Shown in pieces: positions 1 through 43,616 of a DNA stretch of 43,616 nt. This stretch comes from Zetaproteobacteria bacterium CG06_land_8_20_14_3_00_59_53 (GTDB lineage: Bacteria; Pseudomonadota; Zetaproteobacteria; Mariprofundales; Mariprofundaceae). Positions within the stretch are counted from its first letter, which is position 1. Every line of letters begins with the position of its first letter. The notes under the pieces are model-generated. The model made no database searches. It saw only the letters and a program-made list of their open reading frames with translations, and had not been told where the DNA came from. The position numbers and the translations under genes are program-made. Where the stretch lies: NCBI GenBank assembly GCA_002779605.1, contig PEWE01000028.1, positions 1-43,616 on the forward strand. Direction: 5' to 3'.

Positions 1-324
1 TGACACCTGCCGCCTATGCAAAGCAATTAGCTGCAAAATCGGCTACAGTGAGGTCCGGACTCTAAACGGGACTGCTACTCAAGATGGGGTGACGTCGTTC
101 CCACTGCATAAGAGCCAGCGCCTGAGATTCGCTGCGTGGTTCGATAACAAGCATAAAACACTGTACTTTTCCAAGACTGCTTTTGCCATTCACAATCGAA
201 ACCACTTCGGTTATGTTGCTTCATCCGGCACTGGCAAAGCCTTGCCGACACAGGGAGCCGATTGGCATGACGTCACATGCAAACGGTAAATGGCTTGTGC
301 ATTCGTCTATCGGGGAGGGTTTCA
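1..324. other. Leading stretch without a supported gene
   Basis: I see no convincing coding region here. Short open frames exist, but they lack a clear ribosome binding site and recognisable protein features. The last 15 bases hold the purine-rich ribosome binding site of the barrel gene. A TGACGTCA palindrome lies near 269-276, but I cannot assign it to a regulator. Confidence 0.5.
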
Positions 325-1233
325 ATGCGCTGGATGCGAACCGCTTTGTCGATTGCCGGAATGATTTCCACCTGCTTTCTATCTGCCGGTTCGGCGCATG
401 CGCAAACAGAGTGGGCCGAATGGATCGCGGATGCCGAAATTGAAAGCAGCACTGACGACAACATCAATCATGGCGTATTTGCTTCCGAAAAACGCAGCGA
501 TACATCGTATACCCCCAAACTGACCGCCGGCCGTATCCTGCAGCTTGCAGATTATTCCCGACTAAGCCTGACAGGCCGATATACAGCCGAATTGCATAAC
601 AACATCCGGCAACTGAGCTCGCACAATTTCGGCGGGACTCTGGCCATACAGCACAAATTCGGCCTCGGGCCGTTTGTGCCATGGCTTCGCGCAAACGCCT
701 CGGCCATGCGCATCAACTCCAGAAGCAATATCCGCGACGGACAATCATATATTTTCGGCCTGCAAGCCGGAAAACGCCTGAATGATCGCCTGTCGCTGCG
801 CCTGGCATATAGCCACGACATCCGCAAAGGCCCGGCTTCAAGCCCTGTAAGCGGCATTACCCCTAACCCGGGCGGCAGGGTTTTCGATATGCAGGGCAAT
901 AGCGCATCGCTGGGCCTCGATGCGCTGCTAACGGAAAGAACCCTGCTTCGCGTGGGCTATACCTTCCGCAGGGGGGATATCGTCGCCACGCGCGCCTGGA
1001 ATCCGGCAACCGCCTCCAGCCCTTATGTACTGGCGGTAACGACCGATGATGCCATCCCCGGAACGGCCTATCGGCTGAATGCACAGGTGCATACGTATCG
1101 AGCCGACATCAGCCATTCCTTTCTCGATGGCCACGCTTCCGCCGATATCGGCTACGAACGCCGCAGCAGCAAAACCGGCCTGTTCACCTACACAAACAAT
1201 ATCTTCCGCGCCAATGTCATTTACAGCTATTAA
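325..1233 (+). CDS. Predicted outer-membrane beta-barrel protein, function unknown
   Basis: A 302-residue exported protein. I chose the ATG at 325 because a strong GGGGAGGG ribosome binding site sits 6-13 bases upstream and because it places a signal peptide at the N-terminus: MRWMR, a hydrophobic stretch, then an AHA-Q cleavage site near residue 26. The mature part has alternating polar and hydrophobic segments rich in Tyr, Arg and Ser (for example RLSLTGRYTAEL and LLRVGYTFRRGD) and ends in a C-terminal aromatic residue (VIYSY), as outer-membrane barrels do. The next gene overlaps its 3' end, so they are probably cotranscribed. Its partners, a cupredoxin-like protein and a membrane cyclase, suggest a role in sensing or envelope function, not shown by the sequence. 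It could also be a porin-like channel. Confidence 0.75.
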   Translation: MRWMRTALSIAGMISTCFLSAGSAHAQTEWAEWIADAEIESSTDDNINHGVFASEKRSDTSYTPKLTAGRILQLADYSRLSLTGRYTAELHNNIRQLSSHNFGGTLAIQHKFGLGPFVPWLRANASAMRINSRSNIRDGQSYIFGLQAGKRLNDRLSLRLAYSHDIRKGPASSPVSGITPNPGGRVFDMQGNSASLGLDALLTERTLLRVGYTFRRGDIVATRAWNPATASSPYVLAVTTDDAIPGTAYRLNAQVHTYRADISHSFLDGHASADIGYERRSSKTGLFTYTNNIFRANVIYSY

Positions 1234-1933
1234 TCCACCCCTGATTCTACAGAGCGGAGATTGCCGGCTTTGCGGAATAATCGCGATCCGCCTTCTTTTG
1301 GTGATCATCGTGTGCCTGCTGCCTGCACAAACGGCTCGCGCAGGCGAACTGCTGTTCAGCGTCAGCGAAGCATCGGGCAGCCCTGTGCAGGATGCGGTGG
1401 TATTCGCCACACCACTGGGAAACATCGACACGGCGCAAGACAAAACCACCACAGTCGCCATAGATCAGATCGACAAGGAATATGTGGACATGGTGACGAT
1501 CGTACAAAAAAACACCGGCATCGTTTTCCCCAACCACGACAACATCCGCCACCATGTGTATTCCTTCTCGCCAGCCAAAACCTTTGAAATCCCCTTATAT
1601 CTGGGCACTCCGCGGGAGCCGGTCATCTTCGACCAGACAGGCCCGGTATCACTCGGCTGCAATATTCACGACTGGATGTCAGGCTATATCTATGTAGTCG
1701 ATACACCGTATTTCGCCAAGACAGGAGAGGATGGTCTGGCAAGGCTGGAACTGCCCGCCGGAGAGTACCGGATCGGGATCTGGCATTTCCGCATGAAGGG
1801 CCCGGCAAGCGCAACCGGCCAAATGGTCAGCGTGGGTAGCGGGGCTGTGCAATTGAATAACGTCATCACGCTGAACAGGGTCTGGAGAGCGGTGCGCGGC
1901 CCGGCTGATAATCGTCTGGGAGGCTACCGCTGA
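1214..1933 (+). CDS. Periplasmic cupredoxin-like protein (methylamine-utilisation-protein type)
   Basis: About 239 residues from the ATG at 1214, which overlaps the barrel gene by 20 bases. The start is uncertain: TTG or GTG codons near 1300, inside the hydrophobic segment, are alternatives. A signal-peptide-like hydrophobic stretch (residues 22-38) is followed by a mature region that begins near AGELLFSV. A probable type 1 copper site is visible: His113/His114, then Cys149, His152 and Met155 in GCNIHDWM. Proteins of this type are usually annotated as methylamine utilisation proteins, but there are no methylamine genes here, so that name should not be read as function. A carboxypeptidase-regulatory-like segment follows (LPAGEYRIGIWH). 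It lies between the barrel gene and the cyclase, which suggests that it works with them at the periplasmic face. Confidence 0.75.
   Translation: MSFTAINPPLILQSGDCRLCGIIAIRLLLVIIVCLLPAQTARAGELLFSVSEASGSPVQDAVVFATPLGNIDTAQDKTTTVAIDQIDKEYVDMVTIVQKNTGIVFPNHDNIRHHVYSFSPAKTFEIPLYLGTPREPVIFDQTGPVSLGCNIHDWMSGYIYVVDTPYFAKTGEDGLARLELPAGEYRIGIWHFRMKGPASATGQMVSVGSGAVQLNNVITLNRVWRAVRGPADNRLGGYR
1918..1932 (+). promoter_or_regulatory. Ribosome binding site and probable CTG start of the cyclase
   Basis: GGGAGG at 1918-1923 is followed after six bases by CTG at 1930, which overlaps the TGA stop of the cupredoxin gene as CTGA. This is the same geometry as the common ATGA coupling, with CTG in place of ATG. 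No ATG, GTG or TTG exists in this frame between the in-frame TAA at 1909 and the GTG at 2080. Confidence 0.6.
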
Positions 1934-3849
1934 GGCTGAGGCTGCAATTCAGAAGCTTCCAGAGCCGGCTGCTGTTCTTCTTCGCCGGCCTGCTGGGCGT
2001 TTTTATTATCAGCTTCTTCAGCGCCGTTCACCAAGCCATTCTGGATAGCACTAAGGCGCAGATTGTTGCGGATCTGGAAGTGGCGGAACGGGTATTCGAG
2101 CAACTGATGCAAAGCAGACGTCAGAAGCTGGCTGACGGGGCTCGCGTATTATCGGCTGATTATGCATTCAAACAGGCCATAGCCACCGGCGACCGAGATA
2201 CGTTGCTTTCTGCCCTGAATAATCTGCGGAACCGGATCGGCGCTGATAGCATGCAGCTTGTATCGATGGATGCACTGCTTAAGGCCGATACCTCCCGCCC
2301 GGATGCCTATGGCGGGCCCTTTGAATTCGCCTCCCTGATTGAGCTGGCGGAACAGAGCGGGGAAGCATCGGGCATTGTGTTCCAAGGAAACGAAACCCAT
2401 CAGGCAGTTGTCGTGCCCCTGTTGGCCCCCGATCCGGTTGCCTGGCTGTGCATCACCTTCCGCATCGGTGCGGCGCTGGTCGGGGAACTCAAGGCAACCA
2501 CGCATGCAGATATCTCCCTGCTTCATCTCCGCGACAACAAGGCTGAGCTCATTGCCTCCACATTACCTATGCCTATGCAGCATGAATTATCCGCAAACCC
2601 GACTGGCATCATGTCTTCGATTAGCGAGCCTGTGATGCTCATAATGGGGGGCAGCGAGCATGTAAGCCGCGGTTCAATCCTGCAGCAGAACGGACACGGA
2701 GTCGTGCTGGCCGTCTTACAGCGCTCGATGCAGGAAGCGCTGCAAGCGTTCTATCGATTGCGCTCCATGCTGCTGCTGATATCCCTGCTGGGTCTTGTAT
2801 TGACGGCAGCCGGTATCTTCTGGCTGAGCCGATCGGTAACGCGGCCGGTAAAGCTGCTGGCCGAAGGGGTCCGGGAAATCGAGCAGCATCGTTTCGAACA
2901 TCGCATATCCATGGACCGGCAGGACGAGTTCGGCAATCTCGCGGGAGCTTTCAACAACATGGCCGAAGGACTCGTCGAACGGGACAAGGTGCGTGATCTG
3001 CTCGGCAAGGTTGTCTCTCCGGAGGTGGCGCACGAATTAATGCGTTCGGAGGTAAAGCTCGGGGGTGAAGAGCGTAGCATGACCGCCTTCTTCTCCGACA
3101 TCGCGGGATTCACGTCGATATCGGAGGCAATGCAGGCACCCGATCTTGTGCAGTTGCTTAACGAATACCTCACTGCCATGGGCGAAATCATTCAGCAATG
3201 CGGCGGTGTGATCGACAAATATATCGGCGATGCCATCGTAGCGTTCTGGGGTGCCCCCGTTACGAATGAGCAACATGCAGAGCATGCTGTTCGCGCCGCC
3301 GTACGAATGCAAAAAAGGCTTGAGGAACTTCGCCAGCAATGGCGCGAACAGGGTAGAACCGAGCTGTTCGTGCGCATGGGCATCAATTCAGGAGCCATGG
3401 TTGTCGGCAATATGGGTTCCAGAGACCGGATGGATTACACAATGATCGGCGACGCAGTCAATCTGGCTGCCCGGCTTGAAGGCGCGAACAAATACTACGG
3501 CAGCACCATTCTGGTTTCCGAATTCACCCATGCGATGATCCAAGAAGTTTTTCTGTGCCGTGAACTCGACCGGATTCGCGTGCAGGGAAAAAACGACGCC
3601 ATCCGCATCTATGAAGTCATCGCCGAGATAGATAATGCCAGCCCCATGATGCGGGATTCAGCGGCAAGATTTGAGGAAGCCTTGCGGGCCTTCCGCCGCA
3701 TGCGATTCGAAGAGGCCGCCCCCCTGTTTAAACATTGCATCGAAACCACCGGCGACCCGGCCAGCCAACTGTATCTGCAACGCATCACCGACCTTGTCGC
3801 GAACCCGCCGGCTGCAAACTGGGACTGGACTTATCACATCAGCAAATAG
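1930..3849 (+). CDS. Membrane-bound class III adenylate/guanylate cyclase with periplasmic sensor and HAMP
   Basis: About 639 residues. The first ATG/GTG/TTG candidate in frame (GTG 2080) would remove an evident first membrane helix. The frame is open from 1912 and offers only CTG starts; CTG 1930 lies six bases after GGGAGG and overlaps the upstream stop as CTGA. Order: helix near residues 13-32, periplasmic sensor region about 33-275 (possibly Cache-like), second helix about 278-299, HAMP about 300-352, cyclase domain about 385-560, and a short helical tail. Catalytic residues look complete: metal-binding Asp390 (FSDIAGF) and Asp434 (IGDAIVAFW), adenine-selecting Lys430, Asn511 and Arg515 (VNLAARLE). 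Thr504 at the second specificity position is the class IIIb pattern, a group with bicarbonate-stimulated members. ATP is the likelier substrate. A perfect 7-bp hairpin follows at 3883-3899. Confidence 0.9.
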   Translation: MRLRLQFRSFQSRLLFFFAGLLGVFIISFFSAVHQAILDSTKAQIVADLEVAERVFEQLMQSRRQKLADGARVLSADYAFKQAIATGDRDTLLSALNNLRNRIGADSMQLVSMDALLKADTSRPDAYGGPFEFASLIELAEQSGEASGIVFQGNETHQAVVVPLLAPDPVAWLCITFRIGAALVGELKATTHADISLLHLRDNKAELIASTLPMPMQHELSANPTGIMSSISEPVMLIMGGSEHVSRGSILQQNGHGVVLAVLQRSMQEALQAFYRLRSMLLLISLLGLVLTAAGIFWLSRSVTRPVKLLAEGVREIEQHRFEHRISMDRQDEFGNLAGAFNNMAEGLVERDKVRDLLGKVVSPEVAHELMRSEVKLGGEERSMTAFFSDIAGFTSISEAMQAPDLVQLLNEYLTAMGEIIQQCGGVIDKYIGDAIVAFWGAPVTNEQHAEHAVRAAVRMQKRLEELRQQWREQGRTELFVRMGINSGAMVVGNMGSRDRMDYTMIGDAVNLAARLEGANKYYGSTILVSEFTHAMIQEVFLCRELDRIRVQGKNDAIRIYEVIAEIDNASPMMRDSAARFEEALRAFRRMRFEEAAPLFKHCIETTGDPASQLYLQRITDLVANPPAANWDWTYHISK

Positions 3850-3902
3850 CTCCGCATGGTAAACAACTGCAGCACGCATTTTCTGCATCACCGATGCAGC
3901 TG

Positions 3903-3911
3903 TGCTATATA
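3903..3911 (+). promoter_or_regulatory. Possible extended -10 promoter for the aldehyde dehydrogenase
   Basis: TGCTATATA matches an extended -10 element. The -35 region is poor and falls in the CTGCATC/GATGCAG inverted repeat at 3883-3899, which could be an operator or simply an end-of-transcript hairpin. If used, the start site would be close to 3917 and the mRNA would begin with the stem-loop at 3918-3939. Confidence 0.3.
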
Positions 3912-3917
3912 GGGAGT

Positions 3918-3944
3918 AACGCCCTTTTAACCGGGCGTTTTTTT
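3918..3944 (+). terminator. Rho-independent terminator after the cyclase operon
   Basis: A 7-bp stem, AACGCCC (3918-3924) with GGGCGTT (3933-3939), an eight-base loop and a run of seven T (3938-3944). It sits 68 bases after the cyclase stop and just before the dehydrogenase ribosome binding site (AGGGAG, 3945-3950). Confidence 0.75.
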
Positions 3945-3958
3945 AGGGAGCCGCAATC

Positions 3959-5401
3959 ATGCCCAAGGTACCGCATTTCTATCTTTGGATTCATGGCGAA
4001 GCCCGTTCCGGGGCTGAAGAGTTCGAGGTGCACAACCCGTACAACGATAGCTGTGTGGCCACTGTGTCGATGGCGGGACACAGGCATGTGCAGGATGCCG
4101 TGGCCTCGGCGCGCGAGGCGGCTGTTCAGCTGGCAGACATGTCGCGCTATACACGCAGTGTTCTACTCCAGGACATCGCCGCAGGGCTTGATGACGCGCG
4201 CGGGGAAATCATTGATGCGCTGGTGGTCGAGGGGGGCAAGCCGCGCATGTTCGCCGAGCAGGAGTTCGAGCGCAGCCTTGCGGTATTTTCCTGGGCTGCG
4301 GAAGAGGCACGGCGCTTCAGCGGCGAGATCATTCCGATGGACGGCATGCAGCGCGGCGAAGGGTATGAGGGCTACACGCGGCGCGAACCGATTGGCCCGA
4401 TACTTGGCATCTGCCCTTTCAACTTCCCGCTGAATCTGGTGGCGCACAAGATCGCCCCGGCTCTCGCCGTGGGGAATCCGATCATCATCAAGCCGGCAAG
4501 CGACACACCGATTTCCGCCCTGCTGCTGGCCCGCATCATCAGCGAAGCGGGTGCTCCGGCCGGCAGCGTGAATGTGCTGCCCATGCCGCATGCGGAGGTG
4601 GATGGGTTACTGGCCGGAGAGGATATCCGCATGCTCAGCTTCACCGGCAGCCCGGATGTGGGCTGGGCGCTGAAGAAACAGGCTGTGAAGCAGCGCGTAG
4701 CCCTCGAACTGGGTGGCAATTCCGGAACCATCATCGACACATTGGCCGATCTTGCCTTTGCCGCTGCCCGCTGTGCCATCGGGGGATTCGCGCAGGCCGG
4801 GCAATCCTGCATCGCCGTGCAGCGCATCTATGTGCAGCAGTCGGTGTACGAGCCCTTTCTGAAACTGCTGAAGCGGGAAACCGGAAAGCTCGGTGTCGGA
4901 GATCCCCGCCAGAATGGCATTGCGGTCGGTCCGTTGATTAACAAGGCAGCGGCGGATCGCGTGATGGACCTGATTAAACAGGCGGAAGCAGACGGGGCAA
5001 TCATCGCACATGGCGGCAAGCGCAAACGCCTTGGCTCGGGCAATGTCATCGAGCCGACTATTCTCACCGATGTGCATGAGAACATGGACGTATGCAGATC
5101 CGAGGTGTTCGGCCCGGTGGTCACGGTCACCCCGTTCGAAGAAATAGAAACGGCGGTGGGCTGGATCAACCGCTCCGATTACGGGCTGCAAGCGGCCATC
5201 TTCAGCTTCGATACGCGGCATATCCAGTATGCCGTGCAGGCGCTTAAAGTCGGCGGTGTGGTGGTCAACGACTTCCCCACCTACCGTGTGGATCATATGC
5301 CCTACGGCGGTGTGAAGTCTTCAGGCATCGGCCGCGAAGGGATTCTCCCCGCGATGCTTGAGATGAGCGAGGAAAAGATGGTGGTCATCCGCCGCTCCTA
5401 G
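3959..5401 (+). CDS. NAD(P)-dependent aldehyde dehydrogenase family protein
   Basis: A 480-residue protein of the usual length for the aldehyde dehydrogenase superfamily, which oxidises an aldehyde to the acid with NAD(P). The ATG at 3959 follows AGGGAG at an eight-base spacing. Catalytic residues are visible: oxyanion Asn155 in CPFNFPLN, cofactor-contacting Lys178 in IIIKPAS, general base Glu250 in ELGGNSG and nucleophile Cys284 in QAGQSC. The C-terminal part (EVFGPVVTV, PYGGVKSSGIGREG) is also typical. The sequence resembles the lactaldehyde/succinate-semialdehyde/GapN-like branch, but I cannot assign the substrate. It stands alone between a terminator and a secreted-protein gene, so context gives no pathway. 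Confidence 0.92.
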   Translation: MPKVPHFYLWIHGEARSGAEEFEVHNPYNDSCVATVSMAGHRHVQDAVASAREAAVQLADMSRYTRSVLLQDIAAGLDDARGEIIDALVVEGGKPRMFAEQEFERSLAVFSWAAEEARRFSGEIIPMDGMQRGEGYEGYTRREPIGPILGICPFNFPLNLVAHKIAPALAVGNPIIIKPASDTPISALLLARIISEAGAPAGSVNVLPMPHAEVDGLLAGEDIRMLSFTGSPDVGWALKKQAVKQRVALELGGNSGTIIDTLADLAFAAARCAIGGFAQAGQSCIAVQRIYVQQSVYEPFLKLLKRETGKLGVGDPRQNGIAVGPLINKAAADRVMDLIKQAEADGAIIAHGGKRKRLGSGNVIEPTILTDVHENMDVCRSEVFGPVVTVTPFEEIETAVGWINRSDYGLQAAIFSFDTRHIQYAVQALKVGGVVVNDFPTYRVDHMPYGGVKSSGIGREGILPAMLEMSEEKMVVIRRS

Positions 5402-5528
5402 GCTGCACGTAGCCGCATCGAACCGCTGCAGCGACACAGTTTTACAATCTTTTTCAATCACACGACCCGCGTTTACATCCGGACGGCAAGACTGCCTCCC
5501 ATGATTCCCGCGAATCAAGGAGACAGCC

Positions 5529-6260
5529 ATGCAAACACGAATCATTCATTTCACCCTGCCGGCCCTGCTTGCCTGTGCGACAGCCCTTTTGCCCGCGCCG
5601 GCCTTTGCCGACCGCGACAACGGCGTTAAGCAGCAAAACCGTCAGCAGCATGAACAGCGCGTTGAACGCCGGGATACACGCAGGCAGGACGTCCGCAGAC
5701 AACATGCCGGAGCCTACCGGCAACCCGCCGTTCGCCTTGCCGAGAACCGCCATATAGAAAGCCGTAAGACATACTACAATGTGCGCCGCCTGCCGGTGCA
5801 CCAACCCGTCCGTATCGAAAGGCCACATGAGGTCTACCGCAGCACATGGAGGCCGGTGCCGCGCTATCGCCATTACCGCGGCATCCCCGTGTACCGCCAG
5901 CACGGCCACCGCTATCCGGGCTTCGGCTTCTACTACAGCGATGATGATGCCTTCCGCTGGCTGGCGTTCACCGCACTGACCCTGGCCGTGTTCGACCATC
6001 TCGACGAACAGCAGCAGCGCCTGCACGAGCAGGCCTTCATCCGCGCCACCACGGCCGATACCGGCGACACCATCTACTGGGAGGATAATCACAGCTCCGG
6101 CTCGATCACCGTCACCGGCATCTGGTACGACGCGCGCGGTCGCCAGTGCCGCGATCTGGAACAGAAGGTCAGCAGCAGGAACCGTACGGACATCAATCGC
6201 AACACCCTCTGTGAAGGCAGGAACGGAACCTGGGTGGTGAACAATAGAGCCCTGCGCTGA
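5529..6260 (+). CDS. Secreted Arg/His-rich protein with C-terminal surface-antigen-like segment
   Basis: A 243-residue exported protein. The ATG at 5529 follows AAGGAGA (5517-5523). The signal peptide ends at about AFA-D (residue 27). Residues 30-140 are very rich in Arg, His, Gln and Tyr (RRDTRRQDVRRQH and similar) and are probably flexible and basic. A short hydrophobic stretch (FRWLAFTALTLAVF) follows. The last 60 residues contain two cysteines in the pattern RQCRDLEQ...LCEGRNGTW, which resembles the C-terminal segment of 17-kDa surface-antigen-type envelope proteins. The function is unknown. A terminator shared with the convergent pgl gene lies directly downstream. Confidence 0.75.
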   Translation: MQTRIIHFTLPALLACATALLPAPAFADRDNGVKQQNRQQHEQRVERRDTRRQDVRRQHAGAYRQPAVRLAENRHIESRKTYYNVRRLPVHQPVRIERPHEVYRSTWRPVPRYRHYRGIPVYRQHGHRYPGFGFYYSDDDAFRWLAFTALTLAVFDHLDEQQQRLHEQAFIRATTADTGDTIYWEDNHSSGSITVTGIWYDARGRQCRDLEQKVSSRNRTDINRNTLCEGRNGTWVVNNRALR

Positions 6261-6280
6261 AAGACGATGACAGCAAAGGA

Positions 6281-6305
6281 AAAAGGCGGCTCAAAGCCGC
6301 CTTTT
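6281..6305. terminator. Bidirectional rho-independent terminator between convergent genes
   Basis: AAAAGGCGGC (6281-6290) pairs with GCCGCCTTTT (6296-6305) around a five-base loop. A T-run follows on the plus strand and the A-run gives a T-run on the minus strand, so it can end both the secreted-protein transcript and the pentose-phosphate operon. Confidence 0.85.
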
Positions 6306-6328
6306 TTCATGATATCCGGCAGGCTGAC

Positions 6329-7006
6329 TCAGGCTGGAAACGCATCTCCTGCGGCATCGCGGTCAATGTACCAGATCGCATTTTTCACCCTTGCCACAGG
6401 CAGTTGCTCACCGGCACGGATGCGGGCGATGGCCTCCTGCTTCCCCTTGCCGGCCGAAAGAACCAGCACATGGCAGGCGGCATTGAGCACGGCATATCCC
6501 ACAGTGACGCGCTCGGGCGGCGGCTTCGGGGAATCGGATACACCGAAGGCCAGGCGTCCGTCATTCAACGAAGGCTTGCCGGGAAACAGACTGCAGGTAT
6601 GGCCGTCCTCGCCCATGCCGAGATGCACGACATCCATGCGGCCAACGCATGCGAGCTCTGCAGCATACAATCGCGCGCCCTCTTCAGGGCCGAGCTCGGC
6701 ATGCATGCGGTGGATCTGCACATGTGGAATGGCGACATGCGATAACAGCGCCTCGTCGGCCATGCAATCATTGCGATCAGGATGATCTGCAGGAACGCAG
6801 CGCTCGTCGCCAAACCAGATGTGCATGCGCGACCAGTCGAGCTGCATACCGCGCATGACCTCATAGCACTGCCTCGGGGAGGTACCTCCGGCCAGCACCA
6901 GATGGCACACCCCGCGCTCCGCGATCGCCTGATTGCAAGCTTTCACGGTCCATTCGGCTGCGACCCGGGCCAGTGCCATCGCATCGGCGAAAATCTCTAC
7001 CTGCAT
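6329..7006 (-). CDS. pgl: 6-phosphogluconolactonase
   Basis: A 225-residue cytoplasmic enzyme that hydrolyses 6-phosphogluconolactone to 6-phosphogluconate, the second step of the oxidative pentose-phosphate pathway. It has the normal DevB/Pgl length and motifs: the phosphate-binding LAGGTSPRQCYE near residue 38, GDERCVP near 67 and GMGEDGHTCSLFP near 130, with the catalytic His in GHT. It is the last gene of the minus-strand cluster, nine bases after the unregulated zwf, and is followed by the shared terminator. The assignment is secure because all neighbours belong to the same pathway. Confidence 0.95.
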   Translation of the reverse strand: MQVEIFADAMALARVAAEWTVKACNQAIAERGVCHLVLAGGTSPRQCYEVMRGMQLDWSRMHIWFGDERCVPADHPDRNDCMADEALLSHVAIPHVQIHRMHAELGPEEGARLYAAELACVGRMDVVHLGMGEDGHTCSLFPGKPSLNDGRLAFGVSDSPKPPPERVTVGYAVLNAACHVLVLSAGKGKQEAIARIRAGEQLPVARVKNAIWYIDRDAAGDAFPA

Positions 7007-7015
7007 GTCTTTCCC

Positions 7016-8554
7016 CTAATGCCTGGAAAGATCGCGCCAGCCGCCCTGACAACCGGCCAGCAACTCATCCATGCCGGGCACATCGGCATCGCATCCGGGC
7101 ATGCTGCCTGCGGCATAGGTGGCGATATCCTTCTGCTCCTTCCATGCATCGAGGATCGGCATGACGATGTTCCAGCATTCCTCGACCTCGTCGGCGCGGG
7201 AAAACAGGCCCGCTTCACCCAGCATCACATCATGCAGCAGGGTCTCGTAGGCTTCCGGCATGCCGGAACCGGCCATGCCGTAGGAGGCATCGAGCTTCAC
7301 ACCGCGCAGATGCATGGAAAGGCCCGGCTGCTTGGCGGTCATGGTCAGCTGCATGCCTTCATCCGGCTGCAGACGGAAGATCAATTCATTGTTGCGCACA
7401 TTCTCTTCGCTGAGCTTGAACAGCTTCTGCGGCGGTTCGCGGAAGCGGATGCATATCTCCGATACACGATGCGGCAGCCGCTTACCGGTACGCAGCAGGA
7501 AAGGCACGCCCTGCCAGCGCCAGTTGTCGATATAGAACTTCACCGCGGCGAAGGTCTCGGTGGTCGATTCAGGTGCGATGCCCGGTTCCTCGCGATAAGC
7601 GGCTACCGGCTCGCCTTCCACCTCGCCTTCCACCTCGCCTGCCGCGTACTGCGCGCGCACCGCACGATGCTGCAGCGCCCCGGCCTGGAATCTGCGCACC
7701 GAGCGCAACACCTTGAGCTTCTCGTCGCGCACATCGTCGGCCGCCAGCGATACCGGCGGCTCCATGGCCACCAGCGCCATCACCTGCATCAGATGACTCT
7801 GGATCATGTCGCGCAAGGCACCCGAGGTTTCATAATAACCGGCGCGATAGCCGACACCGAGGGATTCCGACACCGAGATCTGCACATGATCGATGTAGTT
7901 GCGGTTCCACAGGGGCTCCAGCACCGAGTTGCCGAAGCGGAACACCATCAGGTTCTGCACCGCTTCCTTGCCCAGATAATGATCGATGCGATAGATCTGC
8001 GATTCGTCGAAACAGCTCTGAATGCTGCGGTTCAGACCCTGGGCGCTGTGCAGGTCCATGCCGAAGGGCTTTTCGATGACCACTCGGCGGAAACCCTCCG
8101 ATTCGTCGTTCAGCCCTGCTGTGTGCAGATGCTGTGCCACGGTCTCATACCATGCCGGCGGAATGGCGAGATAGAACAGCGCATTTTTCCGCCCGTCGTG
8201 GGCATGCAGTTTGTCGGCGATGGCCTGATATGTTTCCGCCTCGCCCAGATCGCCGCTGACCAGCTCCAGCTTTTCGGCGATATGCTGCCAGGAGGCCGGA
8301 TTGAGCACCGCCTCGGGGAAGAATTTCAGCAGTTCGTCGTGCACATAGCTGACCCAGTAGGCATGCGTCCATTTCTGACGCACCACGCCGATGATGCGGC
8401 AGTCGTGGCCCAGCAGGTTCCAGCGGTGCATATGCGCCAGTGCCGGCAACAGCTTGCGCTTGGTCAGATCGCCATTGGCACCGAAGATGACGATATTGGT
8501 CGCCTGCGGCCGCTGGGAGCCGATCAGCGAGGCGAATTTATCATCACCGGCCAC
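7016..8554 (-). CDS. zwf: Glucose-6-phosphate 1-dehydrogenase (second copy, no regulatory domain)
   Basis: A 512-residue enzyme that oxidises glucose-6-phosphate to 6-phosphogluconolactone with NAD(P). Nucleotide-binding GANGDLTK is at 25-32 and the active-site block RIDHYLGKE at 189-197. The size is standard. It starts three bases after the gnd stop, so translation is probably coupled. Odd point: residues 306-315 read GEVEGEVEGE, encoded by a 12-base tandem repeat at 7611-7639 at a place where homologues normally have a short loop; this looks like slippage expansion. A second, clearly different G6PD heads the same cluster (9539-11527), so the two probably differ in regulation or cofactor use. 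Confidence 0.95.
   Translation of the reverse strand: MAGDDKFASLIGSQRPQATNIVIFGANGDLTKRKLLPALAHMHRWNLLGHDCRIIGVVRQKWTHAYWVSYVHDELLKFFPEAVLNPASWQHIAEKLELVSGDLGEAETYQAIADKLHAHDGRKNALFYLAIPPAWYETVAQHLHTAGLNDESEGFRRVVIEKPFGMDLHSAQGLNRSIQSCFDESQIYRIDHYLGKEAVQNLMVFRFGNSVLEPLWNRNYIDHVQISVSESLGVGYRAGYYETSGALRDMIQSHLMQVMALVAMEPPVSLAADDVRDEKLKVLRSVRRFQAGALQHRAVRAQYAAGEVEGEVEGEPVAAYREEPGIAPESTTETFAAVKFYIDNWRWQGVPFLLRTGKRLPHRVSEICIRFREPPQKLFKLSEENVRNNELIFRLQPDEGMQLTMTAKQPGLSMHLRGVKLDASYGMAGSGMPEAYETLLHDVMLGEAGLFSRADEVEECWNIVMPILDAWKEQKDIATYAAGSMPGCDADVPGMDELLAGCQGGWRDLSRH
7611..7639. repeat. 12-base in-frame tandem repeat inside zwf
   Basis: Two full copies and a partial third of TCGCCTTCCACC. On the coding strand it encodes the repeated Gly-Glu-Val-Glu of the second G6PD. 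The repeat adds residues without breaking the frame. Confidence 0.85.
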
Positions 8555-8557
8555 GAT

Positions 8558-9478
8558 TTATTCCTTGTCCGCCGCCTTGATGGCATGCCCGCCGAAACCG
8601 GCGCGCTGCGCATTGACGATCTTGCCGGCATAGGCGTCTTTCTGACGACTGCGGAAGCGCATCTGCAGGGCCAGCGTCAGCACCGGTGTGGGGATGCCCA
8701 GATCGATGGATTCGTTGACCGTCCAGCGGCCCTCGCCGGAATCGTCCATCCAGTCGGACAGCGAGGAGAGGTCCTTGTCCTGCTCCAGCGCATCGCCGGT
8801 GAGATCCAGCAGCCATGAAGAAACCACCGAGCCGTGCTGCCAGACGCGCGAGATCTGATGCATATCCAGATCGAATTCCTCTTTGGCCTTCATCAGCTCG
8901 AAGCCCTCGGCAAAGGCCTGCATCATGCCGTACTCGATGCCGTTGTGGACCATCTTGACGAAATGCCCGGCGCCAACCGGACCGACATGACCCCAACCCT
9001 TGCCGTCATTCGAAGCCAGCGTGGTCAGCGCCGGTGCGATCAATGCAATGGCTTCATCCGTACCGCCGATCATCAGGCTGTATCCGTTCTTCAGGCCCCA
9101 GACGCCGCCGGAAGTGCCGCAGTCGGCGAACAGCACGCCCTTCTCGGCCAGCTCGGCTGCGCGTCGCTGGCCCTCCTTGTAGTTGGAGTTTCCGCCGTCG
9201 ATGATCAGATCGCCCGCCTCGACACCGGCGGCCAGCAGATCGGCTATGCTGCTGTCCACGAACTGGTGTGGCACCATCACCCACAACACGCGCGGCTTCG
9301 GAAGCGCTGCGATCACGCCGGCCAGATCGCTTACCGCAGTGACCGAGGCGAACTCGGCAGCCAGCGCCTTACCCGGTGCTGCATCCACATCGTAGGCCAC
9401 CACATCATGTCCGCCACCGGCCAAACGCTTCACCATATTGCCGCCCATGCGACCCAATCCAATCATTGCCAGCTTCAT
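8558..9478 (-). CDS. gnd: 6-phosphogluconate dehydrogenase (decarboxylating), short form
   Basis: A 306-residue enzyme that oxidises and decarboxylates 6-phosphogluconate to ribulose-5-phosphate. It is the short (about 300 residue) GndA/YqeC-type form rather than the 470-residue Gnd. The Rossmann motif GLGRMGGNM is at residues 8-16. The second strand ends VVAYDVD, where Asp suggests a preference for NAD over NADP. DGGNSNYKEG and the signature DCGTSGGVWGLKNG identify the family, and the KMVHNGIEYGMMQ helix carries the catalytic Lys and Asn. Its product is one phosphorylation step from the RuBisCO substrate ribulose-1,5-bisphosphate, so the pathway could also feed the Calvin cycle. It lies between the two zwf genes. 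Confidence 0.95.
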   Translation of the reverse strand: MKLAMIGLGRMGGNMVKRLAGGGHDVVAYDVDAAPGKALAAEFASVTAVSDLAGVIAALPKPRVLWVMVPHQFVDSSIADLLAAGVEAGDLIIDGGNSNYKEGQRRAAELAEKGVLFADCGTSGGVWGLKNGYSLMIGGTDEAIALIAPALTTLASNDGKGWGHVGPVGAGHFVKMVHNGIEYGMMQAFAEGFELMKAKEEFDLDMHQISRVWQHGSVVSSWLLDLTGDALEQDKDLSSLSDWMDDSGEGRWTVNESIDLGIPTPVLTLALQMRFRSRQKDAYAGKIVNAQRAGFGGHAIKAADKE

Positions 9479-9538
9479 CTTCCTGCTCCCTTTCTTTCTG
9501 ATATGTACGCAGCCTGCGGCGGATCTCCGCCGCGCTGC

Positions 9539-11527
9539 CTAATCCTGTTTGTCGCCGGCCATCAACTGGCTGGCATCGACGATGACGTTGTAGCGCTCGC
9601 GCGCCATCTGCATCACCCGCTCGGCGAACTGCGGCTTGTCCTTCAGCACCTTGCTGAAATCCCGCTTCTCCAGCGTGTACACCACGCAATAGGTCTTGGC
9701 GCGCACAGAGGCCTGACGCTTCTTGGTGAGCAGCAGGCTGACCTCGCCGAACACCTGTCCCTCGCCCAGTTCCGCCTTCACCCAGCCCTTCGGATCGACG
9801 ATCTCCACGCTGCCCTTCTCGATGATGAACAGCTCGCCGCCCTCGGAGCCGTATTGCACGATCTCGTCGCCTGCATTGAACACCATCGGCTTGAGCATCA
9901 TGGCGAAGGCCTTGAGCATGGCATCGCTGCTGCCCTCGAACATCGGCACGCGCTCCAGCACGGTGCGCGAGATGCGGTCCACCCAACGCCGGTGCCCCGG
10001 ATTGAGCAGCTCGAAGGAGGCCTTCGGGCCCCAGGAGCCGAAAGGATAATTGGGGAAGTCTGTCGCCTTTTCGTCACCCCATGCATCCAGCACCGGCTGC
10101 ACGATGCGCCACGAGGTTTCCACCAGATCGGTGCGCGAGAACAGCGATGCATCGCCGTGCATGCAATCGTACAGCATGGTTTCGTAGCCCGTTCCGGGAT
10201 GCACCACAAAGGCCTCGTCGTACTCGAAATGCATATTCACCTTGCGCATATGCATCGAGGGCCCGGGCCGCTTGGCCAGGAAGCGCAACTCGATGCCCTC
10301 GTCCGGCTGGATGCGGAAGATCAGCTGATTGGCCTCCAGCTGACCGAAAGCCGGGGTGCCTCGGAAGGTGAATTCGGGCGCGCGACGGAACTGCACGACG
10401 ATCTCGGTGGCCTTGTTCTCCATGGCCTTGCCGGAGCGCAGATAGACCGGCACACCGTGCCAGCGCCAGTTGTCGATGCGGATCTTCAAAGCCGCGAAGG
10501 TCTCGGTATTGGAATCCGGATGCACATGCGCTTCCTGCCGGTAGCCGACGGCAGGCGTCCCGTCCGGCTTCACGCCAGCGGCATACTGGCCGCGCACCGC
10601 ATTGCGCGCCACATCCTCGCGGCTCATCAGGCGCACGGCGGAGAGCAGCTTGAATTTCTCGTTACGGATGGCATCGGCCTCGAACGAGGTCGGCGGCTCC
10701 ATGCACAGATAGGCCATCATCTGGAACAGATGATTCTGGATCATATCGCGCATCACGCCGGACTTTTCATAATAGGCGCCACGCCATTCCACGCCCACCT
10801 GCTCTGTGGCGGTGATCTGTATATGATCGATATGCGTACGGTTCCACAGGGGCTCGAACATGCCGTTGGCAAAGCGGAAGGCCAGCAGGTTCTGCACCGC
10901 TTCCTTGCCCAGATAATGATCGATGCGATAGACCTGCTCTTCCTTCCAGAAGGCCAGGATCTCCTTGTTCAGGGCGATGGCGCTGGCCAGATCGGTGCCG
11001 AATGGCTTTTCCACGATGATCCGTCGCCAGCCACCGTTGCTGCGGTTCAGGCCCGCCTCGTCGAGGTGCAGCGAGATCATGCTGAACACGGCTGGCGGCG
11101 TGGCCATGTAGAACAGCACATTGCCGCCGGTGGCGTACAACGCATCGAGTTCGACAAGCTTTTCGTGCAGCTGTGTGAAGGCCTGCGGCTCGTCGAATTT
11201 TCCCTGAATATAGTGGATGCCCTGACAGAAGGTCTGCCATGCCTGCTCATCGAAGGGCTCGCGACGGGAGAACTCGCGGATATCCGCATCCATCTTGGCG
11301 CGGAAGGAATCGGTGGTGAAATCGTCCATCGCCATGCCGAGGATGGCGAACGACGGGGGCAGCAGATTGTCGCAGTAAAGATTGAACAGCGAGGGAACCA
11401 GCAGCCGCTTGGTCAGATCGCCGGAGGCACCGAAGATCACCATGATGCAGGGGTCGGCCGCATCGTCGCGCAGTTGCATGGCAGCAGCCAGGTCGGTCAA
11501 AGGCTGTTGCAGAGTCATGTCATTCAT
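9539..11527 (-). CDS. zwf: Glucose-6-phosphate dehydrogenase fused to a C-terminal cyclic-nucleotide-binding domain
   Basis: About 662 residues against roughly 490-510 for ordinary G6PD. Residues 1-515 are a complete dehydrogenase: GASGDLTK at 33-40, IVEKPFG at 171-177 and RIDHYLGKEA at 201-210. Residues 522-650 are a CAP_ED-type domain: VLERVPMFEG start, a beta-roll with GELFIIEKGSVEI, and phosphate-binding cassette FGEVSLLL...RQASV at 593-608. Glu595 (ribose contact) and Arg604 (cyclic phosphate contact) are both present, so binding of cAMP or cGMP is plausible. I chose ATG 11527; the upstream extension of this frame runs through a decayed tRNA and is not coding. It heads the pentose-phosphate cluster, 60 bases before gnd. 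Whether the ligand activates or inhibits cannot be read from sequence. Confidence 0.93.
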   Translation of the reverse strand: MNDMTLQQPLTDLAAAMQLRDDAADPCIMVIFGASGDLTKRLLVPSLFNLYCDNLLPPSFAILGMAMDDFTTDSFRAKMDADIREFSRREPFDEQAWQTFCQGIHYIQGKFDEPQAFTQLHEKLVELDALYATGGNVLFYMATPPAVFSMISLHLDEAGLNRSNGGWRRIIVEKPFGTDLASAIALNKEILAFWKEEQVYRIDHYLGKEAVQNLLAFRFANGMFEPLWNRTHIDHIQITATEQVGVEWRGAYYEKSGVMRDMIQNHLFQMMAYLCMEPPTSFEADAIRNEKFKLLSAVRLMSREDVARNAVRGQYAAGVKPDGTPAVGYRQEAHVHPDSNTETFAALKIRIDNWRWHGVPVYLRSGKAMENKATEIVVQFRRAPEFTFRGTPAFGQLEANQLIFRIQPDEGIELRFLAKRPGPSMHMRKVNMHFEYDEAFVVHPGTGYETMLYDCMHGDASLFSRTDLVETSWRIVQPVLDAWGDEKATDFPNYPFGSWGPKASFELLNPGHRRWVDRISRTVLERVPMFEGSSDAMLKAFAMMLKPMVFNAGDEIVQYGSEGGELFIIEKGSVEIVDPKGWVKAELGEGQVFGEVSLLLTKKRQASVRAKTYCVVYTLEKRDFSKVLKDKPQFAERVMQMARERYNVIVDASQLMAGDKQD

Positions 11528-11568
11528 ATTGGATACCCTGACGCAACGCAGGCTGCGATACTCCCAAG

Positions 11569-11820
11569 AATTTCCGGGCTGCCGACACCATAATAAAGGA
11601 TTGCTGCGAGACAACCCTGATCGGCTGGTGAGCCGAACTGGTCTCGCCCCAGTGACCCACAAGATGAAAAGTCAGTAGTTGAGCGTAATGTATCTCAAGC
11701 ATGCAAGTTGTCAAAGTGTACCAAACAATTTCCGGGCTGCCGACGCCTTGGTATCAAAACGCGCTAAAAACCTTACGTATCAACGCTTTTATATGGTGAG
11801 CCGGACTGGGCTCGAACCAG
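11569..11820. repeat. Imperfect tandem duplication carrying a tRNA-Lys gene
   Basis: An 18-base block, AATTTCCGGGCTGCCGAC, occurs at 11569-11586 and 11727-11744. Each copy is followed by a tRNA-Lys 3' half (from 11626 and 11794). The offsets are 158 and 168 bases, so small indels have accumulated. The downstream copy holds the intact tRNA and the upstream copy is decayed. Just before the first copy, ACTCCCAAG at 11560-11568 matches the acceptor end of the neighbouring tRNA-Glu, so the duplication may have reached into that gene. Confidence 0.75.
11626..11680 (-). pseudogene. Decayed tRNA-Lys remnant
   Basis: On the minus strand the 3' half still matches the intact tRNA-Lys over about 50 bases: encoded CCA, acceptor strand, T-arm region and the ACTTTT anticodon region. 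The T-loop has lost GTTCGA (it reads GGGCGA), the anticodon stem is mispaired, and no D-arm or 5' acceptor strand can be found. It is not expected to work as a tRNA. Confidence 0.75.
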
Positions 11821-11869
11821 TGACCCGCAGATTAAAAGTCTGCTGCTCTACCAACTGAGCTACCGGCCC
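11794..11869 (-). tRNA. tRNA-Lys (anticodon TTT)
   Basis: A 76-base cloverleaf with the CCA end encoded. The acceptor GGGCCGG pairs with CCGGCTC (one G-T pair). D-arm AGCTCAGTTGGTAGAGC, anticodon loop CTTTTAA with anticodon TTT, and T-loop GTTCGAG are all present. It lies 25 bases from tRNA-Glu on the same strand, which suggests a shared precursor. Confidence 0.97.
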
Positions 11870-11894
11870 GAAGGCACCGGACAGCCCGGAAAAA

Positions 11895-11970
11895 TGGTAC
11901 TCCCAAGGGGAGTCGAACCCCTGTTTCCGCCGTGAGAGGGCGGCGTCCTGGACCACTAGACGATGGGAGC
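11895..11970 (-). tRNA. tRNA-Glu (anticodon CTC)
   Basis: A 76-base cloverleaf with encoded CCA. The acceptor GCTCCCA pairs with TGGGAGT, the anticodon stem is CCGCC/GGCGG, the loop CTCTCAC gives anticodon CTC, and the T-loop is GTTCGAC. The first 15 bases also encode the last four residues and stop codon of the upstream cheA-like gene. Confidence 0.96.
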
Positions 11971-14832
11971 GTCGTGGGAGGGCGGCATTGTTCTGGATTC
12001 GTCGCCCGCAGTCAATGGGCCAAGAAGGGCGAGCAGGGTTTCATGCAGACCTCCCTGGGCGAGATTCTGCTTGATCAGGTAGGCATCGGCCCCCGCATCC
12101 AGACCCTTCATGCGATCCTCGGCACTTTCGCGGGTGGAAATAATCAATATCGGCATGCCTGCAAAGCGTGGATCGTTACGGATACGGCGAACCAGACCGA
12201 AGCCGTCGAGACGCGGCATCTCCAGATCGGTGACCAGCACGTCGTATTCGCTGCGCTCCAGCTTGTCCACAGCATCCAGTCCATCGATGGCGGTATCCAC
12301 CACCATGCCGAGCGATTCGAGCAGCGAGCGCTCGATCTGCCGAGCGATGATCGAATCCTCCACCAGCAGCGCGCGGACCGCCTGCATGCCTGCGGCTCCG
12401 GGCTGAAGGTCGTGCACCACTTGCATCGGTGCGGTGCGACCCATTTCCTTGATGCCGTAGGGCTCCATCAGCAGCACAACCTGACCGTCGTCGCCGATGG
12501 TATTGCCCATCAGGCCCTGAGCCTGATAACGCTTCAGATATGGATCGAGCTCGCGCACGATAATCTCGGCTTCCTCGAACAGCTGATCCACCACGATGCC
12601 GGTGAATCCGTCGATATGCCGCGCGATGAGAACCAGCTGCACTTCACCGGGAGCGGCATCCTTATCCCCGGAGAACATACGACGAAGATCCACCAGCGGC
12701 ACCGTATGATTGCCGTATCTGACAATCGGCCTGCCCTCCTCGATCAGCAACTCGGAGGCCTTCGGGGCCACCACCTGCTCCACCATGTGGATCAGCATGC
12801 CGAACTTCTGTTCGCCGATGCGGAACATCAGGGCGCGCTGTACGGCGATACTCACCGGCAGGGAGATCAGAAAACGGGTGCCCCTGCCCTTCTCGGTATG
12901 AATGCGGATCACACCGGTCAGGCGACGCACGGTATCCTGCACGACATTCATGCCGATGCCGCGACCGGAGGTCTGATCCACCTCAAGATGCGTCGAGAAA
13001 CCGGGGCGGAAGATCATCTCCAGCGCCTCGGCATCGCTCATCGCGTCCGCCTCGTACTGCGTGGTCACGCCACGCTCCACAGCGACCTGTTTGATATGTT
13101 GCGGATCGATACCCCTGCCGTCGTCGATCACCTCGATATGGATCTCGCTGCCACTCTGCACAGCGATCAGGCTGAGCTGACCGGCCTCGGGCTTACCCAG
13201 CGCACGACGCTCTTCCGGCGATTCGATGCCGTGCACCACCGCGTTGTTGATCAGGTGCACCAGCGGCTCCATCAGCGATTCCACGACACTCTGGTCGCAC
13301 TGCACGGACTCACCGGCGGTGACCAGACGTGCCTTGCGATTATGCCGCCCGGCCACATCGCGCACAGCGCGCGGGAAAGCCGAGAATACGGTATCCAGAG
13401 GACGCAGCATCAGGCCGAGCACCTGGTCGCGCAGATCGTCGAGCATGATGCCCTGACGTCCCACATTGTATTCCACATCCGATGCCAGATGGCGTGTGGC
13501 ACGGCTCAGCCAGTCCATCTGACGGTCGAACATGGTCAGCGACTCGGACGGTGAACCCGCCGGCAATTCGGCCTTGACCTTGCGGGCGATGGACTGCAAC
13601 TGCCCCAGCTGCTTGAGCAGCGACTGCACATCCTGATTCAACTGCGTACCGAAGGCCTTGCCGGTACTCAACTCGATCAGCTGGCCGGACAGCACATTCA
13701 GACGCTCGGCATCCACGCGCAGGAAGCGACCGGAGGTCGCCTGCCCGCCCACCTTGGCCTTGACCTCGCTGACATCCGGACGGTACGAATTGGCTGCGGA
13801 TTCCGGCGTGTCCGCAACAACCGGAGCGGGCTGTTCATCCTGCCCGGACTGCTCGTCCTCTGTTGCATCCTGATGCCCGGAGGTGGCTTTATCCACGCTC
13901 CCGATTTCAGCTCCGGTCTCTTTCACTCCGGTCGGCTTCGCCGCATCCCCGGCGCTCAGCAAGGCATCAAATCGGAGCTGGAAATCCTTCACCTCGATGT
14001 CCGGTGCATCCACGGCCTGCAAACGGACGGCAAGGCGGTCGTGGATGTCCATCAGCAGGCGCGCCATTTCGGGTGTGCGTATCTCCGCATATCCGGTCAT
14101 ACGCTCAACCGCATCTTCGAACAGATGCCCGGCGGCACCCACATCGGCCACGCCGAGCATCAGGGCAGAACCCTTGATGGTGTGCGCATCGCGCTTCAGT
14201 GCGGCCAGACCATCCGCATCCAGCGAACCGGATTCGAGCGCCACCAGAGCCTTATCGATCGAGCCCAGACGACCCCGGGCCTCATCGAAGAACGCGGCGA
14301 TAAACTGTTTGAAATCACCCCATTGACCGTCATCACGTGCACTGCCGGCGACGACTTCCGAAGAAGCACGGATATCCTGCGACTGAGTTTCTGACGGAGT
14401 ATCGGCAGGGCCTGCTTCTGTAACGGCAGGTGCTGGAGACTCCGCCTTGCCATCGGATTCCAGCAGGGATTCATAGCGCTGCTTCAGATCGGCAGTCTCG
14501 ACCGGCTTGCTGTCCACCGCCTGCAGGCGCTCGGCCAGACGATCGTGCATATCAAACAGAAACTGCACCATTGCCGGGGTGCGCAGCGCGGCATTCTTGA
14601 TCAGATGCTCGACCGCATCCTCGAACAGATGCCCTGCTTCACCCACATCGGCCACACCCAGCATCAGGGCCGATCCCTTGATGGTGTGCGCGTCGCGCCT
14701 TAAGCCGGTAAGCCCTTTTTCATCCAGCGATTCGGCTTCAAAGGCCACCAGCGCCTGATTGATCGAACCGAGCCGTTGCCTCGCCTCATCGAAAAAGGCG
14801 GCAATAAACTGGGAAAAATCAGTCGATGGCAT
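11956..14832 (-). CDS. CheA-type hybrid histidine kinase with two Hpt domains and a receiver domain
   Basis: A 958-residue cytoplasmic kinase for a chemosensory array. Order: Hpt1 (1-125, phospho-acceptor His49 in DAHTIKGS), Hpt2 (172-295, His217 in an identical DAHTIKGS), a charged linker, dimerisation region (about 365-480), HATPase (NAVVHG near 531, DDGRG at 571, TSGRGIGMN at 621), CheW-like domain (about 662-805) and receiver (820-938, phospho-acceptor Asp869, Lys921). The two Hpt domains share long identical stretches and look like an internal duplication. It is the last gene of the pilB-receiver/cheW/receptor operon, 34 bases after the receptor. The architecture resembles ChpA-like kinases of type IV pilus systems. 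The final residues APIV and the TAG stop lie inside the tRNA-Glu gene. No CheR or CheB is visible in the window. Confidence 0.93.
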   Translation of the reverse strand: MPSTDFSQFIAAFFDEARQRLGSINQALVAFEAESLDEKGLTGLRRDAHTIKGSALMLGVADVGEAGHLFEDAVEHLIKNAALRTPAMVQFLFDMHDRLAERLQAVDSKPVETADLKQRYESLLESDGKAESPAPAVTEAGPADTPSETQSQDIRASSEVVAGSARDDGQWGDFKQFIAAFFDEARGRLGSIDKALVALESGSLDADGLAALKRDAHTIKGSALMLGVADVGAAGHLFEDAVERMTGYAEIRTPEMARLLMDIHDRLAVRLQAVDAPDIEVKDFQLRFDALLSAGDAAKPTGVKETGAEIGSVDKATSGHQDATEDEQSGQDEQPAPVVADTPESAANSYRPDVSEVKAKVGGQATSGRFLRVDAERLNVLSGQLIELSTGKAFGTQLNQDVQSLLKQLGQLQSIARKVKAELPAGSPSESLTMFDRQMDWLSRATRHLASDVEYNVGRQGIMLDDLRDQVLGLMLRPLDTVFSAFPRAVRDVAGRHNRKARLVTAGESVQCDQSVVESLMEPLVHLINNAVVHGIESPEERRALGKPEAGQLSLIAVQSGSEIHIEVIDDGRGIDPQHIKQVAVERGVTTQYEADAMSDAEALEMIFRPGFSTHLEVDQTSGRGIGMNVVQDTVRRLTGVIRIHTEKGRGTRFLISLPVSIAVQRALMFRIGEQKFGMLIHMVEQVVAPKASELLIEEGRPIVRYGNHTVPLVDLRRMFSGDKDAAPGEVQLVLIARHIDGFTGIVVDQLFEEAEIIVRELDPYLKRYQAQGLMGNTIGDDGQVVLLMEPYGIKEMGRTAPMQVVHDLQPGAAGMQAVRALLVEDSIIARQIERSLLESLGMVVDTAIDGLDAVDKLERSEYDVLVTDLEMPRLDGFGLVRRIRNDPRFAGMPILIISTRESAEDRMKGLDAGADAYLIKQNLAQGGLHETLLALLGPLTAGDESRTMPPSHDAPIV

Positions 14833-14866
14833 GATCGTTCACCGGGTCGCGCATGACAGCCATGCT

Positions 14867-16309
14867 TTACACCATGGTCCGCAGTTCTTCTGCCACATCG
14901 TTCAGACGGGTGGCGGATTCGCGCGTGGCCTTCATCTGCTCACTGGAATCGTTGAGCAGCTGGCTGATCTGGCGCATGGTGTCGATGAACTGGGTATTGG
15001 ACTCGTCATGCCTGGATGTGGCCTGCGAGATATGGCGGACGGCCTGACTGGTCTTCTCGGACATTTTCTGCAAGCGCTCCAGCACCTCACCGGCATGCCG
15101 GGCCACGCCCACACCCTTGCCCACTTCGTCGAGGCCCTTGCGGGTCACAGCGATGGATTCCTGCGAGGAATGGTGCACATCATCCACCACACTCTGGATC
15201 TCGCTGGTGAAGTCGCGAACGCGTTCGGAAAGTCGGCGCACCTCGCCGGCCACCACGGCGAATCGCTTGCCGAACTCGCCGGCCGCAGCCGATTCGATGG
15301 AGGCATTCAGCGCCAGCAGGTGGGTTTCTTCGGCGATTTCCTGAATCGAACCGATGGACTCGGTGATCTGTGCCGCCTTTTCACCGGCGAAGGTCACCTT
15401 TTCAGCGATATCGTTCACCTCGACACGGATCAGCTCCATGTAGCGTATAGCATCGAGCACCGCCTGCTTGCCCTCGCTGGCCGCACCACGCGTCACTTCG
15501 GCGATACGTTCCACATCCTTGGAGGTCTTGGCCACCTGCCGTGAGCTTTCCGACAGGTCTTCCATCTCACTGGTCACCTGCACCACGGCCTTGGCCTGCA
15601 CCGCCGAGGCCACGCTCTGCTGATCCACGGCATTGAGAATCTCTTCGGAAGTGCCGGTCACACGATGCGCCACACCGGTGATCATCTCGGTACTGGTCGA
15701 AACGAAGTAACGTCCGGAGATCATCATGATCAGCACCAGACCCAGCATCACGCCCAGCGCCGAGACGGCAAACACCTTCAGTTCGTTCTGTTTGGACTCC
15801 ACCAGCCCATCGAGACGGCCGTTCAAGCCACGCGCTACCAGATCCACCTTCTTCTGCGCCACGAACACCAGATTCTGCGCCACAACGGTCACGTTTTTCG
15901 CCTGCTCTGCCGGAATCTTGCCGCTCACCACATTGGCACCCATCGAGATCACCTCGCCCATCAGCAACTCGGAAACCTCTCTCAGCTCCTTGGTTTCATC
16001 CGGAGTCAGGTTCGGCGAGGCAGAGAGCTTTTTGAACAGCCTGTTGAATTCGGCGGATCGCTCGTCCAACCGGTCCGCATCGGCTGTGTTGCCGGTCAGA
16101 CTGAAATCGTTGAGAGGTGCAAGCACACTGGTCAATGATGCACGGAAACGCTCCAACTCGATCTGCTCGGCATAGATACCCTTCAGCGAGGCGAAGTTAT
16201 CGTTCACCTTTTTCGCTGCGAAAAGCACCGTGCCGATCAGCACCAGCAGCATCAGCAATGAAATCCAGACATTCCGATTTGCGCGTTTGCGCAGATTGGT
16301 AACAGCCAT
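14867..16309 (-). CDS. Methyl-accepting chemotaxis protein (chemoreceptor)
   Basis: A 480-residue inner-membrane receptor. Membrane helices lie at about 14-31 and 179-198; between them is a periplasmic domain of about 145 residues that looks like a helical bundle and shows no ligand motif I recognise. The cytoplasmic part is a long coiled coil with the conserved hairpin tip around residues 320-365 (EIAEETHLLALNASIESA...GKRFAVVAGEVRRL), which binds CheA and CheW. There is no obvious HAMP domain and no C-terminal CheR-tethering pentapeptide. It lies between the cheW-like and cheA-like genes and is their likely input. Confidence 0.93.
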   Translation of the reverse strand: MAVTNLRKRANRNVWISLLMLLVLIGTVLFAAKKVNDNFASLKGIYAEQIELERFRASLTSVLAPLNDFSLTGNTADADRLDERSAEFNRLFKKLSASPNLTPDETKELREVSELLMGEVISMGANVVSGKIPAEQAKNVTVVAQNLVFVAQKKVDLVARGLNGRLDGLVESKQNELKVFAVSALGVMLGLVLIMMISGRYFVSTSTEMITGVAHRVTGTSEEILNAVDQQSVASAVQAKAVVQVTSEMEDLSESSRQVAKTSKDVERIAEVTRGAASEGKQAVLDAIRYMELIRVEVNDIAEKVTFAGEKAAQITESIGSIQEIAEETHLLALNASIESAAAGEFGKRFAVVAGEVRRLSERVRDFTSEIQSVVDDVHHSSQESIAVTRKGLDEVGKGVGVARHAGEVLERLQKMSEKTSQAVRHISQATSRHDESNTQFIDTMRQISQLLNDSSEQMKATRESATRLNDVAEELRTMV

Positions 16310-16401
16310 TGTGTCCCTCCCACCGAATCTTGTCGGCTAAACTATCTCGACCGGCACCGACGCGCCAGCCCTTGAAATACCGCCGTGAGGCGGCCTTGTT
16401 A

Positions 16402-16974
16402 TTACTCCTGCAGCAAGGCTCTGGCATCCAGCATGTCGTAGCGCACGCCTTCCACCTCCAGCCAGCCATAAACCCCGTGAACCACCGCTCCCGAACTGAC
16501 AATATCATCCAGCAGGCTTTCAGGGACACGGTGAATGGCTGGAACTGAATCCACCCGCAGAGCCACGCGCATGCGGGCATGCCGCAACACCACATAGCGG
16601 GTCGCCTCGCCATCATTGGCCGGCGGCACCGGTAGCGTCATCATACGGCCCGGCTCGACGACGCAGACGATCTGTCCATGCACATTACCGACGCCGAGCA
16701 GATGATCCGGCGCCATCGGCACCGGCGTCAGAGGCATCGGCCGGACAATCTCAGCCACTTCCTTTGCCGCCAGAAGAAAATCGCGTCCACCCATATGCAA
16801 TTGCAGCAAATCGATATCATTCGCCAGCGACTCACCGGTAGTGCTCAAACCGGAAGCTGCACCATCCATGCCGGGCAGCGGCAGACCAGCCAGCAGCTCC
16901 TGCAGGCGGCTACCCTTGAGACTGATCGAAGTGTCCTTTTTCGCCGGCTTTGTCGTCTTTGTGTCATCAACCAT
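16402..16974 (-). CDS. CheW-like coupling protein
   Basis: A 190-residue cytoplasmic scaffold protein that would link the receptor to the CheA-type kinase. A variable N-terminal segment of about 50 residues precedes a CheW domain (LQLHMGGRDFLLAAKEVAEIVRP at about 57-79, LLGVGNVHGQIVCVVEP at about 92-108). It overlaps the 3' end of the pilB-receiver gene by eight bases, so translation is probably coupled. The order pilB-receiver, cheW, receptor, cheA supports one chemosensory unit. PilI-type proteins of twitching systems have the same fold. Confidence 0.9.
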   Translation of the reverse strand: MVDDTKTTKPAKKDTSISLKGSRLQELLAGLPLPGMDGAASGLSTTGESLANDIDLLQLHMGGRDFLLAAKEVAEIVRPMPLTPVPMAPDHLLGVGNVHGQIVCVVEPGRMMTLPVPPANDGEATRYVVLRHARMRVALRVDSVPAIHRVPESLLDDIVSSGAVVHGVYGWLEVEGVRYDMLDARALLQE

Positions 16975-19180
16975 TTGCAGCCCCCAGTACGGCCAGTCGC
17001 ATGCGGCGATACATACCCATGACCTTCTTGACCCTGGCCTGCAACTTCAACGGCTCCACGGGCTTGATAATGTAATCGTCGGCACCGGTTTCCAGTCCTT
17101 CGACTTCATCCTCCTCGCTGTCGCGCGAGGTCAGCAGCATCACCGGCATGCCGTCGAACTTGCCCTGCTCGCGGATGCGCTGCACCAGCTCTGGACCTGC
17201 CATATGCGGCATCTCGTAATCGGAAAGCACCAGATCGAAGGTGTCCTGTTGCAGCATGCGCCATGCTTCCTGACCGTCCTCCGCCTCCAGCGTCACATAA
17301 CCCTGCGCCGAAAGCACAAACTTGACCAGATTACGCACGCTGGCCGAATCATCCACCACCAGCACTCGCGCCTTGCCCTCGCGGGTCGGATCGAGCTCGC
17401 TGGCGCGATTGCGCATGGCTTTGGCCTCAGGCAGCGACACCACACGGTCACTGGAAATACGTTCGGCAAGCTTGAAGCCTTCCGGCGGCGCACCAACGCT
17501 ACTCACCTCGGCCAGGCTTGTGACACCCTGCAGTGCCTTGCTCAGCCCGTCCTCGAACAGGGTGAACATGCCTTCTTCACGCGCCAGCCGCAGCAGGTCG
17601 CGGGCCGATCCGCCCTTGCCGATCAGTTCGCGCATCTGATCGGTGACATACAGCACCTCGTGCACGCCGAGCCGGCCCTTGTAGCCGATATCGGAGCACT
17701 GTTTGCAACCCTTGGGCGCATAAAAGGTCAGGCCCTTGGGGATGTCGATGCGCTGTGCCAGATCCTCCGGCGGTTCCTGCAACACCTTGCAATGCGGACA
17801 CAGGCGGCGCACCAGACGTTGCGCGACCACCATATTCAGCGAAGCAGCCAGACTCGGCGCATCGATCTTCATGTCCAGCAAGCGGCTGATGGTGGATGCG
17901 GCATCGTTGGTATGCAGCGTGGATAGCACCAGATGGCCTGTTTGTGCCGCATGCAGGGCGATCTCGGCGGTTTCGTGATCGCGGATCTCACCCACCATCA
18001 CCACATCCGGATCCTGACGCAGGATCGAACGCAGCGCGGCGGCGAAATTCATACCCGCCGCATTGTTGACCTGCACCTGATTGATGCCCTTGATCTGGAA
18101 TTCGACCGGGTCCTCGACAGTGATAATATTGGTTTCCTGATCGTTGATGCTGTGCAGGAAAGAATAAAGCGTGGTGGTTTTGCCGCTACCGGTAGGACCG
18201 GTTACCAGCACTGCGCCGGTGGGTCGCTTGATGCATTCGCGCACCCGTGCATCGGCGGTCTTCTCGAAGCCCAGCACATCAAGCGACAGTGAAAGACCGC
18301 TCTTGTCCAGAATACGCAGCACCACCTTCTCGCCGTGCATCGACGGCAGTGTGGAGACGCGCAGATCGAAATACCTGTCCCAGATCTTGATGCGCGTGCG
18401 CCCGTCCTGAGGGATGCGGGAATTGGAAATATCCAGCTTGGACATAATCTTGATACGCGAGGCGACCAGTGGGTGGATCTTGGCCGGAAACTTAAGTGTC
18501 GGATGCAGCTTGCCGTCCAGACGCATACGCACCACGCTGCCAGTCTCGCCCGGCTCGATATGGATATCCGAAGCCTTCATCTTCAGTGCCTTGACCATGA
18601 TGCCGTTCACCAGCTTGATGATCGGCGAATCGCCGGCACCGCGCTGAATATCGTCGAGCGAAAGGTCTTCGTCCTTCTTTTTCTCGGTCTGCAGCAGTTC
18701 GGCCCCGCCGTCCCCATCCATCGCCATATCGCCGACCGACATATCGAAATCGCTTTCGCTCTGATACAACTCCTGGATACGCCGGCTGATAGCCTCCGGA
18801 TGAGCAAAACAGGGCATGATCTTCTTGCCGAGATTGAAGCGCAGCGCATCGAGTGCGGAGAAATCCAACGGATCGACGATGGCCACGGCAACATGACTCT
18901 CGGTCTCATCAATCGGCACAAAGTGATGTTCGCGGCAAAAGGCCTCGCTGCAACGGTCGAGCAGACGCTGTTCGGGTTTGATGGCGGAAACATCAAGATA
19001 GGGAAGCTTGTAGATACCAGCCAGCGAGCGCAGCAAGCGGTCGGCATCGACACCGGGAACCTTCAGCAATGCCGCCAGCATCTTGCTATTGGTTTCTTTC
19101 TGCAGCTCGGAAGCCTGGGTGAGCTGTTCCTGACTCACAACTCCGGCCTCGATCAGTTGTCTTTGTAATCTAAGCAGCAT
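16967..19180 (-). CDS. GspE/PilB-type secretion/pilus ATPase fused to a C-terminal receiver domain
   Basis: A 737-residue protein. Residues 1-145 are a PilB/GspE N-terminal domain. The ATPase core spans about 180-570: Walker A GPTGSGKTT (328-336), the Asp-box region ITVEDPVE (353-360), Walker B-like VVMVGEIRD with Glu398, His-box HLVLSTLHTND (416-426), and a zinc-binding tetracysteine C461/C464/C492/C495. Residues 605-730 form a CheY-like receiver with acidic Asp610/611, phospho-acceptor Asp654 and Lys706. Ordinary PilB proteins end near residue 570. The fusion and the downstream cheW/receptor/cheA genes suggest direct phosphorylation control of pilus extension or secretion. Pilus genes (pilC, pilD, pilT) are not in the window. 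Confidence 0.93.
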   Translation of the reverse strand: MLLRLQRQLIEAGVVSQEQLTQASELQKETNSKMLAALLKVPGVDADRLLRSLAGIYKLPYLDVSAIKPEQRLLDRCSEAFCREHHFVPIDETESHVAVAIVDPLDFSALDALRFNLGKKIMPCFAHPEAISRRIQELYQSESDFDMSVGDMAMDGDGGAELLQTEKKKDEDLSLDDIQRGAGDSPIIKLVNGIMVKALKMKASDIHIEPGETGSVVRMRLDGKLHPTLKFPAKIHPLVASRIKIMSKLDISNSRIPQDGRTRIKIWDRYFDLRVSTLPSMHGEKVVLRILDKSGLSLSLDVLGFEKTADARVRECIKRPTGAVLVTGPTGSGKTTTLYSFLHSINDQETNIITVEDPVEFQIKGINQVQVNNAAGMNFAAALRSILRQDPDVVMVGEIRDHETAEIALHAAQTGHLVLSTLHTNDAASTISRLLDMKIDAPSLAASLNMVVAQRLVRRLCPHCKVLQEPPEDLAQRIDIPKGLTFYAPKGCKQCSDIGYKGRLGVHEVLYVTDQMRELIGKGGSARDLLRLAREEGMFTLFEDGLSKALQGVTSLAEVSSVGAPPEGFKLAERISSDRVVSLPEAKAMRNRASELDPTREGKARVLVVDDSASVRNLVKFVLSAQGYVTLEAEDGQEAWRMLQQDTFDLVLSDYEMPHMAGPELVQRIREQGKFDGMPVMLLTSRDSEEDEVEGLETGADDYIIKPVEPLKLQARVKKVMGMYRRMRLAVLGAANG

Positions 19181-19419
19181 TCCCCGGCCTTTCGATCACG
19201 GCTTCCTGCACATGTCCCTCCTTGCGGGATGCAATCCCCCCGAACGACGGCAAATATCCAATGCTGGACTGCAAATTGCAAGACACAGCATCCGAGCATA
19301 TCCGTACCGGTATCCGGGGTGTCCAGCATGGCTGGCAAAGCGGGATATTGCCATAGCCTCGCGATCAGGGCGTGATGCAGGGCACTTTACCCTGAATTTC
19401 AGCCCGCTATGCTGCGACC
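19181..19419. promoter_or_regulatory. Divergent intergenic region between the chemosensory operon and the transglycosylase
   Basis: 239 bases with no supported gene. It must hold the promoters of both divergent units. A weak candidate for the plus-strand gene is TTTACC and TATGCT with a 16-base spacer, ending about 10 bases before the ATG. I see no clear operator. Confidence 0.3.
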
Positions 19420-20748
19420 ATGCTTTCAACCCGTAGCCCGCTTTTCAGGCAAAGGATTTCCAGATGCTGCACCGGCATGCTTGTGCTGTTGATGATGTCG
19501 TCATGCGCGCATCCGCTGCACGGCAAGTCCGTTGAAACACAGCACAAGACCGCCGCAACAACTAGCCAGCAGGAAAAAGCGCTGGCTGATATAGCCGCGG
19601 AAACGCAAACAACGCAACCTGCGCCGGTTGCCCAGAACCCCCTGCTCGACGGGCTGCCTGCTTCCGATATCGCCGGCGTTCAGGCCGATGCCAAACGCAT
19701 CTACAGCAATCACTGGGGCCCTGTATCTGAACGTTCGCGCTATGTTCGCGCCCGCATCTTACCGATACTGAAAGACATGGGCGCGCCGCGGCAGCTGGAA
19801 GTCGTCCCCGTTGCCGAATCCGGTTACAACCCGTATGCCTTCTCGCCCGTCGGAGCAACAGGACTGTGGCAGGTCATGCCCGGAACCGCCCGCATGCTCG
19901 GCATGAATGCCGCCAAGGGCTATGACCCGAGGCGCCATGTAGAGGAAAGTACCCGTGGCGGAGTGCAGTATCTGCAGGAAATGTACGCCATGTTCGGCAA
20001 CTGGCCGACCGCCTTCGCTGCCTATCATCGCGGCCCCGGCAATATGACCAGACGTCTTGCGCAGCACCCGTGGAAACCGCAGGACGGTCTGGACACCATG
20101 CCTGTTCCGCCTGTCACCATGACCTATGTGCGCGGCATTCTGGGTCTGTCGGCGCTGGTACAGCGTGGCCTATGGACCTTCCCGGAGCCATGGGAAACGC
20201 ATCAGGTATCAATCGAAGGTCCGATCGATGTGAACCAGCTTGCCGAGGCAGCTCAGATCGACCCTGAAGAGCTATACCGCTTCAACCCCGGCCTGAATCA
20301 CAGCCAGTATTTGGATAGTCAGATCGTGTTACACGTGCCGGAATCGATGTTGCAGCCATTGCTGGCCAATGCAGGACAGGCTGCGCCGGAGTATGTGCAT
20401 GCCAAGGTGCGCAAGGGCGACAACCTTTCCGTGATAGCCCGCCGCTATCACACCAGCGTACATGATCTCAAACGGATCAATCCTGATCTGAGCACCCTCC
20501 TGCAACCCGGCCAGACCCTGCTTGTACCGGCCGGCCACATGGACTCGACCAGTCCGCCGCTAAACCCGCTGCTGGCTCAGGGCAGGCGCATCCACTACCG
20601 GGTGAGAAATGGAGACAACCTGTGGAACATCGCCAAACGCTTCGGTACTACGCCGGCAGCCATCGCCCGCGCCAACAGTATCAAGAGCGACAAGACATTG
20701 CATCCGGGCGACCGTCTGTGGCTGCTGGCACGCGCCCGCACCTCCTGA
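19420..20748 (+). CDS. Membrane-bound lytic murein transglycosylase with two LysM domains (MltD-like)
   Basis: A 442-residue cell-wall enzyme that cleaves peptidoglycan glycan strands to 1,6-anhydromuramyl products. The N-terminus has a hydrophobic stretch and a lipobox-like LMMSSC (Cys29), so it is probably an outer-membrane lipoprotein. The SLT domain is at about 95-225, with catalytic Glu133 in VAESGYNPYA, GATGLWQVMPGTA, and AYHRGPGN in place of the usual AYNxGxG. Two LysM modules follow: about 340-385 (VRKGDNLSVIARRY) and about 393-440 (VRNGDNLWNIAKRF). MltD of E. coli has the same order. The binding-protein gene starts nine bases downstream. Confidence 0.9.
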   Translation: MLSTRSPLFRQRISRCCTGMLVLLMMSSCAHPLHGKSVETQHKTAATTSQQEKALADIAAETQTTQPAPVAQNPLLDGLPASDIAGVQADAKRIYSNHWGPVSERSRYVRARILPILKDMGAPRQLEVVPVAESGYNPYAFSPVGATGLWQVMPGTARMLGMNAAKGYDPRRHVEESTRGGVQYLQEMYAMFGNWPTAFAAYHRGPGNMTRRLAQHPWKPQDGLDTMPVPPVTMTYVRGILGLSALVQRGLWTFPEPWETHQVSIEGPIDVNQLAEAAQIDPEELYRFNPGLNHSQYLDSQIVLHVPESMLQPLLANAGQAAPEYVHAKVRKGDNLSVIARRYHTSVHDLKRINPDLSTLLQPGQTLLVPAGHMDSTSPPLNPLLAQGRRIHYRVRNGDNLWNIAKRFGTTPAAIARANSIKSDKTLHPGDRLWLLARARTS

Positions 20749-20756
20749 AGCCTCTC

Positions 20757-22421
20757 TTGCAGCGCAACGTATTTTTCCTGATCGCCATCGCCCTGCTTGG
20801 TGCGGCATGCTCGCAGGACGATGGGAAAACAACACTATCATCCGGATTAGAGACGCACACACAGGCATCGATTGAACCGGCTCGCGGCGACAGGCTGGTT
20901 TCGGCGAGTATCGGCGATGCCAGCAACCTCATTCCGATGATCGCCAGCGATGCCTCCAGCCATGCCATCGCAGGCCAGATGTACCTGTCGCTGCTGAAAT
21001 ACGACAAGGATCTGAACCTGACCGGACAACTGGCCGAATCGTGGCAGGTGGCCAAGGACAACCTCTCCATCCGCTTCAAGCTTCGCCAGGGACTCAAGTG
21101 GACGGATGGCAAACCACTGACCAGTGCCGATTGCGCCTTCACCCTGAAGCTGCTGCTCGATGAACACACGCAGAGCGCCTATAAATCGGACTATGTGAAG
21201 GTCATCCGGGTGGAAACCGCCGATGCGCTGAGCTTCACCGTGTATTACGACGAGCCCTATTCCCCGGCACTGTCCTCCTGGACCGGGCTGGCCATCCTGC
21301 CCGAGCATGTGTTCAAGGGCGTGGACATCATGAACACGGAGCTCTCACGCAAGCCGGCTGCGACCATCGGCCCGTACATCCTCGGCGAATGGCAGGCGCA
21401 GCAATCCATCCTGCTCAGCGCGAACAAAGACTATTTCGACGGCCCTGTGTGGATCAGCGAGCGCATGACCCGCATCATCCCGGATTCCGCCACACAGTTC
21501 CTCGAACTCTCCGCCGGCAATCTGGACAGCATGGGCCTGACCCCCACGCAATACAGCCGCCTGTTCGAGCAGAAGGAACAGCTCAAGCGCAACTACGAGC
21601 GCTACAAATATCTCGACTTCGGCTATACCTACCTCGGCTTCAACCTCAAGCGCGCCCCGTTCGATGATGCCCGCGTGCGTCGTGCCATTGCCTACGCGAT
21701 CGATCGTCAGGAAATCGTGGACGGCGTGCTGCTGGGGCTCGGCGAGGCCATCGCCACACCCTACAAACCGGGCACCTATTGGGTGAACAAGAACATCAAA
21801 GTGCGCCCCTTCGATGCAGGCAAGGCCAGGGCTCTGCTGGCGGAAGCGGGCTGGACGGACTCCAACGCCGACGGCGTGATGGACAAGGACGGCAAGCCCC
21901 TTTCCTTCACCATCCTGACCAATAACGGCAACAAGCAGCGTGCCGACACGGCCACCATCATTCAGCAGCGCCTGAAGGATGTCGGCATCCAGGTGAAGGT
22001 GCGTCTGGTGGAATGGTCGGCCTTCATCGAGAACTTCATCAACAAGCGCGATTTCGATGCCGTGATCCTCGGCTGGTCGCTCTCCCCCGAGCCGGACCAG
22101 TTCAGCATCTGGCATTCCTCGCAGACCGGCGCGCGGCAGTTCAATTTCCTCGGCTACAACAACCCGAAGGTGGATGCAGCACTGGTCGCCGCCACCAGAA
22201 TCTTCGACCGCGCAGAACGCAAGGCGTTCTACGACGAGGTGCAGCGACAGATCCACGAAGATGTGCCGGTGGTGTTCCTGTATGCCCCCTACTCGCTTCC
22301 CGTCTTCCACAAGCGCATCCATGGCATCGAGGCTGCCCCCGCCGGTATCGGCTGGAACAGCGAGCACTGGTATGTGCCCGCCGCCGAACAGAAATACACG
22401 GTCAACGCCATCACTCCCTGA
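20757..22421 (+). CDS. Extracellular solute-binding lipoprotein, oligopeptide/dipeptide type (SBP family 5)
   Basis: About 554 residues from a TTG at 20757, nine bases after the transglycosylase stop. This start is preferred because it puts a lipoprotein signal first (basic QR, hydrophobic core, LLGAAC lipobox); longer readings overlap the transglycosylase. The mature protein has the SBP_bac_5 pattern: LAESWQVAKDNLSIRFKLRQ, WTDGKPLTSADCAFTLK, the ARVRRAIAYAIDRQ region and a C-terminal FDAVILGWSLSPEPDQ block. Such proteins deliver peptides or other solutes to an ABC transporter, but no permease or ATPase gene is next to it. The adjacent transglycosylase suggests murein-peptide recycling, which is only an inference. 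Confidence 0.9.
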   Translation: MQRNVFFLIAIALLGAACSQDDGKTTLSSGLETHTQASIEPARGDRLVSASIGDASNLIPMIASDASSHAIAGQMYLSLLKYDKDLNLTGQLAESWQVAKDNLSIRFKLRQGLKWTDGKPLTSADCAFTLKLLLDEHTQSAYKSDYVKVIRVETADALSFTVYYDEPYSPALSSWTGLAILPEHVFKGVDIMNTELSRKPAATIGPYILGEWQAQQSILLSANKDYFDGPVWISERMTRIIPDSATQFLELSAGNLDSMGLTPTQYSRLFEQKEQLKRNYERYKYLDFGYTYLGFNLKRAPFDDARVRRAIAYAIDRQEIVDGVLLGLGEAIATPYKPGTYWVNKNIKVRPFDAGKARALLAEAGWTDSNADGVMDKDGKPLSFTILTNNGNKQRADTATIIQQRLKDVGIQVKVRLVEWSAFIENFINKRDFDAVILGWSLSPEPDQFSIWHSSQTGARQFNFLGYNNPKVDAALVAATRIFDRAERKAFYDEVQRQIHEDVPVVFLYAPYSLPVFHKRIHGIEAAPAGIGWNSEHWYVPAAEQKYTVNAITP

Positions 22422-22475
22422 TTCAGGGGCGATTTGAACAGACGCTCAGCAAGCAAGCCGCTGGTCACCTGTGGT

Positions 22476-22509
22476 CGGAACCGGTCAAACCTTGCGATAC
22501 CCGGTTCCG
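22476..22509. repeat. Inverted repeat downstream of the binding-protein gene
   Basis: CGGAACCGG (22476-22484) and CCGGTTCCG (22501-22509) form a perfect 9-bp stem with a 16-base loop. There is no T-run. The right arm is part of a direct repeat with 22903-22920. Confidence 0.6.
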
Positions 22510-22920
22510 CTAAAGTGCTTCTCTATAAAACCTTTTTGCCGGCTATTTCGTTGATTTCGTCATCTGTCCAACCGGTGTGCTCATGCAGAAACCCGATGAC
22601 GCCGGGATAGGCCAGATGAGGAAGGATGATAAGGGCCAGGGTCTCCCTGTCCGCGTCGTTGGGATATTTATCCTGTTCGAACAGGTCGACAAACAGTGAA
22701 ACCTCTTCGGGGTACCTGGTCAGAATATTGCCGACAACATCAAGAGGACCTTCGAACAGATCGTCCTGCTTTACAAACAGGAGCTCGATCAATTGCAGCA
22801 GATCGCGTTTCCATTCGGCAGGAATCATGCGACAACTGTATTGTGAGATAGCCGACAGAGGCAAGTGACATGAATTGCGGAGTGAATGTTCCCTGCCTGA
22901 TTCTTGCGTAACCGGTTCCG
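22491..22920. repeat. Short direct repeats flanking a small gene
   Basis: CTTGCGATAC+CCGGTTCCG at 22491-22509 recurs, with one base less, as CTTGCGTAA+CCGGTTCCG at 22903-22920. The two copies bracket the 101-codon gene at 22523-22828. The second copy runs into a perfect 14-base palindrome, GTTCCGGCCGGAAC, at 22915-22928. Confidence 0.6.
22523..22828 (-). CDS. Small hypothetical protein
   Basis: A 101-residue acidic, apparently cytoplasmic protein starting at MIPAEWKRDLLQ. The frame stays open further upstream, but that part reads as low-quality sequence and includes the palindrome and repeat, so I prefer ATG 22828. It has several predicted helices (LLQLIELLF, PLDVVGNILTRY, LFVDLFEQ), no signal peptide and no motif that I recognise. 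It lies between short direct repeats and is separated from the glutamine synthetase gene by that gene's terminator. It may be a lineage-specific protein. Confidence 0.55.
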   Translation of the reverse strand: MIPAEWKRDLLQLIELLFVKQDDLFEGPLDVVGNILTRYPEEVSLFVDLFEQDKYPNDADRETLALIILPHLAYPGVIGFLHEHTGWTDDEINEIAGKKVL

Positions 22921-22985
22921 GCCGGAACAAGCTGACGATGTATATCTCTCTTGATGGCAGTTGAGTTCCTTGCAAACATCGCAAA

Positions 22986-23013
22986 AAAGAGGCCGCTGTG
23001 AAGCGGCCTCTTT
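22986..23013 (-). terminator. Rho-independent terminator of glnN
   Basis: On the minus strand AAAGAGGCCGC pairs with GCGGCCTCTTT (11-bp stem, six-base loop) and is followed by a T-run (22983-22988). It starts 22 bases after the glnN stop. Confidence 0.9.
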
Positions 23014-23035
23014 CGCTGGGACGATAACGCCTGGA

Positions 23036-25210
23036 TTACTTGATGAACAGCATCTCGCTGTATTTCGGCAGCGGCCACAAGGCATCGTCCACTTCCATTT
23101 CAAGCGCATCGGCGTGGGAGCGCACTTCATCCATCAGGTCGCGTACATCCTTGGCCAGGAACTTCATGTGCGCTTCTGGCGAAGCGAAGTCGTGCTTCTT
23201 GATGGCTGCTTCAAGCCTGGCAACAGCAGCCAGCATGGCGTTGGCCTCGACCGCCACCGTCTTGACAACCGAACTATCCAGTTCGATACCCAGTTCGGCC
23301 ATGCCTGCGCTGGTGGCAGACAGATCGGCGAGATAGTTCATCGCAGCCGGATAGATGGAGGTTTTCGCCATATTGATCATCAGCTTGGCTTCCACCTCGA
23401 TCGACAGAATATACTGCTCGGCATAGACCTCGTAGCGGCTCTCCAGTTCGACAGGCGTAAGCACGCCCGTACTCTTGAAGAGTTCTTTGACGGAATCCTC
23501 GCGCAGCGCCCCCAGGGCATCGGCCGTGGTCGGGATATTCTTCAGTCCGCGCTCCTCGACGGCCATGGTGTGCCATTCAGAAGAATAGCCGTCGCCGCCG
23601 AATATCACGTTGGCATGCTTATCCATCAGTTCCTTGAGTACGGCCAGCACGGCATCGCCGGTATTCAGGCCCTTGCCCAGCTCAGCTTCCAGTTTATCTG
23701 CGATCCAGTTCAGCGAATCCGCCAGCATGGTGTTCATCGCCACCAGCGGGCCGGAAACAGACTGCGAAGAACCGACCGCGCGGAACTCGAAGCGGTTGCC
23801 GGTGAAGGCGAACGGCGAGGTACGGTTACGGTCGCCCGGATCGCGTTTGAATTTTAGAATCTGCGACAGCCCCAGATCCATCTCGCCACCGGATTGGGAA
23901 ACACTGACCTTGCCGTCCTTGATATCCCTGTACACCTTCTCCAGCTGGTCGCCCAGATACACCGACATGATGGCAGGCGGTGCTTCGTTCGCACCCAGAC
24001 GATGGTCATTGGATGCCGTGGCGATCACGGCACGCAGCAAGGGTCCGAATTTGTGCACGCCGCGAATCACAGCACCGCAGAACAACAGGAAACTGAGATT
24101 ATCGTGCGGGGTGTTGCCCGGATCGAGCAGATTGCCCTGCGTGGCATTGCCGACCGACCAGTTCACATGCTTGCCCGAACCGTTGATACCGGCGAACGGC
24201 TTTTCGTGCAGCAGGCAGATAAAACCATGCTTTTTGGCGGTGGATTTCATCAGGGTCATCATCAGCTGTTGATGGTCGGCCGCCACATTGGCCGCCTCGA
24301 AATACGGCGCGATCTCGAACTGCGCCGGAGCCACTTCGTTGTGATGTGTCTTGGCAGGAATACCCAGACGATACAGCTGATCTTCCAGATCCTGCATGAA
24401 CACCTGAACACGCGCCGGAATGGCACCGAAATAATGGTCGTCGAACTGCTGACCCTTGGCCGCAGGTGCACCGAACAGACTGCGACCGGCAAGCAGCAGG
24501 TCGGGGCGGGCGTTGGCGAAATTAGCATCCACCAGGAAGTATTCCTGCTCCGCGCCGCAGCTGGAGTTCAGCTGCGCGATATCGGTTTCACCGATCAGCG
24601 AAAGTACTTTCTTGGCAGCCTTATCCATCGCGGCGTTAGAGCGTAGCAGCGGAATCTTTTTATCCAGCGCCTCGCCGGTCCACGACATGAACACCGACGG
24701 GATCATCAGCACAGCGCCGTTATCGGTATGCATGATGTAGGCGGGGCTTGTCGGATCCCACGCGGTATAGCCACGCGCGGCATTGGTCATGCGGATACTG
24801 CCGTTGGGGAAAGATGAACCGTCCGGCTCACCCTTGATCAGCAGGCTGCCGCTGAATTCGGTGATGGCATTGCCCTGCGAGGTGGTGATGATAAAGCCGT
24901 CATGCTTCTCGGCGGTGATATTGGTCATCGGGTAGAAGATATGGGAGAAGAATTTGGCGCCCTTGGCAACAGCCCATTCCTTCATCGCCGCAGCCACCAC
25001 CTCGGCCACACCCGCATCAAGCGGCGCACCGGTCTCCACGGTCTTTTTCATGGATTTATAGGCCGTTTTGGAAAGTGCCTCTTCCATTTTTGCCAGATTG
25101 AACACATCGCATGCCCATATCTTGCCGAGTGGCTCGGTCTGTTTCACAGGCATCGGCTCCCGATTGGTGATCTGGAAGATCGCCTGGCTTCTGGTTTCGT
25201 TTCCGCTCAT
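23036..25210 (-). CDS. glnN: Glutamine synthetase type III
   Basis: A 724-residue enzyme that makes glutamine from glutamate, ammonia and ATP in the cytoplasm. The length (GSI is about 470 and GSII about 370) and motifs such as NGSGKHVNWSVG, FCGAVIRGVHKFGPLLRA and TSPFAFTGNRFEFRA identify type III. ATG 25210 follows AGAGGAA at good spacing; a longer reading is excluded because it runs through the sigma-54 promoter at 25251-25266. That promoter implies NtrC-type nitrogen control. It lies downstream of cbbQ-cbbO in the same direction but is separated by a hairpin and its own promoter. No other glutamine synthetase is in the window. Confidence 0.95.
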   Translation of the reverse strand: MSGNETRSQAIFQITNREPMPVKQTEPLGKIWACDVFNLAKMEEALSKTAYKSMKKTVETGAPLDAGVAEVVAAAMKEWAVAKGAKFFSHIFYPMTNITAEKHDGFIITTSQGNAITEFSGSLLIKGEPDGSSFPNGSIRMTNAARGYTAWDPTSPAYIMHTDNGAVLMIPSVFMSWTGEALDKKIPLLRSNAAMDKAAKKVLSLIGETDIAQLNSSCGAEQEYFLVDANFANARPDLLLAGRSLFGAPAAKGQQFDDHYFGAIPARVQVFMQDLEDQLYRLGIPAKTHHNEVAPAQFEIAPYFEAANVAADHQQLMMTLMKSTAKKHGFICLLHEKPFAGINGSGKHVNWSVGNATQGNLLDPGNTPHDNLSFLLFCGAVIRGVHKFGPLLRAVIATASNDHRLGANEAPPAIMSVYLGDQLEKVYRDIKDGKVSVSQSGGEMDLGLSQILKFKRDPGDRNRTSPFAFTGNRFEFRAVGSSQSVSGPLVAMNTMLADSLNWIADKLEAELGKGLNTGDAVLAVLKELMDKHANVIFGGDGYSSEWHTMAVEERGLKNIPTTADALGALREDSVKELFKSTGVLTPVELESRYEVYAEQYILSIEVEAKLMINMAKTSIYPAAMNYLADLSATSAGMAELGIELDSSVVKTVAVEANAMLAAVARLEAAIKKHDFASPEAHMKFLAKDVRDLMDEVRSHADALEMEVDDALWPLPKYSEMLFIK

Positions 25211-25250
25211 ATGATTTCCTCTTTGAATTGGGATGATTTTATTTTGCATC

Positions 25251-25266
25251 GCAAGCCTTGTGCCAA
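25251..25266 (-). promoter_or_regulatory. Sigma-54 (RpoN) promoter of glnN
   Basis: On the minus strand the site reads TTGGCACAAGGCTTGC. This fits the consensus TGGCAC-N5-TTGC with GG and GC exactly ten bases apart. The start site would be near 25240, giving a leader of about 30 bases before ATG 25210. I could not see a convincing NtrC dyad in the 170 bases upstream. Confidence 0.85.
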
Positions 25267-25415
25267 CGGAAAATCCAAGCAATATCAACGTCTTTCAGGG
25301 GTGCGCAGGCCACATATGCATAATAGATAGGCCTCTGCTGCACATAATATAGACAAAGCGCCAAAAAGTTACGTCGAAGACGGTTGCTGCAGACGCTGGA
25401 AGATACGGACAAATC

Positions 25416-25437
25416 GCGGGGCCGGTCACGGCCCCGC
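25416..25437 (-). terminator. Hairpin after cbbO, probable terminator
   Basis: GCGGGGCCG (25416-25424) pairs with CGGCCCCGC (25429-25437) around a four-base loop, directly after the cbbO stop. The following T-run on the minus strand is short, so termination may be partial. Confidence 0.6.
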
Positions 25438-25440
25438 AGT

Positions 25441-27708
25441 TTATTTGGTCAGCGAGATGAACACCTCGGGCAGGCGCTCGGGCAGACGGTCCACATGGTC
25501 GATGATGGTGTACTGGCGTCCAAAGATATCCGCCACATATTCATCGGCCTTCGGGTCGAGATTGATGCAGTAGGTGTAGATGCCGTCACGATCCAGTTCG
25601 TTCACGGCCTGACGCGCATCCTGAATCAGCAACTGCGGATCGTGCACGTCGATATCGGCCGGCTCGCCATCGGTGAGGATCAGCATCAGCTTCTTATCGG
25701 CCTGTTGAGCCTTCAGGTAGTGCCCTGCGTGCCGCATCGCTGCACCCATGCGTGTGGAAAAAGCAGCCTCCATAGCCGACAGGCGGGATTTCACATCATC
25801 ACCCCACGGTTCGTTGAAGCCCTTGATATGATAATACCGCACATCATGCCGGGTGTTGGAGTGGAAACCCGAGATGGCGAACGCATCGCCCACCTGCTGA
25901 ATGGCCCAGGCAAGCAGCGACACCGCTTCCTGACTCAATTCAAGGATGGTCTGGCTGCTACCCGCAGCCTTCTCGCTCAGCGATTGCGACAGGTCGAGCA
26001 CCAGGGTCACGGCGACACTTCGTCCATCGGAGCGATGCGACATATTGATGCGCGGATCGGGCGCGCAACCACCCTTGAAATCGATCAGCGAACGGATGGC
26101 CACATCAAGATCGAGCTCGGAGCCCTCTTCCTGATAGCGGATTCGCACCTTGTCCTGTGGCTTGAGCATATCCAGTATCTGTTTCAGTCGCTTGGACAGA
26201 CCGGCATGCTTGGCCAGCAGGTTATCAATTCTGGATGGATTGCCGCGCGGATGCAGTGCTTCATACACACTCACCCAGTCCGGGCGATAGCTCTGCGCGT
26301 TGTAATCCCATTCATCGTAATGCCTCGGTGGCAGCGCATGCAGTTCTTCTTCATCCTGCTGCTTCTTATCCAGATGTTCGAAAGTGGTGTCCTCGTCATC
26401 ACCCTGCTCGATATAGATCCACAGATGGCGGTTATCATCGCGATAATCGACCTCGGTATTTTCAAAGAACGTGGTCGGCAGGGCATCTGTCTGCCTGCGG
26501 GTGCGTGCGATGAACGACAGGGCAAGTGAAGCCATATCGGCACTGCGCGACTCGCCCTTCTCCATCTCGGCGAAAAAACGATTCACAAACTCGCGAACAA
26601 CCTCATTCTCGTACTGATAATCGGGATCGAGAATGGCGCGGGAAACCATCGCCAGACGCAGCCGGATCAGCGAGGTGTTCTCAAGCTCCAGCGCCTTTTC
26701 ATCCGGCACCGGATGCAATGTCTGAAAGAGTTTACGCAGGCCGGGATAGCGTTTGATGGCCAGATAATCGACTCGCGAATCCTCAAATGCCTCGACCCCC
26801 ATACGCTGCGGCGGGCTCCAGTTATCCACCACCATCTTCTGACTCCAAAGACGATGCGCCGCCATATGCGCCAGAGCAGCGCGGTAGCGGTCGATGCCCT
26901 TCACACCCCGTTCATCGTCGTATACATCGGGCAGACGGATGCCATCCTCATCAAAGTAGGGCATGGGCTTGCGCAAATCATCGAAGGCCACCGAATACGG
27001 CACGAGATAATCGGACTCGTTCCACAGTGCACGGAAATAGCTGTCCAGCTTGCGCTCGTTATCTACCAGCAGGGTGCCATGTCGTTCGCGCTGCAACACG
27101 GCCATGGCATCGGCCGACTGCAGGCTGAAATACTCCTCCTGCCGCTCGGGATGGTCGTTGTAGTACTTGATGCCGTATTCAACCCAGTTACGGAAACCCT
27201 CAAACGACAGGGCAGTCAGCAGGCGCGGCGCCTGCTTAAGCAGATCAGTTAAACCGGGACTCGGGAAAGTGGTGTGATGCCCGTGCACGCTACCGGAAGT
27301 GCGATCCATCATATCGCGAATCAACTCGATATAGTGTTTGAAAACTTCGTAGCTTTGCAGACGGCGCGCAACTGCTCCACTGGTTTGCAGAAAAGGCACG
27401 ATCGATTTGAAATTGGTATGGGTGGACATGTAGTGGGCGAATTCGCGCAGATCTTCCAATGCCGGCTCACCGACAACCCCTGCCACACCAGGGGCCTCTT
27501 CCAGATAGACCAGCAGGGGCTCAGGACCGCGCCCCATTTTTCCGATGAACCTGGCGTTCTCGATATAGGAAACCAGACCATCCGAGGACAGCAGATGCTT
27601 GGCTTCCTTCATACAGTCATCGAACACGGCATCGGCCCGGGAGAAATTACAGCCCAGCCTCTGCCAGTACATCTTCATTTCCATGTTACGTGTGTTCATG
27701 TCACCCAT
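25441..27708 (-). CDS. cbbO: CbbO-type RuBisCO activase adaptor with von Willebrand A domain
   Basis: A 755-residue cytoplasmic protein. With CbbQ it forms the CbbQO activase, which removes inhibitory sugar phosphates from RuBisCO; CbbO binds RuBisCO through its C-terminal von Willebrand A domain. That domain lies at about 560-755 with MIDAS motif DLSQS (in VTLVLDLSQSLSE), a conserved Thr region and LILTDGEPADID. The N-terminal two thirds are the NorD/CbbO-like helical region. ATG 27708 has a GGGGAGTGA ribosome binding site. It lies 47 bases after cbbQ. The related NorD serves nitric oxide reductase, but the nearby cbbM supports CbbO. Confidence 0.93.
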   Translation of the reverse strand: MGDMNTRNMEMKMYWQRLGCNFSRADAVFDDCMKEAKHLLSSDGLVSYIENARFIGKMGRGPEPLLVYLEEAPGVAGVVGEPALEDLREFAHYMSTHTNFKSIVPFLQTSGAVARRLQSYEVFKHYIELIRDMMDRTSGSVHGHHTTFPSPGLTDLLKQAPRLLTALSFEGFRNWVEYGIKYYNDHPERQEEYFSLQSADAMAVLQRERHGTLLVDNERKLDSYFRALWNESDYLVPYSVAFDDLRKPMPYFDEDGIRLPDVYDDERGVKGIDRYRAALAHMAAHRLWSQKMVVDNWSPPQRMGVEAFEDSRVDYLAIKRYPGLRKLFQTLHPVPDEKALELENTSLIRLRLAMVSRAILDPDYQYENEVVREFVNRFFAEMEKGESRSADMASLALSFIARTRRQTDALPTTFFENTEVDYRDDNRHLWIYIEQGDDEDTTFEHLDKKQQDEEELHALPPRHYDEWDYNAQSYRPDWVSVYEALHPRGNPSRIDNLLAKHAGLSKRLKQILDMLKPQDKVRIRYQEEGSELDLDVAIRSLIDFKGGCAPDPRINMSHRSDGRSVAVTLVLDLSQSLSEKAAGSSQTILELSQEAVSLLAWAIQQVGDAFAISGFHSNTRHDVRYYHIKGFNEPWGDDVKSRLSAMEAAFSTRMGAAMRHAGHYLKAQQADKKLMLILTDGEPADIDVHDPQLLIQDARQAVNELDRDGIYTYCINLDPKADEYVADIFGRQYTIIDHVDRLPERLPEVFISLTK

Positions 27709-27755
27709 CGATCACTCCCCGATGCTTGTGCTCAGTCAGGCCTGATAGGTCAGCC

Positions 27756-28559
27756 TTATGCAAAGGTGGCATCAATCGCGTGATCGAGCGTATCGCGGAT
27801 ATCCGCGTCATCGGTAATCGGACGAACCAGAGCCATACGGCAGGCAGCCTTCTCCTCGACGCCACCCTTGATCAGGGCCGCCGCATAGGTCAGCAGACGG
27901 GTCGAGATACCTTCATCCAGGCCGTGACCCTTCAGATTGCGCGCAGCACCACCGATGGCGACCAGCTTGGCTGCCAGTTCGGGGGCGATGCCGGTTTCCT
28001 TGGCTACGATGGAGGTTTCCACTTCGGCCGTAGGGTAATCGAATTCAAAAGCGGCAAAACGCTGCTTGGTGGACTGCTTGAGATCCTTCATCAGGCTCTG
28101 GTAACCGGGGTTGTAGGAGATCACCAGCTGGAAATCCTTATGTGCTTCGATGAGCTCGCCTTTCTTGTCCAAAGGCAGTGTGCGGCGATGATCGGTCAGC
28201 GGGTGAATCACCACGGTGGTGTCCTGACGGGCTTCCACCACCTCATCGAGATAGCAGATCGCACCGATACGCGCGGCGGTGGTCAGCGGGCCGTCCAGCC
28301 AGCGGGTGCCGTTGGCATCCAGCAGGTAGCGACCGACCAGGTCGGATGCAGTCATGTCTTCATTACAGGCCACTGTGATGATCGGCTTACCGAGTTTCCA
28401 TGCCATATGCTCGACAAAGCGGGATTTACCACAACCTGTCGGACCCTTCACCATCACTGGCAGGCGGGCGGCATAGGCGGCTTCGTATAGCTCGACCTCG
28501 TCACCCTGCGGCTGATAAAACGGTTCCTGCTTGATCTTATATTGTTCCTTGTCGGTCAT
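27756..28559 (-). CDS. cbbQ: CbbQ, MoxR-type AAA+ ATPase of the RuBisCO activase
   Basis: A 267-residue AAA+ ATPase, the motor of the CbbQO activase. Walker A GPTGCGKS is at 39-46, Walker B is in [11 protein letters not shown], and sensor 1 is in VISYNPGYQ. The C-terminal helical lid is about 200-267. The length and sequence are typical of CbbQ/NorQ. The ATG follows a strong GGAGGG. Its own promoter and a possible CbbR site lie upstream (28590-28595 and 28629-28643). cbbM is about 1.5 kb upstream on the same strand, separated by an opposing pseudogene and a terminator, so cbbQO forms a separate transcription unit. Confidence 0.94.
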
Positions 28560-28589
28560 GAAAACCCTCCGCTTGTGGTCTGTGGCATC

Positions 28590-28595
28590 ACTATA
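28590..28595 (-). promoter_or_regulatory. Probable -10 box of the cbbQO operon
   Basis: The minus strand reads CTATAGTG with -10 box TATAGT; the same eight bases occur at the cbbM promoter. There is no good -35 element, as expected for an activator-dependent promoter. It lies about 31 bases before the cbbQ start. Confidence 0.5.
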
Positions 28596-28628
28596 GCTGC
28601 AATTACCTGAAAGAAAAATTGATTATTC

Positions 28629-28643
28629 TTATAGGGACAATCA
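28629..28643 (-). promoter_or_regulatory. Candidate CbbR operator upstream of cbbQ
   Basis: The minus strand reads TGATTGTCCCTATAA, which matches 12 of 15 bases of TGATACTCCCGATAA in the cbbR-cbbM intergenic region. It starts about 34 bases upstream of the proposed -10 box. Assignment to CbbR is inference. Confidence 0.5.
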
Positions 28644-28703
28644 TTTTACTTGATAGCAAAGCAAGGCCGTGTGAATTCCTCTCCATACCCCAATAATCGC
28701 CGC

Positions 28704-30000
28704 ATGAGCTTTTATTCTAGGCACGCAGCAGACTCAATGACGAACTGCATGCGCACCCTTATGAGCCGCTTAGTCCACCCGAGCGGATGGTTTCCATCGC
28801 CAAGCTGGCCGGTTAGCAACATGCAGAGGCCGAAGCCGCACACCTGAATGCTCTCTGCGAGCATTTCGGCAAGACTGCACCAAGCAATCCGATCCGCTGG
28901 CGTGTCGATTTCGGCACCTTCCGGCTGAAGGTGGAAAACCATCAGGAATTCACCCGCTACAAGTTCTCCCGTAAACTCGATAAAGCCCCGCAGGACGACC
29001 CTTTCATCAACTCGCCGCTGGAACTGCTTCCCGAAGGGTGGCTTGAGGCCCTGCCCGGCGAGATGCTTGTCGCGCTGAACATCTGCATCCTGCCCTATCC
29101 GGAGCAGACCTCGCATCGCGGACTCGCGGATGAGTACGGGCGGTTTTTCGATAGCACGGCATTGACCGGCTCCCAGGTCGGTCGCAGCGTCAACCTCGCC
29201 CTGACCGATTTCAGGATCGGGGAAAACGGCATGACGCGTATGCTGATCTTTTCAAGGCCCGGCTTGCCTCGCAGATCGGCCGGCTGACGCATCGTCTGGT
29301 GGAAATGGAAACCTACCCCATGATAGCCCTGCTGGCCCTGCCTGATGCCAGACATCTGCTCGTCGAGCTGCCCAATGCTGATGCCCGGCTCACGCAACTG
29401 ACACGCGCCATATCCGACGGTAACGGCACAGACGACGAGGAACTGATGCACCAGCTCACCACGCTGGCGGCCTATGTGGAAAATCTGGTGGCCAACCATT
29501 ACCGGCGCTTTTCTGCCACCCACGCCTACTTCGATCTGGTGTTCAAGCGATTGAACGACCTGCATGAGCAATCCGTCGAGGCCATGCCGTCGATGGGCGG
29601 CATCCCCGGTCGAAGACTCGATCCTGCACGCACCACCTGCGATTCGGTGTTCCACTGGCTGGATCAACTGGCCACACGCGTCGGCAAGACCACGCAGATG
29701 CTGCGCACCCGCATCGATGTGCAGCATGAGAAGCAGAATCAGGAGATGCTGGCCGCGATGAACCGGCGCTTCCAGCTGCAACTGCGCCTGCGCCTGCGAC
29801 TGCAACAGGCCGCCGAACTGCTGTCCATCGCCATTTTCACCTACTACACGGTCAACCTGCTGGACTATGTCGCCCAGGAAGTGGCTGTGCTGTCCGACAT
29901 GCCGCTCGAATCCCTGCTGGTCAAGGCGGTGTCAGCCCCGCTGCTGGCCATTACCGCCTATCTGTTCATCCGTCGCATGCGCGCCAAACGGGAAATCTAG
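28704..30000 (+). pseudogene. Broken DUF3422-family membrane-anchored protein gene
   Basis: Conceptual joining gives a DUF3422-like protein of normal length. The N-terminal part reads RLNDELHAHPYEPLSPPER from about 28730, then meets an in-frame TAG at 28814, continues (WRVDFGTFRLKVENHQEF, DDPFINSPLELLPEGWL) and shifts frame at a T-run near 29247-29252. The rest (KARLASQIGRL, then METYPMIALLALP) continues in another frame to 30000 with two C-terminal membrane helices. Another lesion near the start is likely, because the ATG at 28704 is out of frame and TAG at 28718 blocks the main frame. The fragments 28931-29287 and 29299-30000 could be translated, but a working protein is unlikely. The family's function is unknown. 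It lies antisense between cbbQ and cbbM. Confidence 0.8.
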
Positions 30001-30023
30001 AACCACTGCGAAACCATGAAAGA

Positions 30024-30051
30024 AAAAGACCCCCACGAATGGGGGCCTTTT
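30024..30051. terminator. Bidirectional terminator between the DUF3422 remnant and cbbM
   Basis: CCCCC (30030-30034) and GGGGG (30041-30045) form the core of a stem, extended by AAAG/CTTT on either side of one mismatch. T-runs follow on both strands; the minus-strand run is well placed to end the cbbM transcript. Confidence 0.8.
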
Positions 30052-30084
30052 GATTTATTCCGGTTTGAAAACCGGACGTTCGAC

Positions 30085-31497
30085 TTACTTGTGAACGCCC
30101 AGCTTGTCGCGCCAGCCCGGGAACAGCTTGTCGCCGTCTTTCGGGAAGGATTCGAATGCGCGGGCGAACTCTTTGTGAGTCTTGGCGTATTCGATCGGGT
30201 CGGTACCGGACTTCCAGCACTCGTAAGCCTGACCCAGGGAGATACCACCGGCAGCCGGGCTGTCGATGTGGCCGAAGGAGCCGCCACCACAGGTGTTGAT
30301 GACGTTGCCATGGCCGAGGTTCTTGAAGAAGCCCGGCAGGCGCAGTGCGTTCATGCCACCGGAGATGATCGGAGCGGTCGGCTTCATGCCATACCACTTC
30401 TGGTTGAAGTAGTGGCCCTTGCACTCATCGCGCTCCAGCATGTATGCCAGCACAGTTTCCTTGCCATGACCTTCCATCTTGCCGTAGCCCATGGTGCCGG
30501 TATGCATACCGGAAGCGCCCATCAGACGAACCAGCTTCATGTAGCACAGCGGGTCCATGCCCATCGGGGACTTGTAGGAGGTCACAGCGCCGTGGCCGGC
30601 ACGGTGGAAGTGCAGGAACGTGTCCGGGAATGCACGACGCGCAGTGGTCACACCGGCAGGGCCGGTTACGAAGCCGTCGATCAGGAAGGCAACATGCTTT
30701 TCGTTGCCGTACTTGGCGAACTCGCCGAGGATGTACTCGCCGCGCGCAATGCACTCGCCATGGAAATCGGCAGTCGCATTGGCGGAGAAAAGCTTGGCCT
30801 GACCGGTTTCCTGCTGGGCACGGTCCATCACTTCCGCAACCTTCGGGATCACCACCTTCATCGGGCAGAACGGCTGGTTGGCCTGCGGCTCATCGTTCTT
30901 GATGAAGTCGCCGCCGAGCCAGAAGTCATAACAGGCCTTGGCAAACGGCTCAGGACGCAGGCCGAGTTTCGGCTTGATGATGGTACCGGCGATGTAGCCG
31001 CCATCAACTTCAGGACGACCCAGTACTTTCCACAAATCAGCAATGCCGGTGCTTGGTCCGTCAAACTTCTTCATCATGCACTCAGGTACCAGGAAGTCGA
31101 GCATGCGCAGGCCGACATGGTCGCCCATGCCCTGGTTGTTACCCAGAATCAGGGACCACATATGGGAAATATTGTAATGTCCGTCGGTCAGGTTCGGGTC
31201 GAACAGAGGGACCGGGTAGGCGATCTTCATCAAGCCGCCGCCAGTGACAGGATCATCACCGAATGCGGTCTCGTCGATTTCATAGACCAGTGCGTCAACG
31301 CCACGGGTGAAGTCATCAGTCGTGGATACTTCCACATTGGTGCCGGTTGAAGATTCAGCTGCTACATGAGCTGCCACTTCCAGAAAGCCGTAGCCTTTAG
31401 CGGGGATGAGCTTGTAAGCAACAAGCATATGCTGGCCGCCTGCGATCAGGTCCTCTTCTTTAAGACTCAGATTAGCGTAACGATTCGATTGATCCAT
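30085..31497 (-). CDS. cbbM: Ribulose-1,5-bisphosphate carboxylase/oxygenase, form II
   Basis: A 470-residue large-subunit-only RuBisCO that fixes CO2 on ribulose-1,5-bisphosphate. The N-terminus [18 protein letters not shown] and overall sequence are form II. Visible active-site parts are Lys175 in TIIKPKLG, the carbamylated Lys200 with Asp202 and Glu203 in [11 protein letters not shown], and the phosphate-binding HRAGHGA region. No small-subunit gene is present, as expected. A GGAGGG ribosome binding site precedes the ATG. cbbR is divergent, 172 bases away, and a strong terminator follows, so cbbM is probably monocistronic. Form II enzymes generally suit high CO2 and low O2. Confidence 0.98.
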
Positions 31498-31565
31498 TGG
31501 GTGAATCCCTCCAGTTTGTTTTGTGAGAGTAACCTTTCACAGCCCCTCTCCTGACGCGGACAGCC

Positions 31566-31588
31566 ACTATAGTGATGTCTGCTGACAT
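31566..31588 (-). promoter_or_regulatory. Probable cbbM promoter with overlapping inverted repeat
   Basis: The minus strand has a -10 box TATAGT (31566-31571, inside CACTATAGTG). Immediately upstream is a perfect dyad, ATGTC-AGCA-GACAT (31575-31588), occupying the spacer and -35 region. The -35 is weak. This arrangement fits a regulated promoter with an operator over the -35. Confidence 0.5.
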
Positions 31589-31629
31589 TGGGAAGCCTAC
31601 ACCGGCCTTCCATCATGTAAAATCAAAGC

Positions 31630-31658
31630 TTATGATACTCCCGATAAATATTACTTAT
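31630..31658 (+). promoter_or_regulatory. Candidate CbbR binding region between cbbM and cbbR
   Basis: TTAT (31630-31633), ATAA (31644-31647) and TTAT (31655-31658) form two overlapping LysR-type dyads. The core TGATACTCCCGATAA (31633-31647) recurs upstream of cbbQ. It ends 11 bases before the cbbR start, so it could mediate autoregulation and lies about 60 bases upstream of the cbbM -10 box. Confidence 0.55.
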
Positions 31659-31669
31659 GAGGGGAGTCT

Positions 31670-32581
31670 ATGCACATCACCCTGAAGCAATTACAGATCT
31701 TTGAAACCGTCGCAGCGCAGCAGAGCTATACCGAAGCAGCCAAGCTCCTCTACCTCACACAACCTGCAGTCTCGATGCAGATCAAGCAACTGGAGGAGCA
31801 GACAGGCCTGCCGCTGTTCGACCGGCTGGGCAAGCAGATTTCCCTGACTCACGCAGGTGAGGAATTACTGCAGTATGCCAAAAACATCCAGCTGCAGCTC
31901 GATGAGGCCGAGCAGGTCATGCAGGAGATGAAAGGCCTCAAACGCGGACGCCTGCACCTCACCATGGCCTCCACCGCCAACTACTTCACACCGCAATTGC
32001 TCGCCGCTTTTCACCAGCTGTATCCCGATGCCAAGGTGCAGCTTGATGTGACCAACCGCTCCGGCTTGATCAATGCCGTGCGCAACAACACCACTGATAT
32101 GGCGATCATGGGCCGGCCTCCGCTCGGCACGGATCTGGTGGGCATTCCGTTCATGGAAAATCCGCTGGTGATTATCGCCCCACCCACCCACCCGCTCGCC
32201 GGGAGGGAGATGATCCGCTTGAAGGAACTGGCTCAGGAACCCTTCATCGTGCGCGAAGGCGAATCGGGCACCCGCATAGCTGCCGAGCGATTCTTTGCCG
32301 AGCATGGCATCAAGCTGGTGACCGGCATGGAGATGAACCGTTCCGAGGCCATCAAGCAGGCGGTGATGGCCGAGTTGGGGCTGGGTATTGTGTCGCTGCA
32401 CACCATTGATATGGAACTGGCGTTAAAGCGCCTGACCGTTCTCAATGTCGAGGATTTTCCGATCATGCGCCACTGGCATATCGTGCACCGCAACGGCAAG
32501 CGCTTTGCCGCCATCCCCGAGGCATTCAGACAATTCGTACTCGAACAGGCCACCGAACTCATCAAGCCGCCGGCCTATTAA
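31670..32581 (+). CDS. cbbR: LysR-type transcriptional regulator, probable CbbR
   Basis: A 303-residue regulator. The N-terminal winged helix-turn-helix (MHITLKQLQIFETVAAQQSY, TQPAVSMQIKQLEEQ) spans residues 1-60, a linker helix follows, and the effector-binding domain spans about 90-295. In autotrophs CbbR activates cbb genes and senses metabolites such as RuBP, phosphoenolpyruvate or NADPH. It is divergent from cbbM with dyads between them, which is the usual CbbR arrangement. A GGGGAG ribosome binding site precedes the ATG. The name rests on context as well as similarity. Confidence 0.93.
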   Translation: MHITLKQLQIFETVAAQQSYTEAAKLLYLTQPAVSMQIKQLEEQTGLPLFDRLGKQISLTHAGEELLQYAKNIQLQLDEAEQVMQEMKGLKRGRLHLTMASTANYFTPQLLAAFHQLYPDAKVQLDVTNRSGLINAVRNNTTDMAIMGRPPLGTDLVGIPFMENPLVIIAPPTHPLAGREMIRLKELAQEPFIVREGESGTRIAAERFFAEHGIKLVTGMEMNRSEAIKQAVMAELGLGIVSLHTIDMELALKRLTVLNVEDFPIMRHWHIVHRNGKRFAAIPEAFRQFVLEQATELIKPPAY

Positions 32582-32591
32582 GAAGCGTGGG

Positions 32592-33308
32592 TTAATCGTT
32601 CTCCGGAAGCTCGGTACTCAATGACACCACAGCAGCCGGCAGCACCAGAAGATTGACGACCGGCAGCATCATCAACGCCATGCCGAGCCCGCCGAAGCCG
32701 AGCCAGAACAGGCGCCTGTCCGCCATCTGCTGCTTGCGCCGGGCGAATCCCCAGGCGCGCCGGGTCGCAGGAACATCCATCAACTCATAATTCAGGAAGC
32801 GGATACCGGCAAATCCCCAGATCAGCATGGCGGCCACCTGACCGACCAATGGCAACCAGATCACCGCCAGTGCCAGCGCACCCATGGCAAGCAGGCCGAG
32901 CAGCGGGCGAACGGCATTGGCCAGACTGTGCATGACCGGCCCGACCCAGCCTGCGTTATCTTCACTCAGCGGCGTACCGCGATGCAGCGCCTCGGCACGC
33001 GCGGCAAGCATCTCCAGCCATGGCGCGACAGCCACCGAACCGAGCACCGTGAAACTGACTGCGCCGGTGAACAGGGCGAGCAGCACAGCCAGCACCCAGA
33101 CCAGCCAGGAGATAATCTGCCAGTACCATGCATCGCCAGCCGGCAGCCAGAGCGCGGCAAGGTACTCGGCCAGCGCATACACCCCGAAGGTGACACCCAG
33201 CATCAACACGAACAGCATCAACACGATACGCCACAACACACTGCGTAACGTGGCTTCTGCGAACATCCTGGCGAAGCCGCCGAGCAGGACTGTCACTCCC
33301 CTGATCAT
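32592..33308 (-). CDS. EI24/CysZ-family integral membrane protein
   Basis: A 238-residue inner-membrane protein with at least four hydrophobic segments (about residues 24-50, 60-92, 130-162, 205-230). The arrangement and features such as GFAGIRFLNYELMDVPATRR and the preceding hydrophobic repeats are those of the EI24 domain (CysZ-like family). CysZ moves sulfate in enterobacteria, but many family members are uncharacterised and no sulfate genes are nearby. It overlaps the preceding DUF2007-like gene by four bases (ATGA), so the two are coupled. It converges on cbbR with ten bases between stops. Confidence 0.8.
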   Translation of the reverse strand: MIRGVTVLLGGFARMFAEATLRSVLWRIVLMLFVLMLGVTFGVYALAEYLAALWLPAGDAWYWQIISWLVWVLAVLLALFTGAVSFTVLGSVAVAPWLEMLAARAEALHRGTPLSEDNAGWVGPVMHSLANAVRPLLGLLAMGALALAVIWLPLVGQVAAMLIWGFAGIRFLNYELMDVPATRRAWGFARRKQQMADRRLFWLGFGGLGMALMMLPVVNLLVLPAAVVSLSTELPEND

Positions 33309-33520
33309 CGTTCGTCCTCCATGCCCAGATCACGCACTATCTGAAGTGCCGCCGGCATATCCTCGTCGTCCACGAACACGCGCATGTCCATGATATCGGG
33401 CAGCGGCATGAGTGCATTCATGCCGGCGTTATCAACACGGTAAAGGATACCTCGATCATCCAGCGCATCGCTCAGCGCCTGCAGGCTGATGGTGTTATTC
33501 AATCGTATAAGGGTTTGCAT
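33305..33520 (-). CDS. Small DUF2007-like protein
   Basis: A 71-residue cytoplasmic protein (MQTLIRLNNTISLQALSDAL...). The alternation of a short strand, a helix with conserved Leu, a strand RVFVDDEDMPAALQIV and a C-terminal helix resembles the DUF2007 putative signal-transducing fold. It has no catalytic motif. Its stop overlaps the start of the EI24-family gene by four bases. The function is unknown. Confidence 0.65.
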   Translation of the reverse strand: MQTLIRLNNTISLQALSDALDDRGILYRVDNAGMNALMPLPDIMDMRVFVDDEDMPAALQIVRDLGMEDER

Positions 33521-33569
33521 GCGGCGATGCTAACGTGGAGATTGCGCCAGAACCATGCATCGTTCTTGC

Positions 33570-33585
33570 TGGACTGGCACTTGCA
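33570..33585 (+). promoter_or_regulatory. Possible sigma-54 promoter upstream of the first channel pair
   Basis: TGGACTGGCACTTGCA has GG and GC ten bases apart and a perfect TTGCA, but the -24 element is TGGACT rather than TGGCAC. The site lies 67 bases before ATG 33653. Confidence 0.3.
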
Positions 33586-33652
33586 CTGAGGCAAACGACA
33601 AGTTGAAATCCACACCACGCATCTACAAAGCAACACAACCGGAGAGAATACC

Positions 33653-34588
33653 ATGACAACAAGCAGCGCAATCCGACCCTATAGCCGGAAAGTCCTTATC
33701 CGCATGCTGATTGCGCTACTTCTCGCCGCCGTCCTGCTGGGGCTGAACTACGACCTGCTGGCAAGCATATACCTGAGCAATCAACTGACCGGCGTCGGCA
33801 TCCTGATCAACGGCGGCATCTTCGCGCTGTTTCTTGCCGGCATGCTCAAGATGGCCATGGGGCTGGCGGCTTATGCCAGAGAAGAGCGGGAGCTGGCGGA
33901 CTTTGTCGATCGTCTGGACGACGGTGCCGACGATCCTGCAGCGGACATCGCACCCGACAGCATCATCGCCCGACGCTACCGCAGCATGCAGCAACTATTC
34001 AGACACCACGCGCCGGTGAACCACAATGCGATGGCTGCAGCCCTGACGGCACGCGAAAGCACCATCGGCAGCACGCCGCGCTTCATCAACAATATCCTGA
34101 TCCTCGGCGGTGTGTTCGGCACCATCGTGTCCCTGTCCATCGCACTGGTCGGTGCATCCGACATGCTGCAAAGCGCCATCAGCTCCAGCGGCATGGGCAT
34201 GGTGATCCACGGCATGTCCACGGCACTGGCCACCACCATCACCGCCATCCTGTGCTACATGCTGCACGGCTTCTTTTTCAATGCCTTCGGCGATGTGCAG
34301 ACCAACCTTCTCGGTCAGATCGAGGAGGTCACGGCGATCCGGCTGATGCCGCTGTTCCAGATCGATCAGAAAACCATCGACTACCGCATCACCGATCTGC
34401 TCAAGGCCATGGCCGAGATGATCCGCCGTATCGACGACGGACAGAGCGGCGTGGTGAATATCACCGAACGGCTTGAAAGCATGCTGACACGCATGGAAAG
34501 CGAGGGCGGCGCCACCAGCGCGGGGATTGACGATATCCGCCGGTTGTTGCGCGATGGCTTCCGTCTGCCCGGAGATGACCGGGCATGA
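33653..34588 (+). CDS. MotA/TolQ/ExbB-like proton channel protein (pair 1)
   Basis: A 311-residue inner-membrane protein. Membrane segments lie at about 14-34, 44-66, 150-172 and 185-210. The last two carry the family pattern: ILGGVFGTIVSLSIALVG, then GMGMVIHGMSTALATTITAILCYML. Such proteins use ion flow to drive movement of a partner with one membrane helix. A GGAGAG ribosome binding site precedes the ATG. The next gene overlaps by four bases (ATGA) and encodes the likely partner. No flagellar, Tol or TonB genes are adjacent, so the machine it powers is unknown. Confidence 0.82.
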   Translation: MTTSSAIRPYSRKVLIRMLIALLLAAVLLGLNYDLLASIYLSNQLTGVGILINGGIFALFLAGMLKMAMGLAAYAREERELADFVDRLDDGADDPAADIAPDSIIARRYRSMQQLFRHHAPVNHNAMAAALTARESTIGSTPRFINNILILGGVFGTIVSLSIALVGASDMLQSAISSSGMGMVIHGMSTALATTITAILCYMLHGFFFNAFGDVQTNLLGQIEEVTAIRLMPLFQIDQKTIDYRITDLLKAMAEMIRRIDDGQSGVVNITERLESMLTRMESEGGATSAGIDDIRRLLRDGFRLPGDDRA

Positions 34589-35475
34589 GCGGTCATTTCA
34601 CCGACCTGCGCCTGAACCAGCGCGGCGGTGACGGCGGCGAGGAATCCTTCTGGCCCTCGTTCACCGATATCATGACCGTGATCGTGATGATCTTCCTGAT
34701 CGCCATGCTGGTATTGCTGCTTAATAATATGGAGCTGGTGAAACGCCTGCAGGCCACGCTGGCCGCCGAGCGTGCCGCCAGCGAACAGGTCGCCAGCACC
34801 TCGTCACAGAACCGCGATCTGCAGAATCAGTTGCTGAGCACGCAGGCCCAGCTGGACATGCTGCGCATGCAGCTGATGAGCACAGGTGAAGAGCGCGACA
34901 AACTCTCTGAGCAACTTTCACAAAGCCGCGATGCGCTCGAACAGTCGCAGGCGGCAGCGCAGCAGTCCGCCAGTGAACTGGAACAGGAGCGCAGCGCACG
35001 CAGCGCACTGCAAACCCAACTGGCTCAGGCCGCCGCACAACTTGCAGCACTCGGTAAAGAACGCGACCAGCAGCAGGAGCGCATGCGCACCCTGGAACAG
35101 GACAGACAACAGGCAGCCACCCGCCTTGCCTCCCTGCAGGGCGATTTCGCCACGCTGAAGGTGAAGTACGACAAACTTGTGCGCCCGGCACGCAGTGCGG
35201 TCGGCAAGTATGTCGTCAATGTGCGCATCATGCGTCAGGACGGTACCATTGTGCGTGCCGTACAGAGTCCGGAGCAGAAACAGTTCGCCCAGGTCAGCGA
35301 AACGGAGATGTATGCCATGCTGGACAAACTGCATGCGGCCCATCCCGCCGATATGTATGTACGTATCATCTTCCCGGACGAACCGGGCCTGTCTTACAGC
35401 GAAGCCTGGACGATGACCGAGACCCTGCTGAAGAAGTACGATTACTATTACCTTGACAGTGCGGACGGCAAATGA
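34585..35475 (+). CDS. MotB/TolR-like single-helix partner with long coiled coil (pair 1)
   Basis: A 296-residue protein. One membrane helix lies at about 26-47 with Asp28 in PSFTDIMTVIVMIF, the position of the proton-accepting Asp in MotB-type stators. Residues 50-195 form a long coiled coil rich in Gln, Glu and Ala. A compact domain at about 200-296 (YVVNVRIMRQDGTIVRAV, MYVRIIFPDEPGL) is not the OmpA peptidoglycan-binding domain of MotB or ZorB and is unknown to me. It is translationally coupled to the MotA-like gene and 13 bases before the tldD start. Confidence 0.8.
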   Translation: MSGHFTDLRLNQRGGDGGEESFWPSFTDIMTVIVMIFLIAMLVLLLNNMELVKRLQATLAAERAASEQVASTSSQNRDLQNQLLSTQAQLDMLRMQLMSTGEERDKLSEQLSQSRDALEQSQAAAQQSASELEQERSARSALQTQLAQAAAQLAALGKERDQQQERMRTLEQDRQQAATRLASLQGDFATLKVKYDKLVRPARSAVGKYVVNVRIMRQDGTIVRAVQSPEQKQFAQVSETEMYAMLDKLHAAHPADMYVRIIFPDEPGLSYSEAWTMTETLLKKYDYYYLDSADGK

Positions 35476-35488
35476 ACGATTACCAACC

Positions 35489-36931
35489 ATGAATCCAGCC
35501 GACGTTCAGACAAACGCAGCACCCGCCAACATCAGCATCGCCGACAGCACGCTCGCCGAGATGCTGCATGCCATGACCCCGAAAGGGGCCGATGATGCCG
35601 ACCTGTATGTGCAGTACTCCGAAAGCGAATCACTGGCGCTTGAGGAAGGCCGGGTAAAACATGTGTCGTGCAGCACCCATCAGGGTATCGGCGCACGCGT
35701 CATCAAGGGCGAGGCCGCCGGCCACGCCTATACCGACCGGCTGGAGCCGGCGGCCCTGATGGAGGCGGCGCGTGCAGCCCGTGCCATCGCGGCCGATACG
35801 CAATCGCGCGCTCCGGTAGCCGTGCATGCAGGTGAGCAGCCGCATGCCCTGTACCTGCCGCAGAACCCGGCCTTTGCAGCACCGATGGCGGATCGCAAGG
35901 CGCTGCTGGAGCGGCTGGATGCATATGCCCGCAGCCTGGATGCACGCGTCAAACAGGTGTTCGCCAATGTATCCTCCTCCTTCACCGACATCCGCATCGT
36001 GCGCATGGACGGCGCCGATCTGCACGACGTCCGCCCGCTGGTGCGTCTGAACATCTCAGTGGTGGTGGAACACAACGGCAAGCGAGAAACCGGCTCCGCC
36101 GGAGGCGGCGGTCGCTTCGGTCTGGAGCGCATGCTACAGGGTGAAGAAGCCGAGCGTCTGACACGAGAGGCTGTGCGCCTTGCCCTGCTCAATCTCGATG
36201 CCATTGCCGCCCCTGCCGGCCCGATGCCGGTGGTACTCGGCCCCGGCTGGCCAGGCATCCTGCTGCATGAAGCCATCGGCCACGGGCTGGAAGGTGATTT
36301 CAACCGCAAGGGAACCAGCGCCTTCGCCGGTCGTATCGGCCAGCGCGTGGCGGCAATCGGTGTCACGGTGGTGGATGACGGCAGCATCCGGGAACGTCGC
36401 GGCTCGTTGAATATCGACGATGAAGGCACACCCACAGGACGCACCGTGCTGATCGAGGACGGTATCCTCACCGGCTATCTGCAGGACAAGCAGAATGCCC
36501 GTCTGATGGGCATGCAGCCCACTGGCAATGGTCGCCGTGAGTCCTATGCGCATCCTGTGCTGCCGCGCATGACCAACACCTTCATGCTGGCGGGTGAGGC
36601 TTCGCCTGATGACATCCTGAAATCGCTTGAACGCGGCATCTATGCGGTCAACTTCGGCGGCGGTCAGGTGGATATCACCTCCGGCAAGTTCGTGTTCACC
36701 ACCTCCGAAGCCTATCTGGTGGAAAACGGTAAAATCGTCGCGCCGGTGAAGGGCGCGACCCTGATCGGTGACGGTCCGAGTGTACTGACCCGCGTGTCGA
36801 TGATCGGCAACGATCTCGAACTCGATCCGGGTGTGGGCACCTGTGGCAAGGATGGACAAAGCGTGCCGGTCGGCGTGGGCCTGCCCACGCTGCGCATCGA
36901 CGAACTGACCGTCGGAGGTTCCGAGGCATGA
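35489..36931 (+). CDS. tldD: Metalloprotease TldD
   Basis: A 480-residue protease subunit. With TldE/PmbA it forms a heterodimer that degrades unfolded peptides, for example in microcin B17 maturation and CcdA turnover. The zinc motif HEAIGH (His260, Glu261, His265) is in LLHEAIGHGLEGD, and the C-terminal Gly-rich strands (GNGRRESYAHPVLPRMTNTF, DPGVGTCGKDGQ) are typical. ATG 35489 gives the usual length; an in-frame GTG at 35453 would overlap the previous gene. pmbA overlaps by four bases. TldD substrates include ribosomal peptide precursors, but no precursor gene was found here. Confidence 0.95.
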   Translation: MNPADVQTNAAPANISIADSTLAEMLHAMTPKGADDADLYVQYSESESLALEEGRVKHVSCSTHQGIGARVIKGEAAGHAYTDRLEPAALMEAARAARAIAADTQSRAPVAVHAGEQPHALYLPQNPAFAAPMADRKALLERLDAYARSLDARVKQVFANVSSSFTDIRIVRMDGADLHDVRPLVRLNISVVVEHNGKRETGSAGGGGRFGLERMLQGEEAERLTREAVRLALLNLDAIAAPAGPMPVVLGPGWPGILLHEAIGHGLEGDFNRKGTSAFAGRIGQRVAAIGVTVVDDGSIRERRGSLNIDDEGTPTGRTVLIEDGILTGYLQDKQNARLMGMQPTGNGRRESYAHPVLPRMTNTFMLAGEASPDDILKSLERGIYAVNFGGGQVDITSGKFVFTTSEAYLVENGKIVAPVKGATLIGDGPSVLTRVSMIGNDLELDPGVGTCGKDGQSVPVGVGLPTLRIDELTVGGSEA

Positions 36932-38310
36932 GCGATCTACAGACACTTTCCGCACAACTGATCGATCTGGCCCGCAAAGCCGGCGCACACAGCGCCGATG
37001 CGCTCAGCGTTGCTGATGTCAGCGATGCCATCCGTGTACGCCACGGCGTTGTGGAATCGGTGGAGCATGAAGATTCGCGCGGTATCGGGCTGCGTGCATT
37101 TGTTGAGAAAAAGGAGGATGGAAAGCACGGGCTTGCGTTTGCCAGTGCCTCCACCTCCGACATCTCCGCAGCAGGCCTGAAGCGACTGGTCGAGCAGGTG
37201 ATGGTGATGGCCCGCATCTCCGAGGCCGATCCGGATGCCATGCCTCCTGTAGGTGCCGTGCATCCCGATGCAAGGCAGATGACCGAATGGCAGAAGCATC
37301 ACCCCTGCCCGGACTCGGCATGGAGCATCGAAGCCGCGCGCGATGCCGCGCTGGCTTGCGAATCAGCCGCGCTGGGCTATTCCGACAAGATCAGTAACAG
37401 CGAGGGAGCGGAATCCGGTTTCGGCAGCATGAGCGTGGCCTATGCCAGCAGCGACGGCTTTGCTGCTGCCTATGACAAAACATCGGCGTCGCTCAGCGTC
37501 TCGGTGATCGCCGGGAAGAACGATGCCATGCAGCGCGATTATGCATGGGACCGACAGCTCAGTTCGACCACACTGCGCAAGCCGCAGGATATCGGTCGCG
37601 AGGCGGCGGAACGCACCGTCAAGCGTCTGGGCGCCGGCGGCCTGAACAGCGGCAGCATGCCGGTGGTGTTCGAGCCGCGTGTTGCGACATCGCTGCTCGG
37701 TCACCTGTCCTCCGCGGTCAACGGTCGCGCCGTACTGCAACAACGCTCCTTCCTCGGTGATTCCCTTGAGCAGAGCATCTTTCCGGAGTTCATCAGCATC
37801 GCCGACGACCCGGATCATCCCGACGGCCTGGGCAACCGCCTGTTCGATGGAGAAGGAAGCCGTTGCAGCAGATTGCAACTGATCGATCAGGGCCGGCTCA
37901 CCGCCTTTCTGACCGACCGCTACGCTGCCGGACGCCTGAAAACCACGCCGGGCGGACATGCCCGTCGCGGACTGACCGGCGATATCGGTATCGGCTCCTC
38001 CAATCTGGTCATGCAGGCAGGCCCGCTTTCCCGGCAGGAGATGCTGCACGAGATCGGCAACGGCCTGCTGGTCTGCGAGTTGATCGGTTTCGGCATCAAT
38101 GGCGTGACCGGCGATTATTCCAGAGGCGCATCCGGTTTTCTCATCGAGAACGGTGAAATCACCCGACCGGTGCAGGAAATCACCATCGCCGGCAACCTCA
38201 GGGACATGTTCCGGGGCATTCGTCATGTCGGCAGCGATCTGACATGGTTCGGTTCCGTGGCCGTCCCTAGCATGGCCATCGACGGCATAACGGTGGCAGG
38301 CCAGGCATAA
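36928..38310 (+). CDS. pmbA: TldE/PmbA, non-catalytic partner of TldD
   Basis: A 460-residue protein of normal PmbA length that starts within the tldD stop (ATGA). It has the TldD/PmbA fold ([22 protein letters not shown] at the N-terminus; [18 protein letters not shown] and [21 protein letters not shown] towards the end) but no HExxxH, as expected for TldE. It completes the TldD active site. Gene order tldD-pmbA is common, and the coupling suggests 1:1 production. Confidence 0.95.
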
Positions 38311-38353
38311 AACATTTGTAGTGACGATATTTAAAGCGAAAAAGGACAGAACA

Positions 38354-39337
38354 ATGGCATACGATGTTTACGGCGTGGGCAACGCCATCATGGATCTTCA
38401 GGTGCAGTGCGACGACGCGGTGCTGGACAGCATCGGCGTGGAAAAAGGCATCATGACGCTGACCGAAGAAGCGCAACAGAAACATGTCCTGAACGGTCTT
38501 TCCTCCCACCCGGTCAACCAGTGCTCCGGCGGCTCTGCAGCCAACACTATCGTCGGCCTGGCCGATTTCGGCGGCAAAGCCGCCTACGCCTGCAAGGTCG
38601 GCAACGATGCTTTCGGCACGCAATATCTCGATGAGATGCGCCGTTTGGGCATTACTGTCGAGGTCGCCCCGAGCGAAGGCGGCACAGGTACCTGCGTGGT
38701 GCTGATCACCCCCGATGCCCAGCGCACCATGCTGACCCATCTGGGCGTGTCGGCGACCCTCGGCCCCGACGACATCAATACCGCAGAGATCGCCAAAGCG
38801 AAATACGTGTACATCGAGGGCTATCTGTTCGCCGGTGACTCGACCAGGGCAGCAGCCCTGAAGGCCATCAAGCTTGCCAAGCAGCAGGGCGTGAAAGTGG
38901 CCCTGACTGTTTCCGACCCCTTCCTCATCGACCTGTTCCGCGACCAGTTCATCGAGCTGATCGAAGGGCCGGTCGATCTGCTGTTCTGTAACGAACAGGA
39001 AGCCCGCGCCCTGACCGGTTTTGACAATCCTGTGGACTGCGCGCAGGCCATCCACAAGCACGCTGACAATGTCGCGCTCACACTGGGTAAAAACGGCTCC
39101 ATCCTGATGCATGAAGGCGAAGTCATCGCCGTGGAAAGCATGCCGGTCACGGCTGTGGACACCACGGGTGCCGGTGATATGTATGCCGCCGGTGTACTCT
39201 ACGGCATCACCAACGGGCTCTCATGGCAGCAGGCCGGACACCTCGGCAGCCATGCCGCAGCACAGATCGTTTCCCGCCTCGGCGCACGTCTGCCGAAGAG
39301 TTATTCCGAGCAGGAAATCCGGACGCTGCTCAGCTAG
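38354..39337 (+). CDS. PfkB-family carbohydrate/nucleoside kinase
   Basis: A 327-residue ribokinase-like kinase that transfers phosphate from ATP to a sugar or nucleoside. ATG 38354 follows AAGGACA. Key motifs are the substrate-binding [18 protein letters not shown] near residue 58 and the catalytic [14 protein letters not shown] near 268, with anion hole GAG and base Asp. The sequence resembles adenosine-kinase-like members of the family, but substrate choice (adenosine, ribose, fructose) cannot be fixed. It follows pmbA by 43 bases and precedes the carbonic anhydrase by nine. Confidence 0.9.
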
Positions 39338-39346
39338 GAGAAGGCC

Positions 39347-39979
39347 ATGCCAAGTATCAGGGATATGCTCTCCGCCAATAAGAAGTGGGCGGATGAAATC
39401 AACGATCGCGACCCCGGCTTTTTCGCCCGGGTTTCGGCCAAACAGACGCCGGAGGTCCTTTGGATCGGCTGCTCCGATTCGCGCGTCGGACCCGATCAGT
39501 TGGTCAGCATGCCGATCGGCTCGATCTTCGTGCACCGTAATATCGGCAACCTCTTCGCCACCAACGACCTGAACTGTCTGGCCGTGCTGGAATTCGCCAT
39601 CGACGAATTGAAGGTGCCGAATGTGGTTGTAACCGGGCATTACGGCTGTGGCGGGGTGTATGCCGCGCTCAAGCATAGTGGTATCCAGCCGGTCGATCTG
39701 TGGCTGGATCAGATCCGCTTCATCTACCATCGCCATGCTGCGGAACTCGAAGAACTGAATGAAGAGCAGCGCTGGAACCGCCTGGCCGAACTAAATGTCG
39801 AAGCGCAGGTGCATAATATCTGTCGTAACACGATCGTTCGCGAGGCATGGAAGCGCGGTCAGGAAGTGAATGTGATCGGCCTGATCTATGACATCCACGA
39901 CGGCCGCCTGCTCCAGATGGGTCTGGAATTCAGCTCACTGGAAGCCTGGGAAGCCTGCTACGGGGTAAAACGCCTGTGA
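39347..39979 (+). CDS. can: Beta-carbonic anhydrase (Can type)
   Basis: A 210-residue zinc enzyme that interconverts CO2 and bicarbonate. The active site is complete: Cys42, Asp44 and Arg46 in GCSDSR, His98 and Cys101 in GHYGCGG. The full length aligns with E. coli Can (DPGFF near the N-terminus, FVHRN, LNVEAQVHNI, WKRGQ, YDIHDG). ATG 39347 follows AGGAGA. No carboxysome genes are present, so it is probably a general cytoplasmic enzyme balancing bicarbonate for biosynthesis and CO2 for the form II RuBisCO. It ends the plus-strand cluster. Confidence 0.96.
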   Translation: MPSIRDMLSANKKWADEINDRDPGFFARVSAKQTPEVLWIGCSDSRVGPDQLVSMPIGSIFVHRNIGNLFATNDLNCLAVLEFAIDELKVPNVVVTGHYGCGGVYAALKHSGIQPVDLWLDQIRFIYHRHAAELEELNEEQRWNRLAELNVEAQVHNICRNTIVREAWKRGQEVNVIGLIYDIHDGRLLQMGLEFSSLEAWEACYGVKRL

Positions 39980-39983
39980 TGTC

Positions 39984-40000
39984 GCGGGGCATCGCCCCGC
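39984..40000. terminator. GC-rich hairpin between convergent genes
   Basis: GCGGGGC (39984-39990) pairs with GCCCCGC (39994-40000) around a three-base loop in the 24-base gap between the carbonic anhydrase and vWA genes. No T-run follows, so intrinsic termination is uncertain. Confidence 0.4.
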
Positions 40001-40003
40001 CCG

Positions 40004-40786
40004 TCATTCGAATTTCAGTTTGAGCATCTTCCCGCCGGTCTGTTCGGCCAGGGTCTTATAGGCGAAGATCGTGCCGGAATCGTTCAGGCCCAGAGGCAGG
40101 GTGAACACCGGTGCAGGAATCTCATGGTAGCCCACCTCGTCGGTGGGGGGCTCATCACCGATCAGCATATAGGCGCTGGGGAGCGGTGAGGTCCTGGCTA
40201 TCTCGCGGAAGGCATGTCCGACGGTTTCGTCGGCACCGACAAACGGGGCGTTCTGCATCAGATTATCGAACATCGCACCCATCGAGCCGGTATAGGTTCC
40301 GGTTCTGCGATCAGCATACCAGCTGACCGCCGAAACATGTTTACCGGAACGAATGGCGATCACGCGCAACACGGGAATCAGGAAAGTGGTCACACCGTGC
40401 ATTGAACCCGTGGCATCCACCACCAGATGCAGTTCGTTGCCGGGCAGATTCTTCAGACCCTCGATGAACAGATCGAAATCGCGCTTGCCCTGACCCTTGG
40501 ACAGACCGGCACTGGCCAGCACCTTATCCATCTGCTCCTTCACATCCTTGCCGGCCAGCTCATTCATCTCTTCCTGTAACTGGCGGTTGCGCTGCTCGGT
40601 CTCGGCCAGCTTTTCCTGCAGGCGCTCCACTTCCTGACTATCCAGCTCGGACTTGCCGCCACCCTGCAACTGGGCATTCACCAGAATCAGCGCAAATAGA
40701 AAGATGAACGCCGCCAGCATGAGCAGCGCCATATCCGAAAAGATCTCATAGAAGTTTTCAGATGACGGGGCGTGACGCTTGCGCAT
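40004..40786 (-). CDS. MotB/TolR-like membrane protein with von Willebrand A domain (pair 2)
   Basis: A 260-residue protein. One membrane helix lies at about 17-37 with an acidic Asp18 (FSDMALLMLAAFIF) where MotB-type partners carry the proton-accepting Asp. A coiled coil spans about 48-80. Residues about 115-260 look like a von Willebrand A domain: strand HLVVDATGSMHG with MIDAS-like Asp124, Thr126 and Ser128, HVSAVSWYADRR, and SAYMLIGDEPPTDE. No OmpA domain is present. It starts 12 bases after the MotA-like gene, its likely partner. A MotB-like helix joined to a metal-dependent binding domain is unusual. Its function is unknown. Confidence 0.8.
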   Translation of the reverse strand: MRKRHAPSSENFYEIFSDMALLMLAAFIFLFALILVNAQLQGGGKSELDSQEVERLQEKLAETEQRNRQLQEEMNELAGKDVKEQMDKVLASAGLSKGQGKRDFDLFIEGLKNLPGNELHLVVDATGSMHGVTTFLIPVLRVIAIRSGKHVSAVSWYADRRTGTYTGSMGAMFDNLMQNAPFVGADETVGHAFREIARTSPLPSAYMLIGDEPPTDEVGYHEIPAPVFTLPLGLNDSGTIFAYKTLAEQTGGKMLKLKFE

Positions 40787-40798
40787 GCGAAGTCCCGA

Positions 40799-41791
40799 TC
40801 AGTTCCGGAATCGGGCAAACACGCGATTCAGGAATCCGGGACGGACACTGAAGGCATAGCGGGCATGACTGACGGCCAGCGGACGTAAGGGGTCGTCCTC
40901 GGACAGTCCCTTCAATTCTATATGCATCTGTGCTGCCTCTTCTCTTAAGCCCGCCATCTCCTTGCGGCTGGCCTGAATGGCGAGTGTCAGCATCTGCATG
41001 CGCTGGTTGAGATTGGTCACGCTCACATCGAGAGCACGGACATCACGATCATCACTCGGCTCAAGATCGGCCGAGGCATACACCAGATAGGTGCGCACCA
41101 TCAGGTCCTGCAAGCCGTTGACCGAGGCATCGGTGATCCACGAAAACACGCGCAACAGGATGCCGCCCAGCACCGAGCCCATCAGCGTGGTGTAAAAGGC
41201 CACACCCATGCCGTTCATCGCCGTGCGCAGGCCATCCACCAGCAGATTCTGATTGATACCCAGCGCGCCGAGTGCACCGTGCAGGCCGTTCATGGTGATG
41301 GTCATGCCGAGCACCGTACCGATCAGACCCAGGGTGATCATCAGATTACCCAGCAGGCTGACAAACTGACTGGTGCGATGCTGCGCCGAGAACTCCACAT
41401 CGACCAGCGACTCGACATCCAGCCGGCCGTTTCTTTCTGCAATCAGGCACAGGGCATCGGTGAAGCGATCCACGATATGGCGCCCGCCACGCTGGGTCAC
41501 GCCGGCCATGCCGTTGCGCTTCACCATGCCTTCGATGCGATAGGCACGGAACCATTCGGCAGTCAGGCGCATGGCCTGGATAAAGCTGATCGCCACACCC
41601 AGCACGAACATGCCAAGGATGATCCAGGTGATGCGCGTGGTGTCCTGCGCCACGAACTCCATCACATTGGCCTTGCGGTAAAGCATGGTGAACACGGTCA
41701 ATGAGGAGATGAACCAGCCCATCCATAGAGCGAAGGTTCTCAGTGCACGTTGATCGGCTGCCCGCTGCATCGTGTTTTTGGATGTCATCAT
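40799..41791 (-). CDS. MotA/TolQ/ExbB-like proton channel protein (pair 2)
   Basis: A 330-residue inner-membrane protein with segments at about 22-40, 54-74, 144-168 and 190-215. The conserved block is LLGNLMITLGLIGTVLGMTITM followed by AMNGMGVAFYTTLMGSVLGG, typical of MotA/ExbB channels. A cytoplasmic helical tail follows. The start overlaps the gpmI stop by one base (TAATG), which indicates coupling to a glycolytic gene. It is not close in sequence to the channel at 33653-34588, so the two pairs are not a recent duplication. It probably drives the vWA partner encoded just downstream. Confidence 0.85.
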   Translation of the reverse strand: MMTSKNTMQRAADQRALRTFALWMGWFISSLTVFTMLYRKANVMEFVAQDTTRITWIILGMFVLGVAISFIQAMRLTAEWFRAYRIEGMVKRNGMAGVTQRGGRHIVDRFTDALCLIAERNGRLDVESLVDVEFSAQHRTSQFVSLLGNLMITLGLIGTVLGMTITMNGLHGALGALGINQNLLVDGLRTAMNGMGVAFYTTLMGSVLGGILLRVFSWITDASVNGLQDLMVRTYLVYASADLEPSDDRDVRALDVSVTNLNQRMQMLTLAIQASRKEMAGLREEAAQMHIELKGLSEDDPLRPLAVSHARYAFSVRPGFLNRVFARFRN

Positions 41792-43446
41792 TAAGCTCCC
41801 TTCGGTTCCAGCAGGGATGGTTGTAATTCATCAGGGGCATGCTGCCCGAGCATATTCAGCATGGTCGCGGCGATATGCGACAGGCCCGGGCGGGTATATA
41901 CGTTGTCCCCCTCGACAGGCTGACGCAATGTATAGCTGCCGTCGAATGCGGCATCGAACAGAATACACGGCACCGGATTCAACGAGTGCCGGGTGGAAGG
42001 CTCATCACCATGCTTGTTGGCCACGCGCATCTCCTCGGCATTGCCGTGATCGGCGGTGATCAGGGCCGAGCCGCCCGCGGCCTGCAGGGCATCGACGATC
42101 CTTCCCACCGCGGTATCCACAGCTTCGATGGCTTCGATCACCGGCTTCATATGACCACAGTGCCCCACCATATCGGCATTGGCGAAATTGATCAGTCCGA
42201 AACCGTAGCCGCCAGCGGCGATCAGTTCGATGGCCTTATCGGCGATCTCAGCGGCCTTCATCTGCGGCGCATCGGCAAAGGAAACCCCTTTATCGGACGG
42301 AATGAGGATATAATCCTCCATGCTGCGATCCAGCGGCTCACGATAACCGCCGTTAAAAAAGAAGGTGACATGCGGATACTTCTGGGTCTCCGTCAAACGG
42401 AACTGGCGGATACCCATGGAGAGCAGACGACGACCCAGCGGATTGGCCACCTTGGTCGGCCCCATCAACTGCAGTTCAGGCAGATTGCGATCCTCGTCGT
42501 ACACCATCATGCCGGCATACAACACATCCGGACCCCGGCCATTCACCCCGCCGCGATCGAAACCGCTGAAATCATCAAGCTCGAAGGCCTCGGTCATCTC
42601 GATCGCGCGATCGCCGCGGAAATTCACCATCACGACAGCATCACCATCGTTCACGGTACCGACAGCCCGACCGGACTCATCCACAATCACAAAACCGGGG
42701 ATATCCTGATCGACGATGTCCGGAGTGGTTGCACGGAAGCTATCGATGGCTGCCTGCATCGAGGTGAAGCGATACTCGCCCGCACCTTCGACCATCAGCT
42801 TCCAGCCCGCACCGACCTTCGACCAATCGTTATCGCGATCCATGATGATGCGCTCGCGTCCGCCACCGGAAGCAAAGCTATAGTCATAACCGTCCTTCGC
42901 ATTGATACGCACGAACACCTCTTCCAGCATGGCCACATAGGTCTGGGCGCTCTGGATCCCCACATCACGGCCATCGAGCAGCGCATGCACGCGCAGACGA
43001 CGCACGCCGGATGCAAAGGCATGATCCACCAAGGCGAGGAAATGATCGACATGCGAATGGATATTGCCATCGGAAAGCAGGCCGAGCAGATGAATGCAGC
43101 CGCCTTCGACACCGCGTTGCACAACCTTGCAGAGGGCATCGGATTCATAGAACGAGCCGTCTTCGATGGCCTTGTTGATTCGGGTCGGGCCCTGGTCGAG
43201 GATCATACCGGCCCCCATGGTCAGGTGGCCGACCTCGGAACCGCCGAGATCCTTGCCTGAGGGCAGGCCGACAAACGGCCCGTGCGTCATCAGGCGGGTA
43301 CTCGGATACTCACGCATCAGGCGATCGAATACCGGGGTGCGGGCTTTGGCAATGGCATCTTCGGCACCCCCTGTACCGATACCCCATCCATCCATAATGA
43401 TAAGAAGTGCCGGGGAACGTCCGGCAAAATGTTGTTCTACTGACAT
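41791..43446 (-). CDS. gpmI: 2,3-bisphosphoglycerate-independent phosphoglycerate mutase
   Basis: A 551-residue di-manganese enzyme of the alkaline-phosphatase superfamily that interconverts 3- and 2-phosphoglycerate. The metal-binding IIMDGWGIG is at residues 16-24, and nucleophile Ser70 in LGGSEVGHLTMGAG replaces the more common GNSEVGH. TADHGNAEEM near the C-terminus supplies metal ligands. The length is at the long end, similar to plant-type iPGM. In an autotroph it leads carbon from 3-phosphoglycerate, the RuBisCO product, into phosphoenolpyruvate and biosynthesis. It heads an operon with the second channel pair. Confidence 0.95.
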   Translation of the reverse strand: MSVEQHFAGRSPALLIIMDGWGIGTGGAEDAIAKARTPVFDRLMREYPSTRLMTHGPFVGLPSGKDLGGSEVGHLTMGAGMILDQGPTRINKAIEDGSFYESDALCKVVQRGVEGGCIHLLGLLSDGNIHSHVDHFLALVDHAFASGVRRLRVHALLDGRDVGIQSAQTYVAMLEEVFVRINAKDGYDYSFASGGGRERIIMDRDNDWSKVGAGWKLMVEGAGEYRFTSMQAAIDSFRATTPDIVDQDIPGFVIVDESGRAVGTVNDGDAVVMVNFRGDRAIEMTEAFELDDFSGFDRGGVNGRGPDVLYAGMMVYDEDRNLPELQLMGPTKVANPLGRRLLSMGIRQFRLTETQKYPHVTFFFNGGYREPLDRSMEDYILIPSDKGVSFADAPQMKAAEIADKAIELIAAGGYGFGLINFANADMVGHCGHMKPVIEAIEAVDTAVGRIVDALQAAGGSALITADHGNAEEMRVANKHGDEPSTRHSLNPVPCILFDAAFDGSYTLRQPVEGDNVYTRPGLSHIAATMLNMLGQHAPDELQPSLLEPKGA

Positions 43447-43616
43447 GCGTACTCCGCTTATTCTAACCCAGAAATCGGTCGGACTATATCCTTCTTTGAC
43501 CGGGAGCTACAGCGTTTAAGGCAAAAAAAAGGTTCATCGCGGATTGGCGGGAAATAGGGGTTAAAGCGAGCGGTGCCCCTGGTTAGGTTGTTTGTACCAC
43601 CAAGCAACTTTTCCGG
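43447..43616. other. Region upstream of gpmI
   Basis: 170 bases with no supported gene. On the minus strand TATAGT at 43483-43488 could be the gpmI -10 box; no good -35 is seen. The window ends here. Confidence 0.3.

Follow-up and report, generated by a model that had tools for sequence, protein, structure and literature searches.

Glucose-6-phosphate dehydrogenase (G6PD) is regulated through inhibition by NADPH and through transcription, and the other forms of control described for it, in the passages of the literature available to us, are redox regulation (by OpcA or thioredoxin) and structural NADP+. The solved G6PD closest in sequence to the protein analyzed here is that of the Synechocystis G6PDH-OpcA complex (9emm_A, 496 bits), likewise a G6PD that is switched by a regulatory module. 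According to the accessible part of its description, OpcA binds to the C-terminal domain of G6PDH (PMC12892837). In that complex OpcA is a separate, redox-sensing protein, whereas in our case the module is a cyclic-nucleotide-binding domain (CNBD) in the same chain, and the genome has no match to OpcA (PF10128; 3 of 14 controls match). Attached to the C-terminus of an enzyme of this type, the CNBD might, as we guess, act from the face that OpcA uses. The mycobacterial protein acetyltransferase Pat, which is controlled by cAMP, also joins a CNBD and a soluble enzyme in one chain; its model (NF058543) is the best NCBIfam match of our CNBD region besides the zwf models, at 49.9 bits and far below the cut-off of 460. 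The match lies at the start of the Pat model, whereas here the CNBD is C-terminal and attached to a metabolic dehydrogenase. The closest solved CNBDs (83–87 bits) are those of SthK and the 5v4s channel, which share the Glu and Arg of the phosphate-binding cassette with our protein but belong to membrane channels rather than to a soluble oxidoreductase. Fusions of G6PD to an extra domain are known from the G6PD-6PGL proteins, in which, as far as the accessible text goes, the partner is the next enzyme of the pathway (PMC3148214); here it is a sensor.

A C-terminal G6PD-CNBD fusion has been mentioned in print once, in a single parenthesis, as one bacterial sequence (UniProt Q0F2T2; PLoS One 2014, PMC4106842), and in the available portion of that article the mention comes with no distribution, cassette, coenzyme, phylogeny or function. 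No dedicated study of the fusion was found in the literature searched, whose scope excluded most subscription journals and bioRxiv preprints. We conclude that a central enzyme here carries a real and conserved regulatory fusion, which has probably been transferred laterally and has one passing mention in print.

The fused gene lies on the minus strand at 9542–11527 of the window, by which we mean the whole 43,616-nucleotide stretch that was analyzed. It runs from an ATG at 11527 through 662 codons, without interruption of the reading frame, to a stop codon at 9539–9541. The G6PD part (residues 30–515; 9983–11440, minus strand) comprises G6PD_N (PF00479, residues 30–213, 215.8 bits) and G6PD_C (PF02781, residues 215–515, 390.6 bits), both above the gathering score, and is followed by cNMP_binding (PF00027, residues 549–629; 9641–9883, minus strand), with 61.7 bits against a gathering score of 27.5. 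The protein also scores 613 bits with the NCBIfam zwf equivalog TIGR00871 (cut-off 400.6) and falls below the cut-offs of two narrower G6PD models, NF009492 and NF004331. The claim of the earlier note that a complete G6PD runs on into a CNBD therefore holds, in one unbroken frame; its coordinates are correct too, and to them we add the strand, which it does not name. Both the GxxGDL coenzyme motif and the RxDHYLGKE active site are intact, the sole change at the positions checked in 38 aligned fused proteins being L206I in one row; G33, G36, D37, L38, E173-K174-P175, R201, D203, H204, Y205, G207-K208-E209, R364, G366 and K367 are invariant in all 38. By Pfam, NCBIfam and motif, the window protein is a predicted glucose-6-phosphate dehydrogenase (Zwf). 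Its phosphate-binding cassette reads FGEVSLLLTKKRQASV, with Glu595 and Arg604 at the positions given previously, and this pair, for ribose and phosphate respectively, makes the domain putatively competent for ligand binding. A structure model built from a 77-row alignment shows a confident full-length fold (mean pLDDT 86.4, pTM 0.86); an earlier model from 30 near relatives was poor (pLDDT 58.6). The best 50 of 748 Foldseek matches (E≤0.001) were G6PDs, aligned over about 490–535 columns. The same DNA also carries a 919-codon frame on the opposite strand (8834–11593), which we take for an antisense frame.

To determine how widely the fusion occurs, we surveyed 299 genomes of the window's phylum, scoring up to four candidates per genome and accepting G6PD matches at E≤1e-20. 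The window's order, Mariprofundales, accounts for 78 of these genomes: its own, 3 of the same genus, 70 of the same family and 4 of the same order. A G6PD match was found in 61 of the 78 and none in 17. Among the matches listed, at least 40 of the 78 genomes contain the full-length fusion; 21 have a G6PD match and no full-length fusion among those listed, and in three of the 21 the match is a weak one, with a best E between 1e-76 and 1e-99. Outside the order (221 genomes, 155 with matches), no match listed passes residue 533, the matches listed reaching E ∼1e-115. An unfused G6PD accompanies the fused one in 17 of the 40 fused genomes; the other 23, of which 13 are at least 90% complete, yielded no G6PD besides the fused one at E≤1e-20. 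A contig scan with the linker-CNBD alignment as query, which fusions with a very different CNBD could escape, returned 37 loci, all of them fused G6PDs spanning residue ≤26 to ≥650: 35 are labeled Zetaproteobacteria, Mariprofundus, Mariprofundaceae, Mariprofundales or Ghiorsea, and two are planctomycetes. The 37 loci include records titled M. ferrooxydans PV-1 (which we guess to be the source of Q0F2T2), M. erugo P3 and Mariprofundus sp. EBB-1. Plasmid records gave 257 matches, and none of the best 12 extends to residue 629. Query coverage of 80% or more occurs in three of the 257, among them Bradyrhizobium BTAi1 (to residue 565). An assembly frameshift merging two genes, named earlier as one finding that would overturn the claim, is ruled out together with chance, because 40 genomes of the order and the three named strains all show the fusion at full length.

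In the genome survey, planctomycetes were the only phylum sampled beyond the window's own. Among 392 planctomycete genomes, 177 have a match at E≤1e-100 and at least six encode the full-length fusion (G299, which is the genome of locus L082, and G361, G356, G471, G430 and G602). With locus L083, this gives seven fused planctomycete proteins with 51–61% identity to the window protein; the identity, CNBD included, is 58% for both L082 (Gemmataceae) and L083 (Planctomycetaceae). Other candidate fusions among long-frame planctomycete G6PDs (733–1184 codons) were rejected for those fetched: the C-terminus ends 0–4 residues past the G6PD match, and the extra length lies upstream of the G6PD start, in a part that by eye looks out of frame.

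We built a tree of 87 G6PD cores by a quick search with SH-aLRT support only and with a long-branch warning for rows that include L124 and L097. The 35 fused Zetaproteobacterial rows form one clade (support 100), which joins the seven fused planctomycete rows (82 for all 42, with an open fork below); these seven form one side of a branch with support 54. Next in line come two planctomycete enzymes without the fusion, L095 (96) and L124 (100), and eight native Zetaproteobacterial G6PDs group with the window's second zwf in a distant clade (100). In L095 the frame after Trp515 holds no CNBD: the G6PD of this unfused sister (genome G358, loci L095/L123) stops 8 codons past Trp515, and no separate CNBD gene was seen after it, the next frame being unlike a CNBD by eye. 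The simplest reading of the tree is that a single fusion probably arose in a planctomycete-type G6PD and was then transferred laterally to an ancestor of the Mariprofundales, so that the direction of transfer would be from planctomycetes to Zetaproteobacteria. A loss of the CNBD in the line of L095 is also conceivable.

It is instructive to follow the cassette through these proteins. In the first 30 fused proteins, those at the top of the list, Glu595 and Arg604 are both present in 30 of 30. Across all 40 fused Zetaproteobacterial proteins Glu595 is again universal (40/40), and Arg604 is retained in 31, the remainder having Leu (7) or Gln (2). The seven fused planctomycete proteins have both residues (7/7 each). 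The intact cassette noted earlier thus stands for the window protein and for most of the family and is not universal, since 9 of 40 proteins lack Arg604 in genomes that have cyclases and with a domain that is still constrained. All nine losses fall in one Ghiorsea-like genus, g2, where Arg persists in 2 of the 11 fused genomes. Among the 38 aligned rows, the five with Leu604 are L077–L081 (two labeled Ghiorsea), which we equate with five of the nine Arg-less genes because their identity values are identical. Since no other G6PD was found in the nine Arg-less genomes, the fused enzyme presumably functions there in the absence of the canonical phosphate contact. F593, G594 and L599 are invariant in the 38 aligned rows, and the joining segment (W515–P528) is 14 residues long in every one of them.

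We compared selection on the two parts of the protein by pairwise NG86 dN/dS (our own script), restricted to pairs in which dS was below 1.5 for CNBD and G6PD part alike. The median ω is 0.091 for the CNBD against 0.081 for the G6PD part in the Zetaproteobacterial group with Arg604 (36 of 465 pairs); the Arg-less group gives 0.102 against 0.083 (7 of 36 pairs) and planctomycetes 0.44 against 0.20 (12 of 21 pairs). By dN the CNBD outpaces the G6PD part by a factor of about 1.5, with median ratios of 1.46, 1.58 and 1.67 in three groups. No relaxation of selection was seen in the Arg-less group, where the CNBD/G6PD dN ratio is 1.46 (36 pairs) against 1.35 in 64 distance-matched other pairs. In Zetaproteobacteria, then, CNBD and enzyme part are under similar purifying selection, with no decay of the CNBD even where Arg604 is missing; the planctomycete CNBD is under weaker constraint than its enzyme part.

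These data bear on what the domain does. One account makes the CNBD a structural or oligomerization module, unresponsive to any ligand, that stabilizes the G6PD oligomer or docks a partner. The loss of Arg604 in nine of the 40 Zetaproteobacterial proteins at undiminished constraint is what such a module would allow, and a match to a family 2B encapsulin shell protein (43.5 bits, far below the cut-off of 400) points the same way. The retention of Arg604 in 31/40 and 7/7 proteins across a deep split, of Glu595 in all 47, and of F593, G594 and L599 throughout the aligned rows argues against it, and we consider this account unlikely.

A further account keeps the gating and changes the ligand: the CNBD, either generally or in the Arg-less genus only, would bind another small molecule, such as a nucleoside, c-di-GMP or another nucleotide, in place of cAMP or cGMP. 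Position 597, putatively matched to PKA A202 through the PKA numbering, is Ser in the window protein, which also keeps Arg604, and is Ser, Ala, Gly or Cys across the 38 aligned rows; none has the Glu of the trypanosome nucleoside pocket. At position 605, 22 of the 38 rows have Arg or Gln rather than Ala, which we take to be the residue of PKA, so the ligand could be unusual. The precedent is trypanosome PKA, in which, according to the accessible part of the report, CNBDs do not respond to cyclic nucleotides, the ligand has been switched, and the nucleoside-type domain combines a Glu at the A202 position with loss of the Arg (PMC10959531). The change of Arg604 to Leu or Gln in 9 of the 11 fused g2 genomes, in a domain that is still constrained, fits a switch of this kind. 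The residues at position 597 and the retention of both cassette residues in 31/40 and 7/7 proteins do not, and we regard a ligand of another class as quite improbable. That the CNBD is a neutral passenger on a useful G6PD, as its roughly 1.5-fold higher dN might suggest, is very hard to reconcile with a Zetaproteobacterial ω of about 0.1, a linker of invariant length (38/38) and a conserved cassette.

In E. coli G6PD, the preference for NADP+ comes from K18 and R50, and the double alanine mutant does not discriminate between the coenzymes (PMC4807051); G6PD isozymes have been classed by that Arg (Volke et al., PMC8546961), both as given in the portions of these papers available. The position equivalent to R50 is 67 in the window protein, where it is Met, in place of the Arg that marks an NADP+-specific G6PD. 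Among the 38 fused rows it is Met, Ile, Leu or Phe in 35 and Arg in 3, and 37 of them have Asp at position 68. Arg67 occurs in all 8 native Zetaproteobacterial G6PDs, in 19 of the 20 unfused rows from planctomycetes and in 7 of the 11 other rows from proteobacteria. Twelve G6PD positions set the fused clade apart from 39 unfused rows, and only Asp68 is missing in both L095 (Lys) and L124 (Ala); L095 deviates besides at position 274 and L124 at position 378. Position 67 is Arg in L095 and Asn in L124. Since Arg67 is already absent from the unfused L124, it is Asp68, and not loss of Arg67 alone, that goes with the fusion. The general lack of Arg67 together with Asp68 suggests that the fused G6PD is probably NAD+-leaning and NADH-forming, so that restraint of an NADPH-forming pathway, the frame in which the enzyme had been placed, may be the wrong one.

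The neighboring genes bear on the same question. Four closely spaced minus-strand genes follow in the order fused zwf, gnd (8558–9478), a second, unfused zwf (7016–8554) and pgl (6-phosphogluconolactonase, 6329–7006; TIGR01198, PF01182), a row that by spacing and strand would form an operon. The product of gnd, 6-phosphogluconate dehydrogenase, scores 375 bits with the NAD+-dependent model TIGR00872 (cut-off 297) and 421 with the NADP-dependent subfamily NF007161 (271). Tyr/Phe-Asp follows the second strand in 25 of 25 gnd loci matched, which we take to be a mark of NAD+ use; this Gnd is probably of the NAD+ type, and the pathway as a whole may lean toward NADH. The coenzyme reading is weakened by the three fused rows that retain Arg67 and by the fit of the NADP-dependent model to Gnd. 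The second zwf, absent from the earlier note, encodes an ordinary G6PD without a CNBD, of predicted NADP+ type by Pfam, NCBIfam, the tree and an Arg at the 2'-phosphate position.

The genome has 15 CNBD matches and eight class III cyclase matches, and cyclase matches occur in 20 of 20 fused Zetaproteobacterial genomes checked (of the 40), the nine Arg-less ones included; two fused planctomycetes have 15 and 5. Loss of cyclases was considered as the cause of the Arg604 losses and rejected: the nine genomes each have 5–7 PF00211 matches, some of which are pieces of one gene. One of the eight cyclases, a dCache-HAMP-class III protein, lies in the window at 2080–3849 on the plus strand, opposite in orientation to the fused gene and ∼5.7 kb away, and could possibly supply the ligand of the fused enzyme. 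Its DKYIGD and YTMIGD motifs place Lys and Thr at the substrate-recognition positions, a pair that we take to be the signature of a bicarbonate-responsive class IIIb cyclase; by eye the pair is present in four of the eight (L040, L042, L043 and L044) and was not seen in the other four. Only in L082 did we notice a cyclase gene near the fused one: it lies ∼2 kb downstream, beyond an intervening frame. Cyanobacterial cyclases of this kind are activated by CO2 or bicarbonate, with cAMP as a signal of high inorganic carbon, and deletion of the main cyclase leaves carbon-uptake affinity unchanged (PMC10117731, in the part available).

How, then, does the fusion relate to carbon fixation? The autotrophic setting assumed in the earlier note is borne out for the host: the window encodes RuBisCO (30085–31497, minus strand; NF010002), with a CbbQ-like AAA protein (27756–28559) and a VWA protein (25441–27708) nearby. 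The link between the fusion and CO2 fixation is not supported in the form given, since the fused clade is nested together with enzymes of planctomycetes, and none of the seven fused planctomycete genomes has a RuBisCO match; the device therefore probably arose outside an autotroph. The unfused planctomycete G358 has one RuBisCO match (76 bits). The Calvin-cycle rationale is one possibility only, and the coenzyme evidence suggests a different physiology. The genome also has a phosphorylase-family gene (PF00343), which would allow hexose phosphate to be drawn from stored glucan. A more elaborate proposal would run in one step from CO2 to sugar oxidation: bicarbonate-sensitive class IIIb cyclases would make cAMP, which would gate an NADH-forming G6PD that originated with Asp68 in planctomycetes, was acquired by Mariprofundales, often replaced the native G6PD and was rewired by loss of Arg604 in the Ghiorsea-like genus. 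This is made less likely by L124, which shows that Arg67 can be lost before or apart from the fusion, and we hold the full route to be a rather doubtful possibility.

The reading that we favor, and consider reasonably probable, is that this G6PD is under direct, built-in second-messenger control as a ligand-gated, NADH-producing enzyme. The C-terminal CNBD would bind a cyclic nucleotide, most likely cAMP from the cell's class III cyclases, and through the short linker of fixed length would alter the conformation of the G6PD part as a cis-acting switch. CNBDs of PKA and of channels activate by relief of inhibition, and because of this analogy relief of an inhibition imposed by the empty domain is the likelier sign of the effect, rather than imposed inhibition. 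The fused G6PD and, probably, an NAD+-type Gnd would then make NADH from stored or imported hexose. Probably acquired from a planctomycete by transfer, the enzyme seems to have displaced the native G6PD in 23 of the 40 fused genomes, and the window's genus would have kept both in one row, the NAD+-type enzyme with gating and the NADP+-type enzyme free of it. In the Arg-less genus gating may have been changed, lost or moved to another ligand.

The system has built-in natural controls in the unfused sister enzyme, the native second isozyme of the same row and the nine Arg-less genomes. If our reading is true, the entry of the oxidative pentose-phosphate pathway would have a control logic new to it, direct gating by a second messenger, and cAMP would gain a concrete metabolic target in the marine, Fe(II)-oxidizing Zetaproteobacteria.

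A single row of genes on the reverse strand (7016-11527) holds two distant G6PD lineages, the probably acquired fused enzyme with its C-terminal cyclic-nucleotide-binding domain (CNBD) and the native, unfused one, and the same order is repeated at three loci (L048, L049 and L050). Antisense to the fused G6PD gene and gnd lies an open frame of 919 codons (8834-11593, forward strand), which we take to be a by-product of codon use.

Elsewhere, a gene judged from its translation to be transketolase-like (L083:977-3322) immediately precedes the fused G6PD gene at this planctomycete locus, and on the Bradyrhizobium BTAi1 plasmid NC_009475.1 (70050-71663) the zwf alignment reaches residue 565 in the numbering of the fused protein, beyond the usual G6PD end.

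The window also encodes a PilB-like pilus ATPase (16967-19180, reverse strand; MshEN, T2SSE) that carries a C-terminal response-regulator receiver domain (residues 606-717) in one chain. Close to it, at 11956-14832, is the gene of a CheA-like hybrid kinase in which a receiver and two Hpt stretches are combined. A glutamine-synthetase-like protein of 750 aa (23036-25288, reverse strand) scores far under the curated cut-offs of the models for types I and III.

The phosphate-binding Arg of the CNBD has been lost naturally in one genus, the Ghiorsea-like g2: at position 604 of the fused protein, nine g2 genomes (L154-L162) have Leu (seven genomes) or Gln (two). Cyclase genes are still present in these nine genomes, and the CNBD there is still constrained.

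Follow-up and report, generated by a model that had tools for sequence, protein, structure and literature searches.

The window, which is the entire stretch of 43,616 nucleotides analyzed, carries a conserved pair of genes, A and B, encoding a MotA/TolQ/ExbB-like channel subunit and a membrane protein that ends in a von Willebrand A (vWA) domain. The window forms one contig (C32) of the genome of a marine bacterium whose closest relatives are Zetaproteobacteria, a group of iron oxidisers. Among relatives, the pair co-occurs almost perfectly with a divergent cbb3-like haem-copper oxidase system. Our preferred reading, which we hold at a little short of even confidence, is that A and B form a proton-driven motor whose vWA domain works on this oxidase, in its assembly, cofactor insertion or remodelling. 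A functional link between A-B and the oxidase is new, as far as the literature searched shows. Stators tipped with vWA domains were proposed in 2025 with no reported function, and the co-occurrence with the oxidase gives a first concrete, testable idea of one. If this is true, 5:2 proton motors power enzyme assembly, beyond motility, transport, defence and envelope work.

Locus organization

A and B follow one another on the minus strand (40004-41791), with 12 bases between the two open reading frames. The gene order on that strand is gpmI, A, B.

40799..41791, minus strand: A, MotA/TolQ/ExbB-like channel subunit, 330 aa (PF01618, Foldseek)
40004..40786, minus strand: B, protein with trans-pore helix, coiled coil and vWA domain, 260 aa (ORF, AlphaFold2, Foldseek)
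41791..43446, minus strand: gpmI, phosphoglycerate mutase, upstream neighbour outside the conserved unit (TIGR01307, 417.7 bits)
41789..41793, minus strand: TAATG, in which the gpmI stop shares one base with the ATG of A (sequence)

The original prediction drew attention to the odd TAATG coupling. The overlap is real but incidental: of 55 loci, 7 have gpmI close to A-B, and because only this minority shows it, the coupling provides no functional clue. On the same count gpmI was ruled out as a functional partner of A-B.

The channel subunit

A scores 33.4 bits against PF01618 (MotA_ExbB; Pfam cut-off 22.9), in agreement with its initial assignment as a MotA/ExbB-like channel. The AlphaFold2 single-chain model has a mean pLDDT of 77.6, and the best structural matches identified by Foldseek are ExbB, TolQ and ZorA, with modest E-values (from 1.9e-3) at a probability of 1.00. 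PDB sequence searches with A (phmmer and profile) return coiled-coil matches only. Two threonines align with those of TolQ/ExbB and are invariant over the 74 homologues counted.

41315..41317, minus strand: Thr159 of A, at the position of the conserved TM3 Thr (GT of TolQ/ExbB); 74/74 identical; alignment with TolQ/ExbB of the same genome
41186..41188, minus strand: Thr202 of A, at the position of the TolQ/ExbB Thr in TM4; 74/74 identical; alignment
40901..41053, minus strand: helical, coiled-coil-like C-terminal tail of A (residues 247-297); AlphaFold2 helix, weak PDB coiled-coil match

The source genome contains five MotA_ExbB matches, of which the window's A scores lowest (34 bits vs 87-139). 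The others are a TolQ beside a TolA-like gene, a MotA with two MotB, and two ExbB units, one accompanied by ExbD and TonB. With these four assigned to TolQ, MotA and ExbB, A-B is therefore an extra unit.

The vWA-bearing subunit

Hydropathy analysis of B reveals one strong hydrophobic segment (residues 18-36), with basic residues on its N-terminal side. Residue conservation was counted over 78 distinct homologues.

40667..40738, minus strand: predicted trans-pore helix of B (residues 17-40), Asp18 at 40733-40735; hydropathy, D18 in 78/78, MotB_plug in 30/31 homologues
40511..40636, minus strand: linker of B forming a coiled coil (residues 51-92), modelled at low confidence; AlphaFold2 helices, pLDDT 46-82
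40007..40495, minus strand: vWA domain of B (residues 98-260); AlphaFold2 block with pLDDT 79-96, Foldseek match to VWF A2 (3zqk, E 7e-5)
40403..40417, minus strand: MIDAS-like D-x-T/S-x-S motif of B, DATGS (residues 124-128); D124 and S128 in 78/78, T/S126 in 78/78
40154-40156, minus strand: Asp211 of B, candidate metal-site residue; 78/78 identical

The MotB_plug match is weak, yet it recurs in all but one of the 31 homologues. Together with the single transmembrane segment and the invariant Asp18 it supports the MotB-like helix that had been read from the sequence, and the coiled coil noted alongside is modeled as helices. The vWA domain with DATGS, likewise part of that reading, is evident at the level of structure. 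Neither Pfam nor NCBIfam matches a vWA domain in the window's B, and VWA_CoxE is found in only 1 of 31 homologues (Pfam, E 8e-4), but residues 98-260 of the AlphaFold2 single-chain model, mostly of high confidence, adopt a vWA fold (Foldseek probability 1.00; TM-score to VWF A2 0.60 by target). This fold takes the place of an OmpA-like or TolR/ExbD periplasmic domain, for which B has no Pfam match; PDB sequence searches with B (phmmer and profile) give no useful match. The MIDAS pattern DxSxS...T...D is present as a putative metal site, and Thr188 is a further candidate residue (T in 69 of 78, S in 4 and N in 5).

The vWA domain is predicted to be periplasmic, on a protein held by an inner-membrane anchor. 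This placement argues against an adhesion motor built on the vWA domain and used for gliding or for attachment to surfaces, which the original prediction had suggested and which the fold and MIDAS-like motif would suit. The loci examined contain no adhesin or motility genes among the neighbours of A-B, and the pair co-occurs instead with a respiratory oxidase system. We consider an adhesive role very unlikely.

Conservation and distribution of the pair

A lies directly upstream of B, on the same strand, for 77 of the 80 distinct B proteins; the remaining three are at contig ends. The pairing is far above chance. The two features on which the original prediction hung, a vWA fold and a conserved pair, were thus both tested and found. 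Searches found B in 23 of the 61 relatives, in 43 of the 398 phylum-sample genomes (all 43 in the window's own order) and in 8 of 8 genomes of one gammaproteobacterial order, and its A partner in 34 of 369 sampled Gammaproteobacteria (~9%, counting matches above 350 bits). The plasmid and phage collections searched yield no B homologues, and the corresponding search with A recovers distant channels only. The A-B unit is chromosomal and present in Zetaproteobacteria and some Gammaproteobacteria. In M. ferrooxydans PV-1 the pair is duplicated, and the near-identical copies lie ~92 kb apart (L008 and L009), one behind a CcoG-like gene and the other behind globins and a reductase.

This distribution bears on whether A-B is a defence stator like ZorAB of Zorya. 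PADLOC and NCBIfam models of ZorA (8e-6 and 7e-4) and ZorB match weakly, and Foldseek also gives a match to ZorAB. However, none of these matches reaches beyond the channel, the membrane helix and the beginning of the coiled coil, and no ZorC/D/E-like partner is seen among the conserved neighbours. A chromosomal pair that is present in 8 of 8 genomes of one order, and that the plasmid and phage collections searched lack, also fits poorly with such a system, and a defence function is hardly credible.

Genomic neighbourhood

Across 55 loci, the only constant element is A-B itself. In about 25 of them the pair is surrounded by genes of O2/NO respiration, encoding an NsrR-like regulator, globins, a ferredoxin-type reductase, CcoG-like proteins, cytochromes c and CcoN-like proteins. 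Other loci adjoin gltBD-hemE, mpl, gpmI and further unrelated genes. A family of ~145-aa lipoproteins is encoded directly beside B in 7 loci and within the oxidase cluster in other genomes.

L015 8869-9306; L253 10400-10975; L251 1597-2001: members of the ~145-aa lipoprotein family

In Zetaproteobacteria, the NsrR-like, globin and reductase genes nearby might instead point to a sensor or gate for proton motive force. Its task would be to regulate the oxidase, or the response to NO/O2, and not to assemble the enzyme. Such a role is improbable, given that no cytoplasmic signalling domain is seen and that the neighbours vary.

The lipoprotein gene beside B would also suit a general envelope force transducer, in which a rotating vWA domain pulls or tethers a peptidoglycan or outer-membrane partner in a Tol-Pal- or Ton-like manner, and the link to the oxidase reflects lifestyle or ancestry. 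A is homologous to TolQ/ExbB, and this function was proposed for the architecture in 2025 (PMC12204202). Against it, TolQ-TolA, flagellar MotAB and a pair of ExbB units are already encoded in the source genome, the loci examined reveal neither a conserved outer-membrane receptor nor a peptidoglycan-binding neighbour, and A-B co-occurs with the oxidase system. We regard an envelope transducer as rather unlikely, though likelier than the other rivals.

Co-occurrence with a divergent cbb3-like oxidase

Co-occurrence was evaluated within the order, over 41 relatives, 23 with B and 18 lacking it. Among the matches listed, a divergent long CcoN-like subunit of full length occurs in 23 of 41 genomes, the same 23 that have B. 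It scores about 63-79 bits, measures 468-490 aa and aligns from position 38 of the profile; for relatives lacking B, the list shows only a 112-aa fragment, in G028. The list stops at weak scores, and a very weak match in a genome lacking B could lie below that limit. For the short CcoN-like protein, matches of >200 bits occur in 23/23 relatives with B vs 3/18 without. These three (G022, G028 and G035) are 57-86% complete and belong to genera that have B; among genomes at least 90% complete the figures are 15/15 vs 0/11.

The same trend is observed for c2, a ~490-aa polytopic membrane protein whose gene adjoins A-B in 11 loci from both classes. In genome-wide searches c2 is detected in 21/23 relatives with B vs 2/18 without (leaving out one weak match with two stops, in G005), in 31/33 vs 0/29 Gammaproteobacteria, and in 11/14 vs 2/4 genomes from one genus of the window's family. 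The pooled counts are 63/70 vs 4/51 (Fisher p 3e-21, uncorrected for phylogeny). The 7 of 70 genomes that have B and no c2 include M. ferrooxydans PV-1 (G130), and c2 is present in two genomes of the PV-1 genus that lack B. Because c2 is mostly not adjacent to A-B, the association extends beyond simple linkage. Co-occurrence of this kind can nonetheless reflect shared ancestry, as the absences of B fall in few genera.

Most of the 20 c2 loci place c2 beside the oxidase cluster or beside NsrR/globin/reductase genes. Alongside c2, the oxidase cluster encodes the short CcoN-like protein, cytochromes c and a thioredoxin-like protein; some of the clusters also have the long CcoN-like subunit. In the source genome, the oxidase cluster (contig C28, about 22-41 kb) encodes CcoN-like, CcoO-like and FGE-sulfatase-like proteins, the CcoN-like protein scoring 243 bits where the ccoN cut-off is 583. 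This divergent cluster, with its FGE-sulfatase-like gene, is seen in L252 (7647-15564) and L232. Further CcoN-like proteins of this genome, ~170-220 aa long, align with no more than the C-terminal third of CcoN. Searches of Pfam, NCBIfam and the PDB with c2 yield no match worth naming. A GT-C glycosyltransferase was considered and rejected, the likeness being by eye only and a Glyco_transf_22 match appearing in 1 of 11 members (1.4e-4).

Proposed mechanism

A and B would constitute a proton-driven rotary motor of the MotAB/TolQR superfamily, with the output domain carried by B. Judging from homologous stators, five A chains would form a pore lined by Thr159 and Thr202 and enclose two B helices, with Asp18 as the proton carrier. 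Proton flow would then turn B relative to A, again by homology, and the coiled coil would pass this motion to two periplasmic vWA domains, whose putative metal site may grip a partner. That partner would most likely come from the divergent oxidase system that accompanies A-B genome-wide; the candidates are the long and short CcoN-like subunits, the CcoO-like protein, the cytochromes c and c2. The likely job would be assembly, cofactor insertion or remodelling of the oxidase, making A-B a proton-driven counterpart of NorQ-NorD.

We favour a machine acting on the oxidase because A-B co-occurs with both CcoN-like proteins and c2, because about 25 of 55 loci adjoin oxidase, CcoG-like or globin-reductase genes, and because the lipoprotein family either adjoins B or lies in the oxidase cluster; NorQD serves as a precedent. 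Counting against it are the many A-B loci beside unrelated genes, the 7 of 70 genomes with B and no c2, shared ancestry and the cytoplasmic location of NorD. A more specific version, in which a 5:2 stator acts as a proton-driven chaperone and the periplasmic vWA domains work mechanically on the divergent cbb3-like oxidase during its assembly or metallation, is speculative and rather doubtful.

Comparison with known systems

The original prediction regarded A-B as a new kind of unit. The architecture of a vWA-tipped stator is not new, since TolQ homologues paired with vWA proteins bearing an Asp-containing trans-pore helix (TPH) have already been described (PMC12204202; Mol Biol Evol 2025, section 8, Fig. 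4c-d). Those pairs occur in Proteobacteria without TolR/ExbD, predominantly comprise two unlike vWA genes, as a tendency and not an absolute rule, and are of unknown function. Compared by description, A-B shares the adjacent TolQ-like gene, the vWA domain on an Asp-bearing helix and the lack of TolR/ExbD, whereas the A-B loci examined have a single vWA gene. A-B is a single-vWA variant of the TPH-vWA/TolQ architecture.

The only two-vWA operon among the loci examined is L191 (4114-6973), where a channel gene is followed by two different TM-vWA genes, resembling the unlike pairs of PMC12204202. One of its vWA proteins aligns with B over 206 columns in a profile comparison, and its A is sister to the window's A in the channel tree (94/69), on a long branch; L191 served as a look-alike for the published Idiomarina set. 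A search for more operons of this two-vWA type returned G725 only.

A-B resembles the TolQR, ExbBD and MotAB stators in channel fold, pore threonines and helix aspartate; B, however, ends in a vWA domain instead of a TolR/ExbD or OmpA-like domain. The channel and helical tail also resemble ZorAB, but B has no peptidoglycan-binding domain and no ZorC/D/E-like partner is seen. Weak A homologues in other Pseudomonadota have OmpA-type, YfaP-like or plain coiled-coil partners and no vWA domain, and the tree groups channels largely by partner type. PV-1 additionally encodes a divergent channel of 308 aa with a 303-aa TM/coiled-coil partner lacking a vWA domain (L142, 3652-5495), and this type of pair is found in several Gammaproteobacteria (L173, L175-L178). 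Loci L134, L135 and L180-L188 combine a MotA-like gene with a small TM protein containing a region that is YfaP/DUF2135-like by eye; the L180 protein has no Pfam match.

In NorQ-NorD, an AAA+ motor and its vWA partner load metal into NO reductase by twisting (PMC13036017). NorQ is a cytoplasmic AAA+ ATPase, whereas the motor here would be a proton-driven membrane complex; in place of a MoxR-type AAA+ ATPase, B has a PF01618 channel as its conserved partner. NorD works in the cytoplasm, whereas the vWA domain of B is predicted to be periplasmic, and the homology proposed here stops at the vWA fold. What the two systems would share is a motor-driven vWA protein tied to a respiratory enzyme of the haem-copper superfamily.
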